From contig NZ_CP090004.1 of NCBI RefSeq assembly GCF_021390175.1, positions 1,178,001 to 1,242,000 of the forward strand: a stretch of DNA of 64,000 bases. Reading direction: 5' to 3'. Shown here one piece after another: positions 1 through 64,000 of the stretch. The position numbers were made by a program, and so were the translations under genes. The stretch comes from Flagellimonas sp. HMM57. Lineage in GTDB: Bacteria; Bacteroidota; Bacteroidia; Flavobacteriales; Flavobacteriaceae. Within the stretch, counting starts at the first letter, position 1. Every line of letters starts with the position of its first letter. The notes beneath the pieces are model-generated. The model was not told the DNA's origin and did no database searches. It saw only the letters and a list, made by a program, of their open reading frames with translations.

Positions 1-3000
1 CAAAGCTCTTTACCATTTCCAAACCTACACCTGTGCTTCCGTAATACGATTTGTTCAGCTCACTGATTTGATAGAAACGTTTGAATATTTTTTTATAATC
101 TTTTTGATCGATACCGGGGCCATTGTCTTTTATGCTGACTTCCACAACGGGAATTGGAGCTTCTTCACTAATTAAGGGAAGAATTCTTTTGTCCCCAGAA
201 ATTACGCGCACCTGAACCTTGCCCTCATTTGGGGTAACTTTAAAGGCGTTGGACAATAAATTGAACAAGATCTTTTCCAGCATGCCCTTATCGGCCCATA
301 CATCCAGATTTTTGCTCTCGTACTTTAACTCCAAACGGATAGATCTTCGTTTAGATTCTTCATTGAAAAAGCTGAGTATCCCTTTGGTATGCGCTATGAG
401 GTTAAATTGACTAATCCTTAACCTAAGTTTATTGGATTGAAGCTTTCTAAAATCCATTAACTCATTGATCAATCTTGATAAACGCTCTGCGTTTTTATGT
501 ATAATGTTGTGTTTTTGACGGATAGATGTGGAAAAACTGGATTCATTCAATTCTATCAGTTCCTTTATAGGATTGATTATCAATGTTAATGGCGTTCTAA
601 ACTCGTGGGAAATGTTCGTGAAGAACTGAAGCTTCTGTTGTTGGAGTTCTACTTTTTGTTTTCTGCGTTCACGTTCGAGCCTAAATGTATTTCTTTCATT
701 TACCCGCTTTTTATATAAGAACATTCCAGAGAACACCAAAAGCGAAAAAAAGAGAGCATAGAGCAAATAAGCCCAAACGGTCTTCCACCATGGGGGCATC
801 ACCCTAATCTGTAATATGACCGAGGCCTCATTCCATTTGTTATCGTTGTTTGATGCCTTTAGCTTAAAAGTGTAGTCCCCAGAAGCAAGATTGGTATACG
901 TAGCACTGGTTTTGGAATCCACATAGTTCCATGTTTTTTCAAAACCTTCCAGAAAATAGGCGTATTGATTTTTTTCTGGTCTTGTATAGCTTATCGCTTC
1001 ATAATCGATGGTCAATACATTTTGATCATGCCGCAATGTTATCATATTGGACTCTGGGGTTGAATCCAATAAACTGAATTGGTCGGTCTTATCAATTTTT
1101 TTATTGAAAAGCTTAATATCCTTTAAATAAGGCTTTGTCAAGTACGGATTGTATATTATGTTTTTAGGTTCTATGATATTCACTCCCTTTTTGGTACCTA
1201 AGTATACCCTACCGTTCTTATCCATTACCACTGCGCGATCGATCAAGAAATTTTCCAGTAACCCGTCGTAAGTTGTAAATCGGATAAAGTCATTTGTTTC
1301 CCTATTTATTTTTAAGACTCCTTGTTTGCTACTTAACCAAAGTTCGTTTTTAATCGGCTCAAAGATGGCGTTGACATAGGTCAGATTATGATTCTCTAGT
1401 TCCAATCGCTCAAAACCATGTTCATCTCTTTTATACAGGAACAGACCGCCTCCGTTGGTTCCAAACCATACTGTTCCGTCCTGAGTTTCATAAATATCCA
1501 AGATACGGCTAGAACTTGGGTGCCCTCCAAACTTGGATGAAATTGCGATATTATGGCCCACTGCATTGTACTTATCTTCACCCTTCTTTTTAATATGATA
1601 AAGCCCAGAAGAAGTTCCCACCCATATATAACCATAACTATCATGATACAATACTTTTACATCTTTTTGTGTGATTTGGGAACTACTGTATGAATCACCA
1701 GCAGGAACCATGATTTCTTCCGTTGTAGGATCATAATAATAGACCCCTTCCAAAAAGGAACCTATCCATATCTTTCCCGTACCATCTTCTGTAAAACAAC
1801 GGACTTTATCAGTTTTGAGCACTCCAGAAGTGCTCGTCTCAGTGAAGTTTAAAAAAGTCTTTGTACCTTTTTTCAATAGAAAGATTCCATCTCCCCAAGT
1901 TGCTATCCAGACATTTCCGCCACTATCTATAAAGACATCTTCAATATATACCCCTTGTTTTATACCACTATAAATTGAATCAGATTTCCCATATACGTTG
2001 GCAATAGCACCTGTGTTCGCATCCAAAATATCGATTCCGTTTATTTGGGCGATCCAAATCTTATCATCTTCTGTTTTGGCCAAAGCCTTTACGTCATTGG
2101 TTTGAATGCTATTTTCTATATCCCCTCTCTGTAGTGCATTAAATTTGTTATAGTGTTCATCAAAAAAGCCCAACCCATTTTCATAATAGCCAAGCCAAAG
2201 TCTATTTTCATTATCCAATAATATGGACCAAACAGAGTCAGAAGCTATACTGTACTTGTCCTTTGCATTATACAGATAGTGCTTTACGATGTTACCGTTC
2301 ATATCCAGAATAGCCAGGCCTTCATTCTCAACAGCAATAAAAATATGTTCTATGCCACTTGTTATGGACATTATGGCACTTTGAACAATATCCAGTTTGT
2401 CAAAAGTCGGTCGTGCTTTTTTCAAATCCCCTTTAAACACTCCGCTCCTTAAAGTTCCTACCCATAGGCTTTCCCGCTTGTCCAAATGTAATTTTGTGAT
2501 GTGCTTGTCCAAACCATTTAGATCTAAAGGCATCTTTTCAATTTGTCCCTTTTGACGATAGCGTTCTAGTTTTAATCCATCATTCGTTGCGATATAAAGA
2601 TCTCCTTTGGTTGAATATTGCAAGTCCAAAACTGCAGTTCCCAACAAGGCGTAATTTTTTAAGGCGTTCTTTTCCGTATTCACCTCCCGTATGCCATCAT
2701 AGGTCCCTACAAGAAACTTATCTTCGTATTGTGCAAAGCACAATATATTAGTGTAGTTCGGTCGTATAGTATCATCTACGTTATTATTCAATCTTTTGAA
2801 AGAGTTCAACCTATCGTCATAAAAACATAGACCCGCATCAGTACCTATCCATAATTGCCCTGATGCATCAACAAATAGTGAGCTTATCGAGTTACTATTA
2901 ATACTATTGGTGTCATTTAAATCATGTACGTAGTATGTGTAGGAATAACCGTTGAACTTATACAGACCGGCCCCATCGGTACCTATCCATATAAAACCAA

Positions 3001-3172
3001 ACTTGTCCGTTACCATGGTAGTTATAGGACGTTGAAAGATATTTTCCTTAACGGAATTAAACTCCAAGGACCCAAAGTCAATTTGTGACCAAGCTCCTTT
3101 GGAACTTAAAAGAAAAACAAATAAAACCAGAAACCTTAAAAGCTTAGGACATTCTTTTATAACGTTCACCAT
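1..3172 (-). CDS. Hybrid two-component system sensor (HTCS), C-terminus beyond left edge
   Basis: The reading frame is open from the start codon to the window edge, so the gene is partial. A short hydrophobic signal (LLRFLVLFVFLL) precedes a long periplasmic region with Reg_prop beta-propeller motifs such as FIWIGTDGAGLYKFNG. A Y_Y_Y domain follows, ending near MPPWW, then one membrane segment (around base 770). After that come a HisKA box, FFTNISHEFRTPLTL (phospho-His codon near base 606), and a HATPase G2 box, GSTGVGLEMVK, near base 20. In this family a receiver and an AraC DNA-binding domain normally follow; here they would lie off the window. Such one-protein sensors detect oligosaccharides in the periplasm and activate neighbouring polysaccharide utilisation genes. 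It is divergent from the xylanase-type genes at 3341-9464, so xylan oligosaccharides are the inferred signal. An in-frame ATG at 3205 is an alternative start, but 3172 places the signal sequence better. Confidence 0.93.
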   Translation of the reverse strand, partial: MVNVIKECPKLLRFLVLFVFLLSSKGAWSQIDFGSLEFNSVKENIFQRPITTMVTDKFGFIWIGTDGAGLYKFNGYSYTYYVHDLNDTNSINSNSISSLFVDASGQLWIGTDAGLCFYDDRLNSFKRLNNNVDDTIRPNYTNILCFAQYEDKFLVGTYDGIREVNTEKNALKNYALLGTAVLDLQYSTKGDLYIATNDGLKLERYRQKGQIEKMPLDLNGLDKHITKLHLDKRESLWVGTLRSGVFKGDLKKARPTFDKLDIVQSAIMSITSGIEHIFIAVENEGLAILDMNGNIVKHYLYNAKDKYSIASDSVWSILLDNENRLWLGYYENGLGFFDEHYNKFNALQRGDIENSIQTNDVKALAKTEDDKIWIAQINGIDILDANTGAIANVYGKSDSIYSGIKQGVYIEDVFIDSGGNVWIATWGDGIFLLKKGTKTFLNFTETSTSGVLKTDKVRCFTEDGTGKIWIGSFLEGVYYYDPTTEEIMVPAGDSYSSSQITQKDVKVLYHDSYGYIWVGTSSGLYHIKKKGEDKYNAVGHNIAISSKFGGHPSSSRILDIYETQDGTVWFGTNGGGLFLYKRDEHGFERLELENHNLTYVNAIFEPIKNELWLSSKQGVLKINRETNDFIRFTTYDGLLENFLIDRAVVMDKNGRVYLGTKKGVNIIEPKNIIYNPYLTKPYLKDIKLFNKKIDKTDQFSLLDSTPESNMITLRHDQNVLTIDYEAISYTRPEKNQYAYFLEGFEKTWNYVDSKTSATYTNLASGDYTFKLKASNNDNKWNEASVILQIRVMPPWWKTVWAYLLYALFFSLLVFSGMFLYKKRVNERNTFRLERERRKQKVELQQQKLQFFTNISHEFRTPLTLIINPIKELIELNESSFSTSIRQKHNIIHKNAERLSRLINELMDFRKLQSNKLRLRISQFNLIAHTKGILSFFNEESKRRSIRLELKYESKNLDVWADKGMLEKILFNLLSNAFKVTPNEGKVQVRVISGDKRILPLISEEAPIPVVEVSIKDNGPGIDQKDYKKIFKRFYQISELNKSYYGSTGVGLEMVKSF

Positions 3173-3246
3173 CCGTTGTTGAATTAATAATTCAAGAAAA
3201 AGCATTTTAAACCTAGTAAAAATAAAATTTGTAGCATTTTAAGCTT

Positions 3247-3278
3247 CAAATGTTGCAAACATCTTCCAAACAAATGTT
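3247..3278. promoter_or_regulatory. Repeated CAAATGTT motifs between HTCS and lipoprotein gene
   Basis: The divergent spacer (3173-3340) has two direct copies of CAAATGTT, at 3247-3254 and 3271-3278, 24 bp apart. The first overlaps a perfect inverted repeat, ATGTT-GCA-AACAT (3250-3262). Spaced direct repeats in a divergent spacer next to an AraC-type HTCS are plausible regulator sites. This is inference: the motifs are short and the region is AT-rich. Confidence 0.3.
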
Positions 3279-3340
3279 CATGGCCCAACCAAAGGAAGTA
3301 AAAAGTTATATTGTCTCTCTATTAATCAAACAAACTAACT

Positions 3341-4828
3341 ATGCGACAGTTCACTCTGCGATTATGTATTCTCGCAACAACATTACTCTTTATAATTTCT
3401 TGCGATAGAGAGGTAACGTTTGATGCTATTTTGGTACAAGGTCCAGCACCAACAGAACTCCAGGCCAATATAGTCTTTAATAACGAAGAACCACCATTTT
3501 CCGTAACTGTGAGTCCAACAGCTCAAGGAGCTACTGCATTCGAAGTTATATCAGGGCTTCCAGGAGCAAGTGCAGAACTTATTGGAATACAACAATCCTC
3601 GACTTTCAGTTATCCTGAATCGGATGAGAATTTTTTTGTGACCATCAGAGCTATCGCAGCCAACGATATGGTAACCGAGCAACAATTTGAAATAGTACCT
3701 CCTGCGGACCCGTGCACACAAATTTTCAGTGCACCTGCTTCCTGGGACAACGGAAACGATCCAGCATTTACATTCGGATTTGGTAACATTGAAAGTCCAA
3801 CCGTTGTTGAAAATCCAGACCCATCCGGAGCAAATCCAGAAGTTTCCAACGTTCTTCAAATTGTAGACCCAGGAGGTGATCCCTTCGATGGTTATGGGAT
3901 ACAAATGAACGGTGATATCAACTTCGCAGCAGAAGACAAAATAGTTCGACTATTATTTTGGTCGGAGTTTGAGGTGCCCGTGAGATTAGAGATAAAACAA
4001 GAACCTGACAACACCTCAGAACGTGGTGTGGAAGTTACTCTAATTCACAGTGGTGATGGTTGGGAAGAACTCAGGTTTGATTTTAACGACGGTCTCGCCA
4101 ATTTCAGTGGCGGAGGTGGAGAAGCGCTTGGAATTGCCGACGGTGCTCCATTTATTCCAACAGGGATTTACATAAGAGCCCAAATGACCATAGGCGCTGG
4201 AGAGGCGGATTTAGCAGGAACATATTACTTGGACGACCTTGGAATATGTCCAGGCGGCGGAGCTACCCCACCAGCAACTCCTGTTGAACCTGACCCCTGT
4301 TCCACTATTTTTGAGAGTCCCGTAACTTTGGAGAATGGAGAATCTTTCTTTGGATTCAATGGGGTAGATGTACAAGTTATAGCTAATCCTGATCTGTCCG
4401 GGGCAAATCCAGACGCTTCAAATGTTCTTGAAATTGTTCAAGACGGCGGAAGCAACTTTGACGGATTCGGCACCGTGTTGGATATACCCGCAGACTTTAG
4501 TGACGAGGACAAAGAAGTAAGAGTCCTTATGTGGTCCGATGCTGTCGTAGCTGTTAGGTTAAACATGCAGCAAAATCCAAACAACAATGAAACCGAGCGA
4601 GAGGTTGAAGTCGCCGTGGAACATGGGGGTACTGGTTGGGAAGAGCTCAGATTTGATTTTGCCGATGCCGTCGCAGGTTTTGCAGACGGAGGTGAAGCGC
4701 TTGGAATTCCTAACGGTGAGGCGCTTGCACCTACCGGTCAATACAATCAGCCAACATTCTTTATTGGTCCGGGAGAAGATGTTTCGGGAACCTTCTATAT
4801 CGATAATTTGGGGGCGTGTCCGGAATAA
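3341..4828 (+). CDS. Surface lipoprotein with duplicated glycan-binding-like module
   Basis: This 495-residue protein has a lipoprotein signal (LLFIISC, lipid Cys21), so it is probably anchored in the outer membrane. Residues 25-120 look like a PKD or Ig-like beta-sandwich. Two related modules of about 175 residues follow. The first starts at DPCTQIF (about 123) and the second at DPCSTIF (about 320). They share motifs such as SGANP..SNVLEIV, GWEELRFDF, EALGI and a final YYLDDLGICPG or FYIDNLGACPE. There are no catalytic motifs. This two-module lipoprotein layout is common for surface glycan-binding proteins of flavobacterial utilisation loci and would hold xylan near the GH10 enzyme encoded next. 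The exact binding family cannot be assigned by eye. It lies directly opposite the HTCS gene and is probably its target. Confidence 0.75.
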   Translation: MRQFTLRLCILATTLLFIISCDREVTFDAILVQGPAPTELQANIVFNNEEPPFSVTVSPTAQGATAFEVISGLPGASAELIGIQQSSTFSYPESDENFFVTIRAIAANDMVTEQQFEIVPPADPCTQIFSAPASWDNGNDPAFTFGFGNIESPTVVENPDPSGANPEVSNVLQIVDPGGDPFDGYGIQMNGDINFAAEDKIVRLLFWSEFEVPVRLEIKQEPDNTSERGVEVTLIHSGDGWEELRFDFNDGLANFSGGGGEALGIADGAPFIPTGIYIRAQMTIGAGEADLAGTYYLDDLGICPGGGATPPATPVEPDPCSTIFESPVTLENGESFFGFNGVDVQVIANPDLSGANPDASNVLEIVQDGGSNFDGFGTVLDIPADFSDEDKEVRVLMWSDAVVAVRLNMQQNPNNNETEREVEVAVEHGGTGWEELRFDFADAVAGFADGGEALGIPNGEALAPTGQYNQPTFFIGPGEDVSGTFYIDNLGACPE

Positions 4829-4860
4829 CAAATTGGTATTCGATTCAAAGAATACATCAA

Positions 4861-4895
4861 AAAGGGCGGGTATATAATGTTTATGGCCGCCCTTT
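4861..4895 (+). terminator. GC-rich hairpin after the lipoprotein gene
   Basis: A perfect 9-bp stem (AAAGGGCGG / CCGCCCTTT) with a 17-nt loop starts 32 bases after the stop codon. The following bases are TGATTTAG, so the U-tract is weak on the plus strand. It may be a terminator or an mRNA-stabilising 3' hairpin separating the highly placed lipoprotein gene from the GH10 gene. Confidence 0.55.
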
Positions 4896-5091
4896 GATTT
4901 AGAATGCAAAACAGCGAAACTTCTTATCAATATGGAAATACAAAGATTAAGAAATCCAAGCTTTTTAAGCTGAATCCAGCAATGCATCAAATTTTATAGT
5001 TATTGCTACATATAACTTTTGCAGGCACTGATGCTACAAATATTTTTGAACAGTTGAATCAAGCTAACATGTAAGTTTAAATACGGCCACA

Positions 5092-6726
5092 ATGGGAATA
5101 ACAAAATCAACCTTGATTTTTTCTTTATTTACATTTCTTTTTTTGCAGTTAGGTTTTACCCAAGGTGAAAAAGAATTTCTAATTACTGATTTTGACGGAG
5201 GAGGCATCTTACCCGATACTTGGGAAGCTTATGGAGACTTAGGTCCCTATGGAGTACAAAACAAAAGGGGCAACAGCGATGGTAAGTATTACGAATTAAT
5301 TTGGAACGGTTCAACGACCGAAGGTTACAGCGTTAGCCAATCTGGTATTACTTTTCGGTTGATTCCAAAAAAGAAGCTTAAAGGAAAAACTATAAATAAT
5401 GTCTATTTAAAAATGGATGTCAACTGTGGGGGAGCTTCCGGCACAGTAGTCAACATTGTCTTAGTAGACGGTCCAAATGACTGTTGCAACAACGACGTCA
5501 ATTGGTTATATCAGTTCACGAAAAACACCTGTGAATGGGAAACCATAGAAATTAATTTGGGAGAGTTTGGCTATGCCTACGACCCAAGCAATCATGAAAA
5601 GCATATTGATATCAATAAAGTTGGCAGGGTTAAAGTGGGCATAGATATTTTTTCTGGACCTAAAAGACAAACTGTTCAATTTGATAATGTTGCATTGGTC
5701 GTAAAAGACAATGTAAAAAATTATGATACGAATACCAATATAGCTGATGACGCATCACTAAAAACCTTGGCGAACGACTTTTTTGTGGGTGTGGCCGTTA
5801 ATCCACAACGTATCAAAAACACGGATTATACAACTGTATATCAAAAGGAATTCAATAGCATTACCGCAGAGAATGCCATGAAAATGAAAAGTATACTTCA
5901 AGGTGTTGATGAGGAAGGAAATCTTATATGCGATTGGACAAAATCCGATCATATTGTAGATTTTGCTGAGGCAAACAACATGAACCTTCATGGGCATACC
6001 CTTATCTGGTATGAAAGCATCCCCGATTTCCTAAAGGATTTTCAAGGAACTGATGAGGAGTTTGAACTGATCATTGAGAAATATATTACGGCTGTAGTGT
6101 CCAGATATAAAGGAAAAGTGGATTCATGGGATGTGGTGAACGAGGCAATTGCGGATGGTTCATCAGAACTTAGAAAATCGATATTTTTTGAACGCATGGG
6201 GCCAGACTATATAAAAAAGTGCTTCCGTTACGCCAGGAACGCAGACAAAGACGTTAAATTGTTCTACAACGATTACGGCCTGGTTTACGATGAAAAGAAA
6301 CAGAAAGGAGCGTTCGAACTAGTAGATACCTTGATAGTCGAAAGCCTAATAGATGGTGTAGGATACCAAATGCATATCGACTTTAATTACCCCAACAAGA
6401 CAATGATAAAATCCGCAACGGACCTTATTGTGGAACGTGAACTTTTGGTTCATTTTTCCGAACTGGACATCAAAACCAATCCCAAGGGAGACATCAATGA
6501 GTTTACAGAAGAAAGAAATCAGGCACAAGGCAAAAAAGTATACGAGATAGTAAGTGTTTACAATAGTATTCCAGAGGCATATAAATATGCACTCACTGTT
6601 TGGGGGCTTAAAGATGACGATTCATGGATAACACCCCGTTACGGTTTCCCGGATTGGCCACTTTTGTTTGATAGCTCCTTTGGAAGAAAAAGAGCCTACT
6701 CAGGTTTTTTACAAGCATTGGACTAG
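5092..6726 (+). CDS. GH10 endo-beta-1,4-xylanase with N-terminal CBM-like domain
   Basis: This 544-residue secreted enzyme has a signal peptide ending near residue 24 (FTQG). Residues 28-205 form a jelly-roll-like region ending QFDNVALVV, typical of carbohydrate-binding modules fused to GH10. The catalytic barrel (about 220-543) shows the family motifs: NSITAENAMKMKS, HGHTLIWYESIP, WDVVNEA with acid/base Glu351, HFSELDI with nucleophile Glu457, and the late TVWGLKDDDSWI. GH10 enzymes cut internal beta-1,4 bonds of xylan with retention. The following gene encodes a GH3 enzyme of xylosidase type, giving a simple xylan-to-xylose pair. No T9SS sorting domain is visible at the C-terminus, so it is probably periplasmic or released through the general pathway. 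The family assignment is certain; mixed-linkage activity is not excluded. Confidence 0.95.
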   Translation: MGITKSTLIFSLFTFLFLQLGFTQGEKEFLITDFDGGGILPDTWEAYGDLGPYGVQNKRGNSDGKYYELIWNGSTTEGYSVSQSGITFRLIPKKKLKGKTINNVYLKMDVNCGGASGTVVNIVLVDGPNDCCNNDVNWLYQFTKNTCEWETIEINLGEFGYAYDPSNHEKHIDINKVGRVKVGIDIFSGPKRQTVQFDNVALVVKDNVKNYDTNTNIADDASLKTLANDFFVGVAVNPQRIKNTDYTTVYQKEFNSITAENAMKMKSILQGVDEEGNLICDWTKSDHIVDFAEANNMNLHGHTLIWYESIPDFLKDFQGTDEEFELIIEKYITAVVSRYKGKVDSWDVVNEAIADGSSELRKSIFFERMGPDYIKKCFRYARNADKDVKLFYNDYGLVYDEKKQKGAFELVDTLIVESLIDGVGYQMHIDFNYPNKTMIKSATDLIVERELLVHFSELDIKTNPKGDINEFTEERNQAQGKKVYEIVSVYNSIPEAYKYALTVWGLKDDDSWITPRYGFPDWPLLFDSSFGRKRAYSGFLQALD

Positions 6727-6806
6727 TCTATCCCATTATTTAAAATTAGAATTATAACAGCTATTCCATACAATTGAATTCTCAAAATCCCTATAAAAAA
6801 TTAACA

Positions 6807-9464
6807 ATGAACCTTACTAAATCCCTATACAAGCTTGCAATTGTTCTATGTATTATTTCCAGCTGTTCGGACGCCAAATCAAAAAATGGAACAAACGCTA
6901 AGGAAGAAAGCAATCCTCCCAATTTTGAACAAAAAGCAAAGGAACTGATAGCTGAAATGACCTTAGAAGAAAAGGTATCTCAAATGAATTATGAATCTCC
7001 TGCCATTGAGCGGTTGGGAATTCCCAAATACAATTGGTGGAACGAATGCCTTCATGGTGTAGCCAGAGCGGGAAAGGCTACCGTTTTCCCGCAGGCCATT
7101 GGGTTGGCAGCTACTTTTGACAAAGATCAAATGACTAAAATTTCCGAAGCTATTTCCGACGAGGCCCGTGCCAAACACCATGAATTTGTATCACGTGGTA
7201 AACGGGGAATTTACCAAGGGCTGACTTTTTGGACGCCCAACATCAATATTTTTAGGGATCCGCGTTGGGGGCGTGGTATGGAAACTTATGGCGAAGACCC
7301 TTATTTAGCGGGTGAATTGGCCGTTCGTTTCATTAAAGGATTGCAAGGAGATGACCCCCACTATCTAAAGCTTGTCGCAACGGCAAAGCATTTTGCGGTA
7401 CACAGTGGCCCCGAAGTGGATCGTCATCGGTTTAATGCTACACCCAGTCCGCAAGACTTTTTAAACACGTATAGTCCCCATTTCGAAAAGGTAGTAAAAG
7501 AAGCCGGAGTCTATTCCATAATGTGTGCCTACAATAGCTATCATGGAATGCCCTGTTGCGGAAACCAAGAACTGAACAGCTTACTGCGGGATGACTGGGG
7601 GTTCGATGGATATATTGTGTCAGATTGTTGGGCCATCAAAGACTTTTATGATAAAGGGGCCCATGAAATCAGTGCCGATGTCAAAGAAGCTTCTGCCGTT
7701 GCAGTAAAGGCCGGAACAGATTTAAATTGCGGTGATTCGTATCCTGCTTTGGTCGAAGCCGTAAAAAGCGGGCTCATCAAAGAAGAAGAACTCGATGTTT
7801 CTTTAGAGCGATTGCTGGTGGCACGTCTTAAATTGGGATTGTTCGCACCAGATGATGCTGTAAAATATGAAAGCATTCCCTATGATGTAGTGGATTCTGA
7901 AACACATAGGCTTCTGGCTTTACAGACCGCCCGTAAATCGATGGTATTGTTAAAAAACGAAGACAACATGCTTCCATTGGATAAGGAAAAAGTAAATAAA
8001 ATCGCTGTTATTGGTTCAAATGCAGATGATTTGGAAGTGTTGCTAGGCAATTACAATGGCTATCCCACGGAACCTGTCACACCTTTGGAAGGCATCAAAC
8101 AAAAACTTCCCAATGCCGAAGTATCCTATGCAGTAGGCTGTAAATTGGCTGAGGGCCTTCCGGTATTTGAGGCAATACCACAATCTGTTTTGTTCACGGA
8201 CAATTCAGGAAAAGTTACAGGATTGAAGGGCGAATACTTTGATAACATTTCCTTTGATGGCAAACCAAAACACACGAGAATTGATAAAACGGTCGATTTT
8301 ACCTGGAGGACCACCACCCCTTTTGAAGATATGTCCTATGATGCTTATTCCATAAGATGGACGGGCATTCTGACTGTTGAAAAAACAGGCAGTTACGCCT
8401 TGGGCGGAGAAGCTTTTTCCTCCATGAAACTTTTTCTTGATGACAAATTGCTGATGCAAAGGCAAGATGTACACCATCCAAAAAAAATCTATGAATATGT
8501 GAAATTGGAAGCAGGCAAAAAATATAAACTTCGCTTTGAATGTGTTCAGGATAATACAGATCACTCTATCATGCGCTTGTTATGGGAAGCTCCAAAAGAC
8601 AATTTGGAAGAGGAAGCCATTACCATAGCTAAAGATGCAGATGCTGTGATCTTATGTATGGGGATCAGTCCTTTGTTAGAAGGTGAGGAAATGAAAGTAA
8701 AAGTAGATGGTTTCTCTGGAGGCGACCGTGTACATACCAAATTACCCAAGACCCAGGCCAAATTGATAAAAAAAATAAAGGACTTGGGCAAACCCACTAT
8801 TTTGGTGTTATTAAATGGCAGCGCACTATCCGTTAATTGGGAAAAAGAAAACATTCCTGCAATTCTAGAAGCATGGTACCCTGGACAAGCAGGTGGTACG
8901 GCAATAGCCGATGTGATTTTTGGAGATTATAATCCTGCAGGAAGGTTGCCTGTAACCTTCTATAAAGACATTAACGATATACCCCCATTCAGTGATTATG
9001 ACATGAGAGGAAAGACCTACCGTTATTTTAAAGGAAGCCCGTTATATGAATTTGGATATGGATTAAGCTATTCTACATTTGAGTATAGCAATTTTGATGT
9101 GCCTGAAAACCTTAAAGCTGGCAATAACATCACTGTAAAGGTAGATGTTAAAAATACAGGAAAGTTAGATGGCGAAGAAGTAGTTCAAGTCTATGTTCAA
9201 AATCCCAATGCTGATGTATTTAACCCGCACAAAACTTTAGCGGCATTTGAAAGAATTGCATTTAAAGCCGGAGAAAAGAAAACTTTGACCTTCAAAATAA
9301 ACAGTGAGCAGTTAAGTAATGTAAACAAAGAAGGCGATAAAGTCGTAACTCCAGGGCAATATCTTATTTCAGTGGGTGGGGCACAACCTTCAGAACATAG
9401 AATAGAAAAAAAATCCGTTGTTGTTAAAAGAATCAATATCTCTGGTAATACAGTAAAAGTATAA
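6807..9464 (+). CDS. GH3 glycosidase with PA14 insert, probable beta-xylosidase
   Basis: I chose the ATG at 6807 (885 residues) over an in-frame TTG at 6774. It gives a clean lipoprotein signal, IISSC, with lipid Cys20. The GH3 N-domain begins at EMTLEEKVSQM and carries YNWWNECLHGVARAG, a motif common in beta-xylosidases. The nucleophile is Asp273 in GYIVSDCWAI. A PA14 domain (about 472-597, GLKGEYFD to MRLLWEAP) is inserted in the second GH3 domain, and an Fn3-like domain closes the protein. PA14 inserts narrow the active site and favour short oligosaccharides. The enzyme would trim xylo-oligosaccharides made by the GH10 enzyme 80 bp upstream. Beta-glucosidase or arabinosidase activity cannot be ruled out from sequence. 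Confidence 0.9.
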   Translation: MNLTKSLYKLAIVLCIISSCSDAKSKNGTNAKEESNPPNFEQKAKELIAEMTLEEKVSQMNYESPAIERLGIPKYNWWNECLHGVARAGKATVFPQAIGLAATFDKDQMTKISEAISDEARAKHHEFVSRGKRGIYQGLTFWTPNINIFRDPRWGRGMETYGEDPYLAGELAVRFIKGLQGDDPHYLKLVATAKHFAVHSGPEVDRHRFNATPSPQDFLNTYSPHFEKVVKEAGVYSIMCAYNSYHGMPCCGNQELNSLLRDDWGFDGYIVSDCWAIKDFYDKGAHEISADVKEASAVAVKAGTDLNCGDSYPALVEAVKSGLIKEEELDVSLERLLVARLKLGLFAPDDAVKYESIPYDVVDSETHRLLALQTARKSMVLLKNEDNMLPLDKEKVNKIAVIGSNADDLEVLLGNYNGYPTEPVTPLEGIKQKLPNAEVSYAVGCKLAEGLPVFEAIPQSVLFTDNSGKVTGLKGEYFDNISFDGKPKHTRIDKTVDFTWRTTTPFEDMSYDAYSIRWTGILTVEKTGSYALGGEAFSSMKLFLDDKLLMQRQDVHHPKKIYEYVKLEAGKKYKLRFECVQDNTDHSIMRLLWEAPKDNLEEEAITIAKDADAVILCMGISPLLEGEEMKVKVDGFSGGDRVHTKLPKTQAKLIKKIKDLGKPTILVLLNGSALSVNWEKENIPAILEAWYPGQAGGTAIADVIFGDYNPAGRLPVTFYKDINDIPPFSDYDMRGKTYRYFKGSPLYEFGYGLSYSTFEYSNFDVPENLKAGNNITVKVDVKNTGKLDGEEVVQVYVQNPNADVFNPHKTLAAFERIAFKAGEKKTLTFKINSEQLSNVNKEGDKVVTPGQYLISVGGAQPSEHRIEKKSVVVKRINISGNTVKV

Positions 9465-9994
9465 CCGATTTTCTTATGTTCAATCCGACTTTTTAAAGTG
9501 TTTAAAAATAGTGAGGTTTAACAATTCTTGATGCCAGCAAGAAAAAGTTATGATATTATAGATGTTATTCTATCGGCTTTACGTATTGTAATTGTTATAG
9601 GAACCCTAGCATATTTCACCTAAAAAAGACAATAACGAGTCCGCCATAGTGATGGTTATTAGATTAGCCAATTCCAACAGAATAGAATCGGAAATATGCG
9701 ACTATGATACAAGGCTGATAGTATTAAGCAAGCATAATGAACTGTCAAATGTAATGGCGGCTTACAATCGGGTAAACTTTTTGGTGCAGGTACTGCTACA
9801 TCATAAGAACTATATACTAATTTATTGACCCAACCTTTTCTTATTTTTCAGAAAACAGGCTTTCTATTTCTTATGTCATGTTAAGCTGGGTATATAAAAT
9901 CGTTTGAAATCAGAATACAAATACTTTACAATTAAAAAATGTTTTTTGTTTCGAAATAATTAAAATTTATACGAGACCTTTGTAAAAAACAACC
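9465..9994. other. 530-bp spacer without a recognisable gene
   Basis: The spacer separates the GH3 gene from galK. It contains only tiny frames: a 30-codon one at 9531-9623 with one hydrophobic stretch (ILSALRIVIVIGTLAYF) and a 58-codon one at 9652-9828. Neither resembles a known family. The first could be a small membrane peptide or the stub of a decayed gene. The last 100 bp are very AT-rich and should hold the galK promoter. Confidence 0.5.
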
Positions 9995-11128
9995 ATGGAC
10001 CATTCCTCAAAGACTTCTGTTACCGTTAAGTCTCCCGGAAGAATCAACCTGATCGGGGAACACATTGATTATAACGATGGTTTTGTATTGCCAGCGGCAA
10101 TTGACAAGAGCATGCACATGACCATTACGACCAATGGCGATAAAAACCGTTGCACCATTAAAAGCAAGGGATTTGATAGCATTTTAGTGGTCAATCTGGA
10201 AAATCTTGGTAAAGGCACGGAAGGATGGCACGATTATATTTTGGGCGTAATCGCCGAAATCCAAAAACTGACCAATAAGCTGAAGGGCTTTGATTGTGAA
10301 ATGCACAGCGATATTCCCGTGGGTTCTGGAGTAAGCTCTTCTGCTGCCCTTGAATGCGGCCTTGCTTATGGGCTCAATGAGCTTTTTAAACTGGGACTTA
10401 ATAAATGGCAACTCATTAAAATAGGACAAAACGCAGAGCATAATTTTGTAGGGACCCAATGTGGTATTATGGACCAGTTCGCTTCGGTTATGGGGAAAAA
10501 TGGACATGTAATGCTCTTAGACTGCCGTTCCCTCGATTTTGAATACATACCCATGGGCATTGAACCATATCGACTGTTACTTCTGAACACCAATGTTTCG
10601 CATAACCTGTCCACTGGAGAGTACAATATACGTAGGCAGCAATGCGAAAAAGGACTGGGTATGCTGGTCAAGCGATTTGGTATCGATGCATCCTTTAGAA
10701 GCGTAACCTTTAAAATGCTCGATGAGGCAAAAAATGAGCTGGGCGAATTACTTCACAAACGTTGCTCCTATGTTGTTGAAGAAATCGCAAGGGTTTTGGA
10801 AGCGGTAGAGTCACTAAAAAGAAATGATCTTAAAGCAATGGGGAAACTCATGTACCTAACCCATGAAGGTTTAAGTAAAAAATATGAAGTAAGTTGCCCA
10901 GAATTGGATTTTTTGGTCGAACTTACAAAGAACGAGTCCCAGATTCTGGGAGCACGAATGATGGGTGGAGGTTTTGGTGGTTGTACATTAAATTTGATTC
11001 ATAAGGATGCTATTGAACAATTTATCAAAAAGGCTGCAAGGGCTTATAAGGATGAGTTCAGTATTGAGCTATCACATTTTCAAACCTTGCCAAGCCAAGG
11101 AACCATACTTTTAAACGATACCATATGA
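9995..11128 (+). CDS. galK: Galactokinase
   Basis: This 377-residue GHMP kinase phosphorylates alpha-D-galactose to galactose 1-phosphate in the Leloir pathway, in the cytoplasm. Diagnostic motifs are the galactokinase signature GRINLIGEHIDYNDGF (residues 15-30), the ATP-binding loop PVGSGVSSSAAL (about 108-119), a catalytic Asp region in NCGIMDQF-like form (QCGIMDQF), and the third GHMP motif GGGFGG (about 324-329). The length matches the family. No galT or transporter lies beside it. The only neighbour is a LacI-type regulator 155 bp downstream on the same strand, which suggests galactose or galactoside control. It may instead serve sugar released by the nearby hydrolases. Confidence 0.96.
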   Translation: MDHSSKTSVTVKSPGRINLIGEHIDYNDGFVLPAAIDKSMHMTITTNGDKNRCTIKSKGFDSILVVNLENLGKGTEGWHDYILGVIAEIQKLTNKLKGFDCEMHSDIPVGSGVSSSAALECGLAYGLNELFKLGLNKWQLIKIGQNAEHNFVGTQCGIMDQFASVMGKNGHVMLLDCRSLDFEYIPMGIEPYRLLLLNTNVSHNLSTGEYNIRRQQCEKGLGMLVKRFGIDASFRSVTFKMLDEAKNELGELLHKRCSYVVEEIARVLEAVESLKRNDLKAMGKLMYLTHEGLSKKYEVSCPELDFLVELTKNESQILGARMMGGGFGGCTLNLIHKDAIEQFIKKAARAYKDEFSIELSHFQTLPSQGTILLNDTI

Positions 11129-11283
11129 AATCGAAACTTAATGAACCAACTTATAGAGGACATATGCTTACAATAGGGCAGATATTGGTCTTGTCACAAC
11201 GGAACATTACATCGACATCGGAACAATCGGTCGATATACTTAAAAAACCTCCGATAGCATATTATTCCAAATTATAATTGCAC

Positions 11284-12306
11284 ATGGCAACAATCAAAGA
11301 CATTGCTGAGCTAGCAAATGTTTCGGTATCCACAGTTTCAAAAGCGCTTAACGACAGTCCTGAAATTGGCTCCCAAACATCTGCTAAGATAAAAGCCATA
11401 GCACGAGAGTTGGGATATGTTCCCAATAGTGCCGCAGTGGCCCTAAAACGGAGTGCTACCCATCATATCGGTATTATCGTGCCCGAAATCTCAAGTGAGT
11501 TTTTCTCTAAATTGGTACAGGCGATAGAAACATCCGCCAGCAAAAGAGGTTTTAAGAGTGTCCTTTGTTTTTCAAAGGAATCGTTCATGACAGAATCTCA
11601 AATTATCCAGAACTTCTGCAACGGGAGCGTGGATGGCATCATAATTTCCATGTCCAAACAGACCCAACAACTAAGGGATTACAAGCATATCTTGAGCTTA
11701 ATGGACCACGGAATCCCTGTTGTGATGGTCGATAGAACATGCGATTCCATTGAATGTGAGAAGGTTCGCATAAACGATTTTGGAGCATCGGAACATGCTG
11801 TGGAACATTTAATCGCTACAGGGTGTAAAAAACCCGCATTTATATCAACAATTCCCAAGACGAATGTAGGCAAGGAACGAAAGAAAGGATATAGATCGGC
11901 AATTCAGCAAAAACTTTATGAGAACAACGCTAAAGGATTGGTCCTAGAATTGAACGGGTATAGAAATTTTGAGAAAGAATTGGATTCTTTTATTCAACAA
12001 AACGCTATTGATGGAATTCTTGCAGCGAATGAGCTCGCAGCTATAAAAGCAATGAACATCATAAAAAAGAAAGGCCTACAAATTCCCGAAGATGTCTCGG
12101 TCATAGGCTTTACCGATGGTCAACTATCACAACATTCCAGTCCCTCCCTCACTTCAATAAGTCAAAATGCAAACACTATGGGAGCTATTGCATTAAAACG
12201 ACTTTTGTTTCAAATAACCCGTGATGTACCTAGGCCGAACAATCATATCCAAACTGTAGTGAAACATAAGTTGATTTTAAGGGAATCTACCAAGGCCATC
12301 CATTGA
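11284..12306 (+). CDS. LacI-family transcriptional regulator
   Basis: The ATG at 11284 starts directly at MATIKDIAELANVS, the usual first residues of a LacI helix-turn-helix, and is preferred to a TTG six bases earlier. The 340-residue protein has the DNA-reading helix and hinge (SVSTVSKALN, then VPNSAAVALKR) in residues 1-60. A periplasmic-binding-protein-like effector domain follows, with HIGIIVPEISSEFFSKL and the late segment DVSVIGFTDG. Such proteins repress or activate sugar genes in response to a sugar or sugar phosphate. It follows galK, so a galactose-related signal is inferred. The xylanase-type genes or the next SusCD locus are other possible targets. Confidence 0.93.
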   Translation: MATIKDIAELANVSVSTVSKALNDSPEIGSQTSAKIKAIARELGYVPNSAAVALKRSATHHIGIIVPEISSEFFSKLVQAIETSASKRGFKSVLCFSKESFMTESQIIQNFCNGSVDGIIISMSKQTQQLRDYKHILSLMDHGIPVVMVDRTCDSIECEKVRINDFGASEHAVEHLIATGCKKPAFISTIPKTNVGKERKKGYRSAIQQKLYENNAKGLVLELNGYRNFEKELDSFIQQNAIDGILAANELAAIKAMNIIKKKGLQIPEDVSVIGFTDGQLSQHSSPSLTSISQNANTMGAIALKRLLFQITRDVPRPNNHIQTVVKHKLILRESTKAIH

Positions 12307-12557
12307 TGGGGAATTGGTAGGTCAATATCAGTTTTAAGGTCTTTTTGGTTTAAAGAACAGATATATTGGTGATGTATTTCTTATAACAATGAAAGTTACT
12401 CTTTGATCGACCAACATAGTACTTCGCTGTCACTATTTAGTAGATAGTTTCAAAAAAACATTTAATTAACTAAAGGTTATATTTTCCATACCATGCTTTA
12501 GAGTATTGCTTTTTTAATTAATTTGTTTCCATATTTAAGCCTCAGTCAATCTAAAAC

Positions 12558-13109
12558 GTGGATAAGCAGCATCTTTTAATAGGGTTGAAAAATTCAGAAG
12601 AAACAGCTTTCAAAAAACTGTTCGATATATATTATCCAAGAGTAAAATCTTTTCTTATTTCCTCCAACTTAAAAAATGATCTAGACGATATACTACAAGA
12701 AACCTTTATAAGTATTTGGAAAAACAGAACGCAAATTAATCTTGAAAAATCCTTTGATTCCTATATATTCACGATTGCAAAAAACTATGCGCTAAAAAAT
12801 CTTCGGAAACAAATTATTAGCGAAATAAGGTCTTCCGAGGTTGAAATTGGTGATACTTCTGTTCCGCTCGACAGTATTGTGGACATTGGTATATATGAAG
12901 AAAAAATAAGGTCTTCCGTCAATAACTTACCCCCGCGATCAAGAGCGGTTTTTCAAATGAAACGCAATGAAGGGATGTCCACTAATCAAATCGCGCAGAA
13001 AATGGGCATTGCTCCCAAGACCGTAGAAAACTATATGAACAGGGCCTTGACCCTACTCAAAAAAGAATTGGAACATTTAGCTTGGCTCATCCTTGTTTAC
13101 TTCTTTTAA
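12558..13109 (+). CDS. ECF RNA polymerase sigma factor, FecI type
   Basis: The GTG start follows an in-frame TAA at 12552, so no earlier start is possible in this frame. The 183-residue protein has sigma region 2 (about 16-80, including DDILQETFISIWKN) and region 4 (about 122-170, LPPRSRAVF then GMSTNQIAQKMGIAPKTVE). It lacks region 3, as ECF sigmas do. It is followed by a FecR-type anti-sigma gene and a SusC with an STN domain. This is the standard trans-envelope relay in which substrate binding by the transporter releases the sigma factor to transcribe susCD and the downstream enzymes. Confidence 0.94.
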   Translation: MDKQHLLIGLKNSEETAFKKLFDIYYPRVKSFLISSNLKNDLDDILQETFISIWKNRTQINLEKSFDSYIFTIAKNYALKNLRKQIISEIRSSEVEIGDTSVPLDSIVDIGIYEEKIRSSVNNLPPRSRAVFQMKRNEGMSTNQIAQKMGIAPKTVENYMNRALTLLKKELEHLAWLILVYFF

Positions 13110-13150
13110 ATTCACCTTAAAAACAAGTTTTCATAACATTTTGGTAACGT

Positions 13151-13169
13151 ATTTGCATAGGGTGCAAAT
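13151..13169. promoter_or_regulatory. Perfect 7-bp inverted repeat upstream of fecR-like gene
   Basis: ATTTGCA-TAGGG-TGCAAAT is a perfect 7-bp dyad with a 5-bp spacer, lying 40 bp before the anti-sigma start codon. It could be an operator or part of a promoter giving separate control of the anti-sigma gene. It has no U-tract, so it is not a typical terminator for the sigma gene. Confidence 0.35.
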
Positions 13170-13208
13170 GCCATTTATGGGATATACCTATAAACGAGAT
13201 ACTTACTT

Positions 13209-14177
13209 ATGGCATCCATTCAAGAGATTTGGAATAAATACAAGCTTGGAAAAGCTGACCTTAACGAAAAAAGAAAACTTATAAAGGCCATTGATGATGA
13301 AGATGCCCAATTAGAAGATCTTCTACGCACAAATTGGAAAAAACAAAAGATTTTAAAAATCAGTAGCAAGGAAAAGAACAAAGCATGGAATAAACTTATC
13401 AATAGTACCTCCATAAAAAAACAGAAGGTAATTAAGCTGTATAAATATGGCATAGCTGCTAGTCTGGCAATATTGGTCGCTTCTGCAATGCTCATCTATT
13501 CTTCCTTATATACTACGATAGAAGTGCATGTAGCTTCAGGCGAAAAAATCAAGGAGGTCATATTACCGGATGGTTCCAAGGTCTGGATAAACAATGCTTC
13601 TTCTATTTCCTATCCAAAAAGGTTTGATTCGGACTCCCGTAACCTAGTTTTAGAAGGCAACGCATTCTTTGAAGTGAAAAAGAACCCCGCAAAGCCCTTT
13701 ATTGTACAAACCGATGGATTATCCGTAAAAGTATTGGGAACGTCTTTCGATGTATACAATTTTAAGGGCGAATCTTCTACGGTATCGGTAAAGAGCGGTA
13801 AGGTCGAAGTAGCACATTCAGGTTCAAATTCAAAAATAGTTTTGGTAAAAAATGAGCAATCAAGATATGACTTGGGGCTTAAAAAATTGGTCAAAACCAC
13901 TTTTGATTCTAAATGGATCATGGCATGGAAAAATGATACGCTACATTTTGAAAATTTAGAATTAGGCAACGCCATAAAACAAATAGAACGCAAATATGGA
14001 GTGCGCATAATCTGCGCAGACCCCAAACTCTTGCAGACACGCATAAGGGCAAGTTACAAAAGTGAACCGCTTGATACCGTCTTAAACGATTTAGCTTTTA
14101 TGACCAATTTCAATTTTAACATAGACAACAAAAAAAACGAGATAACACTTAAACCTATACCCATGGACAAAAACTGA
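13209..14177 (+). CDS. FecR-family anti-sigma factor
   Basis: The protein is 322 residues with a cytoplasmic N-terminal part that would hold the sigma factor. One membrane helix follows (about 80-101, YGIAASLAILVASAMLIYSSL), then a periplasmic FecR domain starting at HVASGEKIKEVILPDGSKVW. A C-terminal DUF4974-like domain (LHFENLELGNAIKQIERKYG) contacts the STN domain of the partner transporter. Its position between the ECF sigma gene and the STN-bearing SusC gene fixes its role as the relay component. The 99-bp gap from the sigma gene contains an inverted repeat. Confidence 0.93.
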   Translation: MASIQEIWNKYKLGKADLNEKRKLIKAIDDEDAQLEDLLRTNWKKQKILKISSKEKNKAWNKLINSTSIKKQKVIKLYKYGIAASLAILVASAMLIYSSLYTTIEVHVASGEKIKEVILPDGSKVWINNASSISYPKRFDSDSRNLVLEGNAFFEVKKNPAKPFIVQTDGLSVKVLGTSFDVYNFKGESSTVSVKSGKVEVAHSGSNSKIVLVKNEQSRYDLGLKKLVKTTFDSKWIMAWKNDTLHFENLELGNAIKQIERKYGVRIICADPKLLQTRIRASYKSEPLDTVLNDLAFMTNFNFNIDNKKNEITLKPIPMDKN

Positions 14178-14192
14178 AAACAGAAATAAAAA

Positions 14193-14222
14193 GGGTTGAA
14201 ACCAGTGCAATGGTCCCAACCC
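14193..14222 (+). promoter_or_regulatory. Hairpin in the susC leader
   Basis: GGGTTG-aa-ACCA / TGGT-cc-CAACCC forms a two-part stem with a small internal loop and a 6-nt apical loop, between the anti-sigma stop and the SusC start. It has no U-tract. It could modulate read-through or translation so that susC expression differs from the regulatory genes upstream. Function is inferred only from position. Confidence 0.4.
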
Positions 14223-14267
14223 ACAAAAGAAATTTACTCGTCAAAATAAATCTCTAATTACAAACAT

Positions 14268-17200
14268 ATGAAAACAACCAATTATGGCAAACGAAGTATT
14301 GTCATTTACAAACTTTACATAACCTTACTATTTTTTAGTGTTTCATTGCATGCCCAAGCCAACAATTTTGATAATCCAAAAATAAGTATCGAAGCAAACG
14401 ATGAAACCATTGATAAGATATTCAAGAATATTGAAAGCAAGACGGCCTTCTCTTTTCGTTATTCTGAAGATATTCTCAAGGACCAACGTACATTCTCATT
14501 TACCTATACAAACGAACCACTTAAGACAATTCTTGATGACATTGGCAACAAAGCTGGTCTTATCTACAAAATCTCTGGCAACAACATCTCTGTAAAAAAA
14601 TCCAATATACAGCGCACCATCAACGGAACAGTAACAGATGAATCTGGCGCCCCAATACCGGGAGTCAATGTTTTTGTGCAAGGAGGACAAACCGGTGTAG
14701 TCACCGACTTTGATGGAAACTTCAGTATTGAGGTCACCTCTGGTGACGTACTCGTCTTTTCTTACATTGGCTTTACAGCAATCGAAGTCCAAATTACTGA
14801 TCAAACCAGTTTGGACATTATCCTAAAAGAAAATGTGGATCAGCTGCAAGAAGTCATTGTATATGGCTACGGAACGGCAACTAAGGAGAAATTCAACGGT
14901 GCCGTTTCAAAAGTGGAGACCGAAAAACTGAACAACTTCTCTTCGGCCAACTTTGAACAGGCGCTATCCGGTAACGTTGCTGGGGTACAGGTCGTGGGTA
15001 ATGGAAAAAACCCGGGAGAGAATTCTGTTATCCAAATTCGGGGATTGAATACACTGACCGCGGGAACCAATCCATTGATTGTTGTAGATGGCAATCCACT
15101 ATCTGAAGGCTCTTCATTCAGCTCGATCAATACTCAAGATATTGAATCCATTAATATTTTAAAAGATGCAGCATCGGCTGCAATTTATGGTTCACGAGCA
15201 TCCAATGGGGTTATTTTAATAACTACTAAAAAAGGAAAGTCAGGAGATTTAAAAGTGACCTATGACACCTATTACGGTTTTCAGAATCGAATCGACAATT
15301 TTGAATTGGCTGATGCTTATGATACAGCTCTTTTTGATTTTGATGCTAGAAACTTTGGCTATCTCTCGGGAGGGACTGGTAGAAGCATCTCTGATGATAA
15401 CCAGACCCGAGACGCAAACGGAGGTGGAAAGCGTAGTAGGGTACAAGGATTTCTTCAAAACTACCTCAATGGAGAACAAGGTCTGACAAACACAGATTGG
15501 CTCGATGCAGTTTTTAGAAGTGCGGCACAACAAAACCATTACCTGAATTTGAGTGGAGGAACGGACAAAACAAATTATGCGGTTTCTTTCGGCTATCTAG
15601 ACCAGGAAAATATTATTATCGACTCTGATTATAAGCGCTATACCAGTAACATCCAATTAAACTCCCAAATAAGCAAGCGTATCCGTTTTGGAATTACATC
15701 GAATGTTTCTTTGGTAAATTCCAACCCAACTGGCGAAAGAGGTTGGTCTGCACATGATGCCGGAGAAGGAAGACAACCTGACCCGGCCTATGCCGTGGTG
15801 TTGATGCATCCATACTATCCAATCTACAATACGGATGGAACTTTCGCAATTGCCAATCAAATAGATGACAACAATGATAATTGGGATGGTCCCATTTCTG
15901 AAAATATCATCGCAAAAGTCGGTCTGTCCGATTTTTTTGAGCGTCGTTTGCGGGTTTTTGGAAACACTTATCTGGAGATAGATATTTGGGATGGCATACG
16001 ATTCAAAACTTCTTTTGGTGGAGACTACAATACAATTTTTACGGAATTCTTTGCCCCATCCAATATCGGTAATTATAGAACCCCTGTAGAGAACAGCCTA
16101 ACAGAAGCATTTGAAAACAATAACAGAAGGGAAAATTATATCACTGAAAATTTATTGACCTACAATAAAACTTTCGGAAAACACAATCTTGATGCACTAC
16201 TCGGATTTAGTTATCAGGAGGAAAGTCGTTTTAATACTAGGTTGGAGAGCAACAACTTTGCAGATGACAACTTACGTAACATCGCCGGTGCTACAAATCC
16301 CTCTACCGAAGTAGAACGAAGCAAATGGGCATTGATATCCTATTTTAGTCGATTACAATATGATTTTGATGGAAGATATTCGCTTTCGGCATCTTATAGA
16401 AGGGATGGTTCATCTCGATTTGGCGCAAACACAAAGTTTGGGGAATTTGCTTCCGTATCGGGGGGTTGGACATTGAGCAATGAAAGCTTCTTTCCTTCAG
16501 AAGGAGCAATAAGCTTTGCAAAGCTAAGGGCGAGTTGGGGGCAGACCGGTAACAATCAAATAGGTGATTTTGCATCCATAGCTTTAGTAGAGCCAGAAAA
16601 TTATGTGATTGATGGTCAACTACAAGCAGGTTCGTACACCCGTACTTCCCCTAATCCTGATTTGTCTTGGGAAACCAATACAGCTCTTAACCTAGGTATT
16701 GACTTAGGGTTTTTGAACAATAAACTATTATTAACGGGCGAATACTATAATTCAAAAACCACGGACCTTCTATTACAGGTACCTGTTCCGCAACAATCTG
16801 GGTTTACCAACTCGCTTCAGAACATTGGAGAATTGGAAAACAAAGGTTTTGAACTGGAAATTAAAGGGAACAATTTTGAGTTTGGAGATTTTAGATTAGG
16901 GTTTAACGCAAATATTACCACCAACCAAAATGAAGTATTGGCGTTGGGCGATGGTCCGGACGTAAATAGTCAAATCATTGAAAGTAATGGCGGCATGAGC
17001 TTTTTGACCAAAGTAGGTGGAAGCATTGCTGAATTTTACACATACGAAATCATTGGAGTATACAGAAACCAAGAGCAGTTGGATGCAGAGACCATTACGC
17101 CCTTTGCGGGGACAGAGGTCGGTGATTATATCGTAAGAGATGCTAATGGAGATGGTCAAATTACTCCAGACGATAGGGTCTCTTTGGGAGATTACAACCC

Positions 17201-17720
17201 AGATTTTACGTATGGTTTTGGATTTACGGTAAACTACAAGGGTTTTGACCTTAGTGCACAATTTACCGGTATAGAAGGAAGAAAAGTTGCTGATAATATG
17301 CTCTATGATGCGGAAAGTGGCGAAGGCTTTTTCGTTCCAACGCAATATTACGTTGACAATTATTTCAATGATAGAAATCCTGATGGCTTTTTCAGAAGAC
17401 CTGATTTCTCTAGTTTTTCTTCAGCAGGAAGAATTACAAGAGCTTCTAGTCTTTCGGTTTATGACGGAGATTATTTTCGACTGAGAAGTCTTCAAGTAGG
17501 GTACAATTTTCAGGAAAATATTACGGATTATTTAGGAATAAATTCTCTTAGACTTTACCTAACAGGGAACAATATTTTTAACATCACCAATTATAGAGGG
17601 TACAATTCCGATGGATTGGATACTTCGAACAATAGAACACAAACCCTTACAAGAGGCTGGATCAATTCCACAAGTCCATTGACACGGTTTGTGGCTCTTG
17701 GACTAAACGTAAAATTTTAA
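14268..17720 (+). CDS. SusC-family TonB-dependent transporter with STN domain
   Basis: This 1150-residue outer-membrane transporter has a signal peptide ending near SLHAQ. An STN (secretin/TonB N-terminal) domain at about 38-110 passes the signal to FecR. A carboxypeptidase-regulatory-like domain starts at INGTVTDESGAPIPGVNV. The TonB plug contains EVIVYGYGTATKE, the SusC hallmark IRGLNTL and ILKDAASAAIYGSRASNG. The barrel ends in the aromatic-terminated strand RFVALGLNVKF. SusC proteins import oligomers under a SusD lid, powered by TonB. The STN domain matches the adjacent FecI/FecR pair, so this is a self-sensing locus. The only enzymes encoded downstream are two phosphodiesterases, which points to a glycerophosphodiester-containing substrate. 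Confidence 0.96.
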   Translation: MKTTNYGKRSIVIYKLYITLLFFSVSLHAQANNFDNPKISIEANDETIDKIFKNIESKTAFSFRYSEDILKDQRTFSFTYTNEPLKTILDDIGNKAGLIYKISGNNISVKKSNIQRTINGTVTDESGAPIPGVNVFVQGGQTGVVTDFDGNFSIEVTSGDVLVFSYIGFTAIEVQITDQTSLDIILKENVDQLQEVIVYGYGTATKEKFNGAVSKVETEKLNNFSSANFEQALSGNVAGVQVVGNGKNPGENSVIQIRGLNTLTAGTNPLIVVDGNPLSEGSSFSSINTQDIESINILKDAASAAIYGSRASNGVILITTKKGKSGDLKVTYDTYYGFQNRIDNFELADAYDTALFDFDARNFGYLSGGTGRSISDDNQTRDANGGGKRSRVQGFLQNYLNGEQGLTNTDWLDAVFRSAAQQNHYLNLSGGTDKTNYAVSFGYLDQENIIIDSDYKRYTSNIQLNSQISKRIRFGITSNVSLVNSNPTGERGWSAHDAGEGRQPDPAYAVVLMHPYYPIYNTDGTFAIANQIDDNNDNWDGPISENIIAKVGLSDFFERRLRVFGNTYLEIDIWDGIRFKTSFGGDYNTIFTEFFAPSNIGNYRTPVENSLTEAFENNNRRENYITENLLTYNKTFGKHNLDALLGFSYQEESRFNTRLESNNFADDNLRNIAGATNPSTEVERSKWALISYFSRLQYDFDGRYSLSASYRRDGSSRFGANTKFGEFASVSGGWTLSNESFFPSEGAISFAKLRASWGQTGNNQIGDFASIALVEPENYVIDGQLQAGSYTRTSPNPDLSWETNTALNLGIDLGFLNNKLLLTGEYYNSKTTDLLLQVPVPQQSGFTNSLQNIGELENKGFELEIKGNNFEFGDFRLGFNANITTNQNEVLALGDGPDVNSQIIESNGGMSFLTKVGGSIAEFYTYEIIGVYRNQEQLDAETITPFAGTEVGDYIVRDANGDGQITPDDRVSLGDYNPDFTYGFGFTVNYKGFDLSAQFTGIEGRKVADNMLYDAESGEGFFVPTQYYVDNYFNDRNPDGFFRRPDFSSFSSAGRITRASSLSVYDGDYFRLRSLQVGYNFQENITDYLGINSLRLYLTGNNIFNITNYRGYNSDGLDTSNNRTQTLTRGWINSTSPLTRFVALGLNVKF

Positions 17721-17739
17721 AACAATAAATCAAGATAAA

Positions 17740-19158
17740 ATGAACTCTACAAAAAAAATATTTCTGATACTGATTGTTTTACTTGGATACTTTTCGTGTG
17801 ATGATGAGTTGGACATTATACCTATCTCAGAAAAGGCGGCAAACAATTTTTTTTCCAGCGAGCAAGAACTGGAAAGCGCTATTATAGGCATTTATGCACA
17901 ATTACAAAACAACGGTCTTTATGGATTGGATTTGATTGGCGTTGGTGAAATTTCTGCCGAAGATTCCTTTGAGGAAATTGCAGCGAACGACGGAGGTCGT
18001 TTTGGGCAATTGGATGATTTTTCCACCAATCCTGAAAATGATTTGGTGGGCGACATTTGGAGAGAATCCTATGAAGGAATCCAACGAACCAATGTGGTCC
18101 TCAACCGTATATCCGATATTGAGTTTCAAGATGTGGCACTAAAGGCCAATAGAATAGGGGAAATGAAGTTTATACGTGCTCTGTTATACTTTAACTTGGT
18201 TCGTTTGTATGGTGATGTCCCTTTAGTGATTGAAGAGACCGAAAATCCATTTGATTTCTTTGGACAAGGAAGAACGTCCACTACAGAAGTATATAGTCGA
18301 ATCCAGACAGATCTATCAGAAGCCATTCAAGATTTGCCAACGACCAAATCACCAGGTAGGCCCGCTTTGGGAGCCGCCCAAGCATTGTTGGCAGATGTGC
18401 AGTTGACACAAGGGGATTTTTCCAGTGCTTTGCCAAACCTGGAAGCAGTAGTCAACTCTGGAGTATACGAATTAATGCCCACTACTTCAGAGATTTTTGG
18501 AGAAGCTAACGAAGGAAACGCTGAAATTATTTTTGAGGTACAATATGTGAGCGGTTTAAATGTTGAGGGGGAAAATGAAGGAAGTTCTGCAGGCTCACAA
18601 TTTAGACCCTCTGGAACCACTGCCAATGCAAAAGGACATAATTTACCTACCCAAGCTTTTATCGATTCTTTTGAAGCTGGAGATACCAGACTTGACGACT
18701 ATGTTGCCATTGACCCAGATGCCAATCCATTCTATTTTTCAACTAAATACGAAATATCTGCAACTGGTGCCGATGATGGAGGCAGCGACCATCTTATCAT
18801 TCGCTTTGCAGATGTAGTTTTAAAATATGCCGAAGCATTGAACGAAAATAACCAGACCGGCGAAGCTATTTTACAGTTGAACCGTATTCGTACAAGGGCA
18901 GGTTTGGCAGGAACAACAGCCACAACACAAGAAGAAGTGAGAGCGGCCATAAAACAAGAACGTCGTTTTGAGTTTATTGGTGAGGGCAAAAGATGGTTCG
19001 ACCTTAAACGCTATGGTACCGCCATTGATGTAATGAACGCTTTTTTCACAATCAATAATCCTGGAGTCACTATAAACGAGAACAATTTGGTACTCCCTAT
19101 TCCACAAAGTCAGATTGATACCGACCCTGATTTTATAAAGCAGAATCCCGGATATTAA
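17740..19158 (+). CDS. SusD/RagB-family surface lipoprotein
   Basis: The 472-residue lipoprotein has its lipid cysteine at Cys20 (LLGYFSC). The N-terminal half is TPR-like and includes FIRALLYFNLVRLYGDVPLV, the SusD signature. The C-terminal SusD domain contains RFADVVLKYAEALNE, LNRIRTRAGL, ERRFEFIGEGKRWFDLKRYG and the final ILPIPQSQI-like LVLPIPQSQID. It forms the hinged lid of the neighbouring SusC and is transcribed with it (19-bp gap). It binds the substrate at the cell surface. A strong intrinsic terminator follows immediately. Confidence 0.95.
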   Translation: MNSTKKIFLILIVLLGYFSCDDELDIIPISEKAANNFFSSEQELESAIIGIYAQLQNNGLYGLDLIGVGEISAEDSFEEIAANDGGRFGQLDDFSTNPENDLVGDIWRESYEGIQRTNVVLNRISDIEFQDVALKANRIGEMKFIRALLYFNLVRLYGDVPLVIEETENPFDFFGQGRTSTTEVYSRIQTDLSEAIQDLPTTKSPGRPALGAAQALLADVQLTQGDFSSALPNLEAVVNSGVYELMPTTSEIFGEANEGNAEIIFEVQYVSGLNVEGENEGSSAGSQFRPSGTTANAKGHNLPTQAFIDSFEAGDTRLDDYVAIDPDANPFYFSTKYEISATGADDGGSDHLIIRFADVVLKYAEALNENNQTGEAILQLNRIRTRAGLAGTTATTQEEVRAAIKQERRFEFIGEGKRWFDLKRYGTAIDVMNAFFTINNPGVTINENNLVLPIPQSQIDTDPDFIKQNPGY

Positions 19159-19170
19159 GCAATAAAAATT

Positions 19171-19198
19171 GAGGGCAGTTTCAATGCTGCCCTCTTTT
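19171..19198 (+). terminator. Intrinsic terminator after susD
   Basis: GAGGGCAG / CTGCCCTC forms a perfect 8-bp GC-rich stem with an 8-nt loop, followed by TTTT. It lies 12 bases after the susD stop and only about 13 bases before the ATG of the first phosphodiesterase gene. It probably limits read-through, giving high susCD and lower enzyme expression. Confidence 0.8.
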
Positions 19199-19210
19199 AA
19201 TAATCAGCTA

Positions 19211-20170
19211 ATGAAGAAAAACATTATAAGATTGTGCATACTATCCATCATGGTATGTTTCTCCTGTAGAAGAGAAGAAAATATTAAGGACGTTTCATTA
19301 GAAAACAAGGCGGTACAACCCGAGACAACAAATCAAACTATTCCCATTGATATGTTGATTGCAAATCTTGAGGATTCAAAAGACAATCAAGTTATTGTAG
19401 TGGCCCATAGGGGTGATTGGAGGAATGCACCCGAAAACTCCTTACAAGCTATTGATAATTGTATCAAAATGGGTGTTGATATGGTAGAAATCGATATCAG
19501 GGAAACCGAGGACGGCCAATTGGTCTTAATGCATGACGAGACTATCGACAGAACCACTACGGGCACAGGTAAAGTTTCGGAAGTAACCTGGGAATATCTG
19601 CAAACGTTGCAATTACGCGATGGTATAGGTCACGAAACGCCCCATAAGATTCCGACTTTGGAAGAAGCATTGCTCCTGAGCAAAGATAAAGTCTTGGTAA
19701 ACCTTGATAAAAGCTATCCCATTTTTGACAAGTGTTTTGAGGTTATTGAAAAAACAGGAACACAAGCGCAAGTAGTCATCAAAGGTGCCATACCCTACGA
19801 ACAGGTAAAAGAAGAGTTTGGAGCTTATCTTAACAAGGTATTTTTTATGCCCATCGTACGATTACAAAAACCAAACGCTAAAGGTATCGTGGATAAATAT
19901 CTTGATAGCTTACGCCCAGTAGCCTTTGAATTTACAGTACCACAGGACACTATAAGAATGATTGGGTATTTTGATGACATCAGGAAAAAAGGGTCTTCTG
20001 TATGGGTCAACTCGTTATGGCCACCGCATAATGGTGGACATGATGATGAAAAAGCAGCTTTAAATCCTTCAGTATACGACTGGTTCATCAAAAACAATAT
20101 CGATATTATCCAGACAGATAGACCTCAGTTGCTGTTGGATTATTTAAGGAGCAAAGGGCTACACCGTTAA
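19211..20170 (+). CDS. Glycerophosphodiester phosphodiesterase family lipoprotein
   Basis: I placed the start at the ATG 19211. A longer in-frame TTG at 19169 would run through the terminator hairpin. The 319-residue product has a lipoprotein signal (VCFSC, Cys19). The GDPD fold shows VAHRGDWRNAPENS (catalytic His and Arg), MVEIDIRETEDG (metal-binding Glu and Asp) and LMHDETIDRTTTG (second catalytic His). GDPDs hydrolyse glycerophosphodiesters to glycerol 3-phosphate and an alcohol. It sits behind SusCD, so it probably acts at the surface or in the periplasm on imported material. The next gene is a close paralogue, 12 bp downstream. Confidence 0.92.
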   Translation: MKKNIIRLCILSIMVCFSCRREENIKDVSLENKAVQPETTNQTIPIDMLIANLEDSKDNQVIVVAHRGDWRNAPENSLQAIDNCIKMGVDMVEIDIRETEDGQLVLMHDETIDRTTTGTGKVSEVTWEYLQTLQLRDGIGHETPHKIPTLEEALLLSKDKVLVNLDKSYPIFDKCFEVIEKTGTQAQVVIKGAIPYEQVKEEFGAYLNKVFFMPIVRLQKPNAKGIVDKYLDSLRPVAFEFTVPQDTIRMIGYFDDIRKKGSSVWVNSLWPPHNGGHDDEKAALNPSVYDWFIKNNIDIIQTDRPQLLLDYLRSKGLHR

Positions 20171-20182
20171 ATTCATTATAGC

Positions 20183-21121
20183 ATGAAAAATCAAAAGAGA
20201 ATATACCTCGTTGGCATACTTCTTTTGGGGTTTTCGCTTCAAGCACAGTTGGATTCTAGCCTATCAGAAAAAAGGGCTGCAACGATTTTGGAACATCTAA
20301 AAAATCCCAAAGAACATTATGTTCTGGCAGTTTCCCATAGAGGTGATTGGAGGTACGCACCAGAGAACAGTTTACCGGCCATTCAAAGGTGCATCGATCT
20401 AGGGGTTGACATTGTTGAGATAGATGTACGATTGACCAAAGATGGACACTTAGTGGCCATGCACGATACAACCGTAGACCGTACAACCAATGGAAAAGGA
20501 AAAGTAAGCGACCTTACACTAAATGAAATAAAGACACTTCGCTTAAAAAACGCATGTGGGGTGAGAGGGTCTAAAATACAAGTACCCACTTTAGGGGAAA
20601 TAATGAATCTTACGAAGGACAGGATAATGGTAAATCTAGATAAGGTAGAGGGAGAAACCGTTAAGGAAGCCTACGAAATCCTAAAAAAAACAGGAACAAT
20701 TGAACAAGCTATTTTTAAGGGACGAGAAACCGTTCAGGTTATGAAAAAGAAGTACGGCAGTCTTATGGATTCCATAATTTATATGCCCATCTTAATTGAT
20801 AATACCCAAAATCCCTCTCAATTCGTTCAAGATTATAATGAAATTCTTTCACCTATTGCATATGAAGTAACTTTTGATTCTGAAAGTTCCGAAAACTTTG
20901 AGCAGATAGCATTTCTGAAAAAAGAAAACATATTTGTGCTCAATATTGCACTATGGGACGCATTGGTAGCAGGCCATACCGATGAATTAAGTTTATTGGA
21001 AGGTCCCGATACTTCATGGGGATGGCTTATTGAAAATGGCGCCAATGGAATCATGACGGACCGGCCCAGTGAACTTTTAGAATACCTAAAGGCGAAAGGA
21101 CTAAGAAATGTGAGACAGTAA
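20183..21121 (+). CDS. Second glycerophosphodiester phosphodiesterase (paralogue)
   Basis: The 312-residue protein has a cleavable signal peptide ending near SLQAQ rather than a lipobox, so it is likely soluble in the periplasm, unlike its lipidated neighbour. It keeps all GDPD motifs: VSHRGDWRYAPENS, IVEIDVRLTKDG, MHDTTVDRTTNG and MVNLDK. The similarity to the preceding gene runs the whole length, indicating tandem duplication followed by a split in location. A clean intrinsic terminator closes the operon. A two-step process, surface then periplasm, on a polymer or a mixture of diesters is plausible. The natural substrate is unknown. Confidence 0.92.
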   Translation: MKNQKRIYLVGILLLGFSLQAQLDSSLSEKRAATILEHLKNPKEHYVLAVSHRGDWRYAPENSLPAIQRCIDLGVDIVEIDVRLTKDGHLVAMHDTTVDRTTNGKGKVSDLTLNEIKTLRLKNACGVRGSKIQVPTLGEIMNLTKDRIMVNLDKVEGETVKEAYEILKKTGTIEQAIFKGRETVQVMKKKYGSLMDSIIYMPILIDNTQNPSQFVQDYNEILSPIAYEVTFDSESSENFEQIAFLKKENIFVLNIALWDALVAGHTDELSLLEGPDTSWGWLIENGANGIMTDRPSELLEYLKAKGLRNVRQ

Positions 21122-21170
21122 AGACAAAAATAACATTATCGTCATTAATGTTTTGTTTAAGTAGCGAGAA

Positions 21171-21200
21171 GGCGCAGTCAATTTGGCTGCGTCTTTTTTT
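21171..21200 (+). terminator. Intrinsic terminator of the SusCD-GDPD operon
   Basis: GGCGCAGTC / GGCTGCGTC pairs over 9 bp (two G-T wobbles) with a 5-nt loop and is followed by seven T residues. It lies about 50 bp after the second phosphodiesterase stop codon. Confidence 0.88.
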
Positions 21201-21310
21201 CACTTTGCCCAAAAATTATAGTTGTTGAGTACGTATATTTTTTACAATATCGATGTATCTTTATTTATTCGGCATCCAGTTAAGGATGTCATTCAAAAAG
21301 CTGAAAATAG

Positions 21311-21904
21311 ATGGAGCGGAACGAACTTTATCCTGTCTTTTTAAAAGTGAACGATTTAAAGGTCTTAATAGTAGGTGGTGGTAATGTGGCAGAAGAAAAG
21401 CTTACCTTTCTATTAAAATCCAGTCCCAATGCCAAGGTTGAAATGATTTCTCCAATGTACAGAAAAGATACCATTGCACTGGCAGATAAACATGCAGTAA
21501 AAATGTATAAGGGCAAATACAAAAAAAAGTATTTGAAGAAAAAGCATATCGTAGTAGCGACCACTGATGTACCTGCGGTAAACGAAAAAGTATACCATCA
21601 CTGTAGAAAGCGCTCCATTCTGGTCAATGTTGCGGACAATCCTCCTTTTTGTGATTTTTATATGGGAGGTATTGTTACAAAAGGTAATGTAAAAGTGGCT
21701 ATTTCCACAAATGGAAAATCCCCTACTACGGCAAAACGTCTGCGTCAATATTTTGAAGATGTAATTCCCGAAAACATTGACGACCTAGTAAAAAACCTCA
21801 ACGAATACCGAAAAACCATCAAAGGGGATTTTGAGGAAAAAGTAGAGACACTCAACGAGTTCACTAAAGGATTGGTCAACAAAAAAGAAAAAGATGAAAA
21901 TTAG
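21311..21904 (+). CDS. Precorrin-2 dehydrogenase / sirohydrochlorin ferrochelatase-type protein
   Basis: This 197-residue cytoplasmic enzyme matches the Met8p/CysG N-terminal family. It has a Rossmann NAD site (VLIVGGGNVAEEK, about 18-30), the segment NVADNPPFCDFY and the helical-domain motif STNGKSPTTAKRLR. It oxidises precorrin-2 to sirohydrochlorin and may insert iron, completing siroheme for sulfite or nitrite reductase. No methyltransferase domain is fused, so it is the stand-alone form. The following gene overlaps its end by 11 bp. A TauE/SafE exporter lies 1.5 kb on, consistent with a sulfur-assimilation neighbourhood, although no sulfite reductase is in the window. Confidence 0.92.
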   Translation: MERNELYPVFLKVNDLKVLIVGGGNVAEEKLTFLLKSSPNAKVEMISPMYRKDTIALADKHAVKMYKGKYKKKYLKKKHIVVATTDVPAVNEKVYHHCRKRSILVNVADNPPFCDFYMGGIVTKGNVKVAISTNGKSPTTAKRLRQYFEDVIPENIDDLVKNLNEYRKTIKGDFEEKVETLNEFTKGLVNKKEKDEN

Positions 21905-22268
21905 GATCAAAGGAAATTCGGTACGCCTTCGATTGACAAAAACCGAAGTAGAAGCGTTCAATGAAGAAGGTAAATATCTGGAAACTGTTCAATTTGCCAA
22001 CAAGACACTTACTTATGTACTTGAAGCAAAAGACAATATTACCTCGCTTGAATCTGATTACCAAGACGATACAATTACCGTATATTTTCCAGAACAAGAA
22101 AAGCATACTTGGGCAACCAGCAACCGTGTCGGCTATAGCAATGAAGTGGATTGGAACGACCCAACCGCACTCTCTATTTTAGTGGAAAAGGATTTTACCT
22201 GTCTGGACAATACCATAGAAGACCAATCGGATAATTATCCTAATCCAAAGTTGAAAAAAGGTAAATAG
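21894..22268 (+). CDS. Small conserved hypothetical protein (DUF7009-like)
   Basis: The 124-residue protein starts MKIRIKGNSVRLRLTKTEV and overlaps the siroheme gene by 11 bp, so the two are translationally coupled. It has no signal peptide or membrane segment and is rich in acidic residues toward the end. I recall this N-terminus from small Bacteroidota proteins listed as DUF7009, but I have not confirmed the family. Coupling to the siroheme enzyme suggests a role in tetrapyrrole or sulfur metabolism. The function is unknown. Confidence 0.75.
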   Translation: MKIRIKGNSVRLRLTKTEVEAFNEEGKYLETVQFANKTLTYVLEAKDNITSLESDYQDDTITVYFPEQEKHTWATSNRVGYSNEVDWNDPTALSILVEKDFTCLDNTIEDQSDNYPNPKLKKGK

Positions 22269-22366
22269 AATATTGTTGAAGACACATCTGCCAATAAGAC
22301 TACTCAAAAAATGCTCGAAGAGTACTTGGTATTATAAACTATAAAAGTGTCAAAGATTAAAGGAAA

Positions 22367-22477
22367 CTAATCCTTTTATTGTCGTTTGTCAAAACTGTCC
22401 TTCTCAATGAACCACACAGTCACGAGTCTATATATAGTGACAAAAACGTACCGTAAAATAGTCTATAAAAGGATTAG
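22367..22477. repeat. 13-bp perfect inverted repeat enclosing 85 bp
   Basis: CTAATCCTTTTAT at 22367-22379 is exactly complementary to ATAAAAGGATTAG at 22465-22477. The element sits between two convergent genes and contains a smaller GTCAC/GTGAC dyad. It could be a small non-autonomous mobile element remnant or a bidirectional 3' structure. No target-site duplication is obvious. Confidence 0.5.
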
Positions 22478-22547
22478 GATTGATAGAAAAAAGCCCATAA
22501 CCCTTGTTTATTATTAGCTTACACTGTTATTGGCCATAGTATCATTT

Positions 22548-23255
22548 TTAATTAAAGCCACCAGTTCCGCAAACTGACAAGAAATCCGTTTCAACAGTTT
22601 TGGTACATGTGTTAGAACCTGATGAAGCATTAACAGTTACTTCTACTTTATCTACCCTCCCACTATGAGGACTGCAGGGTACTGGAATTATAATTTGTGG
22701 AAGGCCATTTGAATTAAGTGATCCGGAATGTGTTGAAATTATTCCAGAATCCCTAGTTACTACAAAAGTGCTATTAGTTATAGACCATCCGGAATTTAGT
22801 GAGGGGACTACATAAAAAACAACATTATCGCTGCCAAACGCATTTAGTTCATATACCCTACCAATAGAACCGCAAGAAATTGGCGTACTGCATCTTAAAA
22901 TTTGTTTACTAAGGTCACAAATACCAGCCGTCACATTAACCGTTCCTCCATTAAAATTGCTTGCTAATTGAAATGTTGCAGTATCAGTTCCTTGTCCGCT
23001 ACTCAATGAGATATTCCCTCCTTCTACCGACCAAGTGATATTCTGGTTATGAACAGCTGAATCGTACGTAAAAACAACCTGGGAACCAGGGTTACCACAG
23101 TCAGGGCCATCTATGGTGCAAGGAGCTCTAGCGATTAAATCAATCGATTCTTCAAATAACTGAATATCTTGATCTTCCGTAATTTCATCATTTACACAAG
23201 AAATGAACGAAAATGCAAATAAAACCAGCAATGATATAAGCACATAATTCTTCAT
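22548..23255 (-). CDS. Orphan lipoprotein with Ig/PKD-like region, function unknown
   Basis: The 235-residue protein has a lipoprotein signal, FSFISC (Cys20), so it should be anchored in a membrane facing the periplasm or outside. The rest is beta-rich and Ser/Thr/Gly/Asn-rich, with a PKD-like stretch (QVVFTYDSAVHNQNITWSV). Its many cysteines (for example CTIDGPDCG and CSTPISCGS) suggest disulfides. I see no catalytic motif. It stands alone between a convergent spacer and a divergent transporter gene, so context gives no function. Confidence 0.75.
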   Translation of the reverse strand: MKNYVLISLLVLFAFSFISCVNDEITEDQDIQLFEESIDLIARAPCTIDGPDCGNPGSQVVFTYDSAVHNQNITWSVEGGNISLSSGQGTDTATFQLASNFNGGTVNVTAGICDLSKQILRCSTPISCGSIGRVYELNAFGSDNVVFYVVPSLNSGWSITNSTFVVTRDSGIISTHSGSLNSNGLPQIIIPVPCSPHSGRVDKVEVTVNASSGSNTCTKTVETDFLSVCGTGGFN

Positions 23256-23449
23256 AATACGAAATTTAAGTTTGAAATAAATTCTTACTTTAAATATAAT
23301 CTATTCACTATTATAATAATGTTAATTTTTAGTTTTTAACTCTGTTTTCATTATTAAAATACGTAGGTGAAAAATAAATCTTTGATAAACCCTATTTTAA
23401 TCCAAAGCTTTTTACATTTGAACTTTTCGTTGCTATTTAAACACGTTCA

Positions 23450-24283
23450 GTGACTCTATCCTTACTATTGATTCTTTTTTTTATAGGTCTGGCCAACGGA
23501 TTCTACTCGGGGCTTATGGGTACAGGTGGAAATATTATATTGATCCCCGCACTTGATTTGGTCTTGGTCTCATTTGGAATAGAGGGTCCGGAATTAGTAA
23601 AATATATCATCGCCCATTCCTTGTTCATAACAGTTTTTAATGGCTTTGCGGTAAGCCTGAAACATTACAGGATGAACAACTTTCATATAAAAGAAGTAGT
23701 GCTTATTGGTTTATTGGCGGTCATTGCGGGCTATTTTGTTTCAGAATTCTTAAAATCAACCCTCTGGTACAAAAAAGTATATTTTGATTCTTTGTTTCTG
23801 GTGTTGGTTTTACTGGTGGCAATACGATTTTTATTCTTTAAGCAATCCGAACATAGTTCCAAAAAACAGCAAGGCATGCAAAAAAGCAAAATCGGTTACG
23901 CCAGCTTGGGTGCCTTAACAGGAATCACATCTGCGCTTTCCGGTTTTGGTGGTGGCATCGTTTTGATTCCAGCCCTGACGGATATTTTTGGTATTTCCAT
24001 CAGAAAGGCGGCATCTATATCGATTGGCGTCGTAATGCTTTTGGCCATAGCAGTTAGTGCAAGTTATTTAAGCATTGACCCTTCAAATACGCTAAAAAAT
24101 AGTTTGCCCTATCAATTTGGTTATATTTCTTTAAGCATATCAATACCTATTTTAGTCGGCGTATTTATAGCAGCACCATTTGGCGTAAAAATAGCACAGC
24201 GAACCTCGGCAGCGCTATTGCGTATAATTTTTGGGATTGTGATGGTGATTTTGTTTGTCAAGACCCTTATCGGGCTTTTTTAA
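23450..24283 (+). CDS. TauE/SafE-family membrane transporter (sulfite exporter-like)
   Basis: The GTG start follows an in-frame TAA at 23438. The 277-residue protein is almost entirely membrane helices in two related halves. The first has FYSGLMGTGGNIILIPAL and the second has ALSGFGGGIVLIPAL, the duplicated motif of the TauE/SafE/DUF81 family. Members move sulfite, sulfoacetate or related small anions out of the cell. The nearby siroheme gene agrees with a sulfur role, but the substrate cannot be read from sequence. Its stop overlaps the end of the convergent carbamoyltransferase gene by 4 bp. Confidence 0.9.
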   Translation: MTLSLLLILFFIGLANGFYSGLMGTGGNIILIPALDLVLVSFGIEGPELVKYIIAHSLFITVFNGFAVSLKHYRMNNFHIKEVVLIGLLAVIAGYFVSEFLKSTLWYKKVYFDSLFLVLVLLVAIRFLFFKQSEHSSKKQQGMQKSKIGYASLGALTGITSALSGFGGGIVLIPALTDIFGISIRKAASISIGVVMLLAIAVSASYLSIDPSNTLKNSLPYQFGYISLSISIPILVGVFIAAPFGVKIAQRTSAALLRIIFGIVMVILFVKTLIGLF

Positions 24284-26085
24284 TCTCCACTTTTTGAAAA
24301 GATTACATCTTCCATAATCAAAATATCCATTTCTGTTTCTTGAAAACAACGCAGTGCATCATGTGGATTGCAAACGATGGGTTCGTCTTTTACGTTGAAA
24401 CTCGTATTGATCAAAAGTCCATAACCTGTTTTTTGTTTGAATGCATTTAAAAGTCTCCAAAATTTTGGGTTAGTAACTTTGGATATCGTTTGTATTCTGG
24501 CCGAATAATCAACATGGGTAACCGCAGGAATATCAGAACGGGTTTGGGAAAGTCTTTCCATTAAGGTGGTTGATTCGCCTATTTCCTTTTTACATCTTTC
24601 AGATTTAATTTTTCGCACCAAAAGCATATAGGGTGATGGTATTTTTAAATCAAAATATTCATGTACATCTTCTTCCAAAACACATGGTGCAAAAGGCCTA
24701 AAGCTTTCCCTAAATTTTATTTTTTCATTGATGCGTTTCTGCATATTAGGATTTCTTGGGTCAGCTAGTATACTTCGGTTGCCCAAAGCTCTGGGTCCAA
24801 ACTCCATCCTACCTTGAAACCATCCCACTATCTTTCCCTCAATCAAAGCATTAACTGTTTTGGTGATTAGTTCATCTTCGCTTTCAAAACATTTATAGGC
24901 GACCTTTTTAATTTTTTGAGCAACGTTAATGATATGGCTTGTCGTAAAAGCAGGTCCTAGAAAAGCGCCATGCATGCTATCTGGCAACTTTACTTCTCTT
25001 TTCTTATTCTCAACGATATGCCAAACCGAAAATGCTGCGCCCAAAGCCCCACCAGCATCACCTGCAGCTGGTTGTATCCAAAGATTTTCAATATTTGGAT
25101 TATCCAATAGTTTCCCATTCGACACTGAATTTAATCCTACGCCACCAGCAATAACCAAATTTGGACAACCTGTAAGTGCTATGGCCGAATTGGCCATTTT
25201 TAGAACAAGTTCCTCCAAAACATGTTGAACCGCGAAAGCGAAATTGGCATGTGATTGATTCAAATCATCTTCAGCATTCCTTCTTGGAAGAGAAAACAGA
25301 TTCAACCACTTAGCATCATTCGTCATTGTCAAATGGGTAGCAAACTTAAAGTATGGCATGTTCAGCAATAGGGAGCCATCCTGTCTTATGTCCACCAAAT
25401 CCGATTCTATTTTGGTAATATACTCCTGTGTTTCTGAGCTTTCGGGATTACCATAAGAAGCCAGCCCCATGACCTTGTACTCTCCCCTATTCACCTTAAA
25501 ACCCAAATAGTAGGTGAACGCCGAGTACAACAATCCCAAAGAGTGCGGAAAGTGTTGTTCGCGTAAAATGTTGATTGTGTTGTTCTCACCTTTGCCCACG
25601 GTTGCAGTTGCCCATTCGCCTACGCCATCCAGGGTAAGTATGGTAGCTATTAAGAATGGACTCGGGAAAAAAGCACTTGCAGCATGCGATAAATGATGTT
25701 CTGTAAAATGCAATGTCACTTTTGGAAAACCCAATTCCTTAAAGTGATTTCTAATGGTTTTCTTAATGAAAAGTTTGCCTTTTAGCCATAAAGGCATAGC
25801 TTTTAAGAAGCTCGGTAGTCCGCTTGGGGCAAAGGCATGGTACGTTTCCAACAGCCGTTCAAACCGCAACAAGGGTTTTTCATAAAAAGCGACCATGAGC
25901 GGTTCACCTTTATGAAGGCCTGCTTCTTCCAGCACATAAGCTATTGCATTGACAGGAAAAGAGGCATCGCCTTTGATTCTTGTAAATCGTTCTTCTTGTG
26001 CAGCAGCTACAATTTTACCATCGATTAGAATTGCTGCGGCACTGTCATGAAAGTATGCGGAAATACCTAAGATAACAGTAGCCAT
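24280..26085 (-). CDS. O-carbamoyltransferase, NodU/TobZ/SxtI family
   Basis: The 601-residue cytoplasmic enzyme has a Kae1/Hsp70-like N-terminal domain (ILGISAYFHDSAAAIL, AAAQEERFTRIKGD, and the metal-binding HHLSHAASAFF with His130 and His134). The C-terminal carbamoyltransferase domain contains GRMEFGPRALGNRSILADPR and LINTSFNVKDEPIV. These enzymes use carbamoyl phosphate and ATP to carbamoylate a hydroxyl group on a sugar or other acceptor. It is the last gene of a four-gene cassette. Its ATG overlaps the upstream SxtJ-like stop as TAATG, indicating tight coupling. The acceptor is unknown; a surface glycan or a secreted small molecule are the main options. Confidence 0.93.
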   Translation of the reverse strand: MATVILGISAYFHDSAAAILIDGKIVAAAQEERFTRIKGDASFPVNAIAYVLEEAGLHKGEPLMVAFYEKPLLRFERLLETYHAFAPSGLPSFLKAMPLWLKGKLFIKKTIRNHFKELGFPKVTLHFTEHHLSHAASAFFPSPFLIATILTLDGVGEWATATVGKGENNTINILREQHFPHSLGLLYSAFTYYLGFKVNRGEYKVMGLASYGNPESSETQEYITKIESDLVDIRQDGSLLLNMPYFKFATHLTMTNDAKWLNLFSLPRRNAEDDLNQSHANFAFAVQHVLEELVLKMANSAIALTGCPNLVIAGGVGLNSVSNGKLLDNPNIENLWIQPAAGDAGGALGAAFSVWHIVENKKREVKLPDSMHGAFLGPAFTTSHIINVAQKIKKVAYKCFESEDELITKTVNALIEGKIVGWFQGRMEFGPRALGNRSILADPRNPNMQKRINEKIKFRESFRPFAPCVLEEDVHEYFDLKIPSPYMLLVRKIKSERCKKEIGESTTLMERLSQTRSDIPAVTHVDYSARIQTISKVTNPKFWRLLNAFKQKTGYGLLINTSFNVKDEPIVCNPHDALRCFQETEMDILIMEDVIFSKSGD

Positions 26086-26465
26086 TAAAAGGTATTTTTC
26101 AAGTCTTGTGGGTTATATAAATGTTCTCTTTTGATGAATACCGATTTTGAGTTTTTCTTAAACTGTTTCAAGTAAAGGTTATCCTTTCCCAACCATCTTC
26201 GTAAAAGCCCTACAGGTATCAATATAAGAACAAATGCCAGCGTCAATAAAATTTTGGTGGAAACGAATCCCAATAGTTTCGCCAGACCGAACCACAGATA
26301 AGCAAATGGATAAAAAATAATAGGAACTAGAAGGCTCAGAAATAAAAGACCCAAGGAAATCCAGATGAATGTTGTTTCATCACGATAAAACAGAAACAAC
26401 GCTAAGAATAGTATCGAAGCTAAAATACCGATTTCCACACATTGTCTTTTAGATATCGGATCCAT
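26085..26465 (-). CDS. SxtJ-like small membrane protein
   Basis: This 126-residue protein has about four hydrophobic segments (for example IGILASILFLALFLFY, ISLGLLFLSLLVPIIFYPFAY and ILLTLAFVLILIPVGLL). A basic, soluble tail ends KSVFIKREHLYNPQDL. Size, topology and the LLRRWLGKD region fit the SxtJ family, which accompanies carbamoyltransferases of the SxtI type in and beyond saxitoxin clusters. Its biochemical role is not established. Coupling on both sides (1-bp overlap downstream, 2-bp gap upstream) argues for a membrane complex with the carbamoyltransferase. Confidence 0.85.
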   Translation of the reverse strand: MDPISKRQCVEIGILASILFLALFLFYRDETTFIWISLGLLFLSLLVPIIFYPFAYLWFGLAKLLGFVSTKILLTLAFVLILIPVGLLRRWLGKDNLYLKQFKKNSKSVFIKREHLYNPQDLKNTF

Positions 26466-26467
26466 TA

Positions 26468-26617
26468 TTAAAACAGGGAATAAATGAACGGTGCCAATGC
26501 CGAGCTTGCGGTCAATACCACTACAATACTGATAAAAAGAAGTACAATCAGCAAGGGAATCAACCAGTACTTTTTGCGTGTTCTAAGAAATAACCAAAAC
26601 TCTTTCACGGTTTCCAT
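26468..26617 (-). CDS. 49-residue DUF5989/SxtK-like membrane protein
   Basis: This short gene encodes METVKEFWLFLRTRKKYWL followed by one membrane helix (IPLLIVLLFISIVVVLT) and the tail SSALAPFIYSLF. The FWLFLRTRKKYWLIP pattern is the hallmark of DUF5989 proteins, which are the size of SxtK. It lies 2 bp before the SxtJ-like gene and 7 bp after the SGNH hydrolase gene. Its length makes it easy to miss, but the operon position and sequence pattern support it strongly. Confidence 0.88.
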   Translation of the reverse strand: METVKEFWLFLRTRKKYWLIPLLIVLLFISIVVVLTASSALAPFIYSLF

Positions 26618-26624
26618 ACATACT

Positions 26625-28526
26625 CTAGCTTATCTTTTCATATAGTGCTCTCGCTTCTTCATTCAACTTCTCTTCTTCAAGGACTTTTTTCAAAACTTTT
26701 GCAGCTTCGCCTCTTTTCCCTAAAGTCAAATAACTTCTGGCTACATCAACGGCCATTTCACTTTTCATTTCACCTTCGTTTTTTCTGAAGACAATAATCA
26801 AATTAATGGCTTCGGATAATTGGGTCACCTGCTTATTATCAGGTTCTTTTTTCCATAAATACTCAAGATACGGGATTGTCGCTTCAAAGGCATTTCCCTC
26901 AACTAAAGTTACCACTATTTTGTGGGCCATCGCTACCGTTCTATTTAATGAAAAAGCTTTTTTAAAATAGTGTTTAGTCTTATCCAATGCACCTAACTGT
27001 AATGCCAGTATTGCGGTTTGCGTATGAAAGCGTTCCTTCAACGGATACTCCAAAGCAAGATTCTCTGAAACTTTTAGTTGCCCTGCTTTATTTCCCAAGC
27101 GTTCATAATAGTTATATAATTCTGACATGGTCTCATCCCAACTTAATGTTCCTATCGCGAGCTTTCCTCCCAGCTTTTCAGGCAAGCTCATCGTATCACT
27201 GTTTATTGAAGGGAGTTCTTCAAAGAAGGGCCAACCTTCTTTCAGCTGAATTATTTCATAATAACCTGCCAAAGAATCTACGGTTGTAACCGGCATTTGT
27301 TCTTTTAATTCATCCAATTTTAGAATGTGATCTGGCTTTGTCCCGAACAATGCTTTATCAACTAGCGAAGCATAAAATGTATGGCCTAACAATGCGTATC
27401 CATCAATATTAGGATGCACATGTTCTAGCAATAAATTGTTTCCAACAATACTATTCTCAGATGCATCCTGAAACTTTTTTTCTGTATCTACCAAGTAAAA
27501 GTTTTGGTGTCGGCTTACCAATTCCTTTATAATCGTATTTATCGTGTCGGGAGCCCTAAAACGTAGCATATCATACTCTTTGGCCAATGAAAAGTGATTT
27601 TTAGCTTTTAAAAAATCTGAGGTTTCATAAGCTTTTATACCAAGTTCATATTGATGCTTTGCAGATTTTTCAATATTGATGCTATCGCTCATGAACGGAA
27701 CCAAATCTTTCTCGTTGCTGAAAACGGTAGAAATAAAAACAGGAATGCTCTGCTTCTCCAATATATCGGCCATACTTTGGAGGTTGGAGCTAAATTGATG
27801 AATTCCTTCTTGGAATCGTTCCGAACCAAACGCAATCTGCCTATCGGCGACCATCTTTGCCATTAATGTCTCTCTTTCTCCAGCTTCTTTATTAAAGAGG
27901 TTTCCAATACTGCTTAAACCTGTTTCTACCAACTGCACCAATCGATATTTTTTCAGGTTTAGTGCCATATTCACCATCCAAGGTCGCCTAGAAATCGAAT
28001 TTACCGAACCAACACCCAAAGCTCCATAGTACTCGTTATGACCTGCATAAATCAAAACCGCATCAGGTTCATAATCGATAAGCTGCTTTGTAAAGTCCAA
28101 CAAGGTATATGAATTTACAGCGGTCAAAGAGAGGTTGATGACCTCAACCTCTTCCTCTAAATAGGTTGTGTTGAGCGCATATTGTAACCAGCGATGAAAC
28201 GATACGTTTTTTTGGTAAGGATAGCCTACCGCAGTGGAAGCACCCAAAACAAAGATTCGAGTAGTTCCACTGTCTTTTTCTTTTTTGAGCAATTCATAAT
28301 ATCCAGAAGTTGCATCTTCTTTGTTACCGAAATACTTTTTTGAAATATTGGGATTCATTACCAAAAATTCAGGATTGCCCTTAGCTTGGACAAACAATGG
28401 ATAATCGGTTCCATAGTTGACGACCCGCAGTGCAACCTCAACTAGAAAAAGCAGCAAAAACACCAACAGCATAGCTGCCATCTTAAAAATTCGTACTTTT
28501 CTTTTTCCGAGTTTCTTGGTTTTCAA
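26625..28526 (-). CDS. Membrane-anchored SGNH/GDSL hydrolase with C-terminal TPR-like region
   Basis: The longest frame (633 residues) starts with TTG at 28526, giving a basic stretch before an N-terminal membrane helix (MAAMLLVFLLLFLVEVAL). An ATG at 28481 is the alternative. The SGNH domain (about 90-400) has VLGASTAVGYP with nucleophile Ser97, SLTAVNSYTLLDF (block II), YAGHNEYYG with Asn164 (block III) and LEHVHPNIDGY with the catalytic His (block V). The C-terminal 200 residues are helical repeats resembling TPRs. Such enzymes add or remove acyl groups on glycans or act as esterases. As first gene of the carbamoyltransferase cassette it probably handles the same molecule. Confidence 0.88.
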   Translation of the reverse strand: MKTKKLGKRKVRIFKMAAMLLVFLLLFLVEVALRVVNYGTDYPLFVQAKGNPEFLVMNPNISKKYFGNKEDATSGYYELLKKEKDSGTTRIFVLGASTAVGYPYQKNVSFHRWLQYALNTTYLEEEVEVINLSLTAVNSYTLLDFTKQLIDYEPDAVLIYAGHNEYYGALGVGSVNSISRRPWMVNMALNLKKYRLVQLVETGLSSIGNLFNKEAGERETLMAKMVADRQIAFGSERFQEGIHQFSSNLQSMADILEKQSIPVFISTVFSNEKDLVPFMSDSINIEKSAKHQYELGIKAYETSDFLKAKNHFSLAKEYDMLRFRAPDTINTIIKELVSRHQNFYLVDTEKKFQDASENSIVGNNLLLEHVHPNIDGYALLGHTFYASLVDKALFGTKPDHILKLDELKEQMPVTTVDSLAGYYEIIQLKEGWPFFEELPSINSDTMSLPEKLGGKLAIGTLSWDETMSELYNYYERLGNKAGQLKVSENLALEYPLKERFHTQTAILALQLGALDKTKHYFKKAFSLNRTVAMAHKIVVTLVEGNAFEATIPYLEYLWKKEPDNKQVTQLSEAINLIIVFRKNEGEMKSEMAVDVARSYLTLGKRGEAAKVLKKVLEEEKLNEEARALYEKIS

Positions 28527-28571
28527 TTTCTTTGGAATTGATAATTATGTTTCACTGTCCAACCTAAAAGG

Positions 28572-29408
28572 CTATCTTACATACAATCTCGTATAAACAG
28601 GCAAATGGTCTGAAGGATACTTGCAATCCTTTGAATCGCTTAGAATAGCACTTTTTATTACCTCAAAATTATGGGTGTCTGTAAAAATGAAATCTATTCT
28701 GTGCGTAACGGGTTGTGTAAAATAAAATCCGTTAAATGTGCCTTCAGGTCCATGGACATTTTTTCCAGCAGCTATATGGGCGTCCTGCAATTCTTCCAAA
28801 ATAAGCTGTACGCCTACACTGGCAGTTTCCAAATTAAAGTCTCCCATCAAGATAGCTGGGAGTTGTTCTGTATTCCGCGCTTTTATTTGCTTCAGAATTA
28901 ATGCAGCACTTTCTTCTCGCGCCTTGGTTCCAACATGGTCAAAATGTGTATTGAATACGAAAAACTCCTTTCCGTTTTCCTTACTTTTAAATTTCCCATA
29001 GGTACAAATACGCTTGATTGCAGCATCCCAACCTTTCGATGGCTTTTCAGGAGTTGTAGAAAGCCAAAAAGTGTTGTTTTCTAAAAGCTCCAGTCTATCT
29101 TTATTATAGAAAATTGCACAAAACTCTCCTTTGTCGTCACCTTGGTCACGTCCTACTCCTGTAAAAGCATAATCATCCAGTCCGTTCTCAATATCCTTTA
29201 GCTGATGGATGAGCCCTTCTTGGGTTCCAAAGACATCAGGCGCATAAAAGTTAAGCTGTGAGATAAGAAAATCCTTTCTCTGGTCCCAACCGTTTATGCT
29301 ATCCTTTGGATTATCATATCGGATGTTGTACGTAAGCACATCTAGCTGTTGACCAAGGACAATTTGCGAAATTAATAGCAGGTTAAAAAAGATTGTTATT
29401 TTCATCAT
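28572..29408 (-). CDS. Secreted endonuclease/exonuclease/phosphatase (EEP) family hydrolase
   Basis: The 278-residue protein has a signal peptide ending near VLGQ. It has the full EEP set: YNIRYDN (Asn28), TQEG (Glu64), NTHFDHVG (His155), MGDFN (Asp190, Asn192), RIDFIF (Asp239) and PSDHLPV (Asp267, His268). Family members cut phosphodiester bonds in nucleic acids, sphingomyelin or inositol phosphates. This secreted Bacteroidota form is often seen in glycan loci. Its ATG overlaps the sulfatase stop by 4 bp, so it belongs to the GH144 locus. It may remove phosphodiester substituents from the glycan (inference). Confidence 0.9.
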   Translation of the reverse strand: MMKITIFFNLLLISQIVLGQQLDVLTYNIRYDNPKDSINGWDQRKDFLISQLNFYAPDVFGTQEGLIHQLKDIENGLDDYAFTGVGRDQGDDKGEFCAIFYNKDRLELLENNTFWLSTTPEKPSKGWDAAIKRICTYGKFKSKENGKEFFVFNTHFDHVGTKAREESAALILKQIKARNTEQLPAILMGDFNLETASVGVQLILEELQDAHIAAGKNVHGPEGTFNGFYFTQPVTHRIDFIFTDTHNFEVIKSAILSDSKDCKYPSDHLPVYTRLYVR

Positions 29409-31045
29409 TTTGTTTTGCCGCGTAATCTTTCAAATGCTTCATAGGCCCTGTCCACTTTTTCTTTGGGAGCCTTTTCGAATTCTTTCTCCGTAACCTTGTA
29501 ATATTTTTGAACGCTGTCCAGCTTTTTATGCATAGCATCAATTACCCCTGAATAGGAATCTTCATCGATTAAGTTGGTCAATTCTTGTGGGTCTTTTTCC
29601 AAATCATAAAACTCCCAAGAATCGATATCATCATAAAAGTGTATGAGTTTGTAACGCTTGGTACGGATACCATACTGTTTTTTTACCATATGAAAAGCAG
29701 GATAATCGTAATAGTGATAGTAGACCACATCCCTAAAATCTCCTTCTTTCATAGTGCCTTCCAATAATCCTTTGAAGGATTCCCCTTGCATTTCGCCGGC
29801 AAATTCAGATGCATTGGCAAAATCCAAAAAGGTCTGGGCAAAATCCAGGTTTTGGGTAAGCGCCTCAACTTCGGTACCCGGTTTGATTCTGCTAGGTAAT
29901 TGCATAACCAATGGCATTCCCATGGATTCTTCGTACATAAAACGCTTATCGAACCATCCCTTTTCACCCAGATAAAATCCTTGGTCCGACGTGTAGACCA
30001 CCAACGTATTTTTATCAAGTCCGTTGTCTTCCAAATAATCCAAAATCCTGCCTATACCCTCATCCACAGCTGCGATAGTCGCCAAATAATCCTGGAGATA
30101 GCGTTGCCCCTTCCATTCGGCCAACTCCTTCCCTTTTAAATCAGCCTTATGGAAGGCATTGTTTTTTGGCAGATAGGCCTCATCCCATTGCTTACGCTGT
30201 TCTTGTGACATACGCTCAAAATCGGTCGTCCATGGGTTATGCGCCAATTCGGTACTGCCATATTGCAATGTCATTTTTAGGTCATGACCTTCGTACATGT
30301 CCTCATAAACGGTCTGTTGTTGTTCCTTAGCAGCTTGTTGATCAGTGAACTCAGGGAAATAGGTATCTGGCAACGGAAACTGTACAGAATCATATTTATT
30401 GGTATGTCGTAAAGCAGGCATCCAATTTCTATGAGGGGCTTTATGGTGAACCATCAAAAAGAATGGTAAGCTGTCCGTTCGTTTATGCTGCAGCCAGTTT
30501 ATGGCATCATCTGTTATAATGTCCGTTACATAACCTTCTATTCGGGTGGTATCACCATTTTCTATAAAATCGGGATTGTAATAATTCCCTTGGTCCACTA
30601 ATATTTTGGCATAGTCAAACCCTTCGGGACTACCGTGTAAGTGCCATTTCCCTGTAATTGCAGTTTCATATCCGCCTTTTTTCAACATCTTGGGCAAGGT
30701 TGGTTGACTTCCGTCAAAACGTTCACCATTTTGTCTAAAACCGTTCATATGATTGTGCTTTCCGGTCAATATTACGGCTCTGCTGGGGCCACAAATGGAA
30801 TTGGTGCAAAAATTGTTTCTAAAAATAGCTCCGTTTTTAGCAATTCTGTCAATGTTTGGGGTAGGTGCCAACTGACTCAACTCGTGACCGTATGCACTTA
30901 TGGCCTGAATGGCATGGTCGTCTGCCATGATAAACAGAATATTTGGGAGTTCCGTTACCGCTTCCTCCTCAATTGTTTTGTCTTTGCATGCTCCCAAAAC
31001 TAATGAGCATATCATCAACACTACTAATCTGTCGCACTTTCTCAT
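29405..31045 (-). CDS. Type I (S1) sulfatase lipoprotein
   Basis: The 546-residue protein has a lipoprotein signal ending LVLGAC (Cys20). The formylglycine site is intact: CGPSRAVILTGK, Cys85 within C-x-P-S-R. Metal ligands appear in ADDH (Asp42, Asp43) and the late VVYTSDQGFYLGEKGW segment. The second conserved motif is TAITGKWHLHG. S1 sulfatases remove sulfate esters from glycans. It needs a formylglycine-generating maturase, which is not in the window. The overall look resembles exo-acting hexosamine or hexose 6-O-sulfatases, but the subfamily should be assigned by alignment. Overlaps of 4 bp on both sides place it firmly in the operon. Confidence 0.93.
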   Translation of the reverse strand: MRKCDRLVVLMICSLVLGACKDKTIEEEAVTELPNILFIMADDHAIQAISAYGHELSQLAPTPNIDRIAKNGAIFRNNFCTNSICGPSRAVILTGKHNHMNGFRQNGERFDGSQPTLPKMLKKGGYETAITGKWHLHGSPEGFDYAKILVDQGNYYNPDFIENGDTTRIEGYVTDIITDDAINWLQHKRTDSLPFFLMVHHKAPHRNWMPALRHTNKYDSVQFPLPDTYFPEFTDQQAAKEQQQTVYEDMYEGHDLKMTLQYGSTELAHNPWTTDFERMSQEQRKQWDEAYLPKNNAFHKADLKGKELAEWKGQRYLQDYLATIAAVDEGIGRILDYLEDNGLDKNTLVVYTSDQGFYLGEKGWFDKRFMYEESMGMPLVMQLPSRIKPGTEVEALTQNLDFAQTFLDFANASEFAGEMQGESFKGLLEGTMKEGDFRDVVYYHYYDYPAFHMVKKQYGIRTKRYKLIHFYDDIDSWEFYDLEKDPQELTNLIDEDSYSGVIDAMHKKLDSVQKYYKVTEKEFEKAPKEKVDRAYEAFERLRGKTK

Positions 31046-31947
31046 TGGTTTCTTCCAATTTCTATTTTTGATTGAAGCATTTCTCCTCTAATAATTGTTT
31101 TTTCAACAAATTCAGCTATCATATCAGCATAAGCATAGGCCAAATTCGCCCAATCATGGTTACCGATAGGGTCAACCGCCAATAGGTATGAAGTATTTAA
31201 ATCCTTTAGTTTTTCTGCCATACTTTCTGGGCCGTCCAGTATCAAGTAGCCCGGTTTTCCAGTATCGCAATAATGATGCGGTGCCGTAGCATAAGGAACA
31301 AGCTTATCCTTTACACCATGGAAAAATAGAGCCGGAATCGTCGCTTCCTTTGTGATATATGCTGCATCCACAACCGCTCCCGAAAAGGAAATAACCCCAG
31401 AAAAACTTATTTCTCCATATGGCAATTTTTTAAACTGATATTGATTTTTCATAAAAACCGTATTCAACACCGCTTCGGCTCCCGCACTGCTCCCAGCCAA
31501 AATAATGTTGTTGGAATCCACACCTAAATCCACAGCTTTTTTCAATAGAAAATTAGTAGCGGTTAAAATATCCTCCGTAGCTGCCAAAAAAGTGTCTATT
31601 TTCTCCTCGGCGGGAACACCACATCCAAAACCTTTGTTCTTTCTCAAAAGTCGATAGCTCATCGAAGCAACTACATAACCTTTCTTCGCCATCGTGATAC
31701 AGAACTCTTTTTCCAGAGGATTGTCACGTTTCCCACTACTAAAACCTCCTCCGTGTACCAGTAAAATCAAAGGCCTATTTTCGATATCATCCTTTTTTGG
31801 AGCGTAAACATCTAGTTGTAATGTGTCTGAATAGGTATGGGTGGTCGTCTCTATTTTAGAAAAAATAGCATCTACATAACGTGTTTGTGCCGTCGCGGAT
31901 ATAAAACTGAACAATACTATGAAAGTGGTTATAATTCTAAATTTCAT
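31042..31947 (-). CDS. Secreted alpha/beta hydrolase, probable carbohydrate esterase
   Basis: The 301-residue protein has a signal peptide ending near ATAQ. The esterase/lipase fold shows LVHGGGFSSGKR (oxyanion hole), AGSSAGAEAV with nucleophile Ser154, HGVKDKLVP with Asp214 and GNHDW with His264. It resembles the BD-FAE/acetyl-esterase type that removes acyl groups from polysaccharides. In this locus it would deacylate the glucan substrate (acetyl or succinyl groups, inferred). It overlaps the sulfatase gene by 4 bp and follows the GH3 gene by 7 bp. Confidence 0.88.
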   Translation of the reverse strand: MKFRIITTFIVLFSFISATAQTRYVDAIFSKIETTTHTYSDTLQLDVYAPKKDDIENRPLILLVHGGGFSSGKRDNPLEKEFCITMAKKGYVVASMSYRLLRKNKGFGCGVPAEEKIDTFLAATEDILTATNFLLKKAVDLGVDSNNIILAGSSAGAEAVLNTVFMKNQYQFKKLPYGEISFSGVISFSGAVVDAAYITKEATIPALFFHGVKDKLVPYATAPHHYCDTGKPGYLILDGPESMAEKLKDLNTSYLLAVDPIGNHDWANLAYAYADMIAEFVEKTIIRGEMLQSKIEIGRNQ

Positions 31948-31954
31948 GAATATC

Positions 31955-34231
31955 CTATTTTAACGTGAAAGATGTTTTGAGCGATGCATTGGAATCCGTT
32001 CCCACAAAAACTTCAAAATCTCCAGGTTCCGAAATAAATTCCAAGTCGCTGTTATAGAACTTTAAATCATCAGGGGACAAGGCTATCGTTACCTTTTTAT
32101 TTTCACCTTTCTTCAGAAAAACTTTATTGAATCCTTTTAATTCCCTCATTGGCGGTGTGATGCTACGTACTACGTCCCTAAGATATAGCTGCACCACTTC
32201 CTCACCGTCGTAATCACCGGTATTGGTCAATGTAACGGTCGCTTGTACGGATTCTCCCTGACTAATTTTAGTTTTATCCAAAACCAAATCCGAGTACTTG
32301 AATGAGGTATAGCTAAGTCCATAACCAAACGGAAGTAATGGGGTATTCTCCACGTCCAAATAGTTCGATTTGAACTTTTGAAATTCATCTTTTAGCGGGG
32401 GTCTCCCTGTATTTTTTACACTGTGATAAATAGGTATTTGCCCCACATTTCTGGGCCAGGTTGCGGTTAGTTTTCCTGAAGGATTGTAATTTCCAAAAAC
32501 CACATCAGCAACAGCATTCCCAGCTTCCACACCCGGATGCCATACCTGTAAAATGGAAACGGGCATATTGAACTCTTCTGGAATGGTCAATGGTCTTCCG
32601 CTCATCAAGACCAATACGACCGGTTTCCCAGTAGCAACCAATTCCCTGATCAATTTTTTCTGACTTTCAGGAATGGAAATATCCGTTCTACTTGCTGCTT
32701 CACCACTCATTTCTGTTGCTTCACCAACAACAGCAACGACAACATCCGCATTGGCAGTAGCTTGCATCGCTTCTTGCAATAATTTATCAGGAGATTTTTT
32801 ATCAATTACAATTCTGGGGCCAAAGACATTCACCTTTTTTGCTAATTCAGGGTCATCCGAAATGTTGGCTCCTTTGGCGTATGTTATAGTAGCATTGGGC
32901 ACAACATTTTTAAAACCCTCTAAAATGGTTACCGCCAATCTTGTGTCCCCCGTAGGTGCCCACGTACCCAACATATTGTTTCGACTATCCGCTAATGGGC
33001 CCACCAATGCAATTTTTGCGTCCTTTTTTAATGGCAGCACCTCATTATGGTTTTTAAAGAGCACAAAGGAACGTGCAGCAATTTCCCTTGCCGATTTCCT
33101 GTTTTCAGGGGTCAAAATATCCTTCTTCGGTCTTTTTTTATCAAGGTAACGATAGGGATCATCGAACAATCCCAGTTTGTATTTAGCTTCCAAAACACGT
33201 CTGCAAGCATTTGTGATTTCCTGTTCGGTCACTTTTCCTTCTTCATAGGATTTTTTCAATGTGGTCAAAAAACCTTCTCCCACCATATCCATATCCAGTC
33301 CCGCCTTTAATGCCAAAGCCGATACTGCTTGCAAATCACCAAGACCATGGGCAATCATTTCATTTAAGGAGGTATAATCGGAAACGACCATTCCATCAAA
33401 ACCCCAACGGTCACGAAGCAAATCGGTGAGCAACCATTTGTTTCCTGTAGCGGGGACGCCATCCACATCGTTAAAAGAACTCATCACCGTTCCTACGCCT
33501 GCGTCTATAGCAGCTTTATATGGAGGAAGGTATTGGTTGAACATTCTGGTCCGGCTCATATCCACGGTATGGTAGTCGCGTCCCGCTTCTGAAGCACCGT
33601 AAAGGGCAAAATGTTTTACACAGGCCAACATGGTATTAGGAGCCATAATATCTTCGCCTTGGTATCCTTCCACCATAGTTTTAGCAATGGCAGCACCTAG
33701 AAACGGGTCTTCTCCCGCTCCTTCGGCTATACGGCCCCAACGGGGATCTCTAGCAATATCGACCATAGGTGAAAAGTTCCAGTTAATCCCATCTGCGGTA
33801 GCTTCGGTAGCAGATATACGTGCCACTTTTGCTATTACATCCATATCCCAACTGCTTGAAAGTCCCAACGGAATTGGAAAGGTGGTTTTGTAGCCATGGA
33901 TAACATCGGAACCAAAAAGCAATGGTATTTTTAAACGGGTATTGTTAACAGCAAGTTCTTGGGCTGTCCGTACGCGTTCTGGACCTGAAACCCCGAATAG
34001 GCCACCTACCTGCCCCGCTTTTATTTTTTTCTCTACATTCTTGCTCACCACGGAACCGGTAGCAACACCCCCGCCTGGGGTCAATAAATTCAATTGTCCT
34101 ATTTTCTCTTCCAGGGTCATTTTCTCCAAAAGTGCTTCAATCTGAGGGGTACGTTCCTGCGCCTGTATGGACATGATACCAAAAAGGAAGATAGAGATGC
34201 ATAAAATATAAGTAGGCTTTTGATTTTTCAT
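31955..34231 (-). CDS. bglX: GH3 beta-glucosidase, BglX type
   Basis: The 758-residue periplasmic enzyme has a signal peptide ending SIQAQ. It follows BglX closely: MTLEEKIGQLNLL, AGQVGGLFG, IPLLFGSDVIHG, FSPMVDIARDPRWGR, CVKHFALYGA, and the nucleophile Asp285 in GMVVSDYTSL. An Fn3-like domain forms the C-terminus. GH3 enzymes release terminal beta-linked glucose. Beside two GH144 genes the expected substrate is sophorose or sophoro-oligosaccharides; related GH3 enzymes from beta-1,2-glucan loci have that preference. There is no PA14 insert, unlike the GH3 enzyme at 6807. Confidence 0.93.
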   Translation of the reverse strand: MKNQKPTYILCISIFLFGIMSIQAQERTPQIEALLEKMTLEEKIGQLNLLTPGGGVATGSVVSKNVEKKIKAGQVGGLFGVSGPERVRTAQELAVNNTRLKIPLLFGSDVIHGYKTTFPIPLGLSSSWDMDVIAKVARISATEATADGINWNFSPMVDIARDPRWGRIAEGAGEDPFLGAAIAKTMVEGYQGEDIMAPNTMLACVKHFALYGASEAGRDYHTVDMSRTRMFNQYLPPYKAAIDAGVGTVMSSFNDVDGVPATGNKWLLTDLLRDRWGFDGMVVSDYTSLNEMIAHGLGDLQAVSALALKAGLDMDMVGEGFLTTLKKSYEEGKVTEQEITNACRRVLEAKYKLGLFDDPYRYLDKKRPKKDILTPENRKSAREIAARSFVLFKNHNEVLPLKKDAKIALVGPLADSRNNMLGTWAPTGDTRLAVTILEGFKNVVPNATITYAKGANISDDPELAKKVNVFGPRIVIDKKSPDKLLQEAMQATANADVVVAVVGEATEMSGEAASRTDISIPESQKKLIRELVATGKPVVLVLMSGRPLTIPEEFNMPVSILQVWHPGVEAGNAVADVVFGNYNPSGKLTATWPRNVGQIPIYHSVKNTGRPPLKDEFQKFKSNYLDVENTPLLPFGYGLSYTSFKYSDLVLDKTKISQGESVQATVTLTNTGDYDGEEVVQLYLRDVVRSITPPMRELKGFNKVFLKKGENKKVTIALSPDDLKFYNSDLEFISEPGDFEVFVGTDSNASLKTSFTLK

Positions 34232-34244
34232 ATGTATTCGATTA

Positions 34245-35984
34245 TTATTCTATTATTTCGATTTTTGATTGTTCGGAAACGCCATTTTCGTTGAAGGCTT
34301 CTACCGAGAAGTAATATTTTTGGTCCGTGTTCAATGATTTTATTTCCAGATCTGTTTTATCGTAGACCAACCAAGAACTGTATAATTTATCGGGAGCAAT
34401 ACCCCATAAAACATTGTAACCTTGAGCTCCCTTGACCGCATCCCAAGTAACCAGCGCGCCTCTTCTTTTATCATGACGTTCAACGACTAGCTGTTTTACC
34501 GATTTGGGAGCTTTGCCAAATCCATTTCCAAAAACACGGATGTCCGAAATGGATAGATGAGGTGTAGGCACATGGATATTTTGATAGCGTATGTATCTTG
34601 CTTTTTCTGGGTTATTGAGGGCTACATAATCGTTGGGAACGTCTCTTTTATTTCGGCTTTGGTCCACAATGGTTTTCCAATCTTTTCCATTGCTTGAAGC
34701 TTCAACGGTATACTGATGGTACAAGCCTGGAATTTTACCATACATGTCCGATTTGTAGTCATTGTAATTTATTTGCACCGCACGGACTTCCATCGGTTTT
34801 TCCAAATCGATTTCAACCCATTGGGTGTCGTTTGTGTTTTCTGCCAACCAAAACGTTTTTACGTTTTCATCCACTAGATGACTGGCTGGATATTCTTCGG
34901 ATTGGGAAGATGCTTTTACAGGTTTTTTATACGAAAGCACCATCCATCCTGTAAACTTGCCCTTTTTATCCTTTGTTGATGGAGCATAGTGCGGATAATC
35001 GCCAAAACGGGTATTGGAATACAGGAGTCCATCAGCATCAAGATAGGTGGGAAACATCCCTACACGTCTTTCCCAACCCACATTCACGTTCACCGCCATC
35101 GATGAAAAATGCCACAACTGGTCATCGGGCCCATTTACCGTACTACCATGTCCCGCACCGTTGATAAAGCCTCCTGGTTTATAGGAAAAAGGGTTATTCG
35201 GGGCATATTCAAAAGGACCTAAGGGAGAATCGCCAATATAAACACCATCTCCATAAACATCGAACTCGGTACCTGGAGCACCGTATTGCAAATAATACTT
35301 GTTGTTGAATTTGTTCATCCACGGACCTTCGATATATCCGCTCAAAATGGTATCACGGTGGTTTTCCCCAAAACGTTCCCAACCGTGTTTTTCTGGCTCT
35401 AAATTAAAGAGCTCATGAATTTCATTGGAAGGGCGAAATTTTTTGTTCTTATCCAACTTTTCTGCCCTGATGGGAAACTTGTTAGACGACCCCCAGTAGA
35501 TATAGCCTTGGTCATCGTCATCGATAAAAAGCGCCGGATCTTGTAAACGATGTAAAATAGAAGGCGTAGCGCTCCATTCGCCACTTTTAGGGTTTTCCGA
35601 GTATAAAACACTCATGGAACCTGATGGGTTTCCTGCCATATATAGCACCGAATCTTTATAGTTATGGGCCGCAGGTGCGTTGGAACCTTGAAAATACCAT
35701 TGTTTGGGTCGGATAAACTCCCATTCATCCATATCTTCTGAATGCCAATATCCCATGGATCGTGTAACAAACATGTAATATTCATCCTTAAAGCGCACCA
35801 CTGCAGGATCGGCCCCAGAGCGATAGGACAAATCTTTATGGGCATTGTAGATCATGTAGGTGTAATCCAGATTTATAGGATTACAATAGGTTTTAGTTGT
35901 TTCCTGTCCAAAAAACCCAATAGATATTAAGAGTAAGAATATTGTCGATGTAGTTTGTTTCAATTTCTGGGATGTGTGTTTCAT
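34245..35984 (-). CDS. GH43-like hydrolase with F5/8 (CBM32-like) and Fn3 domains
   Basis: The 579-residue secreted protein has a signal peptide ending near FFGQ. The five-bladed propeller (about 35-335) shows SGADPAVVRF (general base Asp59), LQDPALFID (Asp149) and SGYIEGPWMNKF (general acid Glu219), which is the GH43 triad. A discoidin-type CBM32 domain (about 350-485, WVEIDLEKPMEVRAVQI to ISDIRVFGNG) and an Fn3 domain (about 490-579) follow. GH43 enzymes act on arabinosyl, xylosyl or galactosyl linkages, so a side-chain role is likely. Its presence in a GH144 locus suggests the glucan backbone carries, or occurs with, another sugar. Confidence 0.88.
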   Translation of the reverse strand: MKHTSQKLKQTTSTIFLLLISIGFFGQETTKTYCNPINLDYTYMIYNAHKDLSYRSGADPAVVRFKDEYYMFVTRSMGYWHSEDMDEWEFIRPKQWYFQGSNAPAAHNYKDSVLYMAGNPSGSMSVLYSENPKSGEWSATPSILHRLQDPALFIDDDDQGYIYWGSSNKFPIRAEKLDKNKKFRPSNEIHELFNLEPEKHGWERFGENHRDTILSGYIEGPWMNKFNNKYYLQYGAPGTEFDVYGDGVYIGDSPLGPFEYAPNNPFSYKPGGFINGAGHGSTVNGPDDQLWHFSSMAVNVNVGWERRVGMFPTYLDADGLLYSNTRFGDYPHYAPSTKDKKGKFTGWMVLSYKKPVKASSQSEEYPASHLVDENVKTFWLAENTNDTQWVEIDLEKPMEVRAVQINYNDYKSDMYGKIPGLYHQYTVEASSNGKDWKTIVDQSRNKRDVPNDYVALNNPEKARYIRYQNIHVPTPHLSISDIRVFGNGFGKAPKSVKQLVVERHDKRRGALVTWDAVKGAQGYNVLWGIAPDKLYSSWLVYDKTDLEIKSLNTDQKYYFSVEAFNENGVSEQSKIEIIE

Positions 35985-36029
35985 ATCTTACATTTTTTCA
36001 TCAAAAACCTTACCATTTTAAAGCGTTAA

Positions 36030-37412
36030 TCAATATGTAAAACCAAGTTTATCCAAACCCTTTTGAACGTCTTCGTTTTGCATAAACAGATTCCATAAAA
36101 GACCTGTTCTATAGTTTTCAATCATGATTATCTGAGGTCCTTGATCAATGGCCAAATACGCTTCGGCAACCCAATAATTGTGTTGCGGACTATAAGCATC
36201 GTAAAATCCCGCCGGTCCCAAAAGCATATCTTTCAACCTATAGAATGTTTGCATGGCCCTGAGGGATTCTTCAGGTGTGTAAGGGATAGAACTTATGGCC
36301 GCGGTAGGAGAAATTACCCCTTGATCATTAGCAGGACTATGTGCGGTATATCCAATACTTCCATCATTATTCCTGGTATAGCTGGCAGTAAGTCCCCAAG
36401 CATCTGGTCCATAATCACGATATCCCAAAGGGTTCTCAACACAGTATTGATAATTAATCCTGGAGTGGTTTACGTTTACGGCTCCATAATCGGCATATGC
36501 ATCGGAGAGGCCATTCGGGTTCAATCCTAAGTAGGAATAATGCGCCCAGAAAAGGGGACCTCCAAATTGTGGGGAGCCAGGATGGTTTACTAAAATTGGT
36601 ATGTCATATTGAACATTGGATGAGACCATACCTCCATTCGATGCCCACCCATTGTCATAGACTTGCTTTGCAATGCTATAATCTGGAGATGCAGCGGCAA
36701 GGATAAAAGTAATCAAGGTTTCATTATATCCCTTTAGTTGTAAATTGATGGTAAATTCGTTTTGGGGACTCCAATGCCAATACAACGTGTTTTGGCCTTG
36801 GGTATACCAGTTCCATTCCACTCCTTTCCAAAGTGCATCTGCTTTTTGTGCCAATAATACCTCCTCTTCGTTTCCGTTTTTGAAATACTCTTTTATGCAA
36901 ATCAACCCCTGGGCCAAAAATGCTGTTTCCACCAAGTCTCCCCCATCATCCAACGGACTAAAGGGAATGACTTTTCCGGTACTTCCACTTAACCAATGTG
37001 GCCATGCACCATGAAACCTATCCGAAGTTTCCAAAAAAGCTACTATTTGGTCTAAACGTTGAAGTCCTTCTTCCCTGCTGATAAAATTTCGTTCCATTCC
37101 CACCAGAATGGACATCAATCCAAACCCTGTTCCGCCGATAGCAACTGTGCCTTCACCCAAAGCAGGTTCTGAGGGATGATAACGTTCCCTTGCTGCACCA
37201 GAATCAGCATCTGCAAAATCCCAGAAGTATTTGAAAGTTAGTTCTTGCACCAAATCCATAAGTTCTTTATCTGGGATAGGTTCTGGTTCTGGCTCGGTTA
37301 CGGGATCAACAGGCTCGGTGGGAGGGTCAATTGTACTTACCTCATCAGTTTCATTACTGGAACATCCACAAAGTATGAAAAGAGCGCACAGTATATATAG
37401 CTTTTTTACCAT
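36030..37412 (-). CDS. GH144-type endo-beta-1,2-glucanase lipoprotein (copy 1)
   Basis: The 460-residue lipoprotein (LCGC, Cys17) has an acidic Pro/Glu linker (about 28-48) that lifts the catalytic domain off the membrane. The (alpha/alpha)6 domain matches the glucoamylase-like PF10091 family now split out as GH144. It has FKYFWDFADADSGAARER, GGTGFGLMSILVGMER, RFHGAWPHWL, DDGGDLVETAFLAQGL, YWHWSP, FWAHYSYLGLNP and AIDQGPQIIMIENYRTGLL. Characterised GH144 members cut beta-1,2-glucan internally to sophoro-oligosaccharides. A close paralogue is the next gene, upstream in the operon. These proteins are often annotated as 'glucoamylase family', which would misname the linkage. Confidence 0.88.
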   Translation of the reverse strand: MVKKLYILCALFILCGCSSNETDEVSTIDPPTEPVDPVTEPEPEPIPDKELMDLVQELTFKYFWDFADADSGAARERYHPSEPALGEGTVAIGGTGFGLMSILVGMERNFISREEGLQRLDQIVAFLETSDRFHGAWPHWLSGSTGKVIPFSPLDDGGDLVETAFLAQGLICIKEYFKNGNEEEVLLAQKADALWKGVEWNWYTQGQNTLYWHWSPQNEFTINLQLKGYNETLITFILAAASPDYSIAKQVYDNGWASNGGMVSSNVQYDIPILVNHPGSPQFGGPLFWAHYSYLGLNPNGLSDAYADYGAVNVNHSRINYQYCVENPLGYRDYGPDAWGLTASYTRNNDGSIGYTAHSPANDQGVISPTAAISSIPYTPEESLRAMQTFYRLKDMLLGPAGFYDAYSPQHNYWVAEAYLAIDQGPQIIMIENYRTGLLWNLFMQNEDVQKGLDKLGFTY

Positions 37413-37471
37413 TTCTGAGTATACTTTGTTTTGCTTCCAGTCTGAACAAATTCTTTATTTGTTGTATTGAT

Positions 37472-38839
37472 TTAGTTTGATGATGTAAACCCAAGCTTTT
37501 CTAAACCTTTCCGCACATCTTGGTTTTGCATAAACAGCTTCCAAAGAAGTCCAGTCCTATGATTTTCGATCATAACGGGAATCGGACCTTGATCTATGGC
37601 CAAATAGCGTGGCACATACCAATCTTCTTCTAAACTGAATGCATCATACGGACCATATTTTCCAATAAGGGAGTCCTGTTCTTCGTACATAAACCGTAAA
37701 AAGCGTAAACTTTCTTTAGGGGTATAAGGCATAGATGAAAGCGCTGCCGTGGGTGAAATCACGCCAATATCTTTGTCCGGTCTGTGTGCCGTATAGCCGT
37801 TTATGGAGTAGCTAGAGGTAAGTCCCCAACATTTTTCACCATAACCTTTAAAATCATTCGGATTCTCAACACTATGCCTGTAGTGGATAAGTGCATGATT
37901 CTGGTTCAGTTTCCAATAATCTCCAAATTGATCTTTTAATCCTTTTGGATTCAATCCCAAATGAGAATAATGTGCCCAAAAAAGTGGTCCCACGGGAGAA
38001 TTCCCTCCTGGGTAATGGTCCAGTTCTGTATCAAGGTCATAATACGTAGTACCATTTGAAATATCCCCGTTTCTTGCCCAACCTTCCGTATATACTTCTT
38101 TGCTAACGGGATGCGTGGGGGACGATGCTGCCAAAACGTACATGATAAGTGCTTCGTTATAACCCATCACCTTAAAATTCATTTTCCACTTATGGTTTGG
38201 GGACCAATGCCAATAGAGGGCATTCTCGCCACCTTTGGTATACCAATCCCATTCTACTTCCTCCCAGAGTTTTTGAATCGTTTCCACAAGTTGTTTTTCC
38301 CTTTCGTTCCCATCTTTGAAATATTCTTTGACCGTCAACAATCCCTGAATCAGAAATGCAGTTTCTACTAAATCTCCACCATCGTCATGTTTGCTAAAGG
38401 ATGCTGTTTTTCCTGTTGGTATTAACCAGTGTGGCCAAGCTCCGTGAAAACGGTCGGCCTTTGTGAGAAAATCAATGGCTTTTTCATAACGTTCCAAAGC
38501 TTGTTCGCGTGTAATGAAACCTCTTTCAACACCTACCAAAATTGCCATCAATCCAAATCCCGATCCACCTATGGTCACAATATCCTTATCATGTTCGGGG
38601 TATACATTGTCCAAATGTATTCTTTCACGGGCAAGTCCCGATATAGGTTCGGCACCTTCCCAGAAATAGTCAAAGGTTTGTCTTTGTACTTTGTCCATCA
38701 ACTCCTTATCGGTATAAGAAATGGTTTTGGGAGTATTTTCAGCGGTATTTTTTTTAGTTTTCGGGCCATTGCACCCCGCTACTAAAGATGCAACAGCCGA
38801 AAAAACTAAAACTAACTTAACTACTAATTTGTTCCCCAT
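37472..38839 (-). CDS. GH144-type endo-beta-1,2-glucanase lipoprotein (copy 2)
   Basis: The 455-residue lipoprotein (LVAGC, Cys23) has a Lys/Asn-rich linker instead of the Pro/Glu linker of its neighbour. The catalytic domain keeps every landmark: GGSGFGLMAILVGVERGF, RFHGAWPHWLIP, DDGGDLVETAFLIQGL, YWHWSP, FWAHYSHLGLNP, GYTAHRPDKDIGVISP and AIDQGPIPVMIENHRTGL. The two copies are alike over their whole length but clearly diverged, so the duplication is not recent. They may differ in location or chain-length preference. It starts 1 bp after the susD stop, so it is co-transcribed with SusCD. Confidence 0.88.
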   Translation of the reverse strand: MGNKLVVKLVLVFSAVASLVAGCNGPKTKKNTAENTPKTISYTDKELMDKVQRQTFDYFWEGAEPISGLARERIHLDNVYPEHDKDIVTIGGSGFGLMAILVGVERGFITREQALERYEKAIDFLTKADRFHGAWPHWLIPTGKTASFSKHDDGGDLVETAFLIQGLLTVKEYFKDGNEREKQLVETIQKLWEEVEWDWYTKGGENALYWHWSPNHKWKMNFKVMGYNEALIMYVLAASSPTHPVSKEVYTEGWARNGDISNGTTYYDLDTELDHYPGGNSPVGPLFWAHYSHLGLNPKGLKDQFGDYWKLNQNHALIHYRHSVENPNDFKGYGEKCWGLTSSYSINGYTAHRPDKDIGVISPTAALSSMPYTPKESLRFLRFMYEEQDSLIGKYGPYDAFSLEEDWYVPRYLAIDQGPIPVMIENHRTGLLWKLFMQNQDVRKGLEKLGFTSSN

Positions 38840-38840
38840 A

Positions 38841-40286
38841 CTACCAACCCGGGTTTTGCGTCATTTCTGGGGTTTGTATCAATTGATCGTTTGGTATGGG
38901 ATAAAGCTCATGTTTTCCTACTTCAAAGGGTTTTCCATGTGCGGTCATTACTTCTGCAGCTCTTCCTTGACGCAAAAGATCGTACCAACGATCGTGCTCC
39001 ATGGCCAGTTCCAACCTACGTTCTTTCCAAATGGCCAAGCGCAAAGTAGATTGATCTGTGGTGTTCACATTGGGCAAACTTACCCTGTTTCTTACCTGAT
39101 TCAATGGTCCTAATGCATCAGAGGATTGCCCCAACTCGTTCAATGCCTCCGCACGAATCAATAAAATTTCTGCAAAGCGAAGGATACGGATATTCTTATC
39201 CCCATCAGCCTGACCTGCATTGGCACTGGAGTATGCTTTTTCATTATATCTTGGATTTTCTACCCCAGGATTAATAACCCTACCATCGAACAGGGTTTCA
39301 CCAGCAAAAATAATGGTGGCATCCCTACGTATATCGTCTCCTTCATCGTTAAAGGCATTTAAAAGGTCTTCCGATGGCGTATTAAAACCCCATCCAAATC
39401 CATCAGGTCCTCTAGCGCCCTGGGTTGAAGAATACTGCTGAATACCATGTGCAATGATCTCTCCACGACCTTGAAGTTCGAAAATGGATTCAATACCGTT
39501 TTCTGTTGTCGCCCTCCATACGGTAGCATAGTCCGGTTCTAAATCATACTCCCCCGAATTGATAACGGTATTGGCCATATCGGCTGCCCCCTGCCATTTT
39601 TCCTGATATAGATACACTTTTGATAAAAGCGTTTGAGCAGCTCCACGCGTAGCCCTTCCTAAATCTTGAGGAGCGTATTCACTCTTAAGGGGAAGGTCTG
39701 CCATCGCCTCATTAAGGTCTTGCTCAATATATGCGTAAACCTCGGAGACGGGCACTCTATCAATTAAATCTATATGCTGTAACGGAACATCACCAAAACT
39801 GCGAACCAACCAAAAATAATTTAGAGCCCGCAAGAATTTACATTCGGCAATCAGCCTTGCCCGTAAACCTTCGTCAATAGGATCTTCAAACTCTTCGGCA
39901 AACTCTATGGCCAGTGCAGCCCTTCCAATGGTTTTGTACCATGTAGTCCACATAGCCCGTATGGATACACTTGAAGTAGTATGTGTCAATCCATCCAACT
40001 GATCTTTATCAGCTCCCGTATCCGTTGGTGCGCTCCCTTTATCTGCGTTATCCGAAATAATCTCGGTAAGACCCAAAAAGGAGAAGGCATAAGAAAAATC
40101 AGTGTGCCTGCCGTAGACCCCGGTTACAAATTGAACGGGTTCAAAAGTCTCTCCACTTTCTTCGGCCGTAGGGTTTACTACCTCCACCTCTTCTACAAAA
40201 TCATCGCAACCAAATAGTACCGATAAAATTATAATAGACCATAAAAAAGTCCTCATTTCCGTAATCTTGATAATTATATTTTTCAT
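38841..40286 (-). CDS. SusD/RagB-family lipoprotein of the GH144 locus
   Basis: The 481-residue protein has a lipoprotein signal, LSVLFGC. If translation starts at 40286 the lipid cysteine is residue 27. The internal ATG at 40256 (MRTFLWS) gives a more typical 17-residue signal and may be the real start. Conserved SusD parts include FLRALNYFWLVRSFGDVPLQ, ILRFAEILLIRAEALNELG, LNQVRNRVSLP and ERRLELAMEHDRWYDLLRQG, ending LYPIPNDQLIQTPEMTQNPGW. It caps the SusC encoded 10 bp upstream and binds the glucan at the surface. Confidence 0.95.
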   Translation of the reverse strand: MKNIIIKITEMRTFLWSIIILSVLFGCDDFVEEVEVVNPTAEESGETFEPVQFVTGVYGRHTDFSYAFSFLGLTEIISDNADKGSAPTDTGADKDQLDGLTHTTSSVSIRAMWTTWYKTIGRAALAIEFAEEFEDPIDEGLRARLIAECKFLRALNYFWLVRSFGDVPLQHIDLIDRVPVSEVYAYIEQDLNEAMADLPLKSEYAPQDLGRATRGAAQTLLSKVYLYQEKWQGAADMANTVINSGEYDLEPDYATVWRATTENGIESIFELQGRGEIIAHGIQQYSSTQGARGPDGFGWGFNTPSEDLLNAFNDEGDDIRRDATIIFAGETLFDGRVINPGVENPRYNEKAYSSANAGQADGDKNIRILRFAEILLIRAEALNELGQSSDALGPLNQVRNRVSLPNVNTTDQSTLRLAIWKERRLELAMEHDRWYDLLRQGRAAEVMTAHGKPFEVGKHELYPIPNDQLIQTPEMTQNPGW

Positions 40287-40296
40287 CTGTTTTTTA

Positions 40297-43200
40297 TTAA
40301 ATCTGAATGTTTAGACCAAGAATAAATGTCCTTGTAGTTGGATATGCCGCCAGTTCAATCCCAGCAGTTTGATTAGGCACTCCATTACCAAGTAATTCTG
40401 GGGTAAAGCCCGAATAGCTGGTAAACATAAAGGGGTTTTGGGCGGTAACATAGAGCCTTGCCCGACTCAAAAAACCATCAAGCTGGTTAAAAGTATAGCC
40501 CAAGGTGATGTTGTTTATCCTAAAGAAGTCACCATCCTCTAACCAGAAAGAAGATGCCAGAGCATCTCTATCCGCTCCTGGGGCAGAGTTAGTAGAACCT
40601 TCGCCGGTCCAACGATTGTTAAAGATTTCTTCTGAGATGTTTACACTTTGTAGTCTTGTATTGGCCAGTCCATTGTACACCTTATTACCTCCTACCCCAA
40701 AGCCATCCAAACTGAAGTCCAGATTCTTATACTGAGCTCCTATAGTAATTCCATAGTTATAAGTAGGGATGTAATTATCAAAGTAGCGTTTGTCCCTATC
40801 ATCGATAACCCCATCTTCATTTTGGTCTTTATACCTTAAATGTCCGGGTCTAGCATTACCTACAGATGGGTTATTATCTATTTCTTCCTGATTCTGCCAG
40901 ACGCCGTCAGCTTCAAATAACCACCAAGCAAATATGGGCTGACCTTCTTCCAATCTCTTGGTAATCTGCCCATTGCTGAGACTTCCTCCAGTTTGACCAC
41001 CTAAAGCTGGATCTAAGTCCTCAACCCGGTTTCTATTTGTTGAAAAGTTGACTCCAACGTTATAGCTAAAGTTTTCCCCTATACGATCTCTCCAATTCAA
41101 TAAACCTTCGACACCTGTATTGGTTACCCTAGCAGCCTGTACATTAAAGTTCCCTTCTGGCGCTGAATTCAATAAATTTTGGGCTTGAATAATGGTATTC
41201 GTATTATTTCTATAATAATACGTAAAGGTCCCTGAAAGTTTACGGTCGAACATTGCAAAATCTAAACCTCCTTCCCATTCCTCAGTAACTTCCCACTGTA
41301 ATCTAGCCACTGGGCTTCCGAAAGATGCACCAAATATCAAATCTTGATTAGGCCCAAAGACGTAATTCTGATTTCCAGAATCGGGGTCTGTATTTACTAC
41401 TTGTTCATTACGTGGTACGTTGGCATTCCCTACTTGGCCCCAACCACCAAAAACTTTTAAAAAGTCTACTAACTTATTTTCCTTTAGGAAATCTTCCTCG
41501 GTCAAGGTCCATCCTACACTAAAGGCTGGGAAATTATCAAAAAAGTTTTCGCCATCAACAAAATTACTAGTACCATCCCGCCTTATGACTCCTCTAATAA
41601 AATACTTTTCGGCAAAGTCATATTCCGCCCTTGCAAAATAAGACTGTAAATTGGTAGATTGATTAAACTCTTGTTCAACTGTATTATCGAAAAAAGCAGA
41701 GGTTCTTCTTCCCAAGCTTCGCAATCTAGGCTCCTCAAAAACATCAAACGCTTGTGCTTCCACAATTTCCCGTCCTCCAAAATTTTCACGGCTCAATCCT
41801 ACTGTTGCGGATAGATTATGTTTTCCAAATGACTTGTCAAAGGTCAAGAAACTTTCTACGTTCCATCGAAAAAATTCCTCATCCCTAACATTGAATCTAT
41901 TGTTGGCAAATTCTGGTGATATAACGCCATCACCATCTAAATCCGCTCTTCCTTCTTCGAACATTTCTTCTGTACGGGTAGGATCAGCGTTCAACCATGT
42001 TTGCCGTCTAGGTTCAAATATATTTCTTTTCACATACCCCTGTGTAGCACCAAATCTTGTGGTAGACTTTAAATAGTCCGTGATATCCAACTCTGCGGTA
42101 ATTTGACCTTGTATCGTGGTAGTACTTCTGTTTTCATCATCAAAAAACACTTGGGAGACCGGATTCCCAGCTGTATTCAAACGACCAACTGACTCTCCTT
42201 CGTTAGCCTCAAAACCAACAATTCCAGTAGTTTGATTGTAAAAGGATTGCCCAAAACGCCCATTATCATAGCGTACTGGCACCAGCGGAGATTGTCTATA
42301 TGCATTATTGAAAGCTCCAAAAGGTTTTGGTGTCTCGTTGGTATAGGTCAAGTTCAAGTTTTGAATAATTCTGAACTTGTTGTCAAACAATTTAAATGTA
42401 TTGTTACTTCGTATATTTCCTCTAGTAAACTTATTATCTGCCAGAATTCCTTCCTCATCATAAAAATTATAACTTAGAAAATAATCTACAGTCTTTGACC
42501 CGCCAGACACAGAAAAGTTATGGCTCTGTATGACCCCTGTCTGTAGTAGTTCATCATACCAATCTGTATCATAACGCTGATTTAGTTGTAATTGTGGTCC
42601 GTCAATCGCTGCATTTTCTTCATTGAAAAACTGCGTATATTGAGCCCCGTTTGCCATTTCAACTCGGTTTAATATAGATCGTAGGCCAAAGAAGGTATCG
42701 AAATTGAAATTTATTTTTCCTTCCCTACCCTTTTTGGTCGTAACTAGAATCACACCGTTTGCGGCCCTTATTCCATAAATATTAGCATAGGAAGCACCTT
42801 TCAAAAATTCTATAGATTCAATATCAGCAGGATTAATAGTTCTTATATCCTGTAAGGGCTGACCGTCAACAACAAAGAAAGGGTCTCTTCCTCCCAAGGC
42901 AGTTCCCAAACCTCTCACAAGTACCGTTGGTGTAGCGCCTGGCGCATCGTTAGCGATAATATTTACCCCAGCTACTTTTCCTTGAATGGATTGTGTCGCG
43001 GTCAATGCCGGAATTTTGACGATTTCCTCTGATTTTATGGAAACCACCGCCCCCGTAATGTCCGAACGCTTTTGTTCACCATAACCAATTACAACCACTT
43101 CATCCAGCAACTGGGAATCTTCTTGAAGATTTACATTGATGGTAAATTGCCCATTAACTGAAATTTCCTGTGTTCTGAAACCTACATAACTGAACATTAA

Positions 43201-43413
43201 TATTCCATCGCTTGGAATATCATCCAGAACGTAATTTCCATCGAAATCCGTTTGTACTCCGTTTGTTGTACCCTTAACGATAATATTGGCACCGGGCAAA
43301 GGCTGTCCAGTATCATCCAAAACGGTACCTGATACCGTTATGTTATCCTGAGCGAAAAAAGCTACAGGCAACATCAAAAACGAAATTAATAATAATACGC
43401 TTTTCATATTCAT
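40297..43413 (-). CDS. SusC-family TonB-dependent transporter of the GH144 locus
   Basis: The 1038-residue protein has a signal peptide ending AFFAQ. A carboxypeptidase-regulatory-like domain (VSGTVLDDTGQPLPGANI) follows, then the plug with EVVVIGYGEQKRSDITGAV, VLVRGLGTALGG and FLKGASYANIYGIRAANG, and a 22-strand barrel ending TFILGLNIQI. It lacks the STN domain present in the other SusC of this window, so it does not signal through FecI/FecR. Control comes from the separate Y_Y_Y/LuxR-type regulator upstream. It would import sophoro-oligosaccharides made by the surface GH144 enzymes. Confidence 0.95.
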   Translation of the reverse strand: MNMKSVLLLISFLMLPVAFFAQDNITVSGTVLDDTGQPLPGANIIVKGTTNGVQTDFDGNYVLDDIPSDGILMFSYVGFRTQEISVNGQFTINVNLQEDSQLLDEVVVIGYGEQKRSDITGAVVSIKSEEIVKIPALTATQSIQGKVAGVNIIANDAPGATPTVLVRGLGTALGGRDPFFVVDGQPLQDIRTINPADIESIEFLKGASYANIYGIRAANGVILVTTKKGREGKINFNFDTFFGLRSILNRVEMANGAQYTQFFNEENAAIDGPQLQLNQRYDTDWYDELLQTGVIQSHNFSVSGGSKTVDYFLSYNFYDEEGILADNKFTRGNIRSNNTFKLFDNKFRIIQNLNLTYTNETPKPFGAFNNAYRQSPLVPVRYDNGRFGQSFYNQTTGIVGFEANEGESVGRLNTAGNPVSQVFFDDENRSTTTIQGQITAELDITDYLKSTTRFGATQGYVKRNIFEPRRQTWLNADPTRTEEMFEEGRADLDGDGVISPEFANNRFNVRDEEFFRWNVESFLTFDKSFGKHNLSATVGLSRENFGGREIVEAQAFDVFEEPRLRSLGRRTSAFFDNTVEQEFNQSTNLQSYFARAEYDFAEKYFIRGVIRRDGTSNFVDGENFFDNFPAFSVGWTLTEEDFLKENKLVDFLKVFGGWGQVGNANVPRNEQVVNTDPDSGNQNYVFGPNQDLIFGASFGSPVARLQWEVTEEWEGGLDFAMFDRKLSGTFTYYYRNNTNTIIQAQNLLNSAPEGNFNVQAARVTNTGVEGLLNWRDRIGENFSYNVGVNFSTNRNRVEDLDPALGGQTGGSLSNGQITKRLEEGQPIFAWWLFEADGVWQNQEEIDNNPSVGNARPGHLRYKDQNEDGVIDDRDKRYFDNYIPTYNYGITIGAQYKNLDFSLDGFGVGGNKVYNGLANTRLQSVNISEEIFNNRWTGEGSTNSAPGADRDALASSFWLEDGDFFRINNITLGYTFNQLDGFLSRARLYVTAQNPFMFTSYSGFTPELLGNGVPNQTAGIELAAYPTTRTFILGLNIQI

Positions 43414-43491
43414 AATTCTTTAAAATTTGAGTTAGATAATTGCCAAATTAGCAAAATAGCTGTGCTCCTTATTTTATTCGGTATACATAAC

Positions 43492-43639
43492 AACTACATC
43501 ATCAACGAAAACGTTTGAGAAGTGCCTATTTCACAGGGAAAGTTGTAGTATTCTGCAGTTGGAATGATAAAATAATTAACAAAATGATGTAGTATTGATG
43601 TATTTCAAAAAATCATGGATTTTAAGAAAATGTAGTCTT
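43492..43639. promoter_or_regulatory. Evenly spaced TGTAGTATT motifs upstream of susC
   Basis: The 237-bp spacer between susC and its regulator holds TGTAGTATT at 43544-43552 and 43588-43596, and TGTAGTCTT at 43631-43639. The spacing is 44 and 43 bp, about four helical turns. An inverted copy (TGTAGTT on the minus strand) lies at 43492-43498. A 9-bp dyad, CTACATCAT / ATGATGTAG, spans 43494-43592. They are candidate sites for the LuxR-type regulator encoded next door. Confidence 0.5.
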
Positions 43640-43650
43640 TATATTATTAA

Positions 43651-46422
43651 TTAGAAAGTGATTAAGAAATTGGAAAGATTCTCCGAGCCATCAATCTGTA
43701 GCTTTTTTCTAAGGCGGTAACGATGTATTTCTACTCCTCTAACAGTAATGGCCATTAAAGGAGCAATCTCTTTTGTGGAAAGATTCATTTTAAGATACGC
43801 ACATAATTTGAGGTCTTTGGGCGTTAGTTTTGGATAGGCGGAAAGTAACCGTTCAAAAAAGTCATTATGTAACTCCTTAAAGCTTATTTCAAATCTTTTC
43901 CAATCCTCTGTATCCTTGACGGAGTTATTGAGTTTTCTTATAAAAGTTCGATATCGTTGAGAGTTTGCAAACTTATCCTTATCCACCAACAACATGTCTT
44001 TCAATTCTAAAAGCATCTCATTTTTCTTGGCAATATTCAAGGTGGTGCTTGCCAATTCATTTTGCTTGAGCTTAATTTCCTTCGCCAATTTTTCCTTTTC
44101 CAAAACAGCAAGCGTTTCTTCCTGTTCTTTTTGCATTTTCCCTTCTAATTCTCGTTGCTTTCGCGTTAACTTTCTATGATTGTACCAGCGTATAAAAAAA
44201 ATGGAAAGTATAATCCCCAACCCATAAAGTGCCAAACTAAATTTTGACAAATACCATGGTGGATCAATGGTAAGCGTTAACGTTTTTGGAAAGGATATGG
44301 CATTGTCCACACCCACTGTTGAAACTTTGAATTCATATTCGCCATAGGCTAAATTTTGAAAACTTATGGAACCATCTTCCACATATCCAGAATAATTTTG
44401 AGGCCCTTGTAACTCGTAAAAATATCTGGGCTGAATTAGTTTTGGCGTGGAAAATTCCACTTCCAATAGTCTTGAGTTCTTGAAAGACAATTGAAATGCA
44501 TACTGGTCCATTATTGGAATACGGATGCTTTCCCCTTTCAAAGAATTCAACTCAGGAATAGGAAGCTTATTTGAATCCAGCTGTTTTTTGAGACTTTTTG
44601 TATTGATCTTGGCAAATCCATCACTTAACACGATAAATGAAATGGAATCATTTATCTTAATAATATTGTGAGAGTCGGGCACCAACCTTTTTCTGAGGTT
44701 CAAATCGGTTATCACCAAGCTATCCGACTTTAAATCGGTATACATGATTTCCTTCATCTCTTCATTGGCCACAAACCAAAAATGACTGCTATCAAAATTT
44801 AAAATATCGTTCCCATTAAATTTTTGGAACTCATTGAACAACACAATTTCTCCCAAGATAGGATCATATTTATGCCATATGCCACCAATGTTTAGCGTAA
44901 TTTGGTTTTTAATCTTGTAAACTTTGATATTGTAGTTAGTAGGTATATCAATGCCATCAAACTGCTCTATCTTCAAAACACTCTTGTAATCTTCATTCAA
45001 GTGAACACGATAAAAACCTTTGTACGGGTGTACTGCCCATACTATGGTTGGAGATTCAAAACATAGTTGCTTTATTGGGAAAACTATCCCTTCTACCTTG
45101 CTTATCTCCCAAGAATTATCTTCCTGTCTTTTATATGTAGCTAATCCATTGTATGTTCCTTGGATATAGGTCCTACTTTGCTCGGGAATTTTTATAATTT
45201 CATACCCTCCGGAGATGTTGGAAATCTTTTCCGTATTACCTTTCTGAATTTTAAATGTTCCCGTATTATGACCGCATAATAAATTATCATCTATTGTTTC
45301 CAGATCCCAAACATGACCTTGGGTTCCATTGATAAATCTCAAGTCATGATCGTCAAAATAGAATACGCCCGTATTACTGCCCAAGTAGAGTTTATCTTCA
45401 AAAAAATTAGCATCATAGACTGTACCCAATGCTCCTGAGTTATCTGTGTAGTATTTAATAGGACTGTTCAATTTTACCCTTCCGAGACCATTGTCGAGCC
45501 CAAGCCATAATTGGTCTTCGTATTGAAGCATGGAAAGCAATGTATTATTTTGAAGACCAGAAGCTTTGTTTAGAACTCTTGATTCTTTTGTCTGAAAGTC
45601 ATATAGATAAACTCCGTTTTTTATGGTTCCAAAAGCAATCTTACCGTTATCGAGTTTTAGGATTTTGTTCAACTGATGCTTTTTGAGCTCCTCGTTCAAA
45701 TCTTCGTCCCAAGAAATCAATTCGTCGTTTTCAAAAAAATAACAACCATTCAATTTGGTTCCCACAATTAATTTTCCATCAACAACTGCAATATCAGTGA
45801 CTGTCCTATTTAATAATTTCTCTTGATTTTCTAGAGGAACCAAAGCATCATCTTGTAGTTCAAAAAGGCCACTTGTACTACTGGCAACAATCATTCTGTC
45901 ATCATACCAAATAAAATCCGAAATGACCTCGCTAGGTTCTATAACCGTTATTGTATCATTTTTATAAATGTAAATTGATGAAAAGGACCTAAAAAAAATG
46001 GTATCATCGACCGAGAGAATCTCCCAAAATTCTTCACTTGTGAACAAGTGTCCTTTTATTAAATGTGTCAAAGAAGTATATTCTAAGACCCCCGCATTCT
46101 TTTTCCAAAAACCAAATTCCTCATACGATCCTGTGTATATACGTTCACCAACGGATAGAACGGAGCGTATAATCGTACTATTGGGTAATTTATTGAGCGT
46201 CCACCGTTCACCATCAAAATAAAGCATCCCTTTATTGTTTGCAACAAAGAGTTCTCCTTTAGAGTTTACCGTCAAATCCCAGTTTTTACTCCCGCCTTGG
46301 TACTCAAGAATATTGTAATTATAAACTGGTGGCAGTAAATTCTGACCACATAAAAATACAGGTAGGCTCAAAAAAACAATAATTGTTAACCAATAGTATA
46401 GTATAGTTTTTGGCAATGTCAT
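43651..46422 (-). CDS. Membrane sensor-regulator: beta-propeller, Y_Y_Y domain and LuxR-type HTH
   Basis: I chose the ATG at 46422 (923 residues), which begins a clean signal sequence (ILYYWLTIIVFLSLPVF). The frame extends to a TTG at 46443. The long periplasmic part contains propeller-like repeats (WDLTVNSKGELFVANNKGML and similar) and a Y_Y_Y domain (about 655-720). One membrane helix (about 725-746) and a Lys/Glu-rich coiled coil follow. The C-terminal HTH (about 855-923) contains LTPKDLKLCAYLKMNLSTKEIA and VRGVEIHRYRLRKKL. There is no kinase, so sensing and DNA binding are in one chain. It is divergent in role but on the same strand as susC, 237 bp upstream, and is the inferred activator of the GH144 locus. 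Confidence 0.92.
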   Translation of the reverse strand: MTLPKTILYYWLTIIVFLSLPVFLCGQNLLPPVYNYNILEYQGGSKNWDLTVNSKGELFVANNKGMLYFDGERWTLNKLPNSTIIRSVLSVGERIYTGSYEEFGFWKKNAGVLEYTSLTHLIKGHLFTSEEFWEILSVDDTIFFRSFSSIYIYKNDTITVIEPSEVISDFIWYDDRMIVASSTSGLFELQDDALVPLENQEKLLNRTVTDIAVVDGKLIVGTKLNGCYFFENDELISWDEDLNEELKKHQLNKILKLDNGKIAFGTIKNGVYLYDFQTKESRVLNKASGLQNNTLLSMLQYEDQLWLGLDNGLGRVKLNSPIKYYTDNSGALGTVYDANFFEDKLYLGSNTGVFYFDDHDLRFINGTQGHVWDLETIDDNLLCGHNTGTFKIQKGNTEKISNISGGYEIIKIPEQSRTYIQGTYNGLATYKRQEDNSWEISKVEGIVFPIKQLCFESPTIVWAVHPYKGFYRVHLNEDYKSVLKIEQFDGIDIPTNYNIKVYKIKNQITLNIGGIWHKYDPILGEIVLFNEFQKFNGNDILNFDSSHFWFVANEEMKEIMYTDLKSDSLVITDLNLRKRLVPDSHNIIKINDSISFIVLSDGFAKINTKSLKKQLDSNKLPIPELNSLKGESIRIPIMDQYAFQLSFKNSRLLEVEFSTPKLIQPRYFYELQGPQNYSGYVEDGSISFQNLAYGEYEFKVSTVGVDNAISFPKTLTLTIDPPWYLSKFSLALYGLGIILSIFFIRWYNHRKLTRKQRELEGKMQKEQEETLAVLEKEKLAKEIKLKQNELASTTLNIAKKNEMLLELKDMLLVDKDKFANSQRYRTFIRKLNNSVKDTEDWKRFEISFKELHNDFFERLLSAYPKLTPKDLKLCAYLKMNLSTKEIAPLMAITVRGVEIHRYRLRKKLQIDGSENLSNFLITF

Positions 46423-46818
46423 TTTGCTGTAGTCTTCATACAAAGTCTAAGGTAAGTGACTTTCCAGTTCTACTTGCCCAGCTTTATTCTTAGTCTCGTT
46501 GATATATGCTAAAAGTAAAAAACTGAAACCAATTGCCACTATAAAGAGGCTAGGTTTTATTGATACCCGTTGTTTTCGTAAAATGTACACTTATAAAGAA
46601 TATGGAAATTTAAATCCAGCCTTTTACCGAACCGTCAGTCCATATCAGCTATCCATTGATCGAAACAAGGCATTCATGAGATTAGCCCTCTTTTAAACAT
46701 TAGGATATACTACGTTTGTATTGTAAATGAGCGTTAAAATAAAGTTTGGTTTAATTATTAGTATGTTTTAACGCGAAATTATGAAAGTACACTTTTTGAA
46801 CTGTTGATCATAAAAGTG

Positions 46819-46889
46819 TTTAGTTTAGTTGAGGTTTCCATTACGCCAAGGAGTTTTTAAAATTCCTTGGTCGTAATGGATAAACTAAA
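46819..46889. repeat. 71-bp two-tier palindrome
   Basis: The inner arms CCATTACGCCAAGGA (46838-46852) and TCCTTGGTCGTAATGG (46864-46879) pair over 15 bp with one bulged T around an 11-nt loop. The outer arms TTTAGTTTA (46819-46827) and TAAACTAAA (46881-46889) are also perfectly complementary. As RNA it would be a very stable hairpin. It could be a REP/MITE-like element or part of a structured RNA. Confidence 0.7.
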
Positions 46890-47006
46890 ATTGAAAACAT
46901 CTCCCTACAAGTATATTTAAATAACCATCCAATTCATATCTAACGATTCATTAAGGATAGAAATGTTTGGTGTTCTCTTAAATTCTTAATGCGATGCGAT
47001 GGTTTG

Positions 47007-47035
47007 ACCACCAAGATATTTTCTTGGTGGTTTTT
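47007..47035 (+). terminator. Intrinsic terminator with no obvious upstream gene
   Basis: ACCACCAAGA / TCTTGGTGGT is a perfect 10-bp stem with a 5-nt loop followed by TTTT on the plus strand. The minus strand has no U-tract after the stem. It would end a plus-strand transcript arising in 46450-47000, where no clear protein gene exists. Confidence 0.75.
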
Positions 47036-47274
47036 ATTACAATTATATTAAATACGCCTTGCTTTAGAAGAATAATACTGTTAATAATACTAAGTATCCA
47101 TAGAATCAAATGAATTGAAATTGTACAACCATGAATTCATTTACCCCATCCATCAATTGAAACAGGCTGTTCGTTGATCAATGAACTTGGGTTCAACAAC
47201 TTATCCTTTACTTTATTATACCAAATCTATTTCTTGCCCCTAACCTCCAAGAAATCACAATAAACTTGACCGAT

Positions 47275-50200
47275 ATGATTAGATCTTTACATTTTTTGCC
47301 CAATAGACCAAAAACTGAAAAATCTTTTTCAGTCAAAGAATTTACCCGGTTTCACCAATCCGTACTTATTATGTTGTCTGTCCTCATAGGACAAACAGCA
47401 TTTGCACAGATTGAAGTAGATACCTGGTACACTGCGGATAGGGCCGTTAACACGGCCCCATTGCCCCCTGGCCAATTCTATCAATACACCCCATATGCCC
47501 CGGTTGATGGAACTCCCGTAACCACTTGGTACGATTTCGTTGATGGTGGACTCAGTTCTAATCAAAATGCGGTACAACATCCTGCGGACCCTTCACATTA
47601 TCCCAATCCCTGGAATGCGCCCGTTAATCCCGGCTTTGAACATTCCTTTGGGCTTCCTACTTATCTACATCCCGCCGGTTCGGTGCCTGGCATACCTACT
47701 TTGCGAAGAAATAGTATGAATTTTAATCCCGCTCTCGAATTTGATGGAAGCGGTAACGGCGAAGCCTTACATACGCGCCCTGTCTCCAGAGAAGAGATAA
47801 CTGTTTTTATTGTCTTCAAGGCCCAGGGTTCGGGGAATACCGCAAAGACCCAAAGGCTGCTCTATGGAGGGGATATAGAGGCCTATCATAGTTCTACCAC
47901 CAATCTTTCACTGGGAGTTTCAAATGGGAATCGATTTTCAGTGGGCAGGACCTGGAACGGGGGTTCCTTTTTTCAAAGTGGCGGCATAGATCTTATCGAT
48001 CGTCCAACCGTTGGTGTGTTCATTAGAGATGTTGTGGAACCCATTGGAAGCCAACAAGAAGTTCTGGCAACAAGGGTAAATGGGCTACAGGATATCTTAG
48101 AAATACGAAATCATAGCCTTGCAGAAAATGACCTCTATTTATTCAGCCGCCTTGGAAAACACTTTAATAGTGGCGGTGGCGATTCCGATAGTAATCTAAC
48201 AGGCAGCATAGCAGAAGTTTTGATCGCGGATGGAGCACTCGATGTTAACTCCGTACAACGTGCAGAAAGCTATTTGGCCATAAAATATGGCATTACCCTC
48301 AATACAACTTCATTGGGAAGCACCTTTGGGAATCAAGGATACCAATACCTCGCTGCAGATGGAACCGTAATCTGGGATCCCGCTATAGATCCTGTATACC
48401 GGTTTGACATAGCAGGATTGGCCAGGGATAGATACCGGGATAACACTGGTGTTTACCCAGATTTACGATATAACCTACATCAACGTATTGCTAAAAGCGT
48501 AAATGACAATGCCTTGGTCACTATGTCTACAGACCCAAATTTCTCAGGTGACAACTTAGACCTAAGTAGACCCGAAATTCACAATACCTTTTCCGGCACT
48601 TCGTTGCACTCATACCTTCATAACTATTTGATATGGGCCAACGATCGTGCAAGTTTAAATTCAACTAACGTAGAGCTACCTGCTTCAGGTGACATTACTT
48701 TAAGAATTTCCCGAGAATGGAAAATTCAAAAAACAGTTTCTCCGGGGGTCTTGCCAATTTCAGGGGTGAGCGTTCGGGTAGACCTTTCAGGTTCGGATAT
48801 CTTAACCAATGATGCCTGTGGTATCCAACTCATGATAGATCGAGATGGAGATGGGAATTTCACGACTGGCATTATTGATTATGTAACGGCAACAGCTATA
48901 GTAGGTACCGATGCTTTTTTTGATAATGTTGATTTAGAACATTTGGACGTGTTCTCCATTGGTTTTGGGGACTTTACCGACCCAACGGCAAGTAATCCAA
49001 ACCCCATAGATGTTTGTGGTACAGCACCAGCTCCAGACCCGTCCGTTGTCGACGATGAAGACGATAATTGTTCTGTGGACACCGTGGTCCACATCAGCGA
49101 TGTGTCAGATGGTGGATTCAATCCTGAAATTATCACTCGTACCTATAGAATAACTGACACCTCTGGCAATTTTGTAGATGTAGTACAGACTATTAATATT
49201 TACCCCTCTCCCGATGCAGGGACCGACGCCAACATGACCATATGTGAGGGGGACATCCTAACCGCTGCGGACCTTTTCGCCCAGCTCGGCGGAACGCCCG
49301 ATGCAGGGGGAAGCTGGAGCCCGGCACCCGCAGGGGCCGGGACCTACACCTATACCGTCACCGCAATCGCGCCGTGCACCACAGATGCAACGGCTCAGGT
49401 GACCGTAAACGAACAGCAACGGCCCGATGCAGGGACCGACGCCAACATGGCCATATGTGAGGGCGATACCGTGAGCGATGCGGACCTCTTCGCTCAGCTC
49501 GGCGGAACGCCCGACGCAGGGGGGAGCTGGAATCCGGCACCCGCAGGGCCAGGGGTCTACACCTATACCGTCACCGCAATCGCGCCATGCACCACAGATG
49601 CAACGGCTCAGGTGACCGTAAACGAACAGCAACGGCCCGATGCAGGGACCGACGGAAGCCTCACCATATGTGAGGGGGACATCCTAACCGCTGCGGACCT
49701 CTTCGCTCAGCTCGGCGGAACACCGGACGTAGGCGGAAGCTGGAACCCGGCACCCGCAGGGGCAGGATTATACACCTATACCGTCACCGCAATCGCGCCG
49801 TGCACCACAGATGCAACGGCTCAGGTGACCGTAAACGAACAGCAACGGCCCGACGCAGGGACCGACGCCAACATGACCATATGTGAGGGGGACATCCTAA
49901 CCGCTGCGGACCTTTTCGCCCAGCTCGGGGGAACACCCGATGCCGGGGGAAGCTGGAGCCCCGCACCCGTAGGGGCAGGGATCTACACCTATACCGTCAC
50001 CGCAATCGCGCCGTGCACCACAGATGCAACGGCTCAGGTGACCGTAAACGAACAGCAACGGCCCGACGCAGGGACCGACGGAAGCCTCACCATATGTGAG
50101 GGCGATACCCTGACCGCTGCGGACCTTTTCGTACAGCTCGGGGGAACACCGGACGTAGGCGGAAGCTGGAGCCCGGCACCCGCAGGGGCCGGGACCTACA

Positions 50201-53200
50201 CCTATACCGTCGGCGCAACGGCACCATGCACCACCGACGCAACAGCTCAGGTGACCGTAACCGAACAGCAACGGCCCGATGCCGATGCCGGGGCGGACGA
50301 CGCGATATGCGGTGCAGTGAACTATACCGTTACAGGTGCTTCGGCATCAGGTTTCGATAGCCTGCTCTGGACCCACAACGGGAACGGTAACTTCACCGAC
50401 GCCACCGTCATGAACGCGGAGTACGTGCCCGATGCGTCCGATGTCGGAACGACGGTAACCCTGACCCTCACCTCAAGCAGTTCCGGCGTGTGCCCTGACG
50501 ATATCGATGCGATGGACCTGAACATAGGTACGATTCCACAAATCGTTATGGTCTCCTCTTCGGATCCTTTGGCTTGTGGGGGAAATGGTACGATAGAACT
50601 TACATTTTCGAACGTTCCCGATGGAAACTATGATATCGTATATGATGCCGGGACCTTTATCGGGGTTTCTGTTTCGGCGGGAGAGGCCACCATTGGCGCA
50701 CCGCAAGGAATATACGACAACATTCGAATAACCGTCAACGGATGTACTTCCACCGATGACCCCGACACCACCCTCACCGATCCAGGGGACCCCACCCCGG
50801 ATGCGGGCACGGGGGGAGATGTCTGCGATATCGCAAACGCCTTCCCAACCAACGCCCTTGTGGCGATAGGAACGGGCACATGGACGAACCAGACGCCCCT
50901 TGTGGGCACCGCGACGTTCGCAGACCCCAACGACGAGACCACCGATATAACAGTGGACGCATACGGAAGCTATACCTTCCGGTGGACCGATGCGAACGGA
51001 TCGTGCTCAGGGTTCGACGAGATAACTGTCAACTTCTTCGAAGAGCCCACGAACGCAGATGCCGGCCCGGACATCCCACAGTGCGGCACGCCCGACTTCA
51101 CCATGGCGGCCAACTCACCGGCAGTGGGCACCGGTACATGGACGCAGACAGCGGGCCCTGCGCTAACCATAGTCAGTGCCAACGACCCGACCAGCGGTGT
51201 CAACGGACTTCCCGCAGGGAGTTCCGCAACGCTCAGGTGGACCATCGCCAACGGATCCTGTACCGAATCCTTCGATGAGGTTGTGATAACAAATGACCAA
51301 CAGCCCATAGTCGATGCCGGGGCGGACGACGCGATATGCGATGCCATGCCATATACAGTTGCAGGTGCTTCGGCATCAGGTTTCGACAGCCTGCTCTGGA
51401 CCCACAACGGGAACGGAAATTTCACCGACGCCACCGTCGTGAACGCGGAGTACGTACCCGATGCATCCGATGTCGGAACGACGGTGACCCTGACCCTCAC
51501 CGCAAGCAGTTCCGGCATATGCCCTGACAATATCGATGCGATGGACTTGACCGTAACCGAACAGCCCGACGCAGGGACCGACGCCAACATGGCCATATGC
51601 GAGGGCGGTACCGTAACGGCAGCTCAGCTATTCGCACAGCTCGGCGGAACGCCCGACGCAGGGGGAAGCTGGAATCCGGCACCCGCAGGGCCAGGGGTCT
51701 ACACCTATACCGTCAACGCAATCGCGCCATGCACCACAGATGCGACCGCACAGGTCACCGTAACCGAACAGCAACGGCCCGATGCAGGGACCGACGCCAA
51801 CATGGCCATATGCGAGGGCGATACCGTGAGCGCAGCTCAGCTATTCGCACAGCTCGGGGGGACGCCAGATATCGGGGGGTCATGGAACCCAGCACCTGCA
51901 GGGGCCGGGGTATACACCTACACCGTCAACGCAACAGCACCCTGCACCACCGACGCAACAGCACAGGTAACCGTAACAGAACTGCAAGTACCGCTAGCAC
52001 CGACCATCAACGTAACGCCAGAGGACTGCGCAGGGGACGCCACCAACACCGTGACCAACTATGACCCCAACCTGACCTATACCTCCAACCCGGCAGGGCT
52101 GAGCGTGGGCGCAGGAGGGAACATCACAGGGGGCAACGACGGGGTCAACTACACCATCACAGCGGAGAACTCCGACGGATGCACACAAGATTCAGCGCCA
52201 TTCGCATTCGACGCAGGAACACAGCTGCAAGTACCGCTAGCACCGACCATCAACGTAACGCCAGAGGACTGCGCAGGGGACGCCACCAACACCGTGACCA
52301 ACTATGACCCCAACCTGACCTATACCTCCAACCCGGCAGGGCTGAGCGTGGGCGCAGGAGGGAACATCACAGGGGGCAACGACGGGGTCAACTACACCAT
52401 CACAGCGGAGAACTCCGACGGATGCACACAAGATTCAGCGCCATTCGCATTCGACGCAGGAACACAGCTGCAAGTACCGCTAGCACCGACCATCAACGTA
52501 ACGCCAGAGGACTGCGCAGGGGACGCCACCAACACCGTGACCAACTATGACCCCAACCTGACCTATACCTCCAACCCGGCAGGGCTGAGCGTGGGCGCAG
52601 GAGGGAACATCACAGGGGGCAACGACGGGGTCAACTACACCATCACAGCGGAGAACTCCGACGGATGCACACAAGATTCAGCGCCATTCGCATTCGACGC
52701 AGGAACACAGCTGCAAGTACCGCTAGCACCGACCATCAACGTAACGCCAGAGGACTGCGCAGGGGACGCCACCAACACCGTGACCAACTATGACCCCAAC
52801 CTGACCTATACCTCCAACCCGGCAGGGCTGAGCGTGGGCGCAGGAGGGAACATCACAGGGGGCAACGACGGGGTCAACTACACCATCACAGCGGAGAACT
52901 CCGACGGATGCACACAAGATTCAGCGCCATTCGCATTCGACGCAGGAACACAGCTGCAAGTACCGCTAGCACCGACCATCAACGTAACGCCAGAGGACTG
53001 CGCAGGGGACGCCACCAACACCGTGACCAACTATGACCCCAACCTGACCTATACCTCCAACCCGGCAGGGCTGAGCGTGGGCGCAGGAGGGAACATCACA
53101 GGGGGCAACGACGGGGTCAACTACACCATCACAGCGGAGAACTCCGACGGATGCACACAAGATTCAGCGCCATTCGCATTCGACGCAGGAACACAGCTGC

Positions 53201-56200
53201 AAGTACCGCTAGCACCGACCATCAACGTAACGCCAGAGGACTGCGCAGGGGACGCCACCAACACCGTGACCAACTATGACCCCAACCTGACCTATACCTC
53301 CAACCCGGCAGGGCTGAGCGTGGGCGCAGGAGGGAACATCACAGGGGGCAACGACGGGGTCAACTACACCATCACAGCGGAGAACTCCGACGGATGCACA
53401 CAAGATTCAGCGCCATTCGCATTCGACGCAGGAACACAGCTGCAAGTACCGCTAGCACCGACCATCAACGTAACGCCAGAGGACTGCGCAGGGGACGCCA
53501 CCAACACCGTGACCAACTATGACCCCAACCTGACCTATACCTCCAACCCGGCAGGGCTGAGCGTGGGCGCAGGAGGGAACATCACAGGGGGCAACGACGG
53601 GGTCAACTACACCATCACAGCGGAGAACTCCGACGGATGCACACAAGATTCAGCGCCATTCGCATTCGACGCAGGAACACAGCTGCAAGTACCGCTAGCA
53701 CCGACCATCAACGTAACGCCAGAGGACTGCGCAGGGGACGCCACCAACACCGTGACCAACTATGACCCCAACCTGACCTATACCTCCAACCCGGCAGGGC
53801 TGAGCGTGGGCGCAGGAGGGAACATCACAGGGGGCAACGACGGGGTCAACTACACCATCACAGCGGAGAACTCCGACGGATGCACACAAGATTCAGCGCC
53901 ATTCGCATTCGACGCAGGAACACAGCTGCAAGTACCGCTAGCACCGACCATCAACGTAACGCCAGAGGACTGCGCAGGGGACGCCACCAACACCGTGACC
54001 AACTATGACCCCAACCTGACCTATACCTCCAACCCGGCAGGGCTGAGCGTGGGCGCAGGAGGGAACATCACAGGGGGCAACGACGGGGTCAACTACACCA
54101 TCACAGCGGAGAACTCCGACGGATGCACACAAGATTCAGCGCCATTCGCATTCGACGCAGGAACACAGCTGCAAGTACCGCTAGCACCGACCATCAACGT
54201 AACGCCAGAGGACTGCGCAGGGGACGCCACCAACACCGTGACCAACTATGACCCCAACCTGACCTATACCTCCAACCCGGCAGGGCTGAGCGTGGGCGCA
54301 GGAGGGAACATCACAGGGGGCAACGACGGGGTCAACTACACCATCACAGCGGAGAACTCCGACGGATGCACACAAGATTCAGCGCCATTCGCATTCGACG
54401 CAGGAACACAGCTGCAAGTACCGCTAGCACCGACCATCAACGTAACGCCAGAGGACTGCGCAGGGGACGCCACCAACACCGTGACCAACTATGACCCCAA
54501 CCTGACCTATACCTCCAACCCGGCAGGGCTGAGCGTGGGCGCAGGAGGGAACATCACAGGGGGCAACGACGGGGTCAACTACACCATCACAGCGGAGAAC
54601 TCCGACGGATGCACACAAGATTCAGCGCCATTCGCATTCGACGCAGGAACACAGCTGCAAGTACCGCTAGCACCGACCATCAACGTAACGCCAGAGGACT
54701 GCGCAGGGGACGCCACCAACACCGTGACCAACTATGACCCCAACCTGACCTATACCTCCAACCCGGCAGGGCTGAGCGTGGGCGCAGGAGGGAACATCAC
54801 AGGGGGCAACGACGGGGTCAACTACACCATCACAGCGGAGAACTCCGACGGATGCACACAAGATTCAGCGCCATTCGCATTCGACGCAGGAACACAGCTG
54901 CAAGTACCGCTAGCACCGACCATCAACGTAACGCCAGAGGACTGCGCAGGGGACGCCACCAACACCGTGACCAACTATGACCCCAACCTGACCTATACCT
55001 CCAACCCGGCAGGGCTGAGCGTGGGCGCAGGAGGGAACATCACAGGGGGCAACGACGGGGTCAACTACACCATCACAGCGGAGAACTCCGACGGATGCAC
55101 ACAAGATTCAGCGCCATTCGCATTCGACGCAGGAACACAGCTGCAAGTACCGCTAGCACCGACCATCAACGTAACGCCAGAGGACTGCGCAGGGGACGCC
55201 ACCAACACCGTGACCAACTATGACCCCAACCTGACCTATACCTCCAACCCGGCAGGGCTGAGCGTGGGCGCAGGAGGGAACATCACAGGGGGCAACGACG
55301 GGGTCAACTACACCATCACAGCGGAGAACTCCGACGGATGCACACAAGATTCAGCGCCATTCGCATTCGACGCAGGAACACAGCTGCAAGTACCGCTAGC
55401 ACCGACCATCAACGTAACGCCAGAGGACTGCGCAGGGGACGCCACCAACACCGTGACCAACTATGACCCCAACCTGACCTATACCTCCAACCCGGCAGGG
55501 CTGAGCGTGGGCGCAGGAGGGAACATCACAGGGGGCAACGACGGGGTCAACTACACCATCACAGCGGAGAACTCCGACGGATGCACACAAGATTCAGCGC
55601 CATTCGCATTCGACGCAGGAACACAGCTGCAAGTACCGCTAGCACCGACCATCAACGTAACGCCAGAGGACTGCGCAGGGGACGCCACCAACACCGTGAC
55701 CAACTATGACCCCAACCTGACCTATACCTCCAACCCGGCAGGGCTGAGCGTGGGCGCAGGAGGGAACATCACAGGGGGCAACGACGGGGTCAACTACACC
55801 ATCACAGCGGAGAACTCCGACGGATGCACACAAGATTCAGCGCCATTCGCATTCGACGCAGGAACACAGCTGCAAGTACCGCTAGCACCGACCATCAACG
55901 TAACGCCAGAGGACTGCGCAGGGGACGCCACCAACACCGTGACCAACTATGACCCCAACCTGACCTATACCTCCAACCCGGCAGGGCTGAGCGTGGGCGC
56001 AGGAGGGAACATCACAGGGGGCAACGACGGGGTCAACTACACCATCACAGCGGAGAACTCCGACGGATGCACACAAGATTCAGCGCCATTCGCATTCGAC
56101 GCAGGAACACAGCTGCAAGTACCGCTAGCACCGACCATCAACGTAACGCCAGAGGACTGCGCAGGGGACGCCACCAACACCGTGACCAACTATGACCCCA

Positions 56201-59200
56201 ACCTGACCTATACCTCCAACCCGGCAGGGCTGAGCGTGGGCGCAGGAGGGAACATCACAGGGGGCAACGACGGGGTCAACTACACCATCACAGCGGAGAA
56301 CTCCGACGGATGCACACAAGATTCAGCGCCATTCGCATTCGACGCAGGAACACAGCTGCAAGTACCGCTAGCACCGACCATCAACGTAACGCCAGAGGAC
56401 TGCGCAGGGGACGCCACCAACACCGTGACCAACTATGACCCCAACCTGACCTATACCTCCAACCCGGCAGGGCTGAGCGTGGGCGCAGGAGGGAACATCA
56501 CAGGGGGCAACGACGGGGTCAACTACACCATCACAGCGGAGAACTCCGACGGATGCACACAAGATTCAGCGCCATTCGCATTCGACGCAGGAACACAGCT
56601 GCAAGTACCGCTAGCACCGACCATCAACGTAACGCCAGAGGACTGCGCAGGGGACGCCACCAACACCGTGACCAACTATGACCCCAACCTGACCTATACC
56701 TCCAACCCGGCAGGGCTGAGCGTGGGCGCAGGAGGGAACATCACAGGGGGCAACGACGGGGTCAACTACACCATCACAGCGGAGAACTCCGACGGATGCA
56801 CACAAGATTCAGCGCCATTCGCATTCGACGCAGGAACACAGCTGCAAGTACCGCTAGCACCGACCATCAACGTAACGCCAGAGGACTGCGCAGGGGACGC
56901 CACCAACACCGTGACCAACTATGACCCCAACCTGACCTATACCTCCAACCCGGCAGGGCTGAGCGTGGGCGCAGGAGGGAACATCACAGGGGGCAACGAC
57001 GGGGTCAACTACACCATCACAGCGGAGAACTCCGACGGATGCACACAAGATTCAGCGCCATTCGCATTCGACGCAGGAACACAGCTGCAAGTACCGCTAG
57101 CACCGACCATCAACGTAACGCCAGAGGACTGCGCAGGGGACGCCACCAACACCGTGACCAACTATGACCCCAACCTGACCTATACCTCCAACCCGGCAGG
57201 GCTGAGCGTGGGCGCAGGAGGGAACATCACAGGGGGCAACGACGGGGTCAACTACACCATCACAGCGGAGAACTCCGACGGATGCACACAAGATTCAGCG
57301 CCATTCGCATTCGACGCAGGAACACAGCTGCAAGTACCGCTAGCACCGACCATCAACGTAACGCCAGAGGACTGCGCAGGGGACGCCACCAACACCGTGA
57401 CCAACTATGACCCCAACCTGACCTATACCTCCAACCCGGCAGGGCTGAGCGTGGGCGCAGGAGGGAACATCACAGGGGGCAACGACGGGGTCAACTACAC
57501 CATCACAGCGGAGAACTCCGACGGATGCACACAAGATTCAGCGCCATTCGCATTCGACGCAGGAACACAGCTGCAAGTACCGCTAGCACCGACCATCAAC
57601 GTAACGCCAGAGGACTGCGCAGGGGACGCCACCAACACCGTGACCAACTATGACCCCAACCTGACCTATACCTCCAACCCGGCAGGGCTGAGCGTGGGCG
57701 CAGGAGGGAACATCACAGGGGGCAACGACGGGGTCAACTACACCATCACAGCGGAGAACTCCGACGGATGCACACAAGATTCAGCGCCATTCGCATTCGA
57801 CGCAGGAACACAGCTGCAAGTACCGCTAGCACCGACCATCAACGTAACGCCAGAGGACTGCGCAGGGGACGCCACCAACACCGTGACCAACTATGACCCC
57901 AACCTGACCTATACCTCCAACCCGGCAGGGCTGAGCGTGGGCGCAGGAGGGAACATCACAGGGGGCAACGACGGGGTCAACTACACCATCACAGCGGAGA
58001 ACTCCGACGGATGCACACAAGATTCAGCGCCATTCGCATTCGACGCAGGAACACAGCTGCAAGTACCGCTAGCACCGACCATCAACGTAACGCCAGAGGA
58101 CTGCGCAGGGGACGCCACCAACACCGTGACCAACTATGACCCCAACCTGACCTATACCTCCAACCCGGCAGGGCTGAGCGTGGGCGCAGGAGGGAACATC
58201 ACAGGGGGCAACGACGGGGTCAACTACACCATCACAGCGGAGAACTCCGACGGATGCACACAAGATTCAGCGCCATTCGCATTCGACGCAGGAACACAGC
58301 TGCAAGTACCGCTAGCACCGACCATCAACGTAACGCCAGAGGACTGCGCAGGGGACGCCACCAACACCGTGACCAACTATGACCCCAACCTGACCTATAC
58401 CTCCAACCCGGCAGGGCTGAGCGTGGGCGCAGGAGGGAACATCACAGGGGGCAACGACGGGGTCAACTACACCATCACAGCGGAGAACTCCGACGGATGC
58501 ACACAAGATTCAGCGCCATTCGCATTCGACGCAGGAACACAGCTGCAAGTACCGCTAGCACCGACCATCAACGTAACGCCAGAGGACTGCGCAGGGGACG
58601 CCACCAACACCGTGACCAACTATGACCCCAACCTGACCTATACCTCCAACCCGGCAGGGCTGAGCGTGGGCGCAGGAGGGAACATCACAGGGGGCAACGA
58701 CGGGGTCAACTACACCATCACAGCGGAGAACTCCGACGGATGCACACAAGATTCAGCGCCATTCGCATTCGACGCAGGAACACAGCTGCAAGTACCAGAG
58801 GCTGATGCAGGGCCCGAGGACGATCAAATTTGCGAAGGATCTACCTACGAACTCTCTACAGCTACAGCTTCTGTCGGGGCAATGCTCACCTGGATTACCA
58901 CTGGAACAGGGACCTTCGACAACGACACGACACTAAATCCCACCTACAGTCCGTCCGAGGCCGACGAGACCGCAGGCAGCGTGACCCTCACTCTGACCGC
59001 CACAGCAGTCAACGGATGCAACGCATCGGATACCATAGTGCTCAACTTCATCGACACCCCATTAGCTGACAACCCATCTAATGTAACGGTATGCGACTCA
59101 TATACACTACCAACACTGGTCAATGGAAGTTACTTCGATGCGCCGAACGGTGGAGGAAATGCTTTCAGTCCTGGAGACAATATCACCAGTTCGATGACGC

Positions 59201-60237
59201 TGTACGTTTTCAATGAAACCGGAACATCTCCCAACTGTATAGCAGAGAACTCCTTTGATGTCATCATCAACAACTTATCAATAAGTCTAAATACTCAAAA
59301 CACATTGTGTTTGGACTCTGAAGATGGCTCAGTGGACGTTACAATTACCAATGGAGATGCACCCTATGCGGTACAACTGAATTCAGGTGCCGATATGATA
59401 CTTCAAACAGATAGTTTTACGATAGATAATTTAGCACCCGGAAATTACAATCTGTCCGTAACATCCAACAATGGGTGTTCATCCGAATCGTCATTTGAGA
59501 TTTTAATCACAGGACCTGATCTACGTGCTACTGTAGACACTGATCAATTTTGTAACGGCAATGCTCCATCCAACAGTACAGAAATCTTTTTGGTAGACCA
59601 AAGCATTTCTTCAGAGGTACTGTATGCGATAGATTCCACCAATCCGCAGGACTTTGTTCTGGGACCAGTCTTTAATGGTTTGGCACCGGGCACGCACTTC
59701 GCAGCTATTTTACACACTGATGGTTGTTTAAGTACAGTTCCCTTTGAGATTGATGAAATCGATTCGTTGGAAATGGTGGTAGTGAAGAACAATGAAGCTG
59801 AAATTGAAATTAATGCATCTGGTGGCCTACCTCCATATACTTACTTCTTGAATGACAATCCTGGAACTTCCCAAAATACGTTCACGGTACTGGAAAGTGG
59901 AAACTACGTAGTCCGCGTGGTTGACAGTCTTGGTTGTGAGGTGTTTGATACTACATCTGTGAATTTAGTAGATATTGAAATTCCTAATTTCTTTACCCCA
60001 AACCACGATGGACAAAATGATTTCTGGGGACCAAGAAACATAGAAAGCCTACCTAATATAGAAACCTACGTTTTTGACAGGTATGGTAGAAAAATAAAAA
60101 TCATGGGGCAATCCAACAACGGTTGGGACGGTACCTACGAATCTAATCTAATGCCTTCTGGTGACTATTGGTATACCATACGGTTGAACGATGGTACTGG
60201 ACGTGAGTTTGTTGGAAACTTTACCCTTTACAGATAA
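47275..60237 (+). CDS. Giant SprB-like surface adhesin with T9SS type B sorting domain
   Basis: I chose the ATG at 47275 (4320 residues) over a TTG nine bases earlier. A long signal sequence ends near GQTAFAQ. The N-terminal 400 residues resemble the LamG/DUF8202-like lectin region of such proteins, with ESYLAIKYGITL. An HYR-like segment follows (about 560-640). Next come five 71-residue tandem repeats (646-1000), Ig-like modules including two near-identical AGADDAIC modules, two more 71-residue units, and then 28 identical 81-residue repeats (about 1570-3837). Further Ig-like modules lead to the CHU_C-type C-terminus (IPNFFTPNHDGQNDFWGP), the type IX secretion signal for gliding and adhesion proteins. 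SprB of Flavobacterium johnsoniae has the same plan. The SprF-like partner gene starts 3 bp downstream. The repeat part is far richer in G+C than both ends. Confidence 0.92.
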   Translation: MIRSLHFLPNRPKTEKSFSVKEFTRFHQSVLIMLSVLIGQTAFAQIEVDTWYTADRAVNTAPLPPGQFYQYTPYAPVDGTPVTTWYDFVDGGLSSNQNAVQHPADPSHYPNPWNAPVNPGFEHSFGLPTYLHPAGSVPGIPTLRRNSMNFNPALEFDGSGNGEALHTRPVSREEITVFIVFKAQGSGNTAKTQRLLYGGDIEAYHSSTTNLSLGVSNGNRFSVGRTWNGGSFFQSGGIDLIDRPTVGVFIRDVVEPIGSQQEVLATRVNGLQDILEIRNHSLAENDLYLFSRLGKHFNSGGGDSDSNLTGSIAEVLIADGALDVNSVQRAESYLAIKYGITLNTTSLGSTFGNQGYQYLAADGTVIWDPAIDPVYRFDIAGLARDRYRDNTGVYPDLRYNLHQRIAKSVNDNALVTMSTDPNFSGDNLDLSRPEIHNTFSGTSLHSYLHNYLIWANDRASLNSTNVELPASGDITLRISREWKIQKTVSPGVLPISGVSVRVDLSGSDILTNDACGIQLMIDRDGDGNFTTGIIDYVTATAIVGTDAFFDNVDLEHLDVFSIGFGDFTDPTASNPNPIDVCGTAPAPDPSVVDDEDDNCSVDTVVHISDVSDGGFNPEIITRTYRITDTSGNFVDVVQTINIYPSPDAGTDANMTICEGDILTAADLFAQLGGTPDAGGSWSPAPAGAGTYTYTVTAIAPCTTDATAQVTVNEQQRPDAGTDANMAICEGDTVSDADLFAQLGGTPDAGGSWNPAPAGPGVYTYTVTAIAPCTTDATAQVTVNEQQRPDAGTDGSLTICEGDILTAADLFAQLGGTPDVGGSWNPAPAGAGLYTYTVTAIAPCTTDATAQVTVNEQQRPDAGTDANMTICEGDILTAADLFAQLGGTPDAGGSWSPAPVGAGIYTYTVTAIAPCTTDATAQVTVNEQQRPDAGTDGSLTICEGDTLTAADLFVQLGGTPDVGGSWSPAPAGAGTYTYTVGATAPCTTDATAQVTVTEQQRPDADAGADDAICGAVNYTVTGASASGFDSLLWTHNGNGNFTDATVMNAEYVPDASDVGTTVTLTLTSSSSGVCPDDIDAMDLNIGTIPQIVMVSSSDPLACGGNGTIELTFSNVPDGNYDIVYDAGTFIGVSVSAGEATIGAPQGIYDNIRITVNGCTSTDDPDTTLTDPGDPTPDAGTGGDVCDIANAFPTNALVAIGTGTWTNQTPLVGTATFADPNDETTDITVDAYGSYTFRWTDANGSCSGFDEITVNFFEEPTNADAGPDIPQCGTPDFTMAANSPAVGTGTWTQTAGPALTIVSANDPTSGVNGLPAGSSATLRWTIANGSCTESFDEVVITNDQQPIVDAGADDAICDAMPYTVAGASASGFDSLLWTHNGNGNFTDATVVNAEYVPDASDVGTTVTLTLTASSSGICPDNIDAMDLTVTEQPDAGTDANMAICEGGTVTAAQLFAQLGGTPDAGGSWNPAPAGPGVYTYTVNAIAPCTTDATAQVTVTEQQRPDAGTDANMAICEGDTVSAAQLFAQLGGTPDIGGSWNPAPAGAGVYTYTVNATAPCTTDATAQVTVTELQVPLAPTINVTPEDCAGDATNTVTNYDPNLTYTSNPAGLSVGAGGNITGGNDGVNYTITAENSDGCTQDSAPFAFDAGTQLQVPLAPTINVTPEDCAGDATNTVTNYDPNLTYTSNPAGLSVGAGGNITGGNDGVNYTITAENSDGCTQDSAPFAFDAGTQLQVPLAPTINVTPEDCAGDATNTVTNYDPNLTYTSNPAGLSVGAGGNITGGNDGVNYTITAENSDGCTQDSAPFAFDAGTQLQVPLAPTINVTPEDCAGDATNTVTNYDPNLTYTSNPAGLSVGAGGNITGGNDGVNYTITAENSDGCTQDSAPFAFDAGTQLQVPLAPTINVTPEDCAGDATNTVTNYDPNLTYTSNPAGLSVGAGGNITGGNDGVNYTITAENSDGCTQDSAPFAFDAGTQLQVPLAPTINVTPEDCAGDATNTVTNYDPNLTYTSNPAGLSVGAGGNITGGNDGVNYTITAENSDGCTQDSAPFAFDAGTQLQVPLAPTINVTPEDCAGDATNTVTNYDPNLTYTSNPAGLSVGAGGNITGGNDGVNYTITAENSDGCTQDSAPFAFDAGTQLQVPLAPTINVTPEDCAGDATNTVTNYDPNLTYTSNPAGLSVGAGGNITGGNDGVNYTITAENSDGCTQDSAPFAFDAGTQLQVPLAPTINVTPEDCAGDATNTVTNYDPNLTYTSNPAGLSVGAGGNITGGNDGVNYTITAENSDGCTQDSAPFAFDAGTQLQVPLAPTINVTPEDCAGDATNTVTNYDPNLTYTSNPAGLSVGAGGNITGGNDGVNYTITAENSDGCTQDSAPFAFDAGTQLQVPLAPTINVTPEDCAGDATNTVTNYDPNLTYTSNPAGLSVGAGGNITGGNDGVNYTITAENSDGCTQDSAPFAFDAGTQLQVPLAPTINVTPEDCAGDATNTVTNYDPNLTYTSNPAGLSVGAGGNITGGNDGVNYTITAENSDGCTQDSAPFAFDAGTQLQVPLAPTINVTPEDCAGDATNTVTNYDPNLTYTSNPAGLSVGAGGNITGGNDGVNYTITAENSDGCTQDSAPFAFDAGTQLQVPLAPTINVTPEDCAGDATNTVTNYDPNLTYTSNPAGLSVGAGGNITGGNDGVNYTITAENSDGCTQDSAPFAFDAGTQLQVPLAPTINVTPEDCAGDATNTVTNYDPNLTYTSNPAGLSVGAGGNITGGNDGVNYTITAENSDGCTQDSAPFAFDAGTQLQVPLAPTINVTPEDCAGDATNTVTNYDPNLTYTSNPAGLSVGAGGNITGGNDGVNYTITAENSDGCTQDSAPFAFDAGTQLQVPLAPTINVTPEDCAGDATNTVTNYDPNLTYTSNPAGLSVGAGGNITGGNDGVNYTITAENSDGCTQDSAPFAFDAGTQLQVPLAPTINVTPEDCAGDATNTVTNYDPNLTYTSNPAGLSVGAGGNITGGNDGVNYTITAENSDGCTQDSAPFAFDAGTQLQVPLAPTINVTPEDCAGDATNTVTNYDPNLTYTSNPAGLSVGAGGNITGGNDGVNYTITAENSDGCTQDSAPFAFDAGTQLQVPLAPTINVTPEDCAGDATNTVTNYDPNLTYTSNPAGLSVGAGGNITGGNDGVNYTITAENSDGCTQDSAPFAFDAGTQLQVPLAPTINVTPEDCAGDATNTVTNYDPNLTYTSNPAGLSVGAGGNITGGNDGVNYTITAENSDGCTQDSAPFAFDAGTQLQVPLAPTINVTPEDCAGDATNTVTNYDPNLTYTSNPAGLSVGAGGNITGGNDGVNYTITAENSDGCTQDSAPFAFDAGTQLQVPLAPTINVTPEDCAGDATNTVTNYDPNLTYTSNPAGLSVGAGGNITGGNDGVNYTITAENSDGCTQDSAPFAFDAGTQLQVPLAPTINVTPEDCAGDATNTVTNYDPNLTYTSNPAGLSVGAGGNITGGNDGVNYTITAENSDGCTQDSAPFAFDAGTQLQVPLAPTINVTPEDCAGDATNTVTNYDPNLTYTSNPAGLSVGAGGNITGGNDGVNYTITAENSDGCTQDSAPFAFDAGTQLQVPLAPTINVTPEDCAGDATNTVTNYDPNLTYTSNPAGLSVGAGGNITGGNDGVNYTITAENSDGCTQDSAPFAFDAGTQLQVPLAPTINVTPEDCAGDATNTVTNYDPNLTYTSNPAGLSVGAGGNITGGNDGVNYTITAENSDGCTQDSAPFAFDAGTQLQVPLAPTINVTPEDCAGDATNTVTNYDPNLTYTSNPAGLSVGAGGNITGGNDGVNYTITAENSDGCTQDSAPFAFDAGTQLQVPEADAGPEDDQICEGSTYELSTATASVGAMLTWITTGTGTFDNDTTLNPTYSPSEADETAGSVTLTLTATAVNGCNASDTIVLNFIDTPLADNPSNVTVCDSYTLPTLVNGSYFDAPNGGGNAFSPGDNITSSMTLYVFNETGTSPNCIAENSFDVIINNLSISLNTQNTLCLDSEDGSVDVTITNGDAPYAVQLNSGADMILQTDSFTIDNLAPGNYNLSVTSNNGCSSESSFEILITGPDLRATVDTDQFCNGNAPSNSTEIFLVDQSISSEVLYAIDSTNPQDFVLGPVFNGLAPGTHFAAILHTDGCLSTVPFEIDEIDSLEMVVVKNNEAEIEINASGGLPPYTYFLNDNPGTSQNTFTVLESGNYVVRVVDSLGCEVFDTTSVNLVDIEIPNFFTPNHDGQNDFWGPRNIESLPNIETYVFDRYGRKIKIMGQSNNGWDGTYESNLMPSGDYWYTIRLNDGTGREFVGNFTLYR
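49210..50274 (+). repeat. Five tandem 213-bp units (71 residues) in the adhesin
   Basis: Units begin at 49210, 49423, 49636, 49849 and 50062, each starting PDAGTD and carrying ICEGD, LFAQLGGTPD or LFVQLGGTPD, GGSW.PAP and YTYTV, ending CTTDATAQVTV. They are similar but not identical, with exchanges such as ANMT/GSLT and ILTAAD/TVSDAD that recur in different combinations. That mosaic pattern suggests recombination between units. Confidence 0.93.
51565..51981 (+). repeat. Two further 213-bp-type units just before the perfect array
   Basis: A full unit (51565-51777) and a shortened one (51778-51981, 204 bp) of the same 71-residue family reappear after about 1.3 kb of other Ig-like modules. They carry variants TVTAAQLFAQ and TVSAAQLFAQ in place of ILTAADLFAQ. 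The last unit runs into the first 243-bp repeat through VTVTELQVPLAP. Confidence 0.88.
51982..58796 (+). repeat. 28 apparently identical 243-bp tandem repeats in the adhesin
   Basis: The unit starts CTGCAAGTACCGCTAGCACC and encodes 81 residues, with landmarks LAPTINVTPEDCAGD, YTSNPAGLSVGAGGNIT and ENSDGCTQDSAPF. The period is exactly 243 bp from 51982 to 58785, followed by an 11-bp partial copy. All 28 translations are the same, and a 64-codon antisense reading of each unit is also the same, so synonymous changes are absent there too. Each unit has two cysteines, probably one disulfide in an Ig-like fold. Confidence 0.97.
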
Positions 60238-60240
60238 AAT

Positions 60241-61200
60241 ATGTTAAGATATAATTTAATTAAAATTGCAAGTCTAATAGTGTTATTGAATTTTCTACCT
60301 TTAAAAGGACAGGAACTTACGGTACCACAACTTTCACAATATCTCTCCGATAATCCTTTTCTTATGTCTCCTGCCTATGCTGGCATTGGAAATTATGTGA
60401 AGGTAAGAATGGCTGGGCTTACGCAATGGGTTGGCATAGAAGATGCCCCAAATACTCAGTCCCTATCCGCTGATGTTCGATTGGGAAATAGGTCTGGTGT
60501 TGGTTTTGTGCTATATAATGATTCCAATGGCGAAACAAAGCAAAGAGGTGCAAAAATATCATTTGCGCACCATTTGACCATTGATAAATATGAAGATCAA
60601 TATTTCTCTTTCGCGCTATCCTTTAATCTAAATCAATTTAGGATAGACATTGAGAACTTTGACCCAAACAATGATCTTGGAATAACTGATGATAGATCAT
60701 CGAGCAATCCCAATTTTGATATAGGAACATTATACAGAAATGGCGGTTTTTATGCAAGCTTCAATATTGGCAATATTTTAAATAAGGATTTTCAAAAATT
60801 CAACCAACTTTTTGAACCCAATGTCTTAAGAAATTATCAACTCTATTCTGGTTATAAGCATAGAAAGAATAGGCGTTCTGACTTTGAAATAGAGCCATCT
60901 ATTTTCTTACAATATTTTGAGAACGATGGACGTTCCGTCACGGACCTGAACACCAAATTCAAATGGTATGACTTTATAAATTATTACTATGCAGGTATTA
61001 CTTATCGATTTTTAAATGATCAGTTGGGAAAACCCCTTTATGTTGGACCGATGATGGGACTGAAAAAAGGGGATTTTTACTTTGGATATTCTTATCAGGT
61101 AATCATGAACGAAATATTGGGTTATTCCAGTGGCACGCATGTCGTTACGGTTGGGATAGATCTTTTTCAAGGCATCTCCAATTGTACATGTACATATTGA
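60241..61200 (+). CDS. PorP/SprF-family type IX secretion membrane protein
   Basis: The 319-residue outer-membrane protein has a signal peptide ending PLKGQ and the family opening QYLSDNPFLMSPAYAGIGNY. Repeated amphipathic beta strands follow (NRSGVGFVLYND, AKISFAHHLTID, YFSFALSFNLN), and the end is TVGIDLFQ. SprF-type proteins are dedicated partners needed to deliver or hold a particular giant adhesin after T9SS export. The 3-bp gap from the adhesin stop makes pairing near certain. No gld or sor core secretion genes are in the window. Confidence 0.93.
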   Translation: MLRYNLIKIASLIVLLNFLPLKGQELTVPQLSQYLSDNPFLMSPAYAGIGNYVKVRMAGLTQWVGIEDAPNTQSLSADVRLGNRSGVGFVLYNDSNGETKQRGAKISFAHHLTIDKYEDQYFSFALSFNLNQFRIDIENFDPNNDLGITDDRSSSNPNFDIGTLYRNGGFYASFNIGNILNKDFQKFNQLFEPNVLRNYQLYSGYKHRKNRRSDFEIEPSIFLQYFENDGRSVTDLNTKFKWYDFINYYYAGITYRFLNDQLGKPLYVGPMMGLKKGDFYFGYSYQVIMNEILGYSSGTHVVTVGIDLFQGISNCTCTY

Positions 61201-61213
61201 ACTTAAAAAACTA

Positions 61214-62239
61214 ATGAAAATGAAATCAATTCTAAAAGCAATCGGTTCTTTAAAGCTACTTATCTTATTTTTTCTTGTCCTCTTCTATTCATCTTGTGGA
61301 GACGGAAACGACGATGGCTTATTTGGCTTAACACAAAAACAAAGTGAAATTTCTATATCTTCAGGTACTACCGATACAATCTTATATGCCATAGTGGACA
61401 ACACTAGGATTCCTGTTTATCTATCTTTTCCAGAAGGGTGCGATATTCAAAATTACCCTGCTGTAGTAGTGATGCATGGCTCTGACGGAATGTGGAAAAA
61501 TCATGACCCAGAAAGCAAAGCAATGTCTGGACAAAATAATGAATGGCGAAAAATATTTGATGATAACTGTATCATCGGGGCTTTTGTCGACAGTTATTCT
61601 ACAAGAGGGGTAACGACAAGAATTGGAAAATGGACCACAGCCCCAGATAATTTCAAAATTAGTTCGCAGTTTGTTCGTCCAAGGGATGCAAATGCTACGT
61701 TATCACTATTAAGAGGTCTAACCTTTGGTGATGGCAGAAGTATAGTAAGGCCAAAAGACATTGGTATTCTTGGCTTTTCAGATGGCGCTACTACTGTTGC
61801 TTCAACCTTATATGATTCGAATGCTACTCCATCCGATTGGGTATGGAAACAAAAGTTTGATGGTAAAGAGTATAATACCTCTTCTGGAGTAAAAGCACCT
61901 CCAAAAATTCCAACTGATGGTGGTTTTGCTGGTGGTGTCTTTTATTATGGCGGTTCTGGCGGCTTTGATTACTGGGGAAGTCATGCTTGTGGCACCAATG
62001 GTTTGGAAGGTAATGTATATGTTTCCTATGCTCCTATACTATACCAACTTCCTGCCAATGGATATCTCACGGAAAATAGTCTATGCTTGGTTGATCTTCT
62101 CAAAAAAAAGAGTAACAACGTGGAACTAAATGTATATGCCAATGTTGGTCACGGTTTTGATTTTGATGACAACGTACAAAGTATTATTGCAAGGAAAAAT
62201 ACTATTAACTGGTTTAAAAAGATATTGAATATGAATTAG
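61214..62239 (+). CDS. Dienelactone-hydrolase-like lipoprotein
   Basis: The 341-residue protein has a lipoprotein signal ending FYSSC (about Cys28). The alpha/beta hydrolase core shows YPAVVVMHGSDGMW (oxyanion region), ILGFSDGATTVAS (a G-x-S-x-G nucleophile elbow) and VGHGFDFDD with the catalytic His, as in the DLH family. These are serine or cysteine hydrolases of esters or lactones. It starts 13 bp after the SprF-like gene and is probably co-transcribed. A link to adhesin anchoring or surface glycans is possible but not shown. Confidence 0.82.
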   Translation: MKMKSILKAIGSLKLLILFFLVLFYSSCGDGNDDGLFGLTQKQSEISISSGTTDTILYAIVDNTRIPVYLSFPEGCDIQNYPAVVVMHGSDGMWKNHDPESKAMSGQNNEWRKIFDDNCIIGAFVDSYSTRGVTTRIGKWTTAPDNFKISSQFVRPRDANATLSLLRGLTFGDGRSIVRPKDIGILGFSDGATTVASTLYDSNATPSDWVWKQKFDGKEYNTSSGVKAPPKIPTDGGFAGGVFYYGGSGGFDYWGSHACGTNGLEGNVYVSYAPILYQLPANGYLTENSLCLVDLLKKKSNNVELNVYANVGHGFDFDDNVQSIIARKNTINWFKKILNMN

Positions 62240-62534
62240 ACACTTTAAGTACCATATACCAAAACCTCCCGTTCAATTGCTCGATTTGTATAATTTTCCA
62301 ATTTAACCTCTTCCCATGAAGGCTTTCAACCTTTCTTCATATTTACAAGTCCCGGTTTTGACCAATAACCAAGTTAATTGAATTATTAATTACGTCTTTT
62401 TTGATATGATTTTAAATACTGTTGAGATTATATCAAAAGAGAAGAAATCATCCTCAAAAAATAAAATCAATAAAGTTGGTTCATAAAAGAACCAGAATTA
62501 GAACAAACCCAAATAGAAAATAAATTTGACCGAA

Positions 62535-62921
62535 ATGAAAAAAGACTTTCTTGAAAAATGGATTCTTGATTTAATCAAGCTAGAGTATGAACTGGGGAAT
62601 ATTCCCAAACGTGCAACGTATAAATTAAAAGAACGCATGGACAACTTTATAGAGGTTACGCTAATATGGTTGAACAAGGAAAACGTTGAGTACAAAATAA
62701 TATATAGTGCAAGAGCTTATGGAAAAAAAAGCATTGCGGTAAGTTGTGAAACCATAAACGAATCTCTGTTTGATATGGAGAGTTATTATACTCTTGAAAT
62801 TCACAAATATGTAAATAATATCAAGAGGAGCTATAGTACTAGAAAAATTGTGGATTATGATGTTATGAACGTGGTTGGTGAATTACAAAAATTGGACGAA
62901 ACCAGAGGTTTAGATTTATAG
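62535..62921 (+). CDS. Hypothetical protein, 128 residues
   Basis: I chose the ATG at 62535, within TTGACCGAAATGAAA; a TTG nine bases earlier is in frame. The product is hydrophilic, Lys/Glu-rich and helical at the start (FLEKWILDLIKLEYELGNIP), with a mixed beta part later (YKIIYSARAYGKKSIAVSC). There is no signal peptide or known motif. It stands alone between two AT-rich spacers. I do not recognise the family. Confidence 0.55.
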   Translation: MKKDFLEKWILDLIKLEYELGNIPKRATYKLKERMDNFIEVTLIWLNKENVEYKIIYSARAYGKKSIAVSCETINESLFDMESYYTLEIHKYVNNIKRSYSTRKIVDYDVMNVVGELQKLDETRGLDL

Positions 62922-62953
62922 TTTCTTTTTTATCTGTTTTTAATTGCAAGGTC

Positions 62954-63016
62954 ATAGACAAAATGCCTGTTTTGATTTTTAATTCCTTTCATCCGATAAA
63001 TCTGCATTTTGTCTAT
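62954..63016. repeat. 13-bp perfect inverted repeat between hypothetical genes
   Basis: ATAGACAAAATGC (62954-62966) and GCATTTTGTCTAT (63004-63016) are exact complements around a 37-nt loop. Further partial pairing outward (AGGTC with GGCCT) comes after a 2-nt offset. It lies in the 219-bp spacer after the 128-residue gene. It is a candidate 3' structure or small mobile-element relic. Confidence 0.5.
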
Positions 63017-63140
63017 ATGGCCTCATTCGTCAATTAAGAAGGCCCATCCATATATTTCACCCCTGTAAAACTTACATAAAGTTGTTCCTTAGTGTAAAGT
63101 TTTAAAAGTTCCCAGATTTTTAATTTAATACCTTTTCATT

Positions 63141-63806
63141 ATGCATCTATTAACCATTATATGGACATTGACCTGTGCCGCCATAATTGTAGGATACCCG
63201 ATTTATCTCTATCGAAAATCTTTATCGTTGATGGCTTTCAATAAAAAGAAGAACACCGTAGCTATGGCCTCAAGTACTGTTGAATTAGTATCATTTGATT
63301 TAAAAAACCAATCTCCTGGATGGTCTTTTAAGTTAGATGTACCTCAAATTACAGAGGAAGTCCTTTATAACAATCCTATTCTTTTTTATCTAGAATCCAA
63401 TGACACTTGCCTTAAACTGCCTTTGAACAATGCCATTTTAGGTTATTCTGCATTTGTCTATAAAAATACCGGGAAAGTCTATGTAACTTTTAAATCCCTA
63501 GCAGATGGGGTGTCCAACTTTTATGTGCCAGCGTGGCATCTGCATAAATTGAAGATTTTAATCATAAAATCTCGGGATAAAAGAATTTATGGGGATTGGG
63601 GGGCCAAACCAGACAAGTCCGAAATTTTCAAAGGATTAAAAAAAGCAGGAATCAATATAAATGATTACGAAGAAACTTTAGGTTATTTCAGCAATATAGC
63701 TGCTATAGAATTTAAGGGTCATTTTTCAAATACCACCAATAGAAAACGCACTAACAGCTTGCCCTCCATACAAACACGCACCCAAAAACTGTCTTCTACA
63801 GGATAA
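63141..63806 (+). CDS. Hypothetical membrane-anchored protein, 221 residues
   Basis: An N-terminal hydrophobic helix (LLTIIWTLTCAAIIVGYPIYLY) is followed by a soluble part containing ILFYLESNDTCLKLPLNN, KVYVTFKSLADGVSNFYVP and WHLHKLKILIIKSRDKRIYG. The last 30 residues are basic and Ser/Thr-rich. There is no catalytic motif and no family I recognise. It follows a long AT-rich leader and has no same-operon partner visible. Confidence 0.6.
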   Translation: MHLLTIIWTLTCAAIIVGYPIYLYRKSLSLMAFNKKKNTVAMASSTVELVSFDLKNQSPGWSFKLDVPQITEEVLYNNPILFYLESNDTCLKLPLNNAILGYSAFVYKNTGKVYVTFKSLADGVSNFYVPAWHLHKLKILIIKSRDKRIYGDWGAKPDKSEIFKGLKKAGININDYEETLGYFSNIAAIEFKGHFSNTTNRKRTNSLPSIQTRTQKLSSTG

Positions 63807-63962
63807 TCATAAAATATAGTACACTAAGATCAATTGGTCTATTGCGTTTAAACTGATTCTATTTTTCTATTGTAAAAATACTGTCTTCTGTCCCTTCTTG
63901 GAGTGTTGCAGACAAATTTTGAAGGTTAATTTCATAAACTCAAAACAGCTATTTTCTCAACC

Positions 63963-64000
63963 ATGAATTCAAAAGCCCCATCGGTCAATTCATATGGGCA
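63963..64000 (+). CDS. Possible start of another gene at the right edge
   Basis: An ATG at 63963 opens MNSKAPSVNSYG up to the window end. It resembles the stopped nine-codon frame MNSFTPSIN at 47131, upstream of the adhesin. Too little is visible to assign a product, and it may be chance. Confidence 0.25.
   Translation, partial: MNSKAPSVNSYG

Follow-up and report, generated by a model that had tools for sequence, protein, structure and literature searches.

The window, a 64,000-nucleotide stretch of the Flagellimonas sp. HMM57 chromosome, carries a giant adhesin gene of the genus Flagellimonas/Allomuricauda and, directly after it, a gene for a PorP/SprF family protein. Its features are as follows.

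47266-60237, + strand: giant adhesin open reading frame (ORF), 4,323 codons (TTG start as set by the tool; frame open from 47185)
47410-48975, + strand: N-terminal head with a predicted jelly roll of the concanavalin A/LamG type
49210-50282, + strand: five 213-bp units (type IV), diverged, GC3 0.67
50283-51559, + strand: stalk domains of types VIII and III, here without a near-identical array, GC3 0.65
51560-51980, + strand: two further 213-bp units (type IV), diverged, GC3 0.65
51982-58796, + strand: perfect tandem array of 28 x 243 bp with a further 11 bp; Ig-like unit of type I, 81 aa with two cysteines, GC3 0.70
58797-59279, + strand: a type VIII domain and a type V domain
59290-59391, + strand: SprB repeat (PF13573), the better of two matched stretches
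59974-60234, + strand: type IX secretion type B sorting domain (TIGR04131 / CHU_C)
60241-61200, + strand: PorP/SprF family outer-membrane protein, likely the anchor partner (profile matches; PMC9143113)
61214-62239, + strand: 341-aa ORF without a Pfam match

A domain census of the gene, in which matches over less than 70% of a unit were left out and the type labels are our own, placed types III, IV, V and VIII beside the type I array; types VIII and III each form a near-identical array in another species. In Flagellimonas sp. 389 the right-hand contig has, in place of the VIII/V domains, a 213-type unit that adjoins the sequence at ~59280. An ORF sized like the 341-aa one also follows PorP in G017, G027 and G001, and is hydrolase-like by eye only.

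The evidence supports a type IX-secreted adhesin with an Ig-like stalk and a predicted jelly-roll head. The sorting domain scores 97 bits against TIGR04131 (cut-off 35) and was also recovered as CHU_C in a Pfam scan, the product of the adjoining gene scores 194 bits against the PorP/SprF profile TIGR03519 (cut-off 90.6), and SprB repeats were matched in two stretches (PF13573, 44 bits, cut-off 28). No RTX family was found near the C-terminus in Pfam scans, run at E 0.001 for the whole protein and at E 0.1 for its C-terminal piece. Structure prediction for two units of the array gave one beta-rich domain per unit (mean pLDDT 94.5 for the best of five models, two of which were poor, at 47 and 34), and the best structure matches to this fold include the giant adhesins SiiE, Bap-C and GhpA. 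Compared with solved structures by sequence, the unit returned a weak antibody light-chain hit and a few others (best E 0.024), which were taken as chance. Of 71 genomes of the genus, the host's among them, 51 have a match to the head, weak or fragmentary in a few cases, and the N-terminal profile had no match among PDB sequences at E 0.1. Folds similar to the predicted jelly roll include many functionally unrelated proteins, such as clostridial toxin binding domains, and these matches appear to reflect a common fold only, not a shared function. The adhesin stalk built in 81-residue steps that had been proposed from the DNA is in keeping with the type B sorting domain, the PorP/SprF neighbour, the Ig-like fold and the predicted head.

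Base-by-base comparison at a period of 243 gave a single unbroken run of 6,572 matches (51982-58553), so that the array extends over 51982-58796, or 28 full units and 11 bases; TRF counted 28.1 copies. All 28 units are one string, with no mismatches among them, and the window contains no N. Both the perfect array within one frame and the lack of silent drift, as described in the original prediction, were borne out when the units were aligned. The unit has 28 matches in the genome (one contig, 4.16 Mb), every one within the array, and the plasmids searched for near-identical copies gave no match. The array starts, at 51982, on a codon boundary of the frame 47266-60237, so each added unit lengthens the protein by 81 residues without closing the frame. 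Fourfold sites of the array (28 x 42) are without a single variant, while 13 of 228 such sites in the N-terminal 648 codons differ between the host genome and its nearest relative; this supports the earlier suggestion that homogenisation is probably very recent, copy number and silent-site identity being as read from the assembled sequence. Chance offers no candidate explanation for the array. The neighbouring 213-bp repeats had been described as diverged, and they are (TRF 89% and 83% matches; neighbour pairs 82-91% identical), but the further claim that homogenisation is specific to the 243-bp array did not hold, as other unit types are near-perfect in relatives.

The same locus, recognised by the head, the sorting domain and an adjoining PorP gene, was found with the gene in one piece in 28 relatives (G032 is counted among them despite a PorP only 61% identical). 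Arrays with a period of at least 213 bp occur in 17 of the 28, and their units are of differing type, from 213 to 276 bp (for example 30 x 228, 40 x 213 and 16 x 276). Main arrays reach 99-100% matches in 12 of these 17, with at least ten units in G072, G080, G025 and G061 and two or three in the other eight; G017 has 8 units at 98%. The 213-type, though diverged in the window gene, is the 40-copy array of G061. Counting our own, nine species have long arrays, with roughly 8 units at the least, six of them near-identical (98-100%) and three (G016, G070 and G067) diverged, at 73-82%. No array was seen in 11 of the 28 relatives, some of which are drafts that may have collapsed one, but G087, assembled as one contig, also lacks it. 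Upstream of the PorP orthologue in G021 lie other genes, not an adhesin gene. At this locus one domain of 71-92 residues forms a near-perfect in-frame array, and the amplified type varies between species. Different unit types at one locus imply that the repeat type has been replaced and that more than copy number has changed; the anticipated variation in unit number was observed as a difference between species, in a comparison across species only, and is one part of the change.

We consider it fairly probable, at about 0.7, that the gene encodes the stalk of a periscope-like type IX adhesin in which one of several 71-92-residue domains is arrayed in frame, the type differing by species, and in which recombination maintains the array, a new domain replaces it and copying is biased towards G and C. 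Recombination between identical units, by unequal exchange, slippage or conversion, would add or remove 81-residue steps and keep the units identical. In the longer term another domain of the same gene could seed a new array and the old one would be replaced. It is also possible, with less certainty, that copying within the genus is biased to G and C and leaves a GC3 island behind. Stalk length would determine the distance of the head from the cell, with the type B domain and the PorP-like partner as the probable anchor.

Perfect repeats are known to defeat assembly, and the copy number could be wrong or differences between units erased by consensus polishing; small indels in some units of G017 and G061 (spacings 237-243 and 210-215) break the frame and look like uncorrected read error. 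Such an artefact is nevertheless improbable for the HMM57 array: the frame stays open across all 28 units, diverged repeats survive polishing in the same genome (213-bp here, 249-bp and 240-bp arrays elsewhere), and near-perfect arrays lie at the same locus in other assemblies. A stronger contender, possible although we hold it to be doubtful, is that the array is merely young and came from a single recent amplification burst with no continuing homogenisation. Its 28 units carry zero variants, and the nearest relative has 213-type units at both edges of an unresolved gap, the 243-bp unit not being found in its assembly. However, long arrays in nine species, six near-identical and three diverged, are as expected of repeated birth and decay, and a single burst alone does not explain the GC3 island.

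The original prediction made no mention of this island. In this genus GC3 is higher in the array than elsewhere in the gene in 25 of 25 ORFs, by a mean of 0.33, though the ORFs are non-independent (two are halves of the G067 gene, and the G061 and CP2A genes are each represented by a fragment), include four other genes of the window's genome in addition to related species, and were counted after leaving out those with less than 400 bp of array or fewer than 100 codons outside it. Near-identical arrays exceed the mean GC3 of every single-copy domain type in their own gene in all 11 genomes that have both, by 0.01-0.53, and in GC12 arrays lie above the single-copy mean in seven of eight types. 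Pooled fourfold sites shift from 0.34 to 0.24 for A, 0.25 to 0.08 for T, 0.26 to 0.44 for C and 0.15 to 0.25 for G, where the reference is the first 500 codons (partly array in the fragment ORFs L059, L084 and L101), L047 and L048 are the same unit twice, and part of the L059 unit lies outside the frame. In the window unit T is depleted at these sites and A is not. Types I and IV show no difference between array and single copy (0.76 v 0.82 and 0.55 v 0.58), and in L047 and L048 of the host genome GC3 rises by only 0.01 and 0.04. In other genera only one of 11 arrays exceeds +0.1, and a 240-bp array with 98% matches has GC3 0.13 against 0.14; these 11 arrays, only three of which are at least 91% homogeneous, speak against any universal rule tying GC3 to the homogeneity of an array, and such a rule was rejected. 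Among 21 ORFs picked by filter from 39 loci (L133-L171) there were no arrays and GC3 was mostly level, with a moderate bump to 62% in L154.

GC-biased conversion is the leading but unproven explanation of the GC3 islands in the genus. Codon selection, a GC-rich donor or preferential amplification of units with a high GC content from the outset could instead be responsible, and together have a substantial chance, somewhat short of even. GC-rich domains also lie outside near-identical arrays (50283-51559, GC3 0.65), single type I domains are GC-rich (G027 0.85, G001 0.81, G086 0.79), and the shift is mostly absent from arrays outside the genus. Codon selection for expression is unlikely, however, since GC3 is low both in the ribosomal-protein operon region (0.33; 28 ORFs, a few non-ribosomal; 4,727 codons) and in three non-repetitive, arrayless giant genes of the host genome (0.29-0.30), and translational selection was rejected on these grounds. 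A single GC-rich donor is disfavoured, as in comparisons with five species the N-terminal fourfold sites are close to saturated (0.28-0.36, where 0.26-0.27 is expected). Between species, array units are also far apart at fourfold sites (13 pairs, identity 0.26-0.62) and most are still GC-rich, which together with the near-saturation suggests that the GC-rich state has been kept up or rebuilt. Preferential amplification of GC-rich seeds may still account for the islands.

Returning to GC-biased conversion, we tentatively suggest, as an idea with rather less than an even chance, that Flagellimonas stalk arrays could be natural assays of this process in bacteria: conversion between units would push silent sites, and to a lesser extent amino-acid sites, to G/C, locus-bound domains would alternate as the amplified unit, and the GC3 island would reveal the array state even in collapsed or broken drafts. 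The process is disputed in bacteria, PMC8153448 arguing against it and citing Lassalle 2015 as consistent data. It becomes testable in a gene that combines dozens of identical copies with flanks and with single-copy controls matched by unit, and the adhesin gene offers a natural system for studying how repeats are copied and how their identity is maintained. Among the matches listed in a literature search, which was not exhaustive, there was no type IX adhesin locus with a repeated domain exchanged between species and no GC islands marking adhesin arrays.

Repeat sets that differ at one locus between strains are known from the alpha-like proteins of group B streptococci, which are Gram-positive and sortase-anchored. 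The window gene resembles the Periscope Proteins (SasG, Rib, Sgo_0707, CdrA), single-chain surface proteins with an N-terminal head and highly identical folded tandem domains; its own tandem units are identical and, from the two-unit prediction, individually folding. It is unlike them in its type IX secretion and PorP-like partner, the change of unit type between species and the GC3 island. Periscope families are mostly Ig-like, and their length variation is proposed to arise via intragenic recombination (PMC8201768, PMC9704523); the main text of PMC8201768 does not contain 'Bacteroid', 'gene conversion' or 'GC content', nor that of PMC9704523 'Bacteroid' or 'G+C'. DNA-identical adhesin Ig arrays are already known from MpAFP of Marinomonas primoryensis, region II of which has ~120 tandem Ig-like domains, and genes like it are said to turn up as separate database contigs (PMC4083281). 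MpAFP differs in being a calcium-bound RTX adhesin, not type IX, with another domain. SprB/SprF of Flavobacterium johnsoniae shares the type B sorting domain, SprB repeats and a PorP/SprF-type partner (PMC9143113), a likeness of domain content and not of SprB sequence; the perfect array sets the window gene apart, and a role in gliding would be hypothetical for it. The GhpA grappling hook of Aureispira and SiiE of Salmonella are alike by structure matches only.

Many draft genomes of the genus misrepresent the adhesin gene. Head and PorP lie on separate contigs in 19 of 47 assemblies, where ~4.8 would be expected for a 9-kb gene, and in 8 of the 22 assemblies of 2-20 contigs against 0.5 expected (rounded contig numbers were used, and in G021 and G003 the break inside the gene is not seen from both sides). 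The PorP contig of G003 ends between the genes, and a run of N lies within the gene in G069. In other genera, relatives of the array region were seen in proteins P0002-P0006, at 42-54% identity, and the 240-bp unit of a related array gene has matches in three of 70 genomes of the genus (own included).

The original prediction was of an exactly homogenised array of 28 x 243 bp lying in one reading frame of the adhesin gene, and this is confirmed by a base-by-base check of the period, which gave zero mismatches. The array (51982-58796) comprises 28 full 243-bp units and a further 11 bases; all 28 units are one string, 6,572 comparisons at period 243 revealed 0 mismatches, and TRF gives a copy number of 28.1. 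Its start at 51982 is a codon boundary of the plus-strand frame 47266-60237 (4,323 codons). The genome is a single contig of 4,159,450 bases within which the 243-bp unit is confined to the array, and a plasmid search for near matches to the unit returned none. Because the 42 fourfold sites in 28 units contain 0 variants, the units have diverged by less than about 0.26% since they were last homogenised (rule of three), unless variants were erased by polishing. Compared with G034 (Flagellimonas sp. 389, the nearest relative), 13 of 228 fourfold sites differ in the N-terminal part of the gene (5.7%), as do 16% of 92 C-terminal sites and 29% of 75 sites in PorP, the PorP/SprF-family gene directly following the adhesin gene. 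Ig-like arrays identical at the DNA level are already known, MpAFP having about 120 copies according to an excerpt of PMC4083281. Excerpts of PMC8201768 and PMC9704523 define Periscope Proteins as having repeats of high identity and a variable length, the length variation being most extreme where identity is highest.

Among 71 genomes of the genus, 51 (our own included) match the N-terminal head, a predicted jelly roll; PorP is matched at 71% identity or more in 48 (manual count), 47 of which also have the head. Of these 47, 28 (own included) have head and PorP on a single contig and within 20 kb of each other; in 19 the two are on different contigs, where contig numbers predict about 4.8 splits for a 9-kb gene, 2.4 for 4 kb and 6.3 for 13 kb. 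Of the 22 assemblies with 2-20 contigs, 8 are split at the adhesin locus versus 0.5 expected, and in nine broken genes fetched from the head side the frame stays open to 2 bp or less from the end of the contig. For two split genomes an intragenic break is seen from one side at most: in G021 PorP sits among other genes, and in G003 the PorP contig stops between the two genes. The G021 orthologue (L129, 1-10921) has no adjoining adhesin gene and has other genes upstream, so the pair is separable.

We fetched the loci of 28 one-piece relatives, namely 27 from the one-contig set and G032 (PorP identity only 61%), together with 15 fragments of broken genes. TRF detected an array with a period of at least 213 bp in 17 of the 28.

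Arrays at the adhesin locus of relatives (copies x period in bp, TRF percentage)
G072: 16 x 276, 100%
G080: 10.8 x 255, 100%
G025: 30.1 x 228, 100%
G061: 40 x 213, 99%
G017: 8 x 243, 98%
G005: 2.9 x 258, 99-100%
G018: 3 x 273, 99-100%
G029: 2.1 x 273, 99-100%
G063: 2.7 x 213, 99-100%
G093: 2.2 x 213, 99-100%
G075: 3 x 216, 99-100%
G062, G028: each about 2 x 216, 99-100%
G078: 7.3 x 243, 92%
G016, G070, G008: diverged arrays

No array of that period was found in the other 11 (G027, G001, G011, G086, G066, G009, G085, G087, G031, G032, G012). Nine gene-bearing assemblies, own included, consist of 1-2 contigs; near-identical units number at least 8 in six of them and about three in two, and the remaining one (G087) lacks them. 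In the G017 and G061 loci (L049, L059) spacing shifts of 1-6 bp in some array units break the frame, and are probably uncorrected long-read errors.

Array units were grouped by sequence into eight types, I-VIII (our own labels). Besides its type I array, the window gene contains seven type IV (213-type) units that have diverged, along with domains belonging to types III, V and VIII. G034 is 97.4% identical to it over the N-terminal 648 residues; its left contig terminates in a 213-type unit, and its right contig starts with another that joins sequence at about 59280, lacking the array as well as the two domains that follow. A search of the G034 assembly for the 243 unit found none, and the gap between its contigs could conceal one. 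Amplification thus tracks whichever domain is expanded at the time. Kinship is mosaic at 47410-61200: in G072 (L052) PorP is 90% identical to that of the window and the N-terminal part only about 62%, and in G013 (L079, L080) the head is 78% and PorP 77% identical. This mismatch suggests that gene ends have been exchanged, with breakpoints in the stalk. No account of unit-type exchange at one type IX adhesin locus, nor of a GC island marking such arrays, was seen in the literature searched.

Within the window gene the array has a third-position GC (GC3) of 0.70, compared with 0.38 for the N-terminal and 0.42 for the C-terminal part. Array GC3 exceeds that of the rest of the gene in 25/25 array-bearing ORFs (mean difference 0.33, Wilcoxon p 6e-8, the ORFs not being independent), the smallest differences, +0.007 and +0.04, belonging to two other genes of the own genome. 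Near-identical arrays (95% or more) were also compared with single copies of the same type.

GC3 by unit type (array / single copy)
Type II: 0.77 / 0.45
Type III: 0.85 / 0.62
Type V: 0.81 / 0.47
Type VI: 0.82 / 0.40
Type VII: 0.76 / 0.54
Type VIII: 0.77 / 0.48
Type I, no rise: 0.76 / 0.82
Type IV, no rise: 0.55 / 0.58

In all 11 genomes having both, array GC3 is above the mean of every single-copy type in the same gene, narrowly so in G061 (0.51 versus 0.50) and G028 (0.75 versus 0.70), and GC at first and second codon positions rises in 7/8 types. Pooled fourfold sites of arrays (one unit per array, 1,011 sites) have A 0.24, C 0.44, G 0.25 and T 0.08 versus A 0.34, C 0.26, G 0.15 and T 0.25 over codons 1-500 of the same ORFs, so that G and C are both up and A and T both down, T more; in the window unit alone T is the only base depleted.

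Neither expression nor gene length explains the island, because GC3 is 0.33 over 4,727 codons of the ribosomal-protein operon region and 0.29-0.30 in three giant genes of the own genome without arrays. The N-terminal parts, compared with five species, are near saturation (fourfold identity 0.28-0.36, 0.26-0.27 expected), and in 13 pairs of array units from different species fourfold identity is 0.26-0.62 (0.27-0.46 expected), most units being GC-rich. Units so dissimilar yet GC-rich, beside near-saturated sites, argue that the state is maintained or rebuilt and not merely inherited. Since 11 arrays at 16 loci of other genera show GC3 differences of only -0.01 to +0.07, once +0.16, the island is a trait of this genus within the loci sampled; only three of those arrays reach 91% homogeneity or more, and the one with the highest value (98%) shows a difference of -0.01. 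Our leading reading is GC-biased conversion in this lineage, a process whose occurrence in bacteria is disputed (PMC8153448). GC-rich seed units may instead have been preferentially amplified.

Elsewhere in the own genome, a 5,591-aa gene with a type IX sorting domain (L045, G000:C1:446000-465000) has about 54 diverged 249-bp repeats, with GC3 of 0.72 in the array versus 0.25 outside. A 1,695-aa sorting-domain gene (L046, G000:C1:3120500-3127500) has eight 240-bp repeats (93%) with GC3 of 0.66 versus 0.34, and a comparable unit is matched in only 2 other genomes (70 searched). L047 (G000:C1:265000-271500) and L048 (G000:C1:255000-261500), which are related genes some 10 kb from each other, have a common 82-residue unit; their GC3 is 0.51-0.53 outside the repeats and the array-specific rise is almost nil. 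Single type I domains in two relatives (L050, 8443-8679; L051, 9087-9320) have GC3 of 0.85 and 0.81 between flanks of 0.30-0.44, and may be array remnants or arrays collapsed by assembly. The window also holds two SusC/SusD-type pairs and a GH3 enzyme (14268-19158 and 31955-43413), apparently polysaccharide-utilisation loci.
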